The translations under genes and the position numbers were made by a program. This document shows, piece after piece, positions 1-64,000 of a stretch of DNA of 64,000 nt. This DNA is from Aphelocoma coerulescens (taxonomy: Eukaryota > Chordata > Aves > Passeriformes > Corvidae): positions 9,853,301 to 9,917,300 of the forward strand of contig NW_027184085.1 in assembly GCF_041296385.1 (NCBI RefSeq). The letters run 5' to 3'. The notes under the pieces are model-generated. The model saw only the letters and a program-made list of their open reading frames with translations. It was not told the origin of the DNA and searched no databases. Numbering within the stretch: the first letter of the stretch is position 1; the number at the start of each line of letters is the position of its first letter.

Positions 1-1924
1 ACTGTGTTAAAGGAGTTAAAAATCCTGATTTTGTTCCCTTTTGGATTGCCTGCATCTGGTGGGTCAGAGCATTTAAAAACATAAAGAAGGTATGCTGTTT
101 CAACAGCTTTGTTCTGGCCTCGGTGTCTTGATGCTCTTCCTTGCAGTTGAACATACGTATAAATGGAAAGTGGATTGGCCTGGGATGTCTTGTCTGATGA
201 AGGATAAGAGGAGGTGTCTTGTTCAAGATGATTTTTAGCCTAAAACTGTTGGTGGATTTGAAAAGAAATTTGGCTTGAAGCCTTGACCGTGTCCCTTTAA
301 GGAGTACTGGTTTCAACCTTATTATGTAAAGCTCCTGTGACTTAACTCTCTTAAATCTTTACAACCTAAATGCTCTGCTAAACAGACTCCAACATTTCCA
401 CCATAGAGACCTAATTATTAGGTATAAAATAACTGCAGAATTAGGCTTCTGAGTATTGGCACACTTTTGTTTTCTCTGCTCAGGTCAGTGTAGTAGTACT
501 CAGCTTAAAAACCATCATTGAAAAAAATAAAAATAATATGCTTTGTCCCTTGACTTTTGGGTTGCCCCTCTGTTCAGACAAAGTCTCACCATATAACCAG
601 CCTGCTGTTGTCTTTAGTGGCATCTACTGAAAGGATTTTGGATCTGGAGCCAAGTGTGGTGGGCCATGAAAACCCTTCACTTTTCTGAGCCCTTGTGGCA
701 GCACAGTGGTGCAGTCTGTATGCCAGGGATTCAGACATGCTTGGATAAGGCGAAGGGAACTGTGGAGGAACTGCATCACCTGGAACCTGTTCTGAAGCAT
801 ATGTAGGGCTTTTGTCCAACATCATTACCAAACTCCATTTTTCTGAATACTTAAGTACTGGAAGGGCAAGGAATACAGCTTTTGTAATAGCTTCTCCCAC
901 CTAAGGAAAGGCACACCAACTTCTGCTGTTCTGGTGCTGAAGTTAGTATGCAGCTTCAGCATTAAAAGAAGAAATTTGTCACATATTGTAATCAACATAA
1001 AGCTGATGAATATGTAGATAGTGAATTTCTAGACAGAAACCTATTAGAGACGTTTTTCTTTCCTAAAGACTTGTATAAACTTCAGAACAAGTTTTCAGAA
1101 AATGTCCAGTCTTCAGATTTTCAGTACCTGCAATTATCCACATATAGTTACCACAGACGCTTCTGTTTCAGCAGCCTCAGTCCTCTGCAAACAAAGTCCT
1201 TGTGGAGTGTTACGGCTGCAATTACACACTGGAGAGCTACAAACCCTTGTTCTGGAAATCTTTAGTAATTGTTTCTTTCTAGAGGGCCAGGAGTACCAGA
1301 CACATGGTGCCAAAGTAGTTTGTCAGCTTTGTGTGAGGAAGGAATTTGACTGCTGAGTAAACTATTACACACATTGTAGAAAACCGTCGTTCTTCTTTTG
1401 TTCCTCTTCCAAATTTCATTAGTTATTCTTAGTTGTAAGATTTCGTTAAAAGCGAGCAGGTGGTGTTCTTCAGGAGACTGTTTGGCCTCTTCACGCTTCA
1501 TGTGGCTCCTCTTTGAGAGTCAGAGAGGTCATAAATTACTAGAAAGCCGAGATTGTCTTTGTTCTTGGATTTGGGGTTTCTAACACTACCAAAATCACAA
1601 TGCCATTTTGTAGATTATTAAAGTCTTGGTTTTAAATGAAATTCTCAATATTTTGTGGTTCAGACATCCCCAACCTTGAGCTCCTGATCTGAACCTAAAC
1701 TTGTAGCGTGATGCTTGAATTTGGCATGCAACATGGATATGGATTAGTAGGGAGGGAAAAATGGATATGAAACAGTAGTTTAATCTCAGCCTTTCCTACC
1801 TGGTATAACTTGCTGCATGTGCAGAATATTATTAGATTTTGACCTATCAAATTAAGTAAGTGGAGTCTGTGTATGCTCCATTTTAGTGGGAGATTTTTTG
1901 AGGAGATTAACTGCTTAGAAACTC

Positions 1925-2055
1925 CATAGTTATAAGGCCAGAATGGATTGTTGTAATCATCTAATATGACCCTCTGTAGTACATAGGGTTTTTTTAATTA
2001 TAACAACCTAGGGTCTAACAGAAAAAAATCAGAACTAAAATTGATGAAGGATTTT
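1925..2055. repeat. Possible decayed ancient amniote interspersed repeat
   Basis: The text AAGGCCAGAATGGATTG followed by ATCATCTAATATGACC and CTCTGTAGTACATAGGG resembles a widespread old reptile/bird repeat (AAGGCCAGAAGGGACCATTGT type, followed by GATCATCTAGTCTGACC). The match is from memory, diverged and short, and I cannot name the family with confidence. Confidence 0.35.
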
Positions 2056-5000
2056 TTACGGTTCTCAGCAGTTTTATGTTGATTATCATCATATGTGACA
2101 AATTTCTGCTTTTTATGCTGAAGTGGTTTACTAGTGTCAGCATCAGAACAGCAGAAGCTGGTGTGCCTTTCCTTCGGTTGAAGAAGCTATTAGGAAAGTT
2201 GTGCTCCTATCCTTTCCAGTACTTAAGGATTAGGAAAAATGGAGTTTGGTAATGTCTGTTACTTGGGCAGAGGCATGTGAATGTTATATTATGACTAATC
2301 CGACTATAATGAAAAGTTTTTACGTATTTTTCCATGGTTAAAAGGAAATCAAGACATGCTGTGACCTATGAGGTCGCAGTTTTAAATCAGGATATTGTTA
2401 CAGTTTTGCTAGGTGGGAGGAGTGTGGTTTAACAGAGCTCGACCAACGGAACTTTAACTTCTGTTGTAAACTTGAGTTTGAAGTTACTGTTCTATATAAA
2501 CCTGACACTTCAGTGAGATGCTGTAGGAACGTGTTCAGGCTGTATTGGAGGAGAGCAGCACATGACAGAAGTTTGAATATATACAAGTTAACCCTGTGTA
2601 CGTACGCTTCCTGGGGGCCTGCATTGTGTATTTCTTTCTTCTCATAGAATGTCGGGGAAGAGCTGGTGTTGGGGATGAAATTGGGGTTACCTGATCCTGA
2701 AATGACAAGTGCTACAGTTCTATGAAGTAAACAATGTTAAACATTTGAATTAGTAGTGTTGAGTTAGTTTTCCAAGAGGATGCAAACACATTGGTGTTAT
2801 AAAGCAAAATGGGAAGCTTGTGACTAAAGTGGTGGGAAGGGGGCTCTTAGTTTAGGACTCAGAACTAGCCCCCAAAAGATTAGCAGGAGTCATGAGGAGT
2901 AGGGGTTATGAGGGAAACAGAGATGATGTAGGGGATGCCCTACTCTATAAAGAGGAATAGAGGTGACTGGGAAAATTCCACTGTGGTTTGGTGCAAAATT
3001 GTAAAGCAGCATTAGTGTGGATAAAAGAGAACCAGCTGGGCTGAAATTGCTTTGGGAAGAGCTGATAAGAGATTTTGCTGTGATAGCACAAGAGATCTAC
3101 TGCACGTAGTCCAGGATTTAAATGTGGATAAAAATCTTGTAACATGGATAGGAGCAAAGTGTTTCTGGATATTCTCACTGTGAAAGACTGACTCCCCACA
3201 CCAGAGAATATATGCTGTTGGTCGTGGCTGGGGTACAGAGAGCTATGTTATCTGACAGTTTCACCATCAGACAGTGACTAAAGCCACAAAATTGATGGAG
3301 TCAACTGTAGATGTGACTTTGAGAGGCACAGAAGATGCTTCAGGGAAGTTGGACATGGAAGTGAACTTGGTTTGAATGATCACAACTGAAACTAAGTTAA
3401 GGTAAACAGATGTAGATTAGCAGTTGTCAATCCTCCAGGGAAACTGAAGAGGCTTCTTGGTGAAGTGAGGAGGTTGGATATGGAGGGCATGAAATTCAGG
3501 GAAGCTACAGGGGTAAATATTAGCATCTCAAATAACAGAAAAGGCTCCACCTAGGAAATTACCCCAGAGCTGATGATTCACCTGTTCATTGCGTCAGGAT
3601 ATGCTAAGCAAACACAGAACCTCTGAGAGGTGTGGGCAAAAAAACAGTTTGTAAGGGAAAGTGTGTCTTGAGGATCCGGAAGTCCAAGTTTAAGGCAGGG
3701 GCTTCCACTCAGCAGACAATGTGGCATCTTGCAAATGGTAGTAAAACAGGTAACAGAAGGCGCTTTGGTCACACAAAAAGGGGAAACAGCCAGCCTCAAC
3801 AGGGGGTGGAATCAGACTTCTGTGCATGGGCACAGGGAGTTGTGTAAAAATGGGCTGGGTATGGTCCCTGGACTATAGGAATGGCTTCTTTTGAAGCTGA
3901 AAATGAGGCACAGGGGTAGGAGGAAAAATTTTAATACCCTGAATTTGAGTCTGGTAATCTGTATCCCAATGTGCTAAAACATGCAACACTTGCCAGAGAG
4001 GAATAGAGGTGATTTCTGTGGATTGGCAGGAAGATAAAGGAGATGAGTGATAAATGTGGGTAAATATGGATCTTATCTTCAAAAACAGGCAGGACTGTAA
4101 CAATATGTAAGGTTTAAAATAAACTTCTAGGAGAGAATGATAAAAATTTTATATGCAGGTGGAAGACGTGTGAAAGGGTGTCGTATGAAATGTGACATGG
4201 GTTTGGAAGAGGAAGATTGATCTGGGCTAGCCTCTTGTTTCTAGATGAAAGCATGCATCTATTTGTACTACTGTAATATCTCACAAATCCTATAGCAGAC
4301 TTCTTTTTAAAGAAAATTGGAATTGGCAAAAGACGTGTAAAGAGTATAAGGAGCTGGCTGTAGCAGAAGCTAGTAATGTTGCAAAGACTAGTAGGAGAAG
4401 CATATAGATGTGTTCCATTTGTGTCATGGCAAGAAAAAGAAAAATCTGTGTGTTAAAGGTGCTTTTAAGAAAAGTCCTAATTACATAGTAAATTTTTAAG
4501 CAAATAAATATAATGCAGGAAGGACTCAATGACCCCTGAGGAGAGTGAGAATGAAAATGAGTTGATATTCTGTAAAAAAACTATACACTTAGAGACAAAC
4601 ATTTCTGAAAAATGTGAAACTTAGTGAAAGGAGAGATGTTGGTGAGTCCTTGTGTCTCTGCACTATGCTGGTAAACAGAATCTGATGGGATCTGTGACTT
4701 GTGTCCATTAAAAACATCAGGAAATTAAACATGGGGTGAGGAAAAACATTGAGAGGGGGAATAGTGTTGACATAAGATATAGAAGGTATACTCATGCCAT
4801 TAATTAAAGTGTTGGCTGGAAGGTAGGAATGATTTTGAATGGTATAAGTGGTCTAGGTGTTGGGAGAAGCAACATTAGAACTGGTGATCCCAAAGGATGC
4901 CTTCCATTCTTATGATCTTCACTGCACTAACTTCATTGTGATGTGAGTTACTGTTCTGACAACTAATTGCTATAGACAAACTGTATATTAAGGTAAAATT

Positions 5001-8000
5001 TCGATGTAGCCTTTTCCTTATTTATAAATGTTAATAATAAGGAAAAGAACCTACATGTGAAGGAACTTGCTCGTACTCTTTTGTTACCTAAGGCTGTTTA
5101 TTTTGGTTAATGATTTTGATTCTTAGAGTATTTAACCTGGTGGATTTTCACCTTATTTTTTATGGAGGCCCAAATGCAAGCAAACAGCATGGCTTTCAGG
5201 AGGACAGTCTTGGGCAGACTCTTTGTCATTAGTAAGACCTTCTTATGGTTCAGTTCTTTGTGTATATGCTGTGTCAAAACAAAAGTATTGGCAGGTGAGT
5301 GCAAATGTGTTTGTGAGGTGCAGCTCTTTTAGATGGCAATCTGACTGTCCTATTTCTGCAATTTGTGGATGTCCTCCAGGAACCAGTATTGTCTGAGCAG
5401 TTTGTGAATGTGAAGATTAAAATCAGACTGCCAAAGGTATAGTTTGCCAACAGTGTTTTGTTATTAGATCTCCTGTTCCTGCCTGGAATCTCATTCAGTT
5501 GCACCATTACTCATACCCTAACCAGTTCTTTTACTTTTTCTTAATGCTCACAGTCAAGCTTATTTCTGTCTCCTCTATATTGATATTTTCTCTGTTTTGT
5601 GAAGCCAAACATAATAATATTGATTGATATTTTATGTCAATAAGATTGTATTAATATTTCAGTGTAAAATATTTTTCATGCTAGACCAATTCTCCTTCAT
5701 TATTTGGTGGGGAAAACACAGGTGCTGTTTTTCCTGGAAGCCGGTAGTGGGATGATTTTGCTTAAAAAATACATATATAAAAACTTACTGAAACCACCAC
5801 AAATGGGATGGTGCTTTATTTTTGTGTTTCTCTTTTGGTGAATATACTAGGCTTCTGAAGTTGAACAGTGATACTTTTTAGTATCATTTTTTATCTCGGT
5901 GCCTTTCAGGACAAGCTTGTGCTCAGTCCTGCTTGACAAGTAGCCGTGTTCCAGTTGGCTGAGTGCTTGCAATCCTGTAACTTAAATCGAAACTACCAGA
6001 AAATAGACCAAGGCTGTGATTAGGTGCCAATCACTACTGGTGTGGTTAGTCAGCAGCTCTTTTTCCAGGGTGCATCTTGTTTACACTAAGTCTGAACAGG
6101 GAGTGTAGAAATCTGAGTCACTGGGGAGACTGTTCAGGTGACTTTTGTTGACAGGAGAAAAGCACATGCCAAAGGACAAGCACACAAGTGGTTTTGTTCT
6201 GTTATTTCTGCTCTTTGGTACCACAGTACTTGTGTCTTCCAGCAGATGTTACCTTGGCTGTGACCAGGCTGTGTGATTTGAGCTAATAACCCTGGCAAGA
6301 TTCTAGTAATTTAAGTGGCCTTTACCTCTGTGTACAATGTCTGAGCAGAAGCTGCATGTGCTCTGTGTTTTGGAAGAAATGATTCTGTAGGGAGGTGTAT
6401 CTTATTTTCAAAGTAAATATGTCCCCCAACCCCCCAAACCTGAGGAAACCAATTTCTCCATTCATCTGGTTTCTGAATTACTATTAAGGGGTTTTCGTTA
6501 TGTGTGGGGTTTTAAAATAATTTTTATATTTTCTCTTTTGCTTTTTTCCCCCCCACTGAAGCTTGTATTATAAACTAGTTGAGCTGTTGCTTTGTCATCA
6601 AGTCAGTTTACCAGCTCAGACTGTCTCCTAGCAGACTTGATACATTATCAGTCTGTCTCTTTTCCTGCCTTCTGGTGCAAGGATATGGCTTTCATTATGC
6701 ATATTTCCTTAGTCTTTGGCAGCTGGAGGCATATGTGAGTTGCAGTCTGTTTTGTGTAAAATTAAGTAGCGTGGGTTTTGTTCCCTTAATCAAGGCATTT
6801 CCAATAACTTAATATATTTCTGCCACTAACTTAAAATAATATATTTCTGAACCTTGCAGAATTTGAAAGAAGGGCGCTGAAAATTGGAAGCCTCCTTTAC
6901 TGCTCTGTTCAGTAGTATTTATCTTACACATTTAAGAGTTCTGTGAGATTTGATGGATTTAAACTTTTTTCCATGATGAGGCACAGATTCAGGAGTAGGA
7001 TGCTCTCTTTTCTGATCATAAAGCAGTTAAAATAAGTTCAGGAGAAATCTGTAACCCATAGGGAAGCCCCTTAAGGCAAAGTGACCAAAGCACAATCTGA
7101 CAGAGTATGTCTTCTGAGAGAGTCAGACACACAATAACTCACTCCAGTACATTGCACCCAAGCTGCTTTTTGACTAATAATATTAAGGCTGCAGGAGAAT
7201 GTTGGAGAGGCGTGGCAGCTTGGATTACTGTTTAGTTCACCTCTTGGTTGGGGAACCAGGTCGCCTGACAGAGCTGTCTATATTGCCAGCGTCAGGAGGA
7301 TTAACCTCTCATAATCTCTGTGATTTGAATAAGAGATTTTGTTCCTGTCCTCACTGCTCAGTTCAAAGCAGCTGCTGAGCAGAAAATTCAGTGGATCTTC
7401 AGAAATGTGTCTGTGTTGGTCAGCCAAAAAAGGAAGAAATAGATGTTGCAAGGATTTCTTTTTAGCAACTGATTGAAGCATTTGTAGGGTAAATGTGTAT
7501 AGGTGGATTTAACTGTTCTCTGGAATCAGGGAAGTTGGCTAAAGCCTCAGTTTCCTTTTTGTTTGCAAGGTGTTCTCTTACACAAATAGTATCAAACCCA
7601 TTTCTCCATCACCACACTCTGCTTCCCCAGCCTCTTGGAGACCAAACTTTGGACAAAAACAGAGTCTTGTAAGCATATCATAACAAAACTTCAGTGTGTG
7701 TTTGTTTTCCCACTTCTCAAGAAAAGTGTTAACTGATCCAGACCAGTCAGTTGGAGGTGATGCTCACCTGCCTGTGCTACGTCAGGCCAAAGCTAGGAGG
7801 GATTATGCAGTCAGCTGAGATGTATGTATTTGCCCTTGAGGACTGGTGGTGGTAGTAATAAGGTACTTAGCTCTCTGCTTAGAGCCCCACAAAACTGAGG
7901 ATTTTCTTTCGTATATTGTGGTTAGGGGGAGGCTCTTCAGTGTTAAAAAGCCAGACTGTGTTTGCTGTGTCAGACAAGTAGCAAAGCATCTTGCCTCTCT

Positions 8001-9150
8001 TTGATAGTCCTTTTCTTCTCCATGCAGAGTGATACGGGTTTGCTTGTGTTGTCTACTTTAAAACATCTGATACTGCTGTCAAGTGACAGCAAGTGTGTAT
8101 AGCAAAATAGCTAAACTATGAAGTGAGGTAGCTGAAGCATGCATTCCCCCTTGCTGTTGAATTCACCTGAAATTGTTGGTACCCTTAAGCCTTGATTATG
8201 TTGGGGATGAAGGAAACTTGGTGGTAGAATAGACCATGTGAAACTCTGGTTTCTAAAATGTCACCTCTGGATCCTAAGCCTAGGGACATACTAATTTGTA
8301 GAGTAGGCACTGCCGTATCATGTCATGGTTTTTCTGGGAACTGTCTAGATATTTGTGTGGATAAGCTACAGTCTAATGGGCTTCTTCTGTAGCCCTTACT
8401 CTCATGATATGGTTTTTCTCAGTACAAACTCTGGCTGAAGCTGTGGAAAGAGCCCTTGGTCTGCAGGGTGCAAGACATCTGATTTGGGACCCAAGTGCAA
8501 GATGTCATTGATGTCAAAGTGGTTCTTTGGGAATTCCAGCATCTTATTTGAGCAGTGGGACTGTCAGACTTACTGAAGCAACTGATGCTTGGGAGCAATG
8601 AATTGCATATCTGACTGGCATTGTCATGGTGCTGGTAGGGGGAGAGGCAGTAACCAGAAGGCAAAATCTGTGAGACAGCAAAAAGGGTTTCTGTGGTATC
8701 TTTCTTGTGAATATTCTTGTGTTACTTGGCTGTGGTTCTTCGTGGAGAAATAGGACGGGAGAACTGACAATTCAGAGCCTTTTCTTGTTGAAAAAAACCA
8801 TCTCAAGACAGTTGGAATGCTCCACTTTGCTCGGGCAAATGCCTGGTGAGGTGACAGCTAGGAGCAAAGTGAAGTTTCAGGTAGATGTTAACATGTCTGT
8901 GGAAAGGTTATGAAGGAGCAAAGCACAATTCTGAATAAGCATCTGAGGATGCTGACTCTTGCCTTGCAAGAATTAACTTGTCAGTTTTCACTGAGATTGT
9001 GATTGTTGCCAGGTAAGTTGAAAAGGTGAGTAACGAGGTGAAGGGCTCCCTGCAGAGCAGCGTGCAGGCTGGATGCACCTTTTACTCCAGCACTGGCTGT
9101 GGGGCTCCTGAGAGCTGGAGCACATATTTTCTGCACAGCCTTTAAGGACA

Positions 9151-9198
9151 ATAATGAGATGCATTGTGTAGAGATGAAACATAATGAGATGCATTGTG
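9151..9198. repeat. Imperfect 30-bp tandem duplication
   Basis: ATAATGAGATGCATTGTG occurs at 9151-9168 and again at 9181-9198, a period of exactly 30 bases. The second copy is incomplete. It looks like a local replication-slippage duplication in the intron. Confidence 0.8.
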
Positions 9199-12053
9199 GG
9201 AGGCTGTCATTTCAGCAAGTCCTAAAGTGGACAGAAGATGGCTTATGATTCTCAGTTATTGTTCTAAGTACCTGAAAGATGACTTGAACTCATGGGGTTT
9301 TTCTGTTTTGTGCTGGCTGGAGAACTGTCCTGGACAACCTGCCAGCCATCTGAACTGGGGGACCATGCATGCAGGAGAAAGGGGGATAAATACACTCAAA
9401 GACTGGAAGAGCATCTGTAGTGATAGGAATTTCTGGAACAGTGTTCTGGTGTTGGGAGTTCCTCTCCTCTCTTCAAGTGCCACTTCCTCCTTCTCTCTCC
9501 TGCTCACCATTTCACCACAGAGGCTGCCTGGATGTAGAAGCTTCTGTACTTTTTCTGGTTCCAAGTACATTTAATGTAAAAACTGGAAAATATTTAATGG
9601 GCTTTTGACACTCTGGATTCACTGGCAGTGCAAATCTGTTTCAGGAGGTTTTAAGGTTCAAGACCTGCACGTTCCTACTTTCTTGACTGCTTCCGGCATC
9701 TGATTCCAGCTTTCTTGGCTGTATGGTTCATGAATACACTTCTGTTTTTACCCCTCCCAGAGAGAAGAAACAGTATTGTCAAGCTTATTTCAGCTGCTCT
9801 TTATCTGAATCAATTGAAAGCTTCCTACTGCCTTTCAGGAAGCTTTTTCTGGGATCAGCTGTAAGCAACTTCTTGCAGCCTCTATTGCAAAGCAGAAGTT
9901 TCACTAAGTGCTAATGTTTAATGTAATAAAGATTTGAGCTGTGGTTTACCAAATAGCTTATCAATGTTTTAAGCATTTTATTGTTACAATCTCCTGAGGC
10001 TGTTTTGGATAAAATGATCTGCATGTTTTGAAATGCTGGATTCCTTTCTCGGTGATGAATGGTCATGGTGTATTGTATATATTTTGCCAGTGTTCTGTGC
10101 TAGATTTTTAGTAAAATCAACGTATTTACTTAGAAGTTCAGAGATGAGGATACTTCTAGGTTTTGGGACCTGTTGTTTTGTGAGTCTTCTCCCTCTTTTC
10201 CTCCCTGTGAACCCTGTCCTAGTTGTTCTACTTCAGATACTGTTTTCAAGCCAACAAAAACAGCCTGACCTTGCATCCTGATACTACTTTCCTGAGAAAT
10301 GCTGGTGTAAGAATTCGGAAGAGGAATCTGATATCTACGTCAAGGAAGGAATCAGTTGCAGACCTCTTTAATTTTCCCTTTGCATTTAGTCCCCTGTGAC
10401 TGTTGCTTTGTACAAATTGCATATATAGTTTAAGTTCCATTTTTCCTGTTCTGTAGTTCCCTGGTAAAACTCAGTTTGTGTTTTGGATACATTTCATTTT
10501 TCTATGTTCACAACTGCAATCCCCATATCTTCTGCAGCACGACTTTAATTTTTTTTTTTCTAATTGCTGTAGTGTTTTCATCACCTGTGAGTTTCTGTTG
10601 CTGAAATAGTTCAAGGAGTTAAGTCAGTGTGTCAAATCAGATCTGGTAACAGATTAACCTGTAAACAAGACCTAGATGTGTCTCTTAACTGTCTATTTTG
10701 TCATTGAAAGTGTTTAGAAGTCTACTTACATTAACTGCCTAGTACATTAAACCTGAATAGAAAGTAAATTGTCATCCCTTCTGTCGCATAAAATACCTTT
10801 TAGAGAAGTAGACCCCTTTAAAAGAAGGATACTTTTGCTGATGAGGATTGAGTTTTATTATGAAATAACCCCCACAGTTAAACAACTCTTGTCAAAGGAT
10901 TTGCAAAGTTTATATGCTCCTCCAGGTATGCTGTGAGAATGTGGGGAATATGTGCAAATACCAGAAAGGGTTTCCTACACAGTTTTTTAATTTGTTCTGT
11001 TTACATTATCTAGTAACTTTGGTAGGGGTGGAAGAAATGAAACACAAGCTCCGATGCAAGCTGAGCTGTGCTGTATACACTTACAAAGTTTTATGCAAAA
11101 GCTGAGCTGAAAAGTGACAATATTTGCAGGAGGTATGAAATTACCTGCTTCACTAAGGGGATCAGACTGGATGTCTGAGCAGAATAGCTACATGTGTCTT
11201 TCATTTTATAACATATCAGCACAGTACATTAACTGTGGGTTTGCTCAGGTTTGTGTAGATTTGACATCATGCTGTCCTGCCAGCGCTCCCAAGTTTATGT
11301 GTGTGAAATACTGGGGAATAGTCCAGATATCAAGTCACTGTGCTGTGTTGCTCTGATGTTCATGGGCTATGGCAGTAACAGAGATTTAGACAAGACTGTT
11401 ATGTATGTAGATACATTTACATATATAGCTTTTACATATAAAAGCTAGGCATTTTCTGCTTAGATTTCAATACTTTGCTTGCCAAAGTTCATCCCATACA
11501 AGTGAAAATTCTGTCAAGAAACAAATGTTGGGGTCAAGTTTAGTAATGAGAGCCAGGCAGCAATATCCCTTTGGGACTGGTCTGTCAGCCCCAAGTTGTG
11601 GAGTGTCTGGACTAGGGAGGGGAGCAAGTGGGGTGCTATCTTTCTGCAGGTTGTGACTCTTGTGTGCGTGTGAGGCCTGGATCTTAACTGACTGGAGAAT
11701 TTACAGAGGAACAGGGAAGCATCTAGTGAGGTTTGGCAGTGTGGGGAGTCGCTGGGATGTGTACTTTATGTAGTGCTTTCCTGGAAATCCTCTATGAAAT
11801 GGTGCTGAAGCTTGAATGGGAGTATTGAGTATGTGTCTCCTTAGCACAGAGATGTGGAAAACCCTGCAAGCAGTCACATGTCCCAGCTGCTATCAGTCAC
11901 TGTCCAGTGGGCAGGAAGGGTGGAGTGGCTGGTAGAAAGCTGTTTGTTGGAAACTGTGTTATAAATCAAATAAACGTAGTAGTTTTGTTTTTACCCTCTG
12001 GACAGGGTAATAAATTTGCAGATCATCTGATCAGGAAGATGCTAATTCATGTG

Positions 12054-12085
12054 AATTAGGAAGAATTCTAATTCATTTTCAAGAC
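12054..12085. repeat. Small inverted repeat around CTAATTCA
   Basis: CTAATTCA-TG-TGAATTAG forms a perfect 8-bp stem with a 2-base loop, and CTAATTCA recurs about 30 bases downstream. It is intronic and A/T-rich; no function is suggested. Confidence 0.5.
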
Positions 12086-13639
12086 ATCTGGCAATACAGA
12101 AATCTCTTGGGTAGATCAATTTGCTATCACAGACTACAGATTAGAATCTCTCTTTTGCCCACCCCCTTCCTGAGGAGAATCCTTGAGTAATGGCTGGTTG
12201 CTGAAGGGAACCTTCCCTTTGTTTGATGTGGTTCCTAAGGCCTTGGGAAGGGCAAGTCTGTCTGTCCTGTGGGCATTCAGAGTGGTCAAATTGAAGAAAG
12301 TTCTTTGCTACATGATTGAAAACTGCAATATATTAACTCTGCTTTGTGGTATGTTGTTTTTTTGTTGGTTTTTTTTTTTTTTCATTTCCACGAACTATTA
12401 AAAATTAATGAACTCATGTCGCATCTATTCCATTTATTCTGGACTACTTATTAAAGCAGATCGATTCCTCGGTTCAGTTGAGGTAACCTTGGCTATCTGG
12501 GTTCCTGCATAGTTGTCTCAATCAGAGAGGTAATGGATTTTGAAGAACTGTTTCAAGTACGAAGTCAGAAAAATTCTGTCCTTAGATGCAACCTCAGTTC
12601 TTCGGATACTGTTGAAAATCTGCCCTATATTCCTGCTCTTTGCCAGTTACCAAGCAGAGTGGCATTTCACACTGGTTCTTCTTTCTTCTGGCAGCAGAGC
12701 AGTTCTTTGATTCGCCCAGCCCTCCTTTCACATGAAGCAATTACAGAACGTTATCCCCTGTATACTGTGAATTCAGTCTCAGCTTTTAAGACTGTTGGTC
12801 CATGAAGGTACCCACTGTGCTTCCCTCATGTCATTCTCAAAGACAATACACTGAGGCATAAAGTACTCTCTTCCCTGCTTGAGTGGAACAATGTTTATAT
12901 GTAAACCAGTAGTTTGTTTTGCCTGGCAGAAAAACAAAATATGAAGTAATGGATGTGACTTAGGTCCTGTGTCTCTCAGTGGCCCTTGAGGCTGTAGGAG
13001 CCTTGCCTGCAGTAACCACCCCAGCTCTGCGGGGCTCTGCTGGGAGAAGTTAGAGCCCAAGTAGACCCTGCTCTGGGCTCTGCAGTTACAGCAGAAGCTG
13101 TTGAGGTGCTGCTGAGTGCTGGTGGGTCCCTGGGTCCTCCTGTGCAATTGTCCTTCCTCTGAGGTAGGTTAGGGAAATCTCTTCCTTCTGAGCATAATTT
13201 AACTCTGAATGTATGAGAATGCAGTGGAGCCTTTCTTTTCACGCCTGTCTCAGGCTGGAAATACCAAGATGGCTGTGTCACACTGAATCTTTGTAACAGA
13301 CTTGGGAAGCCACTAAACTGCTGTTTTATCCAGCTTTTCCTTTCTTAGTAATTGTGAAGGGAGGTGAAGAGTTTCATGGCACGGTCTGTACTGCTTTTCT
13401 ACTATGGCACTTGCAGTTGTGGTTAATGGCGTAACTGATGCTGCTGGGCTTTAGTAGGGATCATGTGAAACAAAACAGTGATGGAGTTAAAATCACAGGT
13501 GAGGTCACTTCATGACCTCTGCTTCCACCAGCCTGGAGCACCTTTTGGGTTCGAGTAGGGGGAAAGAAAAGGGTTCCTCACCCTCCGGTGGAAGATGAGA
13601 GTGTGCAGAGTCTGAGCACGTTTTGATTTCCAGAGGAGG

Positions 13640-13797
13640 GAAAGAGGTTGTGGAGTCTGTCTCACTGGAGATTTTCAAGAGCCCTCTGGACACAATCCTG
13701 TGCTATGTGCTCTGGGATGACCCTGCTTGAGCAGGGAGGTTGGACCAGATGCCCCTTTGCAGTCCCTTCCAACCTGACCCATTCTGTGATTCTGTGA
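13640..13797 (+). mobile_element. CR1 LINE fragment, 3' end (plus orientation)
   Basis: The segment reads from AGGTTGTGGAGTCTGTCTC through GAGATTTTCAAGAGCC, ACCCTGCTTGAGCAGGGAGG, TTGGACCAGATG and CCCTTCCAACCTGACCC to a doubled ATTCTGTG at 13781-13796. This order and the tandem 8-bp 3' terminus are those of avian/reptilian CR1 retrotransposons. It is 5'-truncated, as most CR1 copies are, and has no coding capacity. Confidence 0.92.
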
Positions 13798-16700
13798 AAG
13801 GTCCTTGTGGGTCAGGGTGAGATCTCCAGGGACAGAGCAGTCCTTGTTAAAAGTGCCAGTCTTGAGCTGCTTGCCACCCTGTCATGGATTTTGTCAATAA
13901 CTTCCAAGAAGTGAGTGGGAGGTGTTGAGTTTCTGGCTCTGCCGTGGGGTACATGTGCTATAGTTGCTAGTACAGGGTTCAGGCAGCAAAATTGTTTCCA
14001 AAGGCTCAGTTAGAGAAAGTGTAACACATGTGAAAGGCTGCAGCACTGCCTAATCATTGCATCATTCCCAGAAGGGTTCCCCTGCCTTCTATGTGCCTGC
14101 TGGAGGCGGCACAGGCTGTGAATTCGGTGTTTGGAGTTAGCCTTGGGTAGTATCAGCAGCCTGCTGTGGTCTCTTATTTCTGTTGTTTAAGCAACCTTTG
14201 CACCCAGTGCTGCATGTCACTGTACACTGAAGTCTGAGCACCAGGAAAAGGTGAGAAAAGCAGAGTGAAATGGAAATATGTATTGATTCTGCTGTTCGGC
14301 TGGGAAAGTTACTGTAGAAGTTAGAGTGCACTCGAAAACACATTAATACTGCATTTGTGTTTCACAGGGAGGAGGAAGGTATTTTTCAAATAGCTGATCA
14401 GGAAAATGGATTTGGAATGCTCTGCTTTCAGCACTGCATTTCTTTTTAAAAGCGGTAATTAAAACTGCACCCTTCCATTCTTCTAATTTCTCCCACAGCC
14501 CCTCCTCCATGGCACTTTATTGTCCCCTTCGAAGGGATGTAGGTTTTGTTCTAGTGTGGGGAGCGATCGGGTAGTAAGTCATGTGCTGGATTTAGTTAGA
14601 ATGTAATCTTTTGGCCATCTGCTCAGGCACTCCCTGTGTTGCATTCCTCTCACTGGCAAGCAAGTGTTAAAGGTGATTTGGGATGTGCAGGTGTTCGGTT
14701 CCCTTTTAACTTAGTATGACTGTGTGAGGAGGTTGAGCAGGATGTTTTCTGAACCTTGCAGTAATTTGTCATGCTTAATTTTAATTGTCTTACTGGTGTG
14801 TGTAGCACCTGCTCAGGAAAAAATATTATCATTCAAACTATTCGAAAAATATGTGGATAAGGCTTTCTCCTTAGAAGTGAGTTTAAGAATACTCTGATGT
14901 ATGCTCTGCTACTGTTTTTTCATCCTCCACAGTGACTCTGGTCCTTTTTATTGCAATTCCTGGCTTGTATTTTCCTTTCCTAGTCTTTAGGAGTTTATCT
15001 CACCCTCTAGTCCTTTGTAAGTGAAGGCTGTAAAGCATCTGGAATCTTGCTGTGGCTTTTTCTAAATTTTATTTTATTTTGCTTTTTTTAAGTTGCAGGC
15101 AAGACTTAATTTTTTTTTTGTCTCTTTATTAGAGTAATGCCAAAATGGTGAGAGATGCTCAGAGGGGAAAAATCTGGATGAATTTAATATTTACATCAAG
15201 TTTTTTCTGCTTTCTAAGAGCTCCTTGGAATAGCTGTATCTCTGATACACTCAAGTCTTTTTTGGAGATTAAGTGAATCTTCCTGTGCAGGTAGATCAGG
15301 TGCATCCCTGTGCATCTGTTTCATGAATTGCTTGCACATGGCAGTGCAAAGCACTAGGTCTTGCCTTCCTTTCTAGTTTGCTATCATTTTCATTCCTTCC
15401 CTTGTATCCTGCTTGTCCTGTGCAGTGGCATAGGATTGGCAAGTTCGATGTTTGCATCTGAATGGATGGACTTTGTGTGCTGCCCAGTTTGCTGAGAGAA
15501 GCTATTTGAGACTGAACAGAGCTTGACATCTCCAGCTGGTTTAAAAATGCTCCTTTCCCAGAGACTAGGAGTACTGTGGGATAACTGGGAGTGAGTCAGG
15601 AAATACCACATCTAGACCAATAACTTACATTATGTTAGGTTTTTGCTTTGTGGCAATGCAGGAGCAACTGTACCTGTAAAACCTGGTGTTGCTGGGTGCT
15701 CTAGAGAATGGTTTCATTTTGTGGTACAGGTTTTATTTTAGAAAAATGAGATTTTATATTATAAAAATGTACTGTTACACATGGCTTGATTTCAAAGTAC
15801 TGTCATACTTCATCATGTAGCAATGACTTTTCAGCCTTTGCTGTAATGCTGAGTAATTGGTGCATCAGGCTTCTGTAGAGCTTCTTAACACCTTTGAGTC
15901 CTTCCTTGAGTGCTTGGCATAGAGGAGCTCTAACCAGAGAGAGGGAACGGGTGTGGGTAGAAAAGTTTTCCTAGTAGTGCTCCTTTGGAAAGCTGTGGTC
16001 CTTCGTGGCATGGTTCATGGTCTTCAGTGCAGTGCATCTGACCTGTGAATTCCCTGAGCTGGCAAACAGGTTGGGCCTTAGCCATGCCTAGCAGCCCATT
16101 CCAGCTCTGAACTCCCAGAAATTCAAGCTCTTATATGGGAAATCCTGCAGTCTCCCAGCCAGTCCTGGGAGATATTCTGGGAGCTGCATCATTGCAATGC
16201 TTTCTGCACCCCTAGGAAGTGCTTTCCTGTGGAGCTAACAAAACAAAACCATGTCCAAGTCACTTTTCATGGGAACTTTCTGGACATGCTGTGCAGGCTT
16301 GCAGGTAGAGCAAAAGAATTACTGGTGAGATGAGACTCCCAGGTTTGCAATTCAGCCCTTAGTTATAAGCTCTGTTTCTGTGGCTAAAGGTGTGATTTGT
16401 TACATGCAGTTTTTCTAGAGGTCTGGTGCTCATTCCAGGGAGTTACTAAAGATTCCATCTTTGTCTCGTGAGTCTGTAGCAGGCTTCTGATCTTTGTTTA
16501 GTCTGGCTGCTTCGCTGGGATATCCCTGTTGCTTCAAGCCCTGGGACAGCTCCTGCTGAAGCCCCACACAGACACCCCTCTCAGCTGCCGAGGCAGTGCA
16601 AGGTTTGCTGCCTTTCATCAAAGGAACCTCTGAATATTTAGAGGCTGTGACTGCGATGTACAAAGGGCATCTTTCTCTTAGTTTGCCTGTTACCGTTGCA

Positions 16701-17968
16701 GAGGCTGTCTTTTCTCTGTATTTAGGAGCCAGTGGCCCACTCCAGCTGCCTTTTTAGCAAATAATACCAAATTTCTGCACTGGGGTTACCTGTGCTTCCC
16801 TGCTAACAGTAATGGAGCTGCAACTTCCTGTGTGTCCCCTGCCCTCCTTTGCCTTTTCTTCCCCTAGCACATGCACTTCTTTGTCTCCTGCCTCTTGCAA
16901 AGGAGGGGAGAGGGGAGGTTCATAGATAAGCTGGTGCCTGCCCACCCCAGGGCAGTATTTCATGAAATGTCTGCTTTTCTGTGGTATGCAGAGGAGCCTA
17001 GAAAGTGGGTAGATTGTCCTGCATATTTCTCAATGGTTAAACAGACTGATTTGGAGATTGAAAGGCATCTGTATCTTCAGTCAGCAAGAACACTGGCCCA
17101 TGCTATTGTATGTTTTGCTTGCACCATTAGGTTTAGCGTCAGGAATGCTTCAGGCCCTGCATCTGGGAAAAAAAGAACCAACTTATTTTGGACCTAAAGG
17201 CTTGTTGGCCTTGTCAGTCTAGGTGAAAACTATAGCCCTTTTAACAGTAACAGTTTGTACTGTACCTGGTACAGCATTTTCCTTCTTGCAAACATCTACC
17301 TGAACTGTAAATGCTCACAGAGGAGAATTTCTCAAATAGCAAGACTGTTCTCCAGCATCACACTCCCTTGCAGCTGTGCGTGTAACTGTGTCAGGGCATT
17401 TTTTTAAAATTAAAGTTTTTGATGTTTCTTTCTAGAACTTTTATCTTGTGAGTTGGACACTATGAGCCTCTAATAAGTATTGGCAGCTCTGTTTTCTGAA
17501 GGAAACTTCACTGCACCAGCTTTTAAGTATTTTTGCTCTCTGGTATATCTTGCTTACTAGCTTGTTAAATATGTTTTCATCTTAGTGTTTTCCATTGGGA
17601 AACTAGCAGGAGCCTAGAGATGTCTTCTCTTAGTGCTTACACTTAGCAATTCTAGTGAGGATATGAGCTTGCAAAAGGGAAATGTAAACAAAATCTCCCC
17701 TAGGTAGACATGGACCTTCTCCATCTGGTGAGATAAGAGCCAATACTGTTTTATGTTTTAACAATTCTATTTTTATGTATAAATACTGTCCTGGAATTAA
17801 ATTAACAGAGTAGAGCTTGTAAAAATGACATTTGAGTTTACCCTGCTGTTTGTTTGGCTTATTTAATTTAACTGAGAGTGTCACAGTATAGAGTTGCTTA
17901 TGGAGCTGCTATTCTGGCTTGATTATTTTCAATTTGTGGTTGAAAGTCTGCTATACAGTGTTAGGAGA

Positions 17969-17990
17969 ATTTCTTTGTATACAAAGAAAT
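17969..17990. repeat. Perfect 22-bp palindrome containing inverted SOX-type cores
   Basis: The half ATTTCTTTGTA is followed immediately by its exact reverse complement. The centre reads CTTTGTATACAAAG, two ACAAAG cores back to back, which resembles a dimeric SOX-type HMG-box site. It sits about 380 bases upstream of the first coding exon in the window. Function is inference only. Confidence 0.45.
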
Positions 17991-18370
17991 GTTTCTTTCT
18001 TCTAGAGTGTTTATAAGTAACTTTGTAAGTGAGGTGGTATGAAATGACATCTTGCTAGGCAGCAGTAACTTCTGGTTGCAAAGCACGGATTTTGAGATTG
18101 CTTTGCATTAACCATATCACACTGCTTTCCAAACGTTAAGCCTGTGATTGTTTTTTAAATGCATCACTTTCAAGAGGTGCCATCGGGTACAAAGGAGTTT
18201 TTGTCTCCAGATCCCTTTAACTGAATGTGGATTTCCAGCTGCCAGGACTGTGCAGGGGATGTTGGCCAGTTAATATGATGCACTGTGATGCTTTAACTCA
18301 AAGGAGACTGTAGCAGGACAAAATCACTAACAGCCTCTTATTTTGTTCTTTTCCTTTTTTCTCTTTACAG

Positions 18371-18400
18371 TAAAAAAAGCTAAACTCCATGGACCACCAG
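18371..18400 (+). CDS. UNC13B: UNC13B exon 2 (start of C2A)
   Basis: This 30-nt exon is bounded by CTCTTTACAG and GTAAGC. With a G supplied by the missing exon 1 it reads [10 protein letters not shown] plus the first base of the next codon (Asp). That matches the first beta strand of the Munc13 C2A domain (VKKAKF/VKRAKF in paralogues). Entry and exit are both phase 1. The preceding exon should encode the initiating MSLLCV-type residues and is not seen in the window. Confidence 0.9.
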
Positions 18401-21400
18401 GTAAGCCATGCTCTCCTGCTTGTTTGCAGCAATGGGGACCCCTGCTCTCTCACTGCTGTTTGTGCTGCTCCCTCTGGTTTTCCTCCACCTCCTCTCAGCT
18501 CCTCCATGTTCTCCTTAGGAGTGACATAATCTACCTTGAGAATCCAGGCAGCTTGAGTTAGTAGAAAACTTGGGGCTGTGACCTGGTGTCACAGTGGTAA
18601 GAAACATCTGTCTTTTCAACATGACCTGAACAGGTGATGAATGTCGAAATATGTTCCTTTACTGTCACCCTTCCCCACCCACCCAGCCCTTTCATCTCAT
18701 CCTGCCTCTGTCCCTGTTCAAAACAGGGTCTGAAAATGTCCAGTAAGAAGAACTGGTGTGTGCTTCTGTGGATTTAGTGCCTTCTCGATCTTGACTAGGA
18801 TTGCTGGATGGAACTGCAGAAGCGAATCATTCTCTTATGTGGCAGTCCATAATGGCTGTGCTTGGAATTAAAATCCCATCCGCTAGGTTTTGCGTCTGCA
18901 TAATAAAACAAAAGCAAACAGCTGGTGACACCCAGAATTTACAGTCTGTGGTTCAGAAGTAAGTGTGCTATAGTAACCCACAGCAATGACGCATGACAAT
19001 CATACAATCGTAGAATATTAAGGAGTTGGAAAGTACCTGAAGAATGATCTAGTCCCATGCCATGGGCAGGGACACTTCCCACTAGACCATGTTGCCCAGT
19101 GCCTTATCCAACCTGGCCTTGAGCACTACCAGGACTGGGCATCCACAACCTCCTTGGGGAACCTGTGCCAGTGTTCACAATAAATGCCTTCACAATAAAG
19201 AATTTCTTCCCAATATCTAACTAAATATCCCCTTTCAATTTGTATCTATTATTCCCTATCACTACAGTCCCTGATGAAGGGTCCCTTTCTGGATTCCCTG
19301 TAGGCCCCTTCAGGTACTGGAAGGTTGCTGTGAGATCTCCACATAACCTCTTCTCCAGGTTGAACAGCCCCAATTTTCTGAGCCTGTCTTCATAGGGGAG
19401 GTGCTCCACTGTCCTAACCAACGTTGTGGAATTGCTCCAGCACTTCCATGTCCTTCTCAATATTGGGGTCACCAGAGCTGTATGCAGTAATCCAGGTGGA
19501 ATAGATGCAGCAGAACATTGAGGTATTAAAATATGTGCACTGCTTTCTGGGTACTTAGCATGTTGTTCCAGGCTGTTTGAAACTGATGGATAGGCCTGAG
19601 GTGATAACTCCCCTTAAAAGGGAGTTTGTTCATTCTTGGATGCTGATATTCAAACTTTGAATGTGTCTGTGCTTTTTTTTTGGAAAAAAGTTCTTCCAGA
19701 ATTTTTCTTCAGATTTAAAATAAAAAGCAAAGCATCTAAACAGAGGCTGGCTTGTCAAGATGTGAGTGTAATGTGGTTTTCCTAGGTCAGGTCAGTTTCA
19801 GCACACTTAACAATAAGTCTGTATTTTTCTTCTGCCGCTGACTGGCCTGTAAAGTTCTTTGTGGACTGGTAGGTGGAAGACTGGGTTGGGGCTGAGAGAG
19901 CAACTGAGTCAGAAGGGAAGATGTGGTATGACCAACCCAACCTCTTGTTTGTATGTTTTGCAACTTTGTTTTTCACTCTGCTTGGTATTCATGATGGGTC
20001 CTGTGCCTTCAGGCTGTCTCTTCTTCCTCTTGTCTGCATTTCAGGAGCAGCATCATAACTAAATGTCTGTGTTCTTTAGGATTTTACACTCTTTGTCCAT
20101 GTGTCACTGCAAGTGAACAGTTGCGTGTTTTTGTTCATTTGTGCTTGGATTTCTAAAAAAGCTGTGACTAAAAATTTGGTGCAGGTGAAAAACATCTTGA
20201 ACATTTGGCTTTTGAAACCCAGTGGTATCTTCCCATACGGGCTTTTCATTTAGGGTCTCTCTGAATGTACTCTACTAACTGAAAACCTTGCAGTGTTGCA
20301 GGTGATGTGATGAAAGGGTATGACAATGGAGATAACATTTTGTGTCTTGTTCCCCAGATAAATTCAATACGTATGTTACCCTGAAAGTGCAAAATGTGAA
20401 GAGCACGACAGTGGCCGTGCGAGGTGACCAACCCTGCTGGGAACAGGATTTTATGTTGTAAGTATGGTGGTGCACAGCACAAGGTGCTCATGGTTGCATC
20501 CTTCCGCAGCCCTGGTGTTCATAACAGAGTTGTTTGTGTGTGTATGAATCAGAATATTTGGGTAAATAAGCCTAAATACTTACAACCTAAATAATTTTCC
20601 TTCCTGTTGTACACATTGTCCTGCCGGTGTCATGGGAGATTGTCTCTGCCGGTGCCATGGACTGGCAATTGCCAGTCAGATCTGTAGTGAGGAGCCAGGT
20701 GTGAGGTTGAGCTGGGAAGTTACTGTGTGGGTTGGGTCTGGAATGATGTTGTCCTTGGCCAGTATATGCACAGCTGTGCCTGTAAATTCGAGAGACACAC
20801 ACACGCCCGTACAACACAGCTTAGGCAAGGACCAAAGGCCCGTAGCTGAGTTTAAATGGGCGTGGGAAGAGGGTGGGGATGTTGGCCCCTGGAGAGGCTG
20901 GTCAGGGCAATTAAGGGCTGTTGTTAGTGCATGCAGGGCCTCTAGTTGGTGATCCTGGTTACCTCAGTTGGGAGCAGCAGAACCAGTTCGTTCCAGCTTT
21001 TCCAGGGCTTCTACTGCAGTTGGCACTTCTGATTTGCTTTGGTCCTCATAGACCTCACATGTAGCCAAGGATTTCCCAGTATCTTTTAGAATGGTGTTTG
21101 TTTTGTTTTTTTTTTTCTGGTGGATGAATGACTTATTGATTATACTGCATCTGCTTCTGTTTCTATAGCTTTGTAAGGCAAATTGAACTAAATTTACTAA
21201 ATGGGGGGGAACGATGTTGTATTCTTGTGGGGTCAAAGCTAGTGCTGCTGTTTGAGTGGGTTGGAGGTGTTTACATAGTATCTGTACTAAGAGACCCCCA
21301 CGGAATTTTGGGAATATGTTTCCTAATCCAGCAGCAGTTTGTTTCTCCTCAGCTGAAAGTGGCAGGTTGTTACCTCAGGTTAAGGAGGTCACCTGGGTCA

Positions 21401-24400
21401 GTACAGTATTTCCATCATAGCTGTGCTCCAGCCTCCCTTGTTTGGTGGCACTCTGCTTTTGGAGCAGCACGAGAGGTATGTGCTCCTGAACACCACCATC
21501 TGCTCAGCTCTGCAGCTCCTGGTCAGACAGAGGCCATGGCTGTCACTGATGTGAAACATTCAGGGCTGGGTAAGGCTGGGATAAGGAATTGTACCTGTCC
21601 TCCAAATCACACACCCATACCCAAACTACTGACTCTTTTTGCCGGTGATTTGTGCTCGTCCTGTGGGCAGGAGCTGACTTTAAATATGGCCAGCTACAGA
21701 GGAGACTTCTCAGCTGTGATTCAAGGAAAGCACTTGAATGTGTTGGATGAAGGCTCCTGTGGTTGCTCCTCCTCCTTCCTTTCAAGCAGCTCCTGAAGCT
21801 GCACTCTGGTATCAGCTGGGAGCTTAGCTAGCGCGCTGTAAGGTCACTGAGACGCTCCATAATTAGTTGCTAGGGGATATGGAAGCAGAATATTAGCTGA
21901 ACTACCTCGCCATTATTGTCCCTGCTTTACCCAGGCAACTGCACAGTAGTTCTGGTGTCTCTTCATAACAGATATATTACATGTGGGAACGAATGTGTTT
22001 TGCATGATCCTGTGTACATCAAGTTGTCCCAGGGGAAATAGCGCTGGTATTCCAGTACTGCTGTTCTCTAGTTTGCTGTTCTTCTTTCTGGAGTCGGAAA
22101 AGGATTCTGAACACAGCAGTGTTTCCCCAAGGGAAGGATGCTTTTACTGTCTGTGCAGTGTTTACCTTTTTCATGAAGCATAGTGGAAGAATAGACCACA
22201 AGCAAAAAAATGCTTCCTGTCTGTGTTTGTTGGTTTTGCTCCAAACTCTTTGTGAGATGTAACACTGCAGAATTTGGGGCTCTGGGGTTGTCTGAGATTT
22301 GGTTATTTACCAGACCAGTGAAGCACTTCCGTGTATTCCTTGGGGACATCTTTGAATTTTGAAGGAGCTTTAAAAGAATTGCGTATTTGCTGCGTATTTG
22401 CTGCATATTTGCAGGAAACACCTCGAGTGAAAGTGCGAACTGATGTTTAGAACACAGTGATTAAATTGGTGTTGAAGTTGTGAGAAATGCCTTTATTTAT
22501 TTGTGTGTATGGAAAGGGAGGGATACCAAATTTCAGTCTCAGCTCTTTTGTTCTTATAAGCTGTTCTGCATCTAACCAGAAGGTGGAGAAAGGGAGACAC
22601 AAAGGCAGTCAAAGCCACTGTACAGAAATGCATTTTATTTATTATTCTTACCTGGTGACCTGTCCTTTGGAGTTCTCTATGGGTGTATCATGACCAATAT
22701 CTTGCTCTGACAGCGTTTGTTGAGGCAAAGTATGTGGTTTGACACTGTGACTGAAAACAGAGTATTTTCCTTCCCTTCCCTTTCTGGCCTCACAGTATTC
22801 CAACCAGCAGACAGCCAGTCATCATCAGCCTGCAAATCAGATGAATATCAAGCAGGGTGAGGGCAGAGCAGTGCTGGTAGAGCTGTTGGCCATACTGAGT
22901 AACCCTATCAGAACAGAGGATGCTGGAGACTTGATTACAAGATGCTAGCAGTAAACTCATAGAAGGGTTGTAAGAGCTTGATTTTGAACTGTTGCAGACT
23001 GAGCCACCCAAATACTGAACACTGCTGACCTCAATTCCTGCATCTCAAACAAGAACAGAAGCACTTGGATTTAAAATAGACATTAATGTGCTTTACTGTA
23101 GCTGTAGGGTTTGTCTTGAACCTTGTAGATACGATGTTCTCTTTTAGTTGCAAGAGGCAAAGTTCAAGTGGATGCTTGGATTTGTAGCAGTTCTTTCTTA
23201 TTTTGATGTGATGACAGTCTATAAGGGACTAAAATGCTTTTAAATTTCCTTGATATCTGTAACATGGATATATTAGGGCAGAGGGCAGCAGCACTGACTG
23301 TCCAAGATAGCTACTTTTAACATTAACAGTTAAAGTAAAGGGGATTAAGAGTTGCAATAAAGGGAGGCCCTGAGATCGAAAAATTACAGGGGATAGCCTT
23401 TCTTCATGGTAAGTGGGAGACAGCTGTGGTATCAACAGACAGCTCAGGATTCTTCTCTGTTGTTTTTACCCGTGTCTGCTGTGTATGTGTTAGGCTGTTC
23501 TGACGTAGGCATGTTATAAACCATGCAAAAGCGAGGCATAAATGCTATAAAACACTGAGAAGAAGCACATTTGAGATGCATCCTTTCGTTAATGAGAGGA
23601 AAGATGTTTGTGAAAACCTTCAGATCAGTATTTCCAAGAACCTGTCACTCAGTGGCCGAAGTGGTGCAACACAGCTCTGAGCAATAGTTAGTGCTGCTGA
23701 TGCAGCTATGCTAGATTTGGGACTGTTACTTTTGGCATGGAGTAGCTCCACTCACAGGTAAGTATTGGCATGTTTGCACCTTCCAGAGTACACCTGTGTT
23801 GCTGTGCTGCCAAGGGAGACGTCCACTCTATTAGAAATGGGGTGCCTGATGACAAAGAATAGCTCACCTCTAGGTTTTGGTCCAAGGTACACTTCCTCCT
23901 CCTGTGTACATAGCTGCAGAGATGAGTTCCCAACTGGCAGTTCATGCATGACATAGTTCAGGGTTTTAGTTTGCACTCTTTGTGTAATTAGTATTAAACT
24001 GTGAATTACTAGAAACTGGTGTTCCCTGTGAGTATGAGCAGCCTCAGCTACATGCTTCCAGGAGCTCTGTGTAGCTTGACACAGCTCTGTGGAAATAGTT
24101 CAGTGGTATAGTCATGGTAATGCAGAACATTAAACAAAATTAGATGGTATTCTGCTTTCTTCTCATCTGTGCTGCCTTTACTTTTCTTGCAGTGAGATCA
24201 GTCGGCTGGACCTGGGCCTAATTGTGGAAGTATGGAACAAAGGACTGATATGGGACACCCTGGTTGGGACTGTGTGGATTGCTCTGAAGGCCATTCACCA
24301 ATCTGATGAGGTTAAGCTGACAGAGAACCTTTATTTGCTCCAGTGTTGATAATCAATGTGTTACAAATCTGGCCTGATGCAGCCCAAACTCAGCTCCTCA

Positions 24401-27400
24401 GCAAAACTTCCACTTGGAAAGTCAGGAAGGCTGAGTGAGCAGAGAGGGCTGTCTCATCACATTGGTTTTGATTTTGAAGTGAGATCACAACTGAGCTTAC
24501 ACAGGGGTCATTTCACTTGTGTGGACTCAAGAATTAGGGCCTAATCTGTTTAGCAGCACATAACAGACCAGTGTCTGTAATATTAAGGACTGACTGCTTA
24601 GTCTGATGCTCAGATTTTTATGACATACTGCTAAAGACCTCTGCCTTTTCCAGCTGACAAGGTAGGCCCAGAGCATATCTGCAGTTATCTTTGTACGGCT
24701 TCTGGTTGCTACGTTAAAAGGTGTCTACCTGTGCTGATATATATGGACAGAAGTAGGAAGTAGGATGTGCCGATGTCTGGGACTACCCTAACTACTGAGT
24801 TTGGCAGTTGTTGCAGCTAAGCATTTTTAACTCAAATTTCAGGGTATTTACTTAGAAGATTATTGGATTTGAACAGGGAGAGATAGATTATATTTTCCAT
24901 AAAAGGGAAAGACTGGAGGTGCCCCGCAGTGTGGCCGTGAGGTCTGCTGGTGCTCAGTTTCTCTGGCTGTCCAGGCATTCCTTAGTCCTGCCTTTGAGGG
25001 TTTACCTTTGCAGTTCCACTGAGAAGGCAGCACTTCTTTTTGCTGCTTGCCCTGGTAGATGCCTCTGAGATTTGGAAAAAAACCAGTTTTAAGAAAAAAG
25101 CCAGTGCATGCTGAATGGATGTAATTTGATGTTAAAATAGAGTTGATAATGCCGTAAAGCTCTTTTTGAACTCTTTTAGCAAATGTGTGAGAGTTGGTGC
25201 ATAAAGTTCTTCAGACTTCAATGTTTGTTCACTTAAGGCTTTTGATTCATAGGAAGGTCCTGGGGAGTGGTCTACACTGGAGGCAGAAGTTGTAATGAAA
25301 CATGATGAAATCTGTGGAACCAAAAACCCAACTCCTCATAAAATTTTGCTGGACACAAGATTTGAATTACCATTTGGTGAGTACATTTCCATAACTTACC
25401 CAGGATGCTGACAGTGGAGAGAAAGTGGGAACAACTTGAGGTTTATAATCAAGTTGTGTTCATTCTCAGTTCTGTCAGTGTAGTTTAGTGGAGGTCATGT
25501 GGCTGGTATTCATCTTTTGTTTGGCTTCTTTCTAACAAGATCTGAATAAGTATGAAATATTTGAAAGTCCCTGAGTGCTGGAATATTTAGACTAGCAGCA
25601 GTTTTTTCTTCTAATAGTGTTTCAGGATTGTGTTCACACATTTTCTTGGAGCATTTGCTTCTTTGAATCTAGACAAATTTGACTGTAGAAGAGGCAGAGT
25701 GTGTTGTTAGAGCTGTTCTGTGGTGAATGCACGTAGGCCTCTCAGACATGTGCAGTTCAGTTAGTGAAACATTAATGCTTAGTGCTCCCGAACATCATCA
25801 TTAGCAGAGTATATGAATAACTTAATGTTGTAAGAACTGCCTTTCTGGCAATTACTTGTGGTTGAGAAATACGGAATATGGAAAAGCAGCTAACTGGAGC
25901 AAACTGATGTCAAGTAAAGTTGTATGTAATTTTAAAATTTTATTTTACTTAAGCAAACAAAAACAAACCCCAAACCAAATAAACCCCAAAAGTAAGTCCT
26001 TAGCCAAAATGCATCCCAGGCTTAACTTCTCTTTCCAGCTCTTACCTGATGCTTGGGATCAAGAACAGAGGTGATGTTTTTGGGGTTTGTGCTATTTTTT
26101 TTTCATGCACTAAGCATTGAAGTGCTTCAAAGTGTTCTGTCATTGCAAGGCTCATCCCTCTCTCTCTGCCTGGTGCATCCTTTCTGCTGCAAAGCCCCAG
26201 TCAGTGTGAGCAATTTGTATTGTGCTCTAAGCAGGGGTAGAGCAGTTGTGCAGGCACTGGCGTTTGGTCAGCACCTGTCAGGATTGTCCATCTGTTGTGG
26301 GAAGAAGTTAGGACATCTGTGGGTCTCATACCCCGCTTCCTGGTGGAGGGGAGGATGCAGGCCTCGGCCCTGCAGTTGGAAAGTCAGTACAAAATTGTCT
26401 TTTGTGTTGTGAGTGCACAGTCCCCTAGATGGATGTACCTCAGGGGGAGCAGTGTTCTGTAGATGTAGTGGCACTGCTCTTTAACTACAGTCCAGTGTGC
26501 AAAGGGGAGGAGGTACCCTGACACCACAGCTGTCCTGACAGCTGTCTGATGTTGGTCAGGAGCCATCCCCCTTCCCCATGGAAATATCCTGGTATTTCAC
26601 TGCTGCTGCCCATGGGAAGTTTATTACTGAAATTACTTGTTATGCAAGAGGAGGAACAAGCCTGTTTAACCTCACAAGGAAATCTTGGTTCTTTGGGACA
26701 AATGTTGAGGCTTCTGGGAGGGACAGAAGAAGCACACGGAGCTGAAGGCAAGGCTTGTAGCCACTGCCTTCTCATCTAAGTTCATTCTGACATGCTTGCT
26801 TGTAAACTGTTACTGCTTTAAAACAAAATGAAGTTCTGGTGTCTCCCTTTGTATTCAGAGAGTGTCCAAAAGAGAATTTGCTTTCTTCTGCAATTCATAC
26901 TATGGACTGCTTGCATTTTGAGGTATTTTTTTCAAGTATAAGAAAGCAGATTCCATGTAGATGCGTTAGAACATCTGAATTTTAAAAATCAAAGCACTTC
27001 AGGTAATCATGTGTTTTCTCCCTACTACTATACTCAGAGGAGTTTTTCTTTGTTTCTTTTGGGGCGATTTATACTACTGTTTTACATTTTTATATTTGGA
27101 GAAGTAGAATTTCATTCAGAGCGCTAAATAAGTAAAAAGACTTCCTGATTCTTCTGTTTTTGACACAATTGATCATTTAAAGCACACCTATTACTTATTT
27201 CTTTGCTTACCATGCAAAATAGTGAATAACACAGATTCCATATTGCTGTGTTGAAAGGTTTTTGTTTTAGAATGTGAAAAGTTGTCTGCCTGTCCAGGGT
27301 TGCATAATGTCCAGGAAAAAAGGGGTGCATGAGTTAGCTCTTCAAAGAGTGCTCTTCTCTTGAAGAGTGCTGCAGTTTTTGCTTTGATCTCCATTTTCAG

Positions 27401-30400
27401 TCTGAGGTGCCATGGCAAGGTCAGAAGTGGGTTGAAAAGCAGGAGACGCTAAGGGCGTGTGTTATTCCTCTAGAAATTGGCATCTACCCATGTCACCCTC
27501 TCCTGTGGTGTTTCCCCTCAAACCATGACTAAGTGTCTTCTGCCATCATCTCTGGGACAGAGAAGGACTCTGCACCATGGATTAGGCTCTGTCTCCTTGC
27601 CCAGGTGCTGTGGGACTTGGAGGGGTGCATGGAGCTCACAGCACTGCCTCTGCATCTCTCCCAATGGATTCGCAGGTCAGTTTCCCTTCAGATGGATGGC
27701 AGCAATATGGATTCTTAGTGCCCTACATGTTAAAATTCCCTGTCATAGGAGTTGGGAACTGCTGCTTTAAACGTACACAGGGAACTAAATGGATCACTGA
27801 TGTGCTGTGGAAGTTCTTAAGTCAGCAGCTGGGCCGTAGAGGCAAGATTTTAATAACAGGAGGTTTGGAGTGACACTTAGGAACATTGTGTATCATGTTT
27901 TGTTTCCCAGGTGAAGATCTCCTGGCTACTGCAGATACATGAGAATGAGAGTGGTGTGTGGGCTCATGTACAGCTTGTGCTGCTTTTCAAGTTGGGTAAA
28001 ACACTGCTGCCTGGGATAGCAGCTTTAAAAAAAACCTGTGTGTTCTCCTGTTTGGCTGTGCTTCTGTCCTTTTTCTATCATTTCTGGCTGCTGTCTCATT
28101 TAGATGCATACAGATGCAGTACTCCAGGTTATTCAATGTATTTAAAATATTTCATTGTATTTAGGTGGCGTTTCAGAGGTTTTTAAGGGTTTGTAAAAGA
28201 GAATAAATGAATTTGAAAACCAGAAAAGCTGAAGTCCTTGATGTAAAACATGATTGGGTATGCAAAGAGGTTTAGAAACTGGTTTGTTGTTTGCACTATA
28301 TTTATCCTGGATTAATTTGCTGCTTCTGCTTCCACCTGATCCATTCAAGGTTCTTCATTCCTGGTATCTCGTCTCCTGGTATTCTGGAGACTGGCAACCA
28401 CTAAAGCTGAAATTAATGCAAAACATGCTGATGCTGATAGTAGCAGTACATGATGAAGGCAACTTAGAGATTTGTTAATTTTTTTTTCATATAAGTTTTT
28501 TTTCAAGTATTTACCAGGCTTGGAGTTGGGAAGCAGTTGTCTCCGAACAAAGACTGGTGGGAGTTTAGTCTCTGCTCCTGGTGACGGAAGATAAGCTTTC
28601 CTGAGGTCATGCAGGAGTTAAACTTTGTCAATGGCCAGATTTGTAATGGGACAAAGAACACTGATGGTGGCCTTCATATGTCCCCTGTGTGTCCCACTGC
28701 ATGTTCCAGATGCAGCTGTTGCCTTGTGGTCAGTTAATGTGACTTCAGCACATGCTGTACAGGCGAGGGCAGATCTGTGGGCCCTTCTGTGTTGCACACC
28801 TGTATGATGGGACTGCAGTGCTGGGGACCAGGCTGTCATCTCATGCTCTCTGCCAGCCCCATGTTCTTGAATGTTCAGTCTCACAGAAACAGAGCAACTG
28901 AAAATGCTCTGCTATGAACGTGCAACAAAGAGTGAGGATGGGAAATGTGAAACATTAGTGAGAGTTGATATTAACCTTTAGGGTGAGAAGCATTTTTGTG
29001 CCTGGTAATCTATTAAAAATAGCAATAAACTGCCTTCTTCATGGCAAGAAGTGGTTGTTAGCCAAGACAGGCTGGAGCCACTTTCTCTTCTGATCCTATC
29101 TGTTCCTTCTTTGGAACAAGACAGACAAGGAAGGGATACAGCTTTCCTTGGTTGGTTTAGAAAATTTTCTGGTAGGGAGAAGACAATCTTATTATTGTTT
29201 TGATGCAGTGAGTGTGTGTTGGCGCAAACTTTTCAGGATGCTTCTTTTCAAGTGTAAAATTGTTCTCTTTGATAGCAATTTTACTCTGTCCCCCTTTTTT
29301 AGAAGTGCAGTGACTGTGTACAAATCCCTCACAGGATGCAGTACTCAAAAATGCTTTTGGCTCCCAAACTACCGCAGTTTGGTTCTGTGCCAAGCAGTTT
29401 CTAGTTCATAATTGGAGTGAAGATGCTTTTAGTGTTCTCAGCACTCCCAGGCCGGGAGCATGCTGCTCTGCATCTAACCATGCAGTGGGGTAAATGTGCT
29501 TCGTTCCAGTGTCTTGGGAACCGAACAGAAAGAAAAACTCAGTTCAGCAAAGTCATTTCAGTGAGAACTTGTGAAGATTCCCATACATTGGGAAGGGGAA
29601 GAATTTGGAGCTGGGAAGAGGGGAAGCTAGGTGAATGCTTGTAGGAAAGTGGGGAGAGTATTTTGCTTTCAGCTCTTGTTCTCACTCCTGCCAAGCTGGG
29701 TTTTGCACCAGCCCAGTACTTGCTAGCTTGGAAAAACTCAGAAGGCACAAGGTGATGTGCAGGGCTCAGAGCAAGGACCACCAAACCTGAGGAGAAGAAA
29801 AGCTTTAGGGCTGAAATGCTTGGTTGTTGCCTAGCTAGAGGTCTCCAAGCAGGAATGCTGTCATATTTAGCTACTTGAGGGAGTTTAACTGAGTGAAGTT
29901 GTCTGTATGGGTGCACCAAATTCTCCTCTATTTCATTCCTCAGTCTGACAAGTCACTGTGCTGCTGTGTACCAATTCCAGGTGTCAGGATGCTTATTTGC
30001 TCTGAGCAGCCTCAGAGCTGGGACTTCCACGCACACTCTTGCTCATGTCCCCAGGAATCTCTCTTCAGCTTAGCTTGGAGCCTTCAATCCTGAGTAATGC
30101 TGTGGGAGTTACTGATCCTCCACCCCATCCATTGCCATGTCTCTGTCTGCTTATGGACCCCACAGATTCAGGCCCAGAAAGCCAGGAGCTCAGAGAATAT
30201 GGGGTTCAGCTTCCAGCTGAGGATGGCAGTAAGGGCAAGGACAGGAAAGCTTGCAGTGTTTCTTTGTTGGTTTCAAATTAATAAGCACCAAAAGCTATTG
30301 AAGCTATCTGCCCATCTCCTCTCTGTTATTTTTCAGCAGTTTTGTTTCACTGACATGTGGCCTTGCTTGTTTTGTTCACCAAGTGTGGAGTCCTGAGATG

Positions 30401-33400
30401 GCATCATGTGGCCTCTCTCTGGACTAGTTCATCTTTTTATCTTGTAGCAGCAGTTAATGTAGTGGAGTAGTTTCCAGTGTAGTCAAGCTGAGCAGTGATG
30501 CAGGAGCTGGCCAGTGGATGTGGCCTTGCAAGCAATCTGTGGTCTCTGCACTAGGGATTTCCACTCTGTGCATTCCAAAGAAGCAGCTTCAACGAAACCG
30601 CTGACTGAGGTGAAATGTAATGGAAGCTTCCTCAAAAAATCGAAAATTGTATCTCATTGGGATAGAATCTCTCATTTCTTTTGAGCAGGTAGCTTTCTTT
30701 TGACTCAGGATCACAGGCCAGTTGCTTCATGTTTAAAGTTTGCTGTACAGTAATTTTACTGATATTAGTATTGATGACAAGAGTTTCTCTGAGATCAAGA
30801 AGATGTCCTTAAAGCAGCTGTTATCTAGACAGTAGCTGATTTTTATCTCTGACTTGCATAAGCAGCTGTTTTAATAGAAGCAGGAATCCTGCAGTAAAAA
30901 TCTGATAGCTCTGTTTATGAAATGGGCATCTGGGATGTAAGACAGGACCAGTAAATCCAAGAGACAAGTATTGCTCCTTGATGCCTGGGCATGCCGCTGC
31001 ACCATGGTGTAAGTGAAAGTGTTAAGGGTTACCCTGAGACATCCTCAATTTCTGCTGTGCTGATGGTAATCATTGCTTCACCCCTCCTCGATCTCTTTAG
31101 TCTTGATTTCAGGCTCCAGATTTGAGTGGTTCAGGCTCTGACCTTTAATTCTCATTTCATGAGTTTTTCTTTACCTCTTAGAGAAGTGATGTCTTTCCAA
31201 GACAATTCCATGGGCTTTGTGGTAATTTTTGGATTGTTTCAGGTCATTGTTGGAGTTTGTCCTCTTAAACTTCATCAGTTCACTAATGCATTCTTTCTAG
31301 ATCAGTTCTGTCCAGATTTGCTTTGAATGCCAACCCTAATTTGTGCAGAGACTATCTAATAAACCTGTGCAGCTGTGATTCATAGCCCTGATGATCAAAA
31401 ACATGTATGTGTTTCTACAACTCTTTTAGTTGTGGAAGACTCTCTCATGTTTCTCCTACCTTATTTTCTAATAGGTTTTAACAACAAAGTAATGTACATC
31501 AGAAAGAGCAGCTGGCTTTGTGTGTTTTGGTTGAAATAAATTATTTTGGTCTCCCTCCAAGCAAGGAGAAATGGATTGTCTTTTTTTCTACTTAGTGCGG
31601 GTTTTTTGGAGACAGATACTAAGCTTCCATAATACTTTCTCGAGTGGGGAGTATTTTAACCCCTTGTGTGGGTGAGGTTAGTTGCATAAAAATTCAGTGG
31701 TGTTTCTGTTACAGAGATGTAGACACGAATTCATAGTCCAAGGAAATATCTACTGCTGAAGCTTGCAATTCCACTAAATCTGGCATGTACCTGTTAACAG
31801 TGGTTTGTGTTCTATTATCTGCAGTGTTTTTGGCCCGTTGCCTTCATAAGATGATGCTTTGTGTGGCTGAGAGAAGACACATGTAGAAGAGACATTCCCT
31901 CAAAGCCAATAAATCCTGTTCTTTTTTTCTGTGAGGAGTGAGAGCAGATGTAACTTTCGGAATCACATTTTCGTCAGGAGGCCACCCTGCCCTGATTCTC
32001 CCGTTCTTGCCAATGCATAGCTTACCATATCATTGTGGTGGTGTCCATGGGGTACAGTTCATTGCAGGGAAACAAACTTCTTGGATGTAAGCTTCTTGGC
32101 TCCTCCTGAAAATGTAAAGAGTTGCAGGAGATGGGAAAACCAGCTGAACTGGTATAGCACTATCTTCCTGTCAGCTTGCAGGGCTGGTGGTGTTTTAAGC
32201 TGGAACACTCCCTCCATTTCCTTCCTCTGTGAGCTTCGAAGTTTCTGCAGTAGTGCAGTTTCAGGCCATAAATAGCCAGATTTCAGAAGTTGCTACAGTC
32301 AGGAATGTTGAGTGGCTAGAAAAAAACCCAAACAAAAGAAACCTAAATAATTTTTTTTCTTTTCCAATGTTTTCACAACACCCCATCCCTAAATAATTTT
32401 GTGTTAAGCTTTTCACAGCAGGTTATCTGCATCTCCAGGCGTGTGCTTTGGAAGGTGAAATTTTGAGTGGCAGAAGTCAGTGTTCCATTAGGACACTCTT
32501 TTACTTCAAAGTGTGAAAAAGAAAATAGTTACCAAAATAAAAACGATAATGCTTTCTACTTGCTGTCAGCTTGGTAACTCCTCTAGACGGTAAAAGTGTT
32601 GTGATTCACTTCACAATGAAGCTGCTGTGTGGTGCAAAAGTAAGAATATGCTTTCATGTGAATATGACTGCCTGTAACTGTTGATTCACTCAAAAGATTT
32701 GGCTTATTGCTGGCAAAGAAATGAGACCATTTATTTTTTGGTCCCTAATCTGGGTTACTCCAGGAGGTGTGCTATTGTGCGTAAGGTCTGCTATTCAGAG
32801 GCAGCCCGTGTTCTGCTGAGGTTACAAAAAGCCTCCAGAAGAGGCTCTTGTTATGTGTTATCAAGCATAAGCAAGTGTATTAAAATACTGTTGTGAAATG
32901 GCTCTCCATCAAACTAATACTTGAATTAAATATGAACCAGTCTGTCTTTCTCTTTCTTACCTTTGTGTAAGTGTGCATTTGGTTAATCAGCTTTAAACAA
33001 GAAAGCAGTGTAAGCCCTTGAACTGTGCTACTACTTACAATGTTTATTTTCCATCTGAGTGCTAACGTAAGACAGTCCTATTTCTTCAAAATCATATGTG
33101 GGTTTTGCGTGTGTGATTTGTACTGCTAATGGTGATGAATACAAAGTTGCCTGGTTAATAAGGTGGTGTGACTTACTTTTTTGACATAGATATCCCCGAA
33201 GACGAGGCCAGATACTGGACCAGAAAATTAGAGCAAGTAAATTCACTGGGAGATGATGAGGTAAATATCTAAACTGAAAGAATATTTTAGCTAGTCTTAT
33301 AACTAGCTTTTATTCTTTGTATTAGATCCCTGTGATTAGGGTAACTGCAAAATGTTGATCATTTACAAGTCTTCCATGAACTACTTGGAGAACTCTTTTC

Positions 33401-36400
33401 TCAAGTGTGCTCTTTAGTGTTAAGGAGAGGAATACTTTTCTTCATGCTGGAAGTGCTCGAATAATGTTTTGTTGATGTGAATATGTTCAAAGAAAAGGCA
33501 ACACCGTGCTTTACCAGAGTGTAGAGAGTGAAAGCATTTTTGACTGGCTGTGGCAGGTTATTTTTGTGAAATCAAGTCAAAAAGGACTTTTTTGCAGTTG
33601 ACTGTTTCCTTGAAGAATACAAAGCAAAATATTGAATCCTTATTTGAACTGAGGGCTGTTGGAGCTGTTGGCTTTTATCCTAATGCAGTTGTTAAAAGCT
33701 GAGTTTATATGAATCTTGTATTAGAATACATGGTAGCTATGGCTTTGGTTTCCGGGCTCTAGTGTGTACTTGGCTAAGCAGCTATAAAATAAAGGTTACT
33801 TTTTTTATTTTTAAGAGAGACTGTTGCATGACTAAAATTTTGTTCACAGTTCATATTGTTTGCAGAACAAGATTTAACATGTTAATACCTGTATCAGAAT
33901 TGAAGCATTTAACAAAGCCCAGTAGTCGTGTGTTGATCTGAACATTGAGTAAGAACATGGTGCTAGTGAAAACTCTTTGACAAGTCTCCTTCCATAGCGA
34001 GAGTTTCCATAGCAAGATAACTTGCAAAATATTCTCCCAATGCAATGACTTTAGGAGGTTTTTGTTCTGGGATCCTTCATCTATTCTTTTCTGTTCATTA
34101 TATCAGTGATTTGGTTTACTGTGCAGATGAAGGAGAATAAGGTGGATTTTCTTTTTGACTGAGGACAGACCGTTATTTGGGTGGATAAAACTTAAAAGAC
34201 TTTAGGGCAGGCTCTCCTGCCTTCCTAGAAGTTTGAGAGCCTCTAAGAGTCGATGAAAAGCTCAGTCTGAGTCGTCCTGTCAGTGATGCTACTGTAGTGC
34301 CTCCCTGCTCCTGTGGGCTGGAGCAGCAGTCCAGGTACTTCAGCGAGGCTCAGGTGCCCTCTAGTGCTTCACCGAGCTGGTACTTGCTGAAAGATACCCT
34401 GAGCTTTCTGAGTCTCCCCTTTTCCTGCAGTGCCATGCATTGCTTGCTTAACTGCATGCTTTTATCAAATACCATTACCAAGTACCAGTAACTGCATGCT
34501 TTTGTCAAATACCAGTAACAAAGTAATATCTCTGTATTTGTGACCTAGTGGTCTCAGATTTATTGTGGATATTCCCCGTGTCCAGGGAGAAAAAAACCTG
34601 TGCAGGGCCTGACCTAAGGTGATTCTTCTAAAGTTCTCCACATTTGCCAACCACCCAGAAAGGGGATGAGATCCTCCTTGCATATTCCCCTAATTGGCAG
34701 TGACTTGTAGCTCGGGAACTTCCAGAGCCAGAGGCAGTATCCTTGTCTTGAGCAGCACTCAATGGAGTTTCTTTTGTGGATGCCAGTTGCCCTTTAAATG
34801 CACCCAGGTCAGTTATGTTTGTGCAAAGGAATTCAGCACCGTAATTGTACATTGCCTGAAGAAATAATCTTAATTGCTCTGAGCAAACAAACCTGGTGTT
34901 TGAGAAACCAGCTGGAGGCAGGTTTGTTTGGAGAAATTAAATGACTGATCCTCATGCATCCAGTCTGTGCCACTGAGCTTTACAGACCTCACCTTTTGGG
35001 CTGCAGAGTCCTGGTCTGCACCGTGTTTTTTAGCACAGGACAACTTTGTGCCTTTGTTTTCTTTGTTTTAAGTTCAACTACCTCTGTTTGAGACTATGAA
35101 TGAACAGACTAAAGCTGCACAGGAGTACTCAAGAAGCAGGTTCATTTAGAGTTCATATGGTGTCACAGAAATGCTTTCCAGTCTCTCTTCCTACAAACAC
35201 TTAATATTCCATTTTCATTTTGGGACTCCTTATAGCCGTCGGGCTGATGCCTTAAAAATAACAAACTGCTGCCATTCTGGGATCTCTGAGGATAGTAATT
35301 CAGAACCCACTGCTGTCCTGTGCTACTGAAATTGCTCATCAGCAGACTTCCTTTCACCACTTTGTCAACCAGTCAGTGCTGTGAGATCCGGCAGTTCTTG
35401 TTTTCACAATCCTGATTAACTCAGTGGGTTGGCAGTTTGCTGATGATAAGACTAACCACCTTTCAGGATCCCTTGTGCATTTTAAATAGCACAGATTGGA
35501 AGATAACCGCAGCGGAAGTCTGTGGGTTGTCACCTTCCATGCACAGAACTGGTCATTAATCCCTGCCAAATCCAAGGAGAGACTGTCTGGTGGCTGTGTT
35601 TTCCATAGGCTGCAACACCAGCTTGCTAAGTTTGCCACTTCCTTTGTTGTCAGATCTTTTTTTCCTAGCAAAGACTGTTCTCATTATTTTGGTCAATTGT
35701 CCTAATTTTCTCATATCTCTATGTAACACAAGATAGGAGAGAATAACAAAATAAAACCACTGGCATTCCTCTAGGGAACGCTTTGATGCTGTAACAAACC
35801 GCTTTGTAAAAAGTCAAAGCTGAATAATTGAAATACCTCTGTGTTCTCTAATTTAGTATTAAATGAGATGAAAAATTCTTCACTTTGGATGTAAAGTGGA
35901 TCACAGGAGAGTTTGCAAGTGCTGGCTGGGCAGACATTGTGTTCTTGCCCTGCCAGGCACAGTAATTACCTTACTGCTTCCATCTCATACTGCAGAGTTG
36001 CTGTGAGCCCACATGAGTTTTGAACTGTTAAAGCTGTACTGGAGTGTCTAGATATAAACAGGCGTATTCCCAGTTTGGAGCTCCCTGTCACACTGGCATT
36101 AAGGTGTGGAGAATCAGGTCTTTTAGATGTCTAATTGGAGGTCTCAGAATTGGTAATAGGGCCTGTGCTTGTTCTAAATCAGTCTTTACCTTAAACAGAA
36201 GTGCACTTTGTAACATGTGATTTTGGCATGAGAAAAAAGGAGACTTCTGGGAGTGTGTTTAAATACAGCTATAAAGGAGAATATATTATGGATATTATGC
36301 TTATAGATATTGTACTTTGATACTACTAGGGATATTTTCTCTTATGTGTGGCATGCTGTCATAAAGTTACCATTTGCTTTCTTATCTATGTTCCTTCCTA

Positions 36401-39400
36401 TTTTTTTTCCCTCCTTTAGTATTCCTTTCAGGAGGAAGTCCAGAAGAAACCATTGCCCAGTGCTGCCTCCCAGTGTTGTAAGTTAGACATTTATTTTCAA
36501 TATTTTTTTCCTCTTTCAGTGTACTTGATTTCCTTCTATGGTCAGTTATCAAGTGATGGTACATCTGAACAATATTTTCTTATTAGAAGTACTTAAATCT
36601 CTGTGCAGTTATGAAAAGCTGTCCTCCTCAAAATGTTGCTCTGCAGCTTCTGATGCCAGGAAGTGAAATCAGGCATTGAGTCTTTAACTTGCTGTTGTCC
36701 TTGTGTGCAATAGGAACAGAAAATGTGTTCAAAGTCACTGAGATTGTCAGGCCCTTGTAATATTTATACCAGTAAGAAAATGCTGTGTTTATTTATTCGA
36801 CTACATTAGACTATGTTCTCTTAAAACTTCCTTTGTTAAATATAATTTTTATTACTGTTTAATGAAATTTTAAGAGGGAGAAAATAGATGGAGACCAGTA
36901 CTACTGGTAGCCTTTTAAAATGCACCAGAGGTTTGTGTACTTGATGTCTAATTTCTTCAATATTACTTTTCAATGCTGCGTTGATGGATGGAAAAAATAT
37001 TTTAACTAATTTCTGCTTATCTTGTCTTGCATTTTTTATGCTTCTGAAAACATGGATGGAAAAATAACATAGCGCTTGATGTATCTGATGATCTGCAAAA
37101 TTAGATTTTTGAAACACTGCTTTTAACATACAATAGATGAAAGCTCAGTGATGTCTCTTGTGAATGTGTTATCTACTTTTGGCAACAACATTAATAAAAT
37201 TCAAGTCTCAGAATTTAAACAAATCTTTTATCCTCTACTTAAAATCCTGTAAGATGTGCGTATTACACATTGCAGGCTGTTTATCCATTAGGCTGATTAT
37301 AGGATCTCCTCAAAACTGATAACATTAGGAAATGCTAATTACTGTTTACCTTCTTTGAGTAGAATTAATTTCTCTGTGTACTTTTTGTTAACGTTATCTT
37401 AAAAGTATCTTCAGCCAACTATAGACATTAACCAATTGCCTAGGAAATCTGATTGTGCTGTGTAGCTGGAACATGTACGGCTCTATATCAAAGTATTCCA
37501 GTAATACTTTCATTCTAGGTAACACTGAATATGTCCTCCCTTTTTATTTTTAATAAAAGGTGTATGTAGGGTTTTTTAGTTTGTTTTTTTTCCTCTTAGT
37601 TGTGCTGCTGCTGTTGTGGTTGTTGTTGTGTTTTTCAGTTTTTTGGTGTGTTTTGTTTTGTTTTTTAAATAGTCAAAAGGGTACAATTGATTTGTTAAGC
37701 CGACAAATAAGAAACATTTTGGGAGAAACTAATGTTTGATTAAATCATACTAACATAGTCTGCAGAACCGCTAATGTCAAAAGGTCAAAGAAAAACTGTC
37801 TGATGTATGAAGTGTCCAAGAAATGAACATGTTGTTTGCTGAAATTATTTTCCTGGCTCTGTGCCCTGGGCTTTGCTTTTGTTTGAGGGAGGCTGGTTTG
37901 GTTGAATCTCCTAAGTATTGGGATGTATGGGTAAATTAGAGGGAATGCTTCTGTGCCGGGAAAATAGCTGCACCTGTTCCCACAGCAGGGTGCTTTTACA
38001 TCCCTCTGTAGCTGGTTTCTCCCCTGGAGAACCAGCTGGGCTCTTGCAGGCAGACACAGGGAGGAGCAGCCCTACAGCCATCCTTGTTGTGCTGCCTGTT
38101 AACAGCCTGCATCTTGCTGGAAAATGACCTTTTGCAATATTCAGTTGAAGGCCCTGTGGTTTGAACAATTAATGTCACATAAGAATTAATATAATCATTC
38201 ATGGGATTAAAACACTCATTAGAATGGATGTTAAACATTTCATAGCAGTCTGTTGTTAATGTATTGAAGAATTTTCAATAAAGCTGATGGCACTGCATGT
38301 ACTTTGGCTTGTTTACTGCCTGAAAGTATCTGATGTCTATGAATATCTATTTCCATGGAAAAAATACAAAATAGACATTTAATATAGAGGTACTTTTGAA
38401 AAATGAGCTCTGCCTGCATCAACTTGTGCATAAGAGTTGTCAGCTTGCCTCGATACAGCACAGTACTTTGAGACTCAAGAGTTTAACTCAGAACATGCAC
38501 AGATTGTATCTCTATTGAAAGCTGACCTGGCCTTTGTGTGTGACACAGCAGCAAGGTGGGTGTCCTTCACCGCACTAAAATGTGTTCAATATGGAGTGTT
38601 CTTACTTACCATGTGGGTAAATAATTGATAGGTGTATTTTTAGATATAATAAAAACGACCCTCAAGAACACTTTTAAGACTCATTCAATTTTCCATCACA
38701 TAATTTTCATTTTCATCATCTAGATATGCCAGATGAGGTATGGTCACTGCTAGGACCAGGACACAGTCTGCTGGACAGCAGACTAAGTATTTACTTAGAA
38801 GGAGGAAAAAACACGCTCAGCGTGAGTAGGTTTTACTCTGTGAGAATGTTTTCCCAATCCTTCAAAAAATACAAAATTATCTTAAAACCTGATGCTCTAT
38901 AGAGCAAAAGTGCTGCAAAACATTTCATACAGCTTTTCATATAAAAACATAACTGCACGTATCACTGGCATCCTGCTTAGCCACTCTGGCAGCTCTCAGA
39001 AGACCATTTTGATGTCCTTGTTCCAGCTAGAGAAAATCCTACTCCAGCAGGCAGGATCAGGTTCTTTAATTAGGGAAATACATGTCCTTGCATGTTAAAA
39101 TTAGATTACACTTCAGCCCTCTTCTGCATCTGTACTTTCCGCACATCTTTTACCTTTTCCAAACCATCTTTTCTTGTGGTGGTTTCCCACTTCCTGCAGG
39201 GATGCAGCTGGTTCTTTTATCTCCCCTGAGTAGAGAAGGGGAGAAGGATGGAGCAGGATGTGAGAGAAGAGAGGTGGCCCTGTGTGAAAGCCATTCTCTG
39301 ATCTGAGGGTGGGTTTTTGTCTCTGGTCGTATATGGGCTGCTGCTTGGGCATGGTGTCATGGGAAATCTCAGCCCATACTGGGAGCTCTAATTTTTCCAG

Positions 39401-42400
39401 AGATTATTGAGCTTTCAGGCCCCCTTTCACAGTCTCAAATGCTGTTTTGTTCTTAGAAGAGTCTGACCCATAATTTCTGAGGTAATGTGGGATTTGGGCT
39501 TCCTACATATTCTTAAATGAGGCGGGTGGTTCTGTTGTATGTACAGTCTTTTGTAAGTCCTGCTGATTTTGGCACTCCCTGCCTCTTTCCTTTATTGTAC
39601 TTAACCATTTCATTTTTAACTCCCAACTGCTATGCTTCCCTATATATTCCTCCTTCCCCAGAAAGATCACATGCTTCTAATTGACTTAACTTTCAGTGAT
39701 CCCAAGCAATAAGCAAAGCACTGTAGAGTCCATGGATCCAGTTTTGTTTGCCTTTCTATTAAATGTAGTCATAATTACTAATTTTTTGATACGTCCTTGT
39801 TAGAAAACTGCAGCATCTCCATATTGGCTTTTACCCGTGACCTGAAATTAAATGTAAATTGAAAAGAAAGCAAGACATTTTGTCTGGAAATTCACTTTAA
39901 AATATGCAGATTGAAAACATATTGTTTGATTACTTTGGCACTGAGTCAATGAGCTCTAAGTTAGTTATTGTGAGGAGTTATAGATATGTTTTACTTGTAT
40001 GCTCAAGACCATTTCTGGACACATGAAAGTCCATTATAATCCACAAATGAGTCACACTGTGAATATTTTAAATGCAGCTCCCACTTGGATCAGTCACAGT
40101 GCAAACTGAGATGAGAAAGATACTCTGCATCTTTGCAGAATCAATTTGGCAGACTTGGTTAATATCAGCTATTCTAAATACTGCCCTATACCATTTTTCA
40201 GGGAGTTTACAAATCTGGAAGAGAGCAGGTTTGTTCAGTATCGTTCTCAGGGAAGATAACCTAAGTGCTACTGAATCAATCAGTTATGTCTGTCCTCTTA
40301 TCATTGACTGATAATTTTTTGAGAGTGCTTTATTGTCCTTTTTCTGTTTCAATGTTCTTGTTCAACTTCCTTGAATCCTTTGCTCTGTAAAATCCCCGCT
40401 TACCAGGGCTGTGGTGAGTGGTAATGTTTTGTTGTGGGGTTTGTTTGTTTGTTTGTTTGTTTTTTCTTTTTGTGCATGTGTGTGTGTTTTATTGTAGGTT
40501 TTGGTGTGCTTCTTTTGTACCAGAAGAAGGTAAATTTTTTTGCTTGGCTCTGGATTGTAGGTTGGTAAGAGCAACAAAAGAAGCAATAGCTTCTGATATA
40601 CTGTTTTACGAGCAGAAAGAACCAAAGCCAGCGTGTGCTTGGCCTGCCATAAGGCGAAAGAGTAAGGAGCAAGATTACATCTCTTAATGCTTTCTGGAAC
40701 GTGTGTGCGCACATGCATGCAGGAAAAAATGCTACAGTTTTGTTTGAGGTACATAAGCAGCTTTTTATCTACTTTAAATCTGGCAAAATGTTTTATACAC
40801 ATTATAGGATTGTTTGTTATTTGGTGCCAGATCAATTTGTCATGGTGACCCTTCTTTGCCACTGATATTTGAAGAAATCTGTTTCTGCAAAATTCTTCTA
40901 ATACCTTCGCATGCACTACTATTTCAAAGGTACCACAGAGGCTGACTCTGAGAGGTTTCCTTTTTTTTTTTTGGGAGCTCAGATTCCACTGGTGGATCAG
41001 GAAGACTAGAACATGACCCTCCTAATTGTTCATAGAGCTGTATGATCTGTGATAGTGGAGGGTCAGGCAGCATAGTTGTCTTGAGAATACTGGTAGGTGA
41101 CACTACCCTCCTTGTTGTAAAGGTGTGTGCTATACATCAGGACTGTTGCTGGTTTTTTCTGGTTACCAGCCTGATTCTGCACTTAGACAACAGAGGTCAG
41201 CAGCCACCTACTGCATTTCTAATCCACACCAGTTTGGGAAGGGTAAGGAAGAAGTCAGTGATTATTTTACCCTTTTCAAGGGTAGGTGACGCTGAAGATC
41301 GTGCTGCAGTCACTGAATAGCTGTGGTCTAGTAAGAGTAGAACTTCTGGCCACAGTGCAGTTACAACTCAAAAGACTGTTCTGTGGAAGTGTAATTCAAA
41401 ACAGCACATATGAATGACTTTATTTATCTAGGTTGGGCCAAGGAAAACTGCCTTAGTCCATGCAAGGGGAACCATTGTATGAGCTTTTTTTTGTGGTAGT
41501 TTACTGATGGGCTGGGAAAGCTAGATCCTTGGCCTCTCTGCTTCTGGGTGACTGGTAGCTCCTGTTTCTCTTTGTTTAGGATAAATCCCCTCTGGGATAT
41601 TTGTTTTCTAGTGGCTTTGTGGCACTCACTGTCTGGGCTGGCTGAAGTCCTGCTAAAAGGAACACAGATTCAAGGGTTTACTCTAAAATATCTGCCTGCA
41701 ATTTTAGGATAAAGCTGCTACTTCAGGACTGGATATGTCTAAGGAAAAGTACTCGGCATATGGAATTTAAAAATAAAAATACTGGCTATATTAGGAAATT
41801 ATACAGTAACAAAGTTTGATGTACTGCTGAACTCTAGAGAATTCTAGGGCTTTGATTTTGCTGGTGATCATCTAAATACAGGTTTTTTGTTGTTGTTTTT
41901 GTAGAGTATGGGCTGCATTCTGAAATGTGGTCACAAGGAAATAAAGCTTTTACTTTTAAATAAATCCCTCCTAATGTAAAGTTCTTACTGAAATGCTGAA
42001 CACTGACAATACTGAAATGCCAGTACTGACAAATGTCTCTATACGCAGTGATCAAACAAAGCAAATGCTCATTTAAACACTCTAGCTTTCATAATTTGTC
42101 TAGTGCTCTTCATGAAAGCTTCTCTTTTTTTCTAGTTCAGTTTTTTAAGAACTTTAAACTTTATTAGTCATCATTTAATATCATAGCAATAGGAGCAAAA
42201 TATTTTGAATATTGTTACAACAGTGAAATATAAACTTTTTAAAAATTAAAAATTTTAAACTGATAGAAAAATGATTGCCCAACTTCATGCAAAAGCCATA
42301 AATATGTGTCCTTGAACAGTGAGGCTTGTACTGAAAGTCCAAGATTAAAAATCAGAAGAAAAAAAGACATCAAATCTTTTATCTCAGCTGCTGTAGAACA

Positions 42401-45400
42401 TTATATTCCTCTTTGCTATTATGCATTTATGTAATGTTAGGTTATCACCTGTAGTCGAGAACTGCATCTCAGGAAAGGGTATATAAATCTTTTGTCTGTA
42501 ACTGTGTTTACATAGTCTGTGTGATTTGGTAGCCTGGTAATTTGGAGGACAAAGACAGCCATGTTAGGTATCAGTGCAAGGATAGGAATGTTACAGTTTT
42601 TTCCATTGAAGATAAAATTAGGTGGCACTCTGCCTGATCATTTTTACTATGGTTACTAAGGAGTTGCACAAGCTTGTAATAACTTAATGGGTACTCTCGA
42701 TGATTTGATGGTGATCCAAGCCCTGCTTAAATTCTCAGATCTCAGTCTGATTTTGTTTAGCCAAAGTAAAGGTGGCCAGAAGGGCCATTTCATTTAGTGA
42801 AATAAAATACTCAAAAATTTCAGCATAAGCTGAATGTGGTGAATTGAGGAACAAGGAGAGCACTTCAGTGTCACTCTCCAGTGTCTGTCCTTGTCTCTGT
42901 CAGATCCTTTTAGCTCATTTGCCTCCTGTGCTTTCTCATCTCCTTTTGTTCGGAGGCCTTGGCCCTCATCTGTAGTGTTCCAAAACTGAACTGGAAATGG
43001 TGGTACTTGTTACGAAACCTTCTTTGGCATCTTGCTTACTGAAAACTTGACTTCTTTCTAAAAAGCTATTCAATGTATGTTTTGTATTTTAGAAGCTTAT
43101 TCCACTAAAATATCACCTTTTTAGTTTTGGGAAGTACATTGAACAGTGGAAGAATGTAGATTTTTATGGAATCTAAGATCTATTCACACTGCGTTGAGGG
43201 TATTAGCCAGGGGGAAAGGAGGTTTATTAAACCTAGGAAAAAAGAGCTGACCAGAACATTTTTCAAATGGTACTTCATCAGAACCAAATATACTATCTGG
43301 AGTTTAGTTTGGTTTTATAAACTTATTTAGATGATTTCCATTTGTGCTAAGCTAATAACAGGAGGATTAAATAGTTCACAAGCACGACTATAAGCAATGG
43401 ACAGCAGCAAATGATAACGTTCTGACAGGGGTAATAGGTCTCAACCAATCTCAGAGGCTTGTAAACAGAAATGAAACAAAATGGCACACGGGCAGTAAAA
43501 TTAGACTACATTAAAGACTTGGAATATTCTGCTTTTTTACAGTGTCCCTGCTGATCCAGGCTTGACAGTGTGAAGTGGGGAGGAGGAGTTCCTCCCTGAA
43601 TAGTTGCATAACTGAGGCACAGAACAAGCATATGTTATATTCAGCTAACAGTGAGAACTTAGATGTGCTTTGCAAAATGTGTTAATGACAAAAATGTTGT
43701 AGCTTCCAAGGCACCAGGCTGCTGGCATTGCTTAGTCCTTAATTGGAGGTTTATATGAAACCTCATTTTTTGAGTACTGAAACTTACAAATACAAAATAA
43801 TGTGATAACCAAGACACACACAGTTGGTATTTAAGTGCACATGGAGTGACTAGTCTCACTTGTCTGTATCATGTATTGGTGTACGTTGTTGTATGGTTTT
43901 AGAATTGCAACTTTCCATTTTCTGTCTGGACTTTTGGTGTTTCTAGTTCAAATTTGTACAGGTTAAATTTGTTCCCAAAGGTGATCTGGAAGGGATTTTT
44001 TTCTTAACAAATCGTGGTTATATGTATTATTTTTATAGAGCAGAAAAACAACTTGAAAAGGCTAAAAAGAAATTCTGTTTTCATTAACCTTCAAAATATC
44101 AAGACTGTCAGCCCAGGTCTTCTGCGATTATGCTGAAGGACTGAGATATATACTGTTAGCTCCTGAATCTTAAATGAAGCAGCATATGTGTTGAGTCTTT
44201 AATAAAGTCATCTTTTTTTCCAAAATGTTAGACACTAAAGTGAAGTGGGTGTTAGTAAAAACAAACAAAAGCGGAGTTTTGAGCTTCTGACTGAAAATCC
44301 CTTACTCTCTGTTACTGCATCTCTTTCTCTCTGCTCCTGCAGCGTTACCTTCCCCAGTGTATAGCTGTAGCATATCCTGGCTCTCAGTTTGAGAACATGT
44401 GCAGGGTAAGGAGCTGCTGTCTAAGGGCAGCTGCTCCTCTCCTCGCCCTGCCATGCTTGGCATTGATTGCTATTTGCCTTGGGTGTGGAAAGTCTGGGAT
44501 TTTCATGCTGTTCATAAGGAACTTGGTAGTGGTGAGGTGGATGGGTAAGTAGCTGGCATTGTCAGTTTGAGGACTCTTTTATCTATGGGAGGTGGTAAAG
44601 CTTCTCCTCCAAGGACAGAGCTTGTAACAAAACAATCCAGGAGGGTTGTTTTAGCACTTGGTGGTTTTCTCCTTGTTGCAGTTTCAAACGATGACTAGTG
44701 TTGTGCCAACCATCAGGCCTTTTCCTGTCAAAGCAATAGTGGTTAGGAACATTTCTCGGCTGGTTTCGGAGGTCACTTATTCCCTCAATTCAGACTGAAT
44801 ACAGTAGTTTGTGCAGAGGCTGGGTCTGGGACTTTTATCTTTGTGAAGTCTGGAGGACAGATAAGCTCCATTTCCTCTGTGGTTTTTCTGATCTGCATAC
44901 CAGCTTTGGAAATTTATAGTTATCTTCTGGTGTTTCTTCCCCAGTTGCTCTGGGGTTTTATATGTGCATTCATTTATTAATAATGACATGCATTTCACTA
45001 GCATGTGGCCTGATTGCTATAATGCTGTGTCACTACAGAGTTTTTCTGGATCTTTGATAGTAATACAAGCTGCAAATGTTTGAATGTTCCTTCCTTTGCC
45101 TCTTACTGTGCACCTGAGATACAGACATTGTGATGGAAAGATATGCTGGGGTTGCTATTACATGTGTTAGTGTCTTGAGATTTGCGGGAATGGGATGTGT
45201 GTAAGCTGTTGTTCAACTGCTACATTAATAGGAAATTGTCTTTAATGGGAACTCTTGGTCACAGGAAATTAAAGTTCAGTGCAGAGTTCTGTCAGCATCT
45301 TGATCTTTTTCCTCAGTCCCTTTTCCTATGTCTCTCTCTACTGTTTCTGCTCTTCCTGCTTCTAGTTTCCATATCATTTCTCCTGGTTGTCTCCCCTTTT

Positions 45401-48400
45401 CATTTCTTTGCCATGTCTTTACTTTTGTTTTCTTTGCCAGCTTGGTTGTGAGTTCCTCTTTTTCCTCTCCTTCCCCCCTGAAGTAGCACTCAGATGTCTG
45501 TCAAAGCTGGTGTTTAGGCTTTTTGTTGTGGAAAACAAGCCTGAGATGATAGCCTTGTGGTGAGGGTCATACCAACACTGTTGGGTGGATCCTGGCAGGT
45601 TTCTGATGCATTTGGGTACATCTTCATCTTACCAGCACCCCGGCATTGTCACTCTTGCTGTGGGCCAGAGATGTGGCATTTGTCTTGTCTCAGACTGTAA
45701 ATTGCTGGTGCTCGACTCCATGGACTTCAGGTTTTTTCTGTTGTTAAATTCAGCAAACAAGAACTTCTGTACACAGGAGGGGAATAAACCTTTTATACTC
45801 CATGGTAACTGCATGTGTTTAGCATTATACCAGTAGTTCTTTCTAAATCAGCACCATAAAAATTGTCATTCGGTTTGTTCCACTTAGTCAGGGCTGCTTC
45901 CTTTAATGACCAAAGCAAACATACGTGTGTTACTTTTTTTATTTTCCTCTCTAACTACTATCATAGGAACTGGAAGGTAATGAAAGCGCCACATGTGTGT
46001 TTGTCAGAGCCTATCCAGGGACCTTGAAGTACTGATGTGTTCTGAGGGACTGTGTTGCTTTGTAGACCTTTTGTTTCCAAAAAGAAAGGAGCAACCTGGT
46101 TGTAGCTCTGATGCATCTGTGTGCCTGGCTGGTAGCTAGAGATGGTGGCCAGGACAGAAAACTCTTGCTTGTTCTCTGTCTACATATGATGAATTTGTTT
46201 ATTGTCTGTTGCACTTGACGCATCAACTCTCCTGTAAATGTAACTTTTCAAAGCATTTTTTACATGCTGTCTTCTAGAAATGCTGGCTCTGAAGCATTTC
46301 TTGGAGTTGAAAGTTGTGTGCATGGTTCTGAAGAGCTTTGAGGGCTGTATGTACTGGTTTGTTGCCTCCATGGTACTGAGTATGACCTTGGGATGACAGC
46401 ATAGGTATTGATAAGTAAAAATTTTAACATCTTACCAATTTGCTGTGCAGCTTTAGCATGAATTTGTTTTCACCTTCAATTTTAACATGGAAAGGTTCGC
46501 TTACTTTTGCAGAATTAACTCGTGGCTGTTTGCCTTAGTATGTTGTGAGAGCTCCAAAGCTTTTTACCAGTGTGCATATTTGCCTAACAAAGTACTCTTT
46601 ACATTGTTTACATGGACACAGTTTTTCATACTCTTGTTACTGAAGTGATGGTCTCACCACAGGGTAAACTTTGTTCTGGAAAGGGGGCAGAAATGGAAAT
46701 GTGAAGTGACTTCTGCCACTTGATTTGCAGAGTCTAGCCTGTAGGAATCAGATACTGCTCTGACCTGGACTCTGGTTTCTGAGACATTTGAGTGTACTAG
46801 GAAATAACAGTGTTTAACTGATCTTGCTAGGTTGATTGATAAGTATTTTATCTACTTTTGATAATAAATGCATGATTGTCTGTCAATTCCAAGAGTTTAT
46901 AATGATCTTAGTCTTCTGAATGTCTTATAAACAAACTGGACATGAGGAATAAGCCCCAACATAATGTTATATTCATAAAGAACAAATCCTTACATTTTCA
47001 AGCTCACAATCTGTAAGGCGTTTTAAATACATGAAAAGTATGCTTGTGGTTTGTTTTTTCTAAGCTTTCTTTTTCCATTCCTATTCTTCTCTGCTGTTTG
47101 TGTTACATGCAGGCAACTGGAGTTATTTCGGATGGGGAGAGCAGCTGAGTACGTAACAGTTTGATTTCTTGCAAGCTTTCTGATCGTATAATGATGCAGC
47201 ATGCTCCAGTACAAGGAAAAGTGGAAATATTCATGCATATAGAAAATCTCTTCTGTTGTTTTTTCTTTTACTTTCACTTAGTCTTCATATTTGTGTGGAT
47301 GGATGGCTTTTAATTTTTTCACTTTTTGGCTTTGTTTTGGTCATGTTTTAAATGAGTTGCTTGTGTCTTCTACTGGAATTTGAGGACATGATGGCAGAAT
47401 TGGACTATATTCTTTTCCTGTAAAGGTGGTTCTAGTTTTTTGCTTGTGTATGCCTTTTGTGTTGCTCTTCATACCTGTGCAAGCCCAAATCAATGTTTGG
47501 AGTAATGGAAAAACACAAGGAAATCTGTAGTCATTGTCTTACTAAGATACAAAGGTATGGTGGAAATATATTCCAAATACTACAAATAGGAGTAAATCTG
47601 AAAGAAGAAATTACTGTTGCATGCCAGTGGGGTTGTAAGTGTTGTGTTATGTGCAACCTCAGTGAGACAGTATCATGGCAAAAGTGGCAGGGCTTTGCTT
47701 TCACTAGTGCTGACCAGCCTTGGACAGGTGAAATTCAGATACTGCACCTGTCTGTGATCAGTAGAGCTGATGCCACACCTGGGGACTGGTGTAACAACTC
47801 CTGATTAGGCTGCAAAATTTCTGTTCTTTTTTCCAGAAAATGTGCATGAAACATCTTCACTTTCTGAAAGTGCTGCAGGTGCCAATAGGCATGGCTTCTG
47901 CTCAAGATACAGTGTGTGGCTTCTACAGTCTATAGAACATGCGACAGCTGATCCATTAGTCTTAAAGGTGTTCCCTGTGTAAAAGACAAGAACAAGAGTG
48001 TTGCTTAGGGAAGCATGCAGAGAAAGATCACTGTGACTGCATCCATCAGGGAGGAGATTCTGCCTCGTGTTTTTCCATTTTTGACATAATGGAATTTGGA
48101 AAGGACGCTCTTACTGCTTCTGAGTCTAATGTCCAGTTAATGTTACAGTGCATTTCAATGTGGACCTGTTCTGCATTTTAGAAGTCTTCCACTAGTGACT
48201 TCCCATTTCTTCTCCCACAACATTTTTTGTCCTCCTTGTTCTCCTGTCTTTGATCAAACGTAAGTTCTTTATGCATCAGCAGTGTTGATCAACTTGCTTG
48301 TGCTGTCAGTGCTGGATGTCTCAATTGTTTATTCTTAGAGGTGTGGTAGGATAACTGAGAGGTAACTAATTAACTTTTTTACACGACTAAATGAAAGACT

Positions 48401-51400
48401 AGTGTCCTAAATAGCTTTATCTTCCAGGGAAATGGGGTGTTTAAGCTTTAGTTAGTGAGAGGTCTAGGAGACTGTGCACGTGTATTTCTCCTGTTTATCT
48501 GGAGAGTCAGTGTGTGGTGTTTTTGCTTTAAAATGTACTTGTATTCATGAGGCTCCCTCCCTCTCCTTCATCCTTGCTGTGCTGTCCTCTTTGAAATCAT
48601 TTTAGCATCCTTACAGTCAGGCTTGGGCCAGTGTCAATGGTGTTTCTAAGTGAACTCCATTAGCTTGACAATATAATGAAAAACACACTTCTAGTTGCAG
48701 CTCTTAAACAGCAGCTGAGAAGGAAGCAGCAGAAACAGCATGTTGGTAGCTGGAAGACTTTTTCCTGGTGAGAGTTTCTTGCAAGAGGAGTGCTGTAGCC
48801 CAGACCCTTGTTAGTTAAGCAGAGGGCACTTTAGGAAAGGGACATCTTGTACCGCTGACCTAGTTTCATTTTAGGGAAGGGAAAGACTTGAAGAAGTAGG
48901 GTAGATGTTCAAAGTAGTCTTTGCACTTCAGCCTGTCAGTTCTGTTCTTGGCTGTCGAGTGTTTCAGCAGAAGAGTATTTTCAAGTGAGAAGAACAGGAT
49001 TTTGAAACCTCTTAAACTGAAGACTTAATATTGCAAACATGCTGTCTTAAAAATACACTAATTTCTAATGTATTTTTAAGTGATGAGGGCAATACAATGA
49101 ATTAATGACCTGCAAAGTTGCATTTAAGTAATTTCTCAAAACTTAACGTGGTTTTAGCATAAAAAGATATGGAAGAGCCTCAAAAAACACCCCTGTGCCC
49201 TTTGGAGATTTTTTTTCCTTCTTCCTTACTTCAGTGGTCCTCTTTAAGCTAGTATGCGTTTTGATTATAAGATTTTAAGAAGTCTATTTAATTGTTAGAA
49301 GTGACCAGTGTTTCAGTAGATGATGGCACAGTAGGGTCTGAGACTTAAGGAAAGAAGCTGTTGGCAGCTATGATGAAAAGAAGTTTAAATGGATGATGGG
49401 TGGGAAAGGTGAATTGCGAGGCCCTTGATGTGGAGCTGGCAGAGACCTTTGCTGACCTGAAAGTTATTCCTTCAGTTAGTAGACTTGATTTTCTTCTACC
49501 ATTATTAAAATAGACAAAAGCTGTGAAAAGCTCAGTGCTTGTTTGGAGAACTAATGAGGATTTTGCTTTTGTCCAAGATTTTTCTCAAGTTTGTAGAGGA
49601 TAACTAAGCTTGGGGGACTGGACCTCAGCTCCCAGGGGCTGATGACACATTGTGCTAGAAAAGCAAGAGGCGATTTCAACTGAATACAATGTTTTGAGAG
49701 GAGCTCCTGCTGTGCCTTGGCACCTTAAACAAGCAAAACGACTTCTTCAAGTGCATTCATCCAGCCACCTGTAATAATTTTGTTGCTAGCTGTCCTCCGT
49801 GTCCTGAAGTTTGGTATAAAGAAAGTTGCCAGTGGCTAAAGGGGACTAGTTGGGCTGGCATAGCAGGACTGTCAAAGTGGTTTTGAGGTCAAGATACTAA
49901 AAACTGTATGTGTTCTACCCTGCAGCAGTTGTGTTACAACTTCTGGGGCCAGGAGTTAGGGGGAGGAATAACAGAGAAGGTATCTCCTTCCTTGATTTTC
50001 CCCACTTTGTGAAATCCTACTGTGTGATGTGACTGCCCCTGTGGGTTTTCTTCTTATGCTGCCTATATGCATGAATATTCAATAATGAAACATGAACAGC
50101 ATGCTTCTACCCTGCCCTTCAGTCTTACCCATAGCTCTCTACACAGTGGGTCCAGTGACAAAGAAACAGTTTTCATCCCATGAGATCTCTTTGGTATATG
50201 TGAAATTTCTCAAACTGGGGTAAAAAAATTGCTGTTTTCTTATGTTTGTTGTTATGTGTCTTGTTATTAATTTAACTGGTCTTCGGCGACTGAGGCTAAG
50301 CTCCAACTTTGCTTATGGAAGACTTGTTGTATCCCCTGTTTGAAGAAAACAGTACTTGAATTTATCACACCATGTGTGTTGAGAGGGATATTTTGCTGAA
50401 ACACGGGCTGTAATGCCTCCATTTGAAGGGGTGCTGCATCTCCAAAGCCACTTCTGCACGTTCTTGTCAGTCTCTTAATTAAAATTTAAGCGTCAAGTAT
50501 GTTAATGAATGGGATCATCACTATATGTTGGCATTTCGCAAAATACTTTCTTGCAAAGGAAATGCGTGCTACATGCCACATGTGGGCCAGGTTTTGATGC
50601 TTTTGATCAGGCTGAGTAATGTCTTCATTTGAGAACACTTCTGTTAAATAAAGTGAGATTGCTCATAGGGTAGTTGCAGTTCAGCCTGAATAAGAGTTTT
50701 TTGAGTTGGCTCTTACTTATGAGTCAGTTGAGGATTTCTGTGGTATTAATGTCTATGGATGCTGTTAGGTTTGTGGAGCATACATCAGAGAAAAAATGTG
50801 TTCCTACCTCATGGAGCATTGCATCCTTTAGACATGCCTTAGGGAGGCATTTTGTGTCGTGACCTCAAAGAGACTTCCTCATGCTAAAAACCAGTAAGAA
50901 CTCTGAGAAATTTTGGTGTCAGCTTTTATAAACATAGATGCTCTATATGTTTGATTGACATTTAAGCTAATCAGGTGGTTTTGGATGTTGCTTAGAGATA
51001 CTGTAGTTTTTGTGGGAAATCTTCTTTTGATGGTGCAGAGGTGAGACATGATGACTGGTGAGCAAATCCAGATAGTGCTTCTGCAGCAATCTGGTTCATT
51101 TGGAATTCTCTGAGCCTGCAGGGTTGCTGACTCATAGAAGCAGTGTCCTGCTTCCTAATAACCATAACTGTGTAAGTATTTGCACTCCCAGTATTAGTGA
51201 GTCACTGGATTCAGAATTTTTCATCCAGGTAATTGTACTAGTGATTTGTATTTTTTGTTACGCGTTCAAAGTTAGCTGAATTGTTTATCCCTAAAGCTGT
51301 TGGTCCTGGTGACTTACCAGATCCCAAGCCTGTATCTCAATTAGGCTGCCTTCAGCCTCTGCAAGTGCTGTGATGATTATTCAGCCACAGCTGGAGAACT

Positions 51401-54400
51401 TTCCATCATACCAGAGCTACTTAGGCTTTACCTTAAATGACATTTGCCTCTGATGGGACGAAGAAATTAGTTGAGCAGCAAAGTGAGCAGTGCTCTTTGG
51501 AGCAGTGTGTTTTCTGACCCAATAGAAGTAATTACTGTTCATTAGATAGTAATGGCTCAAGTGTTGAGCAATCCCAGTGACATTGCTCAGCTGAGTAATA
51601 GCTTGTTATTCTTGTGAGGACAGTGTGAGCCTCGTGATTGACAAATAGATCGGCCCTTGCTCTACAGGCTGGAAGTTTGGTGTTCCTCAGTAGGGTTTGG
51701 CACCTTGGCATATGAAATCATTTTTGTGCAGTAAATTTTGAATATTTCTCCCAAGCACTGAACTGTGATAAAATTGATGGACACTGTGCTTTTAATAAAG
51801 CTGAATACAGCAGCATATGATTACTATTCATTTCTGTTCCGTTGACTAGAGACTGACAAGAACCCTGCAGCATTTAAACTACTAAAAGGCAGGAGGCTTA
51901 ACTCCATTTTCTATGTGGACAATCAAAGTGAACTGGTTCCACTTAAGAGTGTAGAGCAGGGCTTTTTCAAGTGGCCTGTTATTTTGCAGATGTTTTCTGC
52001 TGTTGTTCTTTTCTTCTCTTCCATCCACTTTTGAGCATTAATCTTACTGTGTTGTGAAGGAACTGAAAAGATCACCAAGAACAAATTCTACTTCAGATTA
52101 AAAAAAAGGAAATTGAATTAGAAGTATGAGAAGCACCCATGAAAGAAAAGGGGTTCCCTGATGCTGCATTCCATCTGCTTGGAATTTCAGCAGTTTAAAT
52201 ACAGGTTTAAGGATCTGGCATGTAAAGAGCACTTTCACTTTATTTCTGAGCCTCATGATGAATGACAGTGTAGGACACACACCACTGGATAACTTAGCAG
52301 AGAGGGCTTTAATTTGATTGTCCTTTTTAGATAGACTTGGTGGCAGAGAGAATGAATAATGGCTGATTCTTATTTTCTTTTGTTTCAAGCATGTTAATGG
52401 TGCACTCCACTGCCTTATGGTGTGTGTATTTCACTTTAAGCTTTCAAAGATAACCTTGCATCCTGCACAGCCATACACAGCCATATATTTTTGATACCTT
52501 TCCTCACTATAACCTGGCATTCTCCTTTCCTGAAGGATTAACAAGCAGAAGTGTTTCTGCAGGGAGAGGGACTTAGTGGAAAGGAGCTTTTTCCTTTGTG
52601 AAGGTTATTATTAGTGTTAAGTACTATACTTAAGCTAATTTACCTGTATATGTTAAATGTAGCGATTTTCCCCTGTAAGAAGTAGTGTAATTGTTTATAA
52701 GCAGAACTGCTCTCCCAGTTCTTCTGATTTTCCTACTGAGTACCTTCCGTTGATTTCTTTTAACTTAAACTAATACCTTTACAAAAAATAATAAGAAAAA
52801 AAAAGATGCATGAAAAAAAATATCCAGAACCCCATTAGTTAGGGTTAGGAATGCTGAGAAGAAAGGACAGCATTACAGCTTAAAGGTTTGAAGAGTTTTC
52901 AGAAAGAGCTCCTTTCTTCAAAGAAGTGGTTTTGGGTTTGTGTTTTTTTTTTTTTTTTCTTTTCCAGTATCTAAAGGTTCATTTTGGGAGCAGCAAAGTA
53001 CCTGAAATTTTGGGTGCTGAGCATTTTTGTGGTTGTTTTTCTTTTATCTTTTTTTTTTGTGTGTGGGGTTTCTTTCTTTGTTTTAAATAAAGATGTCTTA
53101 ATCTGCTTATTAGTAATGACTAAAGAGAAATAAACTCCTGTAATAGGAAGAGGGGAAAGAAGGATGTGGATCCGATCACTGCAGTTCCTTAGTGCACACT
53201 TGAGAGAACTGGAGGTTATATCCAGCTCCCAGATGGAGATACAGCCACAGCAGAAATAGTGGCTTTTTTGTCATTCTTCCAAAACTAAACAGTCTCCACT
53301 GTCCCAGCAAGGCAACTTGAGAGAGCTGTGCCCTTAAACTGCTTTTGTCTCTTAGCCTTTGAAGACGCTGACAGTGCCGTGGATGACCGGGACAGCGACT
53401 ACCGCAGTGAGACGAGCAACAGCATCCCCCCTCCGTACCACACCACTGTGCAGCCCAACGCCTCCGTGCACCAGTTCACGGGCCCAGCTCGCCTGCAGAA
53501 GCAGGGGGTCTTGCGGGATTCCTGTGCTGACTCCCTCCAGAACTATGATCTGGATTATCGGGAGCCCGTGGCCATCAGGTGGGTGCTGCTTTATGGGTAG
53601 CTCTCCGTTCCCCATTGTTTTTCCACTGCAGACATGAAGGTGCTGTGCTTGCGGGAGGGGGCAGGTCAGGGACTCTGAAAGTCTTCTGATAGGAAGGTGT
53701 TATGTGTGTTGTTAACACTGGGATTCTGCCATGAACCAGGAAAAACACATGAGGGTATGTGTTACACCAGATCTGGTGGTTTAGGGAGTTACCTCTAAAA
53801 GACATGCTCAACGTTGAGGCCATTTACTCTTGGTTGTACTTTCCCCTTACCTTCTGAAGGCCAGAGTAGTTGGTAGTTGCTCTTTCTGGTACCATGGCGT
53901 AGGTGTGCCTCCCAAGCCAGTGAAGCACCTTCTAGCAGAGTTATCCTATTGGGAGCTTCTTTCTTGGGGCAGATTTATTTTATCTTCTGGATTAGCTCCA
54001 GTTCTTTTAGATCTGCCAAAACAATGTATTTGAGAGGAAAGTTTGTAACAGGTTAGTTGTTGGTTTTTTGTTTTTTTTGTTCCTGTTATCATATAACAGT
54101 GTTGAATGGTGTGCTTTCTCTTTAGATTTACTTTCAGCTGTGTAAAAGATAGTTGATTAGCTCTGAATTATTTTTTGACCATAAATCAGTAGTTTCACAA
54201 GTGTTTTTAACTTGTTTAAGTGTTGAGCATTGCAGCACTAACTTACCAGAATCAATGCAAGTGAATTAGAGCTGGTTGTGCAAGGTGAAAGCAGAAGATT
54301 TTGGACAGTGCAGAAGATTTTGGACAGTGCTGGTCAGCTTGATTAGAGTGGTTGTGTAGAACAAGCTAAGCTGCTGCTTCTCCCTTTGGTGAGGAAGGAG

Positions 54401-57400
54401 GAGGAGGTAGCTACTTACGCACTATCACAGTTAGAGGTGCAGAGTTTTGTTTGTATTGTAACTGATTTGTTCTACCTTATCTCCCTTGGTGAGAATGTTC
54501 TTGTTTCCTGAAGCCTGAACCTGAATTCAGTTACTCTCATGGGTGACTTAGGCTAAGTTTTTCTCTGCTTGATGTATGATCATTAATGGTAAAGGGTGAA
54601 GTTTCATGGTAACATCTAATGTTGTTACTGTTACTGAGGTTTCAAGAATAGAAGCGAATGTGCCAACAAAATGCATTTACTGCAGTGTGATGTGTCATTC
54701 CTAGTGCTCTATTCCTAGTTCATTAAATGTCTTATATAAGCAAGTTATTCCCTTTCTCGTGTGAGTCTTTGCTGCTGGTTTGCCATGGTAAAGTTGCTGA
54801 AAATCTAACTGAGAAGATGAGCTGAGGCTTTTTCTTTATGGAAGAGCCGAGCTGAACAGTGATGTTGGGATCCAGGGAAGCCAGTGGTGGCTGCATATTT
54901 TTGTAGTTGTGTGGTTTCTTGGAGTGGTGTTGACAATACAGGTAGTTTGTCATGGCTCACTTTGCTTGGAGTTAGTGTGTATGTAAATTTCTATCTGTAT
55001 CTAAAAGACAAATGTGTTTGTAAGACCTTCCAAAGAAGCACTGCTGGTTTGAATTGTTAGAGAATACCAAGCTGGAATAGATTTCTTTTTTTTTTTCTCC
55101 TGATTTCTTGAACGTATTGATGTAAAAGTATTTGGACTCATAAAATGTACTTAAAAACTGTGAGCTTTGTAGTTTGCTATGGTCTAAAATTATATTCAGT
55201 CCAGAAACGCAAATCCTTGATGGTGATCTGAGCATTCCTGTTCCCATGTGCATTTTCCACATGCTCAACAAGATTTTTTGCTGCATATTTAGTCTTAAAA
55301 CATAAAATATGCAAATAAGCTTTCCAAAGAAGCTATGTGGGATTCTCTTACTTACCGGAAAGGTGTTTCTAACAAGCTGGCTGAAAAGAAGCACGTGGGT
55401 AGATCTTAAATATTTTCAAAACAAAGTTGTAGTGAGTATTGCAGAAACAAATTGTATTTGACTTTTGTTCCTAGCAGCTCTCAGTGCTGTGGACGAGGCA
55501 GTCACCTGATGAAATCAGTGTTCCTGGCAGATTGCAGCTGATGGTCACTGTGGAAATGAGGGCTTGTAGGAGGCTCTCCTGGGCACACCCAGAAGAACCA
55601 GACAAGAACCTGCTAAAAACTGTCTTGAACTGGGCAAAAAGTTGTCAGTGCCAAAATGCCTCAGTTGAAACTGTCTGTTCTAACACCTGTGTTTCTTTCT
55701 TCCAATATTTGAGTTTGGATTAAAAAGTTCTGCTTCTCTTTATTAGCTGTTACACGTGATCATATTCCTTTGATAGAAGTAATTCCTAGTGATGGCAAGC
55801 AATACTCTTATTTGTCCTTGGAGTGTGTTTTGCTGCCAACAGCCAGTTTGGGTTCAGAATAGCAGACATCTTCCCTTCAGTTTTGGTTGTTTTTTTGTTG
55901 TTCGTTTGTTTGGTTTTTGGTATTTTTTTTGTTGTTGTTGTTTTGGTTTGGGTTTTTTGTTTGTTTTTTTTTTTTTTTGTTTAAGCACTAACTTTTCAAA
56001 GCACATTTTCTTTAACTGTCTGTCCTCCATGCCTCCCTAGTCTTGCTCTATTTACTTTCAAGGCAATATGATAGCATAGATTCCACCGTGAGTGGCCACA
56101 CTGACCTGGAGTCCAAATATGAGTCCCTAGATCTGTCAGATCAGTGGCTTACCCTCTCTGCACCTCTCTGCCTATCTCCCCACTGTTGCTGCTATGCAGC
56201 ATTCCTGTGGTACATTTCAGCTGATATTTGCTGTTTGCCTCAGCTGTTTTTTAGGCCTGTAGTAGTTAAATGCTGGGCTGATGTCTTTTTCTCCTTTCAT
56301 GTGTTGGTTTTCTCATTATTTCTAGTAAATGGGATGCTTTGTAAAAGAGCAGAGGAAACACATACAGGGAAAGAAGCTCAGTTAGAAAGAAAAGTAATTT
56401 TCTTTATGCCTAAATTAGCCATTTTTTTTGGTTCAGCATTTACAGATAATGGCCCTTCAGACATTCATGTAGCTCCCATTGCCTTCAGCTGAGTTTTGGA
56501 AGGGCTTGATGCAGTAACTACGGTGGCCCTGGGAATCTTAAATATTGTTAGCTTTTAAAAGAAAATTATTTCAATTACTGGCTTAAAATTGTAAGCAAGA
56601 AGTGTCGTGTTTTAAACTGTGTATAACAGGACTCATTTAAAGTAATGAGCATCTTTCCAATTAGTGTAAGTTAGCTAGTACTGTTGGAAATGCAGCACTA
56701 AAGCAGCAGTGGAAAGTCCAATGACCCATCTCTTTCAGGGCTATCCCGGCTGTATCCTATGTTGGCATGCTCCATGCAGCTCTCATGGTGAAGACTCTTG
56801 ATTAGCAGTATCCATAAAAATGCCCTTGTGCCCTCTGTGCTTTGCCTTCTCTGGCACTCCTCTTTCAGGGTCAGGGACACACATGCCCTCATGCTCCTTA
56901 GTTCTCAGCAATGGGTGATGTGAAGCAAAGCTGCAGTGCATCTTTCAGATGATCATTTTGATGTTTTTACATCCACTTTCTACCTGTTTGTTTGTATGTA
57001 GGCTGTAGTCAGAAGCTGTCCTTGTGAGATTTAGATCAAGGGGCAGTTTCCTTGCTACTACTCTTGGGGCTGTTAAACAATCAAGATAATACTACTGACC
57101 AAGGGATAACAATTAAATCCAAAATCCCAAGGGTCATTTACTTGGGTTTGTAGGAAGCATCAAATTGTTTCACAGCTTAATCCATTCTCCCACAATGGAC
57201 AAGTATAAACTGTTCAGATCATTATAAATTAGAAGTACAGATCCTGAAAAGCATCTGAGGCTTATGATGGGCTAATATCCAGCACCAGTGTTTTGTTTTG
57301 CTTTCTGGTCCAGTAACAGCTCTGAGAATCTTAGTTTTGTGTTGGTAGGGGCACCTTGAGGCCATTAGTTACAGCAAGAGCTCTCCCAGCAAAGAAGAAT

Positions 57401-60400
57401 GGTGAAATAGCTGAAACTCCTCTTGTTGCTGACGCCCACCGTTTGCATTTTGTCCCCTGTTCTCACTTGCCTGGAGTCCAGTGACTCCTAAGCCTCCAGA
57501 TGAAATCTCTGCTCTCTTGCCACCCCTGGGAGACACAGGGTCCCTGTGTTCTTTATGAATACTTCTAGAGCAAAGTCTGTAGTCCAGACTGACCGAAATG
57601 CAGGAACAGGGTAGTGGAACGATGCGTGTGGGCGCTGCATCTCAAAGTAGTCCTGTTTCTGCAATAAGTGACTTCTTTTCAGCATGCCTAAAAAAGCAGC
57701 AGCAGAGTACTGATACAGCCAAGGCTGTGTGCCCTCACTTGATCACAAAAAGCTGTTCTCCCTCAAAAAGGCATTTCTAAATTTTGTGCAGACATAACCG
57801 ATGGAATCTCATAACCCAAGCTGCTTTTATTGACTATTTGATTGAAATGTAATGATGTCGGATTGGCAGGTTTTCAATTTTGTTATTTCTGAATGTTTCT
57901 GATTTTAATTTTCATTTATTTAATGCATGTTTTTCCATTACTATTTTTTCTGTCCTTTCTATAGCTTTTTTAAAAATTGTTATTTTTCCCTTCCTATTTT
58001 TTTTGCTGCCTTTCTTCCTTTCCCTCCCACTCCCTTTATTTCTCATCTTAGACAAGGATCTCTAACTAGAAACGAAAGAGTCAGGATCATTGCATTTGAC
58101 ACTGAAGATGGAGAAGAAGAACAGGATAGTAACTATGAAGAGCTAGGAAAACTGTTAATAGAGGAGTTCTTAGAAAAAACTCATAAAACTAGAAATTGGC
58201 ATGAGAAAAACATGAAAAAGATGCAAACTCTCTCAAAAAGAGAAAATTTCAATCACTGTGAGAGATCACGGTGCTGTCAAGATGTGTATCTGGAGTCAAG
58301 GTCTGTAGATGTCCCTAGATATCCTCAGGAGTATGATACAATTGACAGAAGAAGGAAAAAGAAGCTGCGATACAATTTTGAAGAGAGGGAACGAATAAGC
58401 CTACAAAGTAATGGAGGTCTGCAGTTTCCTGGGGAGAAAACAGTTTATTTCAATGGTGTGGCAGCTGGTTCTGAACCCATTGATGATTTCCCAGTGTATG
58501 ATAGAATTGGAAAATATACCAGTAACTCTGAAAGTAAGGAACGGTTGCCTGCTTATCCAGACCCAGTCCTGCGTCCATACAAAAATGGGTTAATGGTTAA
58601 AAGTGGCAAGTTGCCCAACAAGCAGGGGATGAACCATGAGGACTCACTTCACCTAAGTAACACTGAGAACATGAAACACATGGGGATGGTAGAGGACACT
58701 TTTGTGCCTGTCGATGTCCTTGAGGAATTTGACAGCAGTGCTTCTGATGAGTTCCAGTACTCTCCTGTTTCAGATGATGAAATGGAGGAACTGGATACAC
58801 TTTCAAAAAGATGGTGTGATTCTGACATCAGCCATTTGAGAAACATAACTGCTAATTTCCCTGCAAATGTGGGTTCCCAGTTAAAGGCTAGCTCTGATAA
58901 AAAACATAAAACTAAAGAGAGCAAGCGTGGTCATTCTGTGCAAGACTTAACACTGTCTCCTGTTGAAGAACCCAATGAGGAGTACATAGACACAATGGAT
59001 GAACTTCAGTGTCTGGTAGAATCAGTCTCTGAATACTTGGCTGAAAAGGAGGAAGAAATCAGCAAATTTGGTACATTGCCAGAAACAAAAAAAAATGTTG
59101 AGAGTGTGCCACTGAAGCAGGATAATGCTGATAATTCATCAGAAGCTAAAAAGTCTGAGCAGACCAAACATCCTGCTGCAGAGGAGAGTACCAAAGGCAA
59201 ATCTGAATCTCTTCCAGACTTGTCAGGTGTGAAAAATACAGTGAATTCCCTGTTCAGCTCTTTCACAGAGAAGGTGGGGTCAAGCACAAAGCAGCTCACA
59301 GCCTCTGTTGAAAAACTTGTTTCTTCCACTCCAGAAAATACAGAAAACAAAAACTCATCAGAAGGTGGAATCTTGAATGTATTTACTAGTAAGTCTAAAA
59401 CTGAGAGTTCTTCTTCTGGAGGGGTAGCAGATAATAAATCTGATGCCAAGTTCTCCATTCAGTCTTTGCTACCATCCCAGGTGAGCAGTGATAAAAGAGC
59501 CCAGAACACAAACTCCAACAAGCCAGAAGCCGCTGAGACAGACAGTAAGGCTTCTGCACCACATCCTCCCCAGCAAACACAAGGAAATTCTGCCGACAGC
59601 CAGCAGAACCAGCATTCAGTTGTGAATTCAGTTCTAGGCATGTTTAATCCTTTAAAGATCTTCTCTGAGAAGGAAGTGCCAAAACAAGAAGTCTCAAAAG
59701 AGGAGCACACCAAGGGCAGCCATGCTGTCAAAGTTGAGGAGGCAAAAAGGAGCGAAACACCATCTGGACAGATGTCAGCCAGGACCAGCAGCACTGTTCC
59801 AGAGGCACAGAAGAGTGAGACTAAAAGTGAGACTAGAAGTGAGGCAGAGGTAAATGCAAGTAGCAGTTCTGTGTCTTCGATCTTTGGCAGGCTGACAAAC
59901 TCAGTCAGTTCCTTCAGTCTGAAAGCCAATCTTGACGGTCTCTTGGCTCCCAAGCAGCAGGATGTGCCACAGAAGCAGCCAGATTCGCATCCTGTTACAA
60001 GTCAGCCAGGTGCCGCTTTGGTAGAGGGTACGCCCACTGCCAGGGAGCAGTCTCCTGCAAATCGCTCAGAGGATCAGCATCCTGCAGGCCGTGGACTGGC
60101 AAACAAGCAAAACAGAGGTAATGTGGAACCTAAGGTACAGCCTCAAGATCAGGGTACAGCATCTGAAAGCTTTTTCAACCCACTCAAAAAGTCTTTCAGT
60201 CAGTTGTTGCTTCCTTCTGCTGAACAAGGGCAGAAAGAAAGTACCTCTGAACATTTTAAAGGCCATAGGTCTGTGGAGGATGTAAGACAAAATAGTTCAT
60301 CAAAGGAAGACCACACATTTCCTTTCACTGGAAAACTTCCTTTTATCAGTGGGCTGGGTTCTTCAGCAAAGCAGGAACAGAGGAATGAGAAGGGAGGCTT

Positions 60401-63400
60401 TATTTCATCGTTATTTAAATTTTCTTCTGCAGAAAATCTAGCACCTACACAGGACCAAAAAAGTCGTCAGGGTTCTAGTGGCAGTTCTTTGCATGAAGGC
60501 AGAAACAGTAATTCAGGAAGTTCTGTTTCACTAAAATTGAGCTCAGTTCCAAATTTATCAGACAATAAGGAGGAACTTTTACGAAGGAGAAACATGAATA
60601 AAGAAGACCTACCTACTGTCCAGGTAAACAGAGAAAAACACCAGGAGAGTGCCTCTGTTACCCTTAAGGCCAAAGAAGAGCAGCAGAAAGCTAAGAGTAC
60701 TCAAGAAGAACCTAGAAATGTAAAAGGAGGACTGATGAAAGAAGGAGTAAATGCAGCAGACTTAAGCAAAGGCTCAGTTGAATCCACCTCTTCAGCCAAA
60801 GGGCCAGAAGTTCCAATTGGAGATGATACGCAGAAGAAGCACACACCAGGTTTTCTTTCTGGGTTTCTTCACATTTCTTCCAATGAAAACACAGCCAATA
60901 ATCAAGACTCAACTGCTAAAAGTGAGGGTGATAGCCAGAAAAGCACTGCTCCTGGATTATTTTCTGGCTTATTTAGGTTTGCCTCAAGTGAAAACTTGTC
61001 TGAATGTAAGCAAGAGAAGGCAAAACCAAATTCTCTGGGCTTCATGAAGCTTTTTGATAGAGGTGAGGATTCTAGCTCGGAGACAAAACTCAGTAATTCT
61101 GGAATGGCTTCTGACAGTCAAAGCAGTGCTGGAGAAAAGCAGGAATCTTCCAGCTTCTTAAAAAATTTGCTGCCCAAACCAAAGGAGAAACAGGATAATG
61201 TGAAAACAGGGGAATCTTCCACTACTGACCACTCATCCAGTGCAAGAGTAAATGAGACAACTGAGCCCCATGTTCCCCGTGGTGGGCATCCTGTGCTCCC
61301 TGAGGCCCTAAATCTGCAAGCCAAGGTACAGGACTTATCTGGAAAGCCTGTAAATAGTAGGCATATTCCTCAACAGGATACAGAATCTAGAGTTCTTCCT
61401 ACTACTTTAAACAAAGGATCAAATGAATCTCTCAATTTGACTAATAAAAGCTATAACCCTACAGAGCAGGACTCAGCTTATCAGGAAACAAGGAGCCATT
61501 CTAGCTTTGAATGGGAATATGAAGTGGGGGGACTGGCTGACACTCATGGAATAGCAGTACCAGTTTACTACGTGTTAAACCAGAACTCTGTTCTGCCCCC
61601 TCAGTTCTTGGACTGGCCTGAAAATGATGTGGTAGTGAATCTCTGTAAAAAGGATGGGAATGCAAATGTGATGGACTGGCAGACTAATGCCAATTTTGAT
61701 GGACAGAGTTTAGATTTAAGTGCGGTATCATATGAGTCATTTGACCAGTTAATGTTTCAAGATGTTTATTTGGAAGAAAACGATGCATGGACTGCTGATT
61801 CTCTCAGTGAAAGTTACAGTAACTTTCCACCCTTTGAAAGAGACGGCAGTTACTCATTCGAAGAGTTGCCCATGGATTTGAGCTACTCCTCTGGCTGTGA
61901 TGGAACGATGTGGACTCTAATTGACCAAGAGACTTTAAGTATGGATGAAGGGTTAATGTACTCATCCTATAGCCGGGAGTATCAGGAGTGGATAATGATG
62001 CTTGAGCAGGGTGTGTGGTGGCCATCAGAAGATGGTGATTGTGGATACTACATGTACAGTGACAGCCAGTATGTGTATTCCCTGCTCACTGATCCCACTG
62101 GACAGTATGTCTACGTGTGTGCTCCTGAAACTGACTCCTACCTGAACTGCTGGGATTATAATTTCCAGATGGATTCCATTCCAAGAGCTGTACTAGAAGA
62201 CAACACAATTGCTGTTTGTGGTTTCAAAGTCCCTCTTGGCAGTGAAGATGAGCTATTTTGGTTTGCTGAAGAAGAGTGTCTAGATGATTATACAACAAAT
62301 AAACCCTTGGATTTGTCAGTAGCTTTGCAGAGGAGCGACCAGCTAATGAACATGAATTTGGAAACTTTTTCACAAATGTTTGAGGAGTCTATTTACTATC
62401 AGAGAGAGCAGCCGTTAGACTTCTCAGGTTATAAACTTCAAAAACTCAAAGTAGATTTCAGACCTGAGAAGGAAACCCGGAATCATTCAGAGGAGCCTCC
62501 GTTAACCCTTGATCTCAGAACACATTCCAGGGTGTCTGTCAGTAAATCACTGAGTAAGGAAGTCCACACCAAGGAAGTTGATAAGGCTGTCCCTGTGACG
62601 ACTTCTGGGAGTGGGTCATCAGGATTCTTTGGATTTCAGCTGTTCCAGTCTACTACTAAAGCTGAAGAAACTTCAGCATCGACTGAAAGAGTAACAGAAG
62701 CAAAAAAGACTGAGGAAGATAAGAAAACACCAGTGAATAAAGTTAGCTCCTTATTTTCTGCTTTGGGTGGACTAATTGGAAAGTCTACAAGCCCTGGCTC
62801 TGAGACATCTGAAGATTCTACCTCGAAGAGAGCAGACACGCAGTCAATATCATCTGAAAGTAAGACTGATGTTTTATCACTTACACCAAATAAAAAATTT
62901 GATGAAGAACAAGTAGGGCAAAAATTTCCTGTTACATCAGAACCAAGAAGAAATACTGCGTCAGAACTTAATTTGGAGGCTGCTAGAAATGAAAAGCCAG
63001 AATTACACCAGACTGAAAACATCTGTGTTAAAAAGCCAGGATTAACAAGATCTCCTTCCACACTGAGCCAAACTGCTGCAGATGGCAGGTCCATACGAGA
63101 AGAGAGACCTGTTAAAGCAGCACCAGCTTCCAGCCGTCTTGAAAGGCATGCAACCATTAATGAACCAAGTCAGCCACACCCAAATCAGAGCCAACCAGCC
63201 ACTGAGCCTGAGGAGACATTATTTAAAAGTGCTCTGAAATTATTCAGTCTTGGAGAAGATTCTCCTGCAAGCTCAACTTCCAGCAAACCCCAGTCTTCTG
63301 GATTTTTTGATTTCTTCAAAACACAAATAAGCAAAGAACCGCAACCATCCCCAGAACTGGAGAAAAGGCAAAGTAATAAACCAGAAGAGGTGAAACAACC

Positions 63401-64000
63401 AGAACAGAAGGAAACCTCCGGCATCTCATCTTTATTTGGATCCCTCGGAGATATCTTCAAAGTGGAGCCTGTGTCTTCTCAACCACCCTCAAGTACTATG
63501 ACTCTGCCAAAACCCAGTAGCAGAACTGTGGCTGAGCCAAGACAGAAACCTGAGAAGTCTGGGGGTCTTCAGAGTGCCAGTATGCCATGTCTGTCCTCCA
63601 CCACTAAGGAAGGGGTGAGAACTGAAGGCATGGACAAGCAGGTCTCTCCTAGCCCCAGGATGCAAGTGGAACCACAAAGCAAAAAAGCTGTGGAGGAGTC
63701 TCCTGAGAGTAAAAAAGTGCCTCCTGGAAACGTTTCACAGAAGCCAGTGGGTGCAGGTCCCAGAGTAAGCCGGCTGGGCCAGCCAGCTGGGCAGCAAAGC
63801 AGCACACCCACAGTTACACCAAAGCCACAGGGAGGTCGTGTAGGAGACACAGCTAATCAGGCAAAACCAAAGCCAGACCAGACACCCAAAGAGTCGGGTT
63901 TCAGTTTGCCATTCAGCTTCTCTGATATCACTGCTCCAAAATCCCAGCCAGCCAGTAAGAGCATATTCTCCTTCTTCACTGGATCAGATGAACCAAAGCC
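18371..64000 (+). CDS. UNC13B: UNC13B (Munc13-2), 5' part of a multi-exon gene; open at both ends
   Basis: Spliced segments 18371-18400, 20358-20457, 24193-24310, 25253-25376, 33190-33260, 36420-36477, 53356-53578 and 58052-64000 join in one uninterrupted frame with GT/AG borders. The protein begins with the Munc13 C2A domain ([28 protein letters not shown]) and continues with the UNC13B-type linker ([23 protein letters not shown]13A differs here). Munc13 proteins prime synaptic vesicles at the active zone by opening syntaxin-1 and helping SNARE assembly; the N-terminal C2A binds the RIM zinc finger or homodimerises. The visible part spans about residues 8-2231 if exon 1 contributes seven codons and a base, as in mammals. 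The start codon and the C1-C2B-MUN-C2C region lie outside. The family and paralogue calls rest on remembered homologous sequence, not a search. The whole gene runs left to right. Confidence 0.93.
18401..20357 (+). other. Intron 2 of UNC13B, contains an antisense CR1 copy
   Basis: The intron runs from GTAAGC to a TTGTTCCCCAG acceptor. Apart from the CR1 fragment at about 18999-19525 I see no gene or structured element. Confidence 0.85.
18999..19525 (-). mobile_element. CR1 LINE fragment, minus orientation
   Basis: Read on the + strand it begins with a degenerate ATCATACAATCGTAGAAT, then CCATGGGCAGGGACACTTCC, ACTAGACCATGTTGCCCAG, CAACCTGGCCTTGAGCACT, AAGAATTTCTTCCCAATAT, GAGGTGCTCCACTGTCC and ends near GCAGTAATCCAGGTGG. 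This is the reverse complement of a bird CR1 3' region. On the minus strand, 19472-19221 still translates to [15 protein letters not shown] and TATFQYLKG, the decayed C-terminal tail of the CR1 ORF2 protein. It has no intact reverse transcriptase and is a dead, 5'-truncated copy inside UNC13B intron 2, opposite to the gene. Confidence 0.93.
20358..20457 (+). CDS. UNC13B: UNC13B exon 3 (C2A core)
   Basis: This 100-nt exon lies between TTGTTCCCCAG and GTAAGTATG. It encodes (D)[17 protein letters not shown], then [15 protein letters not shown] and the first two bases of a Phe codon. It is the most conserved part of the Munc13 C2A domain. By homology numbering the Lys of NVKS is residue 32, the position whose K32E change disrupts Munc13-1 C2A homodimers, so the dimer/RIM-binding surface appears intact. 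One difference from the mammalian protein as I remember it is QPCWEQ in place of QPSWEQ. Confidence 0.95.
20458..24192 (+). other. Intron 3 of UNC13B, no gene seen
   Basis: The intron is bounded by GTAAGT and CTTTTCTTGCAG. It contains a 3 x 11-bp tandem repeat at 22380-22412 and T-rich tracts. Several open frames, including one of 189 codons at 21227-21796, have no recognisable protein and no splice support. Confidence 0.8.
22380..22412. repeat. Three tandem 11-bp units
   Basis: TGCGTATTTGC occurs twice in succession, followed by the one-mismatch copy TGCATATTTGC. It is a short minisatellite-like slippage product in the intron. Confidence 0.85.
24193..24310 (+). CDS. UNC13B: UNC13B exon 4 (C2A)
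   Basis: This 118-nt exon starts after CTTTTCTTGCAG and ends before GTTAAG. The first T completes a Phe, followed by 39 codons that include [34 protein letters not shown] and HQSDE. This is the middle of the Munc13 C2A domain. Munc13 C2A domains lack the full set of Ca2+-coordinating aspartates and act in protein binding (RIM zinc finger, homodimer) rather than as Ca2+ sensors. The exon exits in phase 0. Confidence 0.95.
24311..25252 (+). other. Intron 4 of UNC13B, nothing notable
   Basis: It is a short intron from GTTAAG to TTTTGATTCATAG. I see no repeats or genes in it. Confidence 0.8.
25253..25376 (+). CDS. UNC13B: UNC13B exon 5 (end of C2A)
   Basis: This 124-nt exon encodes [20 protein letters not shown], then [20 protein letters not shown], Phe and the first base of Asp; the donor is GTGAGT. 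It closes the C2A beta-sandwich. The wording ([23 protein letters not shown]) follows UNC13B rather than UNC13A (LTLDSQ, DPTFHRILLDAHFELPL, both from memory). Confidence 0.95.
25377..33189 (+). other. Intron 5 of UNC13B, no gene seen
   Basis: This 7.8-kb intron runs from GTGAGT to TTTTTTGACATAG. It has A-rich/C-containing low-complexity tracts (about 25948-25993, AAACAAACCCCAAACC type) and T-rich runs. No mobile element or RNA gene is recognised. Scattered short open frames show no homology. Confidence 0.75.
25948..25993. repeat. A/C-rich low-complexity tract
   Basis: The tract consists of runs such as AACAAAAACAAACCCCAAAC followed by CAAATAAACCCC. It is simple intronic sequence of the AAACC type common in bird introns. 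Confidence 0.7.
33190..33260 (+). CDS. UNC13B: UNC13B exon 6
   Basis: This 71-nt exon completes an Asp and encodes [18 protein letters not shown] then LGDDE, ending before GTAAAT in phase 0. The IPEEEARYW..KxEQ helix that follows C2A is conserved across Munc13-1/-2 and belongs to the extended C2A region contacting RIM. Confidence 0.95.
33261..36419 (+). other. Intron 6 of UNC13B, no gene seen
   Basis: It runs from GTAAAT to CCTCCTTTAG. It contains a 40-bp tandem duplication at about 34449-34525 and otherwise ordinary intronic sequence. Confidence 0.8.
34449..34525. repeat. 40-bp imperfect tandem duplication
   Basis: TAACTGCATGCTTTTATCAA begins at 34449 and recurs with one change at 34489 (TAACTGCATGCTTTTGTCAA). 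The following ATACCA..AC..AGTA is also shared, giving a period of 40 bases. Confidence 0.8.
36420..36477 (+). CDS. UNC13B: UNC13B exon 7
   Basis: This 58-nt exon lies between a strong pyrimidine tract (TTTTTTTTCCCTCCTTTAG) and GTAAGT. It encodes [19 protein letters not shown] plus the first base of the next codon. In UNC13B the default continuation is SFED (T+CC); in UNC13A the next residues are C-N-W. Both continuations are available downstream here (53356 and 47113), so this phase-1 donor is the branch point for alternative splicing. Confidence 0.95.
37570..37672. repeat. T/G-rich low-complexity tract
   Basis: The tract is rich in GTT and T runs (TTTTTAGTTTG, GCTGCTGCTGTTGTGG, TTGTTGTTG, TTTTGTTTTG). 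It is simple intronic sequence. Confidence 0.7.
38724..38821 (+). CDS. UNC13B: Candidate alternative UNC13B exon (98 nt, phase 1 to 0)
   Basis: A good acceptor (TTTTCATCATCTAG) and a consensus donor (GTGAGT) flank a segment that is open in the frame imposed by exon 7. It reads [20 protein letters not shown] then [13 protein letters not shown]. It exits in phase 0, so it cannot splice directly to 47113 or 53356 without a frame change. It becomes coherent only if the 63-nt and 10-nt candidates downstream are used too (98+63+10 = 171 nt). I know no matching UNC13 peptide, so chance resemblance to an exon remains possible. Confidence 0.35.
40439..40498. repeat. (GTTT)n / GT simple repeat
   Basis: GTTTGTTTGTTTGTTTGTTT is followed by T runs and TGTGTGTGTG. 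It is a simple-sequence tract in intron 7. Confidence 0.85.
44343..44405 (+). CDS. UNC13B: Candidate alternative UNC13B exon (63 nt, phase 0)
   Basis: It has an excellent acceptor (CTCTCTGCTCCTGCAG) and donor (GTAAGG). Of the three frames only phase 0 is open, giving [20 protein letters not shown] then Arg (21 codons); the other two contain stops. Phase 0 is what the 98-nt candidate upstream delivers. The splice sites are stronger than most in this intron, but I do not recognise the peptide. Confidence 0.4.
45967..45976 (+). CDS. UNC13B: Candidate 10-nt microexon (phase 0 to 1)
   Basis: A long pyrimidine tract with a branch-like CTAAC precedes ATCATAG, followed by GAACTGGAAG and then GTAATG. 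It encodes Glu-Leu-Glu plus one G, converting phase 0 back to the phase 1 needed by 47113 or 53356. It is very short, so the call rests on splice context and phase bookkeeping alone. Confidence 0.25.
47113..47148 (+). CDS. UNC13B: UNC13B alternative microexon, UNC13A-like NWxYFGWGEQ segment
   Basis: This 36-nt segment lies between TGTTACATGCAG and GTACGT. Entered in phase 1 from exon 7 it reads (T)GC AAC TGG..., that is [12 protein letters not shown] plus one base, and it exits in phase 1 into 53356. The paralogue UNC13A has CNWNYFGWGEQ directly after its SSQC, the exact homologous position. The length is a multiple of three, so it can be a cassette. The usual mammalian UNC13B sequence I remember lacks it. 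A match of ten of eleven residues at the right place and phase is very unlikely by chance. It probably adds a Trp-rich binding peptide after C2A. Confidence 0.82.
   Translation, partial: ATGVISDGESS
52944..53075. repeat. T-rich low-complexity tracts
   Basis: A run of about 16 T at 52946-52961 and a second T/G-rich stretch near 53036-53075 lie about 300 bases before exon 8. This is simple sequence. Confidence 0.7.
53356..53578 (+). CDS. UNC13B: UNC13B exon 8 (acidic/Ser linker)
   Basis: This 223-nt exon starts after TTTTGTCTCTTAG and ends before GTGGGT in phase 2. It encodes (S)[19 protein letters not shown], then [54 protein letters not shown] and the first two bases of Arg. [20 protein letters not shown] followed by a PPPYHT motif and PNASVHQ is diagnostic for Munc13-1/-2, and the SFED start and YDLDY end match UNC13B. 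The segment is predicted to be disordered. It is GC-richer than its flanks, as conserved coding exons often are. Confidence 0.95.
54291..54328. repeat. Perfect 19-bp tandem duplication
   Basis: GCAGAAGATTTTGGACAGT occurs twice back to back with no mismatch, which suggests a recent slippage event or a polymorphic indel. Confidence 0.95.
55883..55982. repeat. (GTTT)/T-rich simple repeat
   Basis: The tract contains runs of GTTTTTTTGTTG, TTTGTTTGG, TTGTTGTTGTTG and a terminal T run. It is a low-complexity tract about 80 bases upstream of the candidate 81-nt exon. Confidence 0.85.
56063..56143 (+). CDS. UNC13B: Candidate 81-nt cassette exon of UNC13B
   Basis: The acceptor TCTTGCTCTATTTACTTTCA-AG is strong. 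Entered in phase 2 from exon 8 (AG+G = Arg), the frame reads [18 protein letters not shown], then YESLDLSD and the first two bases of a Gln codon. Ending at 56143 gives 81 nt, phase 2 to 2, so it can be skipped or included without frame change. The acidic/Ser/Tyr composition matches the neighbouring linker. The weak point is the donor (CA/GTGGCT, not consensus). If another donor is used, the downstream frame turns hydrophobic and intron-like. Confidence 0.5.
58052..64000 (+). CDS. UNC13B: UNC13B giant exon (at least 5,949 nt), open at the window end
   Basis: After TATTTCTCATCTTAG the first A completes the Arg begun in exon 8; 1,982 codons then follow without a stop to the window edge. In exon residue numbers: 1-60 acidic then basic ([20 protein letters not shown] at the start); an Arg/Lys cluster RRRKKKLR at 99-106; a probable helix with [10 protein letters not shown] and [13 protein letters not shown] at 310-339; from 390 a Ser/Lys/Glu/Gln/Pro-rich disordered region with recurring Phe motifs (LFSSF 400, FFNPL 707, LFKF 787, FLSGFL 934, LFSGLFRF 969, FFDFF 1751, SSLFGSL 1792, SIFSFF 1970); and a Trp/Tyr-rich block at 1150-1470. 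No named domain is recognised. It may supply the long N-terminal region of a brain-type Munc13-2 isoform, known in rodents to bind ELKS1, but that equivalence is inference. The length uninterrupted by stops, together with the in-phase splice, makes coding certain. Confidence 0.92.
59811..59846 (+). repeat. Three in-frame 12-bp repeats (KSET-type)
   Basis: AAGAGTGAGACT, AAAAGTGAGACT and AGAAGTGAGGCA stand in tandem within the giant exon and encode KSET, KSET and RSEA. It is a slippage-prone coding minirepeat in a disordered stretch. Confidence 0.85.
61500..62462 (+). other. UNC13B: Trp/Tyr-rich acidic block of the giant exon (possible folded domain)
   Basis: Exon residues about 1150-1470 differ sharply from the Ser/Lys-rich flanks. 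They contain [100 protein letters not shown] and [14 protein letters not shown]. Aromatic residues, Cys and beta-prone runs are dense and Ser/Lys repeats are few, as expected of a folded module. The Tyr-x-Tyr pair around a DPTGQYVY turn recalls tyrosine-rich OCRE-like beta repeats, but I do not claim membership. Three PLDL/PLDF-type segments (residues about 1419, 1456 and the TLDL near 1486) follow. Confidence 0.6.

What the first reader, a model, noticed from the sequence alone, without database searches (positions are those of the whole stretch)
59241..64000. Array of about 18 spaced Phe/Leu short linear motifs in a disordered scaffold
Motifs of the form S-S/G-[LFI]-F-x-x-[LF]-[F] recur at exon residues about 400, 440, 527, 608, 707, 756, 783, 934, 969, 997, 1035, 1525, 1567, 1724, 1750, 1791, 1950 and 1971, separated by charged Ser/Glu/Lys/Pro linkers. 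The regular reuse of one hydrophobic pattern suggests a multivalent binding or condensate-forming tether, perhaps for an active-zone scaffold or adaptor. That role is inference.
Basis: partly seen in the sequence, partly recalled or inferred. Interest (0 to 1): 0.8.

Follow-up and report, generated by a model that had tools for sequence, protein, structure and literature searches.

The report
Giant Munc13-2 exon with CtBP-type motifs
The stretch is part of a huge exon of a bird's UNC13B (Munc13-2) synapse gene that codes a long floppy tether with many short conserved sticky patches and three short sequences of the kind that dock onto CtBP proteins, which suggests how this vesicle-priming protein might be anchored at synapses, including the ribbon synapses of the eye.

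Summary
The window ends inside a giant UNC13B (Munc13-2) exon, probably of a songbird: 58052 to beyond 64000, about 2,930 codons in the zebra-finch model, directly after the C2A-domain exons. The literal pattern matches nowhere, but 12 of 18 sites fit one shared matrix, relaxed forms far exceed shuffles, and patches are about twice as conserved as linkers outside birds, also when matched residue for residue. The hydrophobic residues tend to alpha-helical spacing (clear in 9 of 13 species tested), so the motifs are probably short amphipathic helices. AP-2, EH, clathrin and RIM-BP motifs are at or below chance.

More informative: three PxDLS-type CtBP-binding motifs (PMDLS, PLDLS, PLDFS) between the two halves of the array. 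PLDLS is the best-conserved 5-mer of the exon part in the window, shark to mammal. CtBP2 forms the B-domain of RIBEYE, the ribbon protein; Bassoon and Piccolino carry PXDLS motifs for it; ubMunc13-2 is the Munc13 of retinal ribbon synapses, where the RIM2 variant cannot bind Munc13. Best reading: a giant ubMunc13-2 isoform tethers Munc13-2 to CtBP1/RIBEYE scaffolds, with the helices as extra stickers. Binding and expression are untested. New variant of a known kind.

The parts
20354..20458 (+). UNC13B C2A-domain exon (boundaries approximate)
   Evidence: tblastn of zebra-finch UNC13B model P0001, 97%; C2 domain at P0001 residues 4-96
24194..24310 (+). UNC13B C2A-domain exon
   Evidence: tblastn, 100% to P0001
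25253..25375 (+). UNC13B exon at the end of C2A
   Evidence: tblastn, 100% to P0001
33174..33260 (+). UNC13B linker exon (left boundary uncertain; other models match from 33183 or 33189)
   Evidence: tblastn; GT donor follows
36420..36476 (+). UNC13B small linker exon, about 19 codons
   Evidence: tblastn; AG before it
53355..53578 (+). UNC13B exon directly upstream of the giant exon
   Evidence: tblastn 92% to P0001; ends AG|gtgggt
58052..64000 (+). Giant exon of UNC13B, first 1,982 complete codons; runs on past the window
   Evidence: open frame, acceptor cttag at 58047-58051, 87% to zebra-finch UNC13B isoform X2
58953..59072 (+). Most conserved N-terminal block, residues 301-340, acidic and probably helical
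   Evidence: 0.72-0.83 mean identity over 33 non-bird orthologues
59244..59288 (+). Patch at residue 400 ([11 protein letters not shown]..)
59364..59390 (+). Patch at 440; poorly kept in mammals
59622..59666 (+). Patch at 527 ([13 protein letters not shown]); off the shared matrix but conserved
59868..59948 (+). Patch at 608; lost in placentals
60162..60218 (+). Patch at 707 ([14 protein letters not shown])
60312..60365 (+). Patch at 756; off the shared matrix
60390..60446 (+). Patch at 783 ([11 protein letters not shown])
60846..60896 (+). Patch at 934 ([11 protein letters not shown])
60951..61004 (+). Patch at 969 ([12 protein letters not shown])
61035..61070 (+). Patch at 997; off the shared matrix
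61149..61184 (+). Patch at 1035 ([11 protein letters not shown]); weak matrix fit
61869..61883 (+). PxDLS motif 1, PMDLS, residues 1273-1277
   Evidence: P[LIVM]DLS in 36 of 43 aligned rows
61959..62114 (+). Tyr/Trp-rich conserved element, residues 1303-1354: helix and four short strands in a low-to-medium confidence model
   Evidence: ten-residue pLDDT means 60-75 over model residues 11-60; conservation
62304..62318 (+). PxDLS motif 2, PLDLS, residues 1418-1422
   Evidence: 0.98 identity over 33 non-bird rows, top 5-mer of 1,978; P[LIVM]DLS in 40 of 43 rows
62412..62426 (+). PxDLS-like motif 3, PLDFS, residues 1454-1458
   Evidence: P.[DN][LF][SRT] in 37 of 43 rows; lost in the 5 teleosts aligned
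62616..62657 (+). Patch at 1525 ([11 protein letters not shown])
62742..62789 (+). Patch at 1567 ([13 protein letters not shown])
63213..63278 (+). Patch at 1724 ([11 protein letters not shown]); weak matrix fit, conserved in most clades
63294..63338 (+). Patch at 1750 ([11 protein letters not shown])
63417..63470 (+). Patch at 1791 ([13 protein letters not shown]); best single helical moment (p=0.003)
63894..63938 (+). Patch at 1950; weak matrix fit, poorly kept in placentals
63954..63986 (+). Patch at 1971 (SIFSFFTGS)

Best explanation
The exon adds a very long, mostly unstructured arm to Munc13-2, directly behind its C2A domain. The arm is a multivalent tether with two kinds of sticker: (1) three PxDLS-type motifs in its best-conserved middle part dock onto the PxDLS cleft of CtBP-family proteins (CtBP1 at ordinary active zones; the CtBP2 B-domain of RIBEYE at synaptic ribbons), with the PLDLS and PLDFS pair, 36 residues apart, able to bridge CtBP subunits; (2) about 18 short amphipathic-helix patches in the window part, and more beyond it, add weak contacts to vesicle membrane or to scaffold proteins. 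Together they would hold Munc13-2 where vesicles are primed without needing RIM. Shown here: gene, exon, conservation, motif statistics, helical tendency. Inferred: CtBP/RIBEYE binding, patch function, expression at synapses.
For: Gene identity: 87% over the whole query to zebra-finch UNC13B isoform X2, C2A exons upstream, downstream joining to C1/MUN in pigeon P0027. PxDLS: three P[LIVM]D[LF]S against 0.02 in shuffles (0 of 2000); PLDLS is the top 5-mer of 1,978 by identity over 33 non-bird rows; the string PLDLS is in 114 of 120 listed proteins, at any site, and a PxDLS-like tandem 32-36 residues apart in 86 of 120, 73 of them exactly 36. Patches. Helical spacing: within patches separations 3 and 4 exceed shuffles (z 4.0 and 3.8), no beta periodicity; without picking patches, separations 3/4 in the window z +2.8/+3.2. 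[quoted passage not shown] ubMunc13-2 is the Munc13 of photoreceptor and bipolar ribbon synapses (PMC7660176); the RIM2 variant there lacks the Munc13-interaction domain and Munc13-2 lies in the arciform density with Bassoon (PMC11536687); RAI2 with two ALDLS motifs 21 residues apart turns CtBP tetramers into filaments (PMC11187106, abstract and passages).
Against: No binding, expression or localisation of this isoform was tested or found in print in my searches. The PxDLS pattern was looked for after reading the sequence. PLDLS lies in a conserved block with a predicted helix (low confidence), so its conservation may have another cause. Motif 3 is non-canonical (F for L), and of the 5 teleosts aligned none keeps motif 3 and one of five keeps even a loose motif 1, although teleosts have ribbons; two frogs have PLDL without the S in the alignment. 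Inner hair cells, which have ribbons, seem to lack Munc13 (PMC7699581), loss of ubMunc13-2 lowers the photoreceptor b-wave by only about 30% (PMC11536687), and a RIBEYE-binding PxDLS-type peptide had no acute effect on release (PMC7699581). Helical spacing is not seen in koala, grey whale, hamster or catshark when patches are not pre-selected.
Confidence: 0.5

Rival explanations
1. The patches are lipid-packing (ALPS-like) amphipathic helices that make the arm a vesicle-catching brush; the PxDLS motifs are incidental.
For: Alpha-helical hydrophobic spacing; Ser/Gly next to the core (17 of 19 anchors have S or G before the first hydrophobic residue); net charge of the 15-residue patches -1 to +3, 14 of 19 at 0 or +1.
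Against: Most patches have one to three turns, short for membrane binding; S+T+G content is only 0.13-0.53. It leaves unexplained why PLDLS is better conserved than any patch.
Confidence: 0.3
2. The patches are helical peptide ligands for a groove of one protein partner, used many times for avidity; the partner is unidentified.
For: One shared matrix for 12 of 18 sites; specific residues, not just hydrophobicity, are conserved, including Ser, Gly and Lys inside patches.
Against: Spacing and flanks vary; 6 of 18 sites do not fit; no known docking motif tried is enriched apart from an FG-like [GS][LIF]FG (3 against 0.11) and a marginal LxxLL (3 against 0.75).
Confidence: 0.3
3. The PxDLS motifs hold CtBP1 in the presynapse and so control how much reaches the nucleus, rather than placing Munc13-2.
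For: CtBP1 is a corepressor whose place in the cell depends on PxDLS partners (passages of PMC1592084); Bassoon and Piccolo doing this for CtBP1 is recalled, not read here.
Against: Nothing in the sequence separates this from the tether reading.
Confidence: 0.15
4. The exon is a gene-model artefact or is hardly ever used.
For: No paper in my searches mentions it; many database hits are bare predictions.
Against: The frame is open and conserved from shark to mammals with constraint focused on short elements; the splice acceptor and neighbouring exons are in phase.
Confidence: 0.04

Closest known systems
UNC13B / Munc13-2, ubMunc13-2 form
   Same: Same gene; C2A exons upstream, C1, C2 and MUN downstream in the pigeon model P0027.
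   Different: Adds about 2,930 residues between C2A and C1. The reviews I saw in passages name only two splice forms, ubMunc13-2 and bMunc13-2.
Bassoon and Piccolo/Piccolino
   Same: Giant, largely unstructured active-zone proteins with PXDLS motifs for RIBEYE/CtBP (passages).
   Different: No sequence relationship was seen: no such name in the 120 listed of 154 hits or the 78 hits. Here the tether is built into the priming protein itself.
RAI2 tandem ALDLS protein
   Same: Two CtBP motifs close together in an unstructured chain: 21-residue linker in RAI2, 31 here.
   Different: RAI2 is nuclear and polymerises CtBP into filaments; no such effect is known here.
ALPS (lipid-packing sensor) helices
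   Same: Short amphipathic helices with Ser/Gly near the hydrophobic face.
   Different: Shorter and repeated many times; membrane binding untested. The ALPS definition is recalled.

Membership tests
UNC13B (Munc13-2) orthologue | Best matches are UNC13B over the full length | tested here: met
   P0001 87% over 100% of the query; the named hits include many called unc-13 homolog B, though others are unnamed or misnamed
UNC13B (Munc13-2) orthologue | C2A exons on the same strand upstream, in order | tested here: met
UNC13B (Munc13-2) orthologue | C1-C2-MUN encoded downstream | not testable with these tools
   lies beyond the window and the genome search did not complete; seen in pigeon P0027
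CtBP (PxDLS) ligand | PxDLS-type core | tested here: met
   PMDLS, PLDLS canonical; PLDFS non-canonical
CtBP (PxDLS) ligand | Core conserved beyond its surroundings | tested here: met
   for PLDLS (rank 1 of 1,978) and PLDFS (top 0.7%); PMDLS top 2.5% and lost in 4 of 5 teleosts and axolotl
CtBP (PxDLS) ligand | Motif lies in an accessible, unfolded stretch | tested here: inconclusive
   low pLDDT around motifs 2 and 3 and throughout, which is not proof of disorder
CtBP (PxDLS) ligand | Direct binding to the CtBP cleft | not testable with these tools
   needs an assay
ALPS-like amphipathic helix | Alpha-helical hydrophobic periodicity | tested here: met
   patches, partly circular; unselected, window; not in 4 of 13 species
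ALPS-like amphipathic helix | Curvature-dependent membrane binding | not testable with these tools
   needs liposome assay
AP-2 / EH / clathrin adaptor ligand | DPF/DPW, FxDxF, WVxF, NPF or clathrin-box motifs above chance | tested here: not met
   0, 1 (p=0.13), 0, 0, 0
RIM-BP SH3 ligand | RxxPxxP | tested here: not met
   0 found
ELKS1 ligand as in bMunc13-2 | Same N-terminal binding region | not tested
   sequence of that region not available here; the source paper is not held

The most novel reading that the evidence does not exclude
Giant Munc13-2 is the missing link between the priming machinery and the synaptic ribbon: its PLDLS-x31-PLDFS pair bridges RIBEYE B-domains as RAI2 bridges CtBP, so that the priming protein is a structural component of the ribbon base and helps RIBEYE stack, while the helical patches hold vesicles. 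The read-through form that ends at the exon (C2A plus arm, no MUN) would be a pure scaffold, comparable to Piccolino beside Piccolo.
Probability: 0.15. Interest if true: 0.9.

Novelty: new variant of a known kind. Interest (0 to 1): 0.66.

Why it matters
How Munc13-2 reaches photoreceptor release sites is unclear, because the RIM2 variant there lacks the Munc13-interaction domain (passages of PMC11536687). Conserved CtBP-type motifs in an isoform of that very gene give a concrete molecular answer that peptide binding can test directly. The exon is large enough that shorter cDNA constructs of Munc13-2 would leave out most of the protein (inference).

Tried and rejected

A search for relatives of residues 1268-1465 listed 78 proteins at E<=1; those with informative names are UNC13B, the rest are unnamed or carry names such as futsch-like or mucin-2. 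The tool only reaches relatives of similar length that share exact words, so distant paralogues are not excluded.

Endocytic-adaptor and RIM-BP readings of the patches were rejected on motif counts. A beta-strand reading was rejected on periodicity. No Rfam family reaches its threshold in the window.

Literature limits: searches found no paper on this exon (72 included two accession strings that I recalled and could not verify); searches showed none linking Munc13 to CtBP binding in the titles, abstracts or passages I saw (25 listed 20 of 79 papers). Only open-licence papers were searchable. The primary papers on ELKS1-bMunc13-2 and Piccolino-RIBEYE are not held. Nine papers were seen in passages only (one of them, PMC11187106, with its abstract and outline too): PMC5830537, PMC7699581, PMC7660176, PMC1592084, PMC11242772, PMC11187106, PMC11536687, PMC1794582, PMC6068344.

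Rows dropped: of 154 hits, 120 were listed; 42 of these, chosen by eye for clade spread, plus the window went into the conservation alignment; 38 and 26 proteins plus a window slice went into the two structure alignments.

One script failed part-way (index error at the window end; its anchored listing and counts up to offset +11 were printed) and its remaining part was rerun.

Full report
What the sequence is. The frame 58053-63998 is open throughout. A search found 154 relatives, 120 listed; the best named one is zebra-finch 'protein unc-13 homolog B isoform X2', 87% identical over the whole query, followed by other birds, turtles (54-57%), squamates, marsupials, placentals (about 30-34%), amphibians, ray-finned fishes and a catshark. 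Mapping that model onto the window places C2A-domain exons at 20354-20458, 24194-24310 and 25253-25375, further small exons at about 33174, 36420 and 53355, and then the giant exon, whose acceptor ends at 58051. The window is therefore UNC13B, probably of a songbird, and the exon sits directly behind the C2A part; that C2A marks the ubMunc13-2 form is established knowledge, recalled. In relatives the exon continues for roughly another 950 codons and either splices into exons for C1, C2 and MUN (pigeon P0027) or reads on to a stop a few codons later (zebra finch P0001).

The array. Relaxed forms are strongly enriched over shuffles; one loose form is not. Ten other vertebrates have 14-49 matrix hits against 2.6-4.6 in shuffles, but these are homologues of the training sites. 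Anchored, the sites read [SG]-[FLI]-[FL]-x-x-[FL]: S or G before the first hydrophobic in 17 of 19, F or L four places on in 16 of 19.

Conservation. In every clade patches are more conserved than linkers: turtles 0.74 against 0.42, squamates 0.55/0.26, marsupials 0.50/0.21, placentals 0.46/0.21, amphibians 0.36/0.12, fishes 0.34/0.12 (19 patches, one added by me). The gap widens when linkers are reweighted to patch composition. Patches could anchor the alignment and so flatter themselves; but in birds, where gaps are 1-2%, the difference holds (0.90 against 0.73). In placentals 13 of 19 patches keep at least three quarters of their core positions hydrophobic; 440, 472, 610, 997, 1035 and 1950 do not.

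What the patches may be. Inside patches hydrophobic residues stand 3 and 4 apart more often than in shuffled patches (z 4.0 and 3.8), with power at 85-115 degrees and none at beta angles. This is partly circular, as the patches were chosen by a pattern of that spacing. Without choosing patches, the window still shows it (z +2.8 and +3.2), and separation 3 or 4 reaches z 2 in 9 of 13 sequences; koala, whale, hamster and catshark do not show it. I read the patches as short amphipathic helices. Their target, membrane or protein, is open. Endocytic-adaptor and RIM-BP motifs are at or below chance.

The CtBP-type motifs. Residues 1273-1277, 1418-1422 and 1454-1458 read PMDLS, PLDLS and PLDFS. Shuffles of the exon give 0.02 P[LIVM]D[LF]S motifs on average and none of 2000 gives three; I searched for this class after noticing it, so conservation is the better argument. 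PLDLS is identical at 98% of cells over 33 non-bird orthologues, the highest of 1,978 5-mers; PMDLS stands at 0.81 and PLDFS at 0.91. Rows with P[LIVM]DLS: 36 of 43 at site 1 and 40 of 43 at site 2; site 3 has P.[DN][LF][SRT] in 37 of 43. None of the 5 teleosts aligned keeps site 3 and one keeps a loose site 1. A PxDLS-like tandem 32-36 residues apart is in 86 of 120 listed proteins, 73 of them at exactly 36.

Mechanism. CtBP1 and CtBP2 bind PxDLS peptides, and the CTBP2 gene also makes RIBEYE (passages of PMC1592084). Bassoon and Piccolo/Piccolino carry PXDLS motifs for the RIBEYE B-domain (passage of PMC11242772). ubMunc13-2 is the Munc13 of photoreceptor and bipolar ribbon synapses (passages of PMC7660176), and the usual RIM route is missing there (passage of PMC11536687). 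RAI2, with two such motifs 21 residues apart, stacks CtBP tetramers into filaments, each motif binding at about 5 micromolar (PMC11187106). I therefore propose that the giant arm docks Munc13-2 on CtBP1 or RIBEYE scaffolds, with patches adding weak contacts. The motif, its conservation and the gene are shown; binding, expression and place in the synapse are inferred.

Against it. Inner hair cells appear to lack Munc13, and a RIBEYE-binding PxDLS-type peptide had no acute effect on release (passages of PMC7699581). Loss of ubMunc13-2 has a modest effect in photoreceptors. Teleosts keep only PLDLS reliably. Structure models are low-confidence, so disorder around the motifs is likely but not shown. 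The block may be conserved for a reason other than CtBP.

Verdict. An already annotated but, in my searches, undescribed giant isoform of a known protein, with a specific testable partner class. New variant of a known kind; interest 0.66.

Noticed in passing
beyond 64000; seen in relatives P0001, P0025, P0046, P0062, P0074 and others: Models that read through the exon's end finish in KR[PL]V plus a few residues and stop, while spliced models (P0027, P0042) continue K-S-P-... If the junction is right, many non-bird species would have a GC rather than GT donor there, which might favour read-through. Inferred from protein ends only.
   Followed up: partly
58953-59072: Residues 301-340 (..[32 protein letters not shown]) form the longest highly conserved stretch of the exon part in the window, 0.72-0.83 identity over 33 non-bird orthologues; function unknown.
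   Followed up: no
61959-62114: A Tyr/Trp-rich conserved element ([16 protein letters not shown]...[14 protein letters not shown]) is modelled as helix plus four strands at pLDDT 60-75; possibly a small domain.
   Followed up: partly
about 56063-56150, plus strand: A possible extra small UNC13B exon ([27 protein letters not shown]); a similar stretch occurs in frog model P0070. Splice sites not settled.
   Followed up: partly
   Followed up: yes
55880-55982: T/G-rich imperfect tandem repeat in the intron before the giant exon.
   Followed up: no
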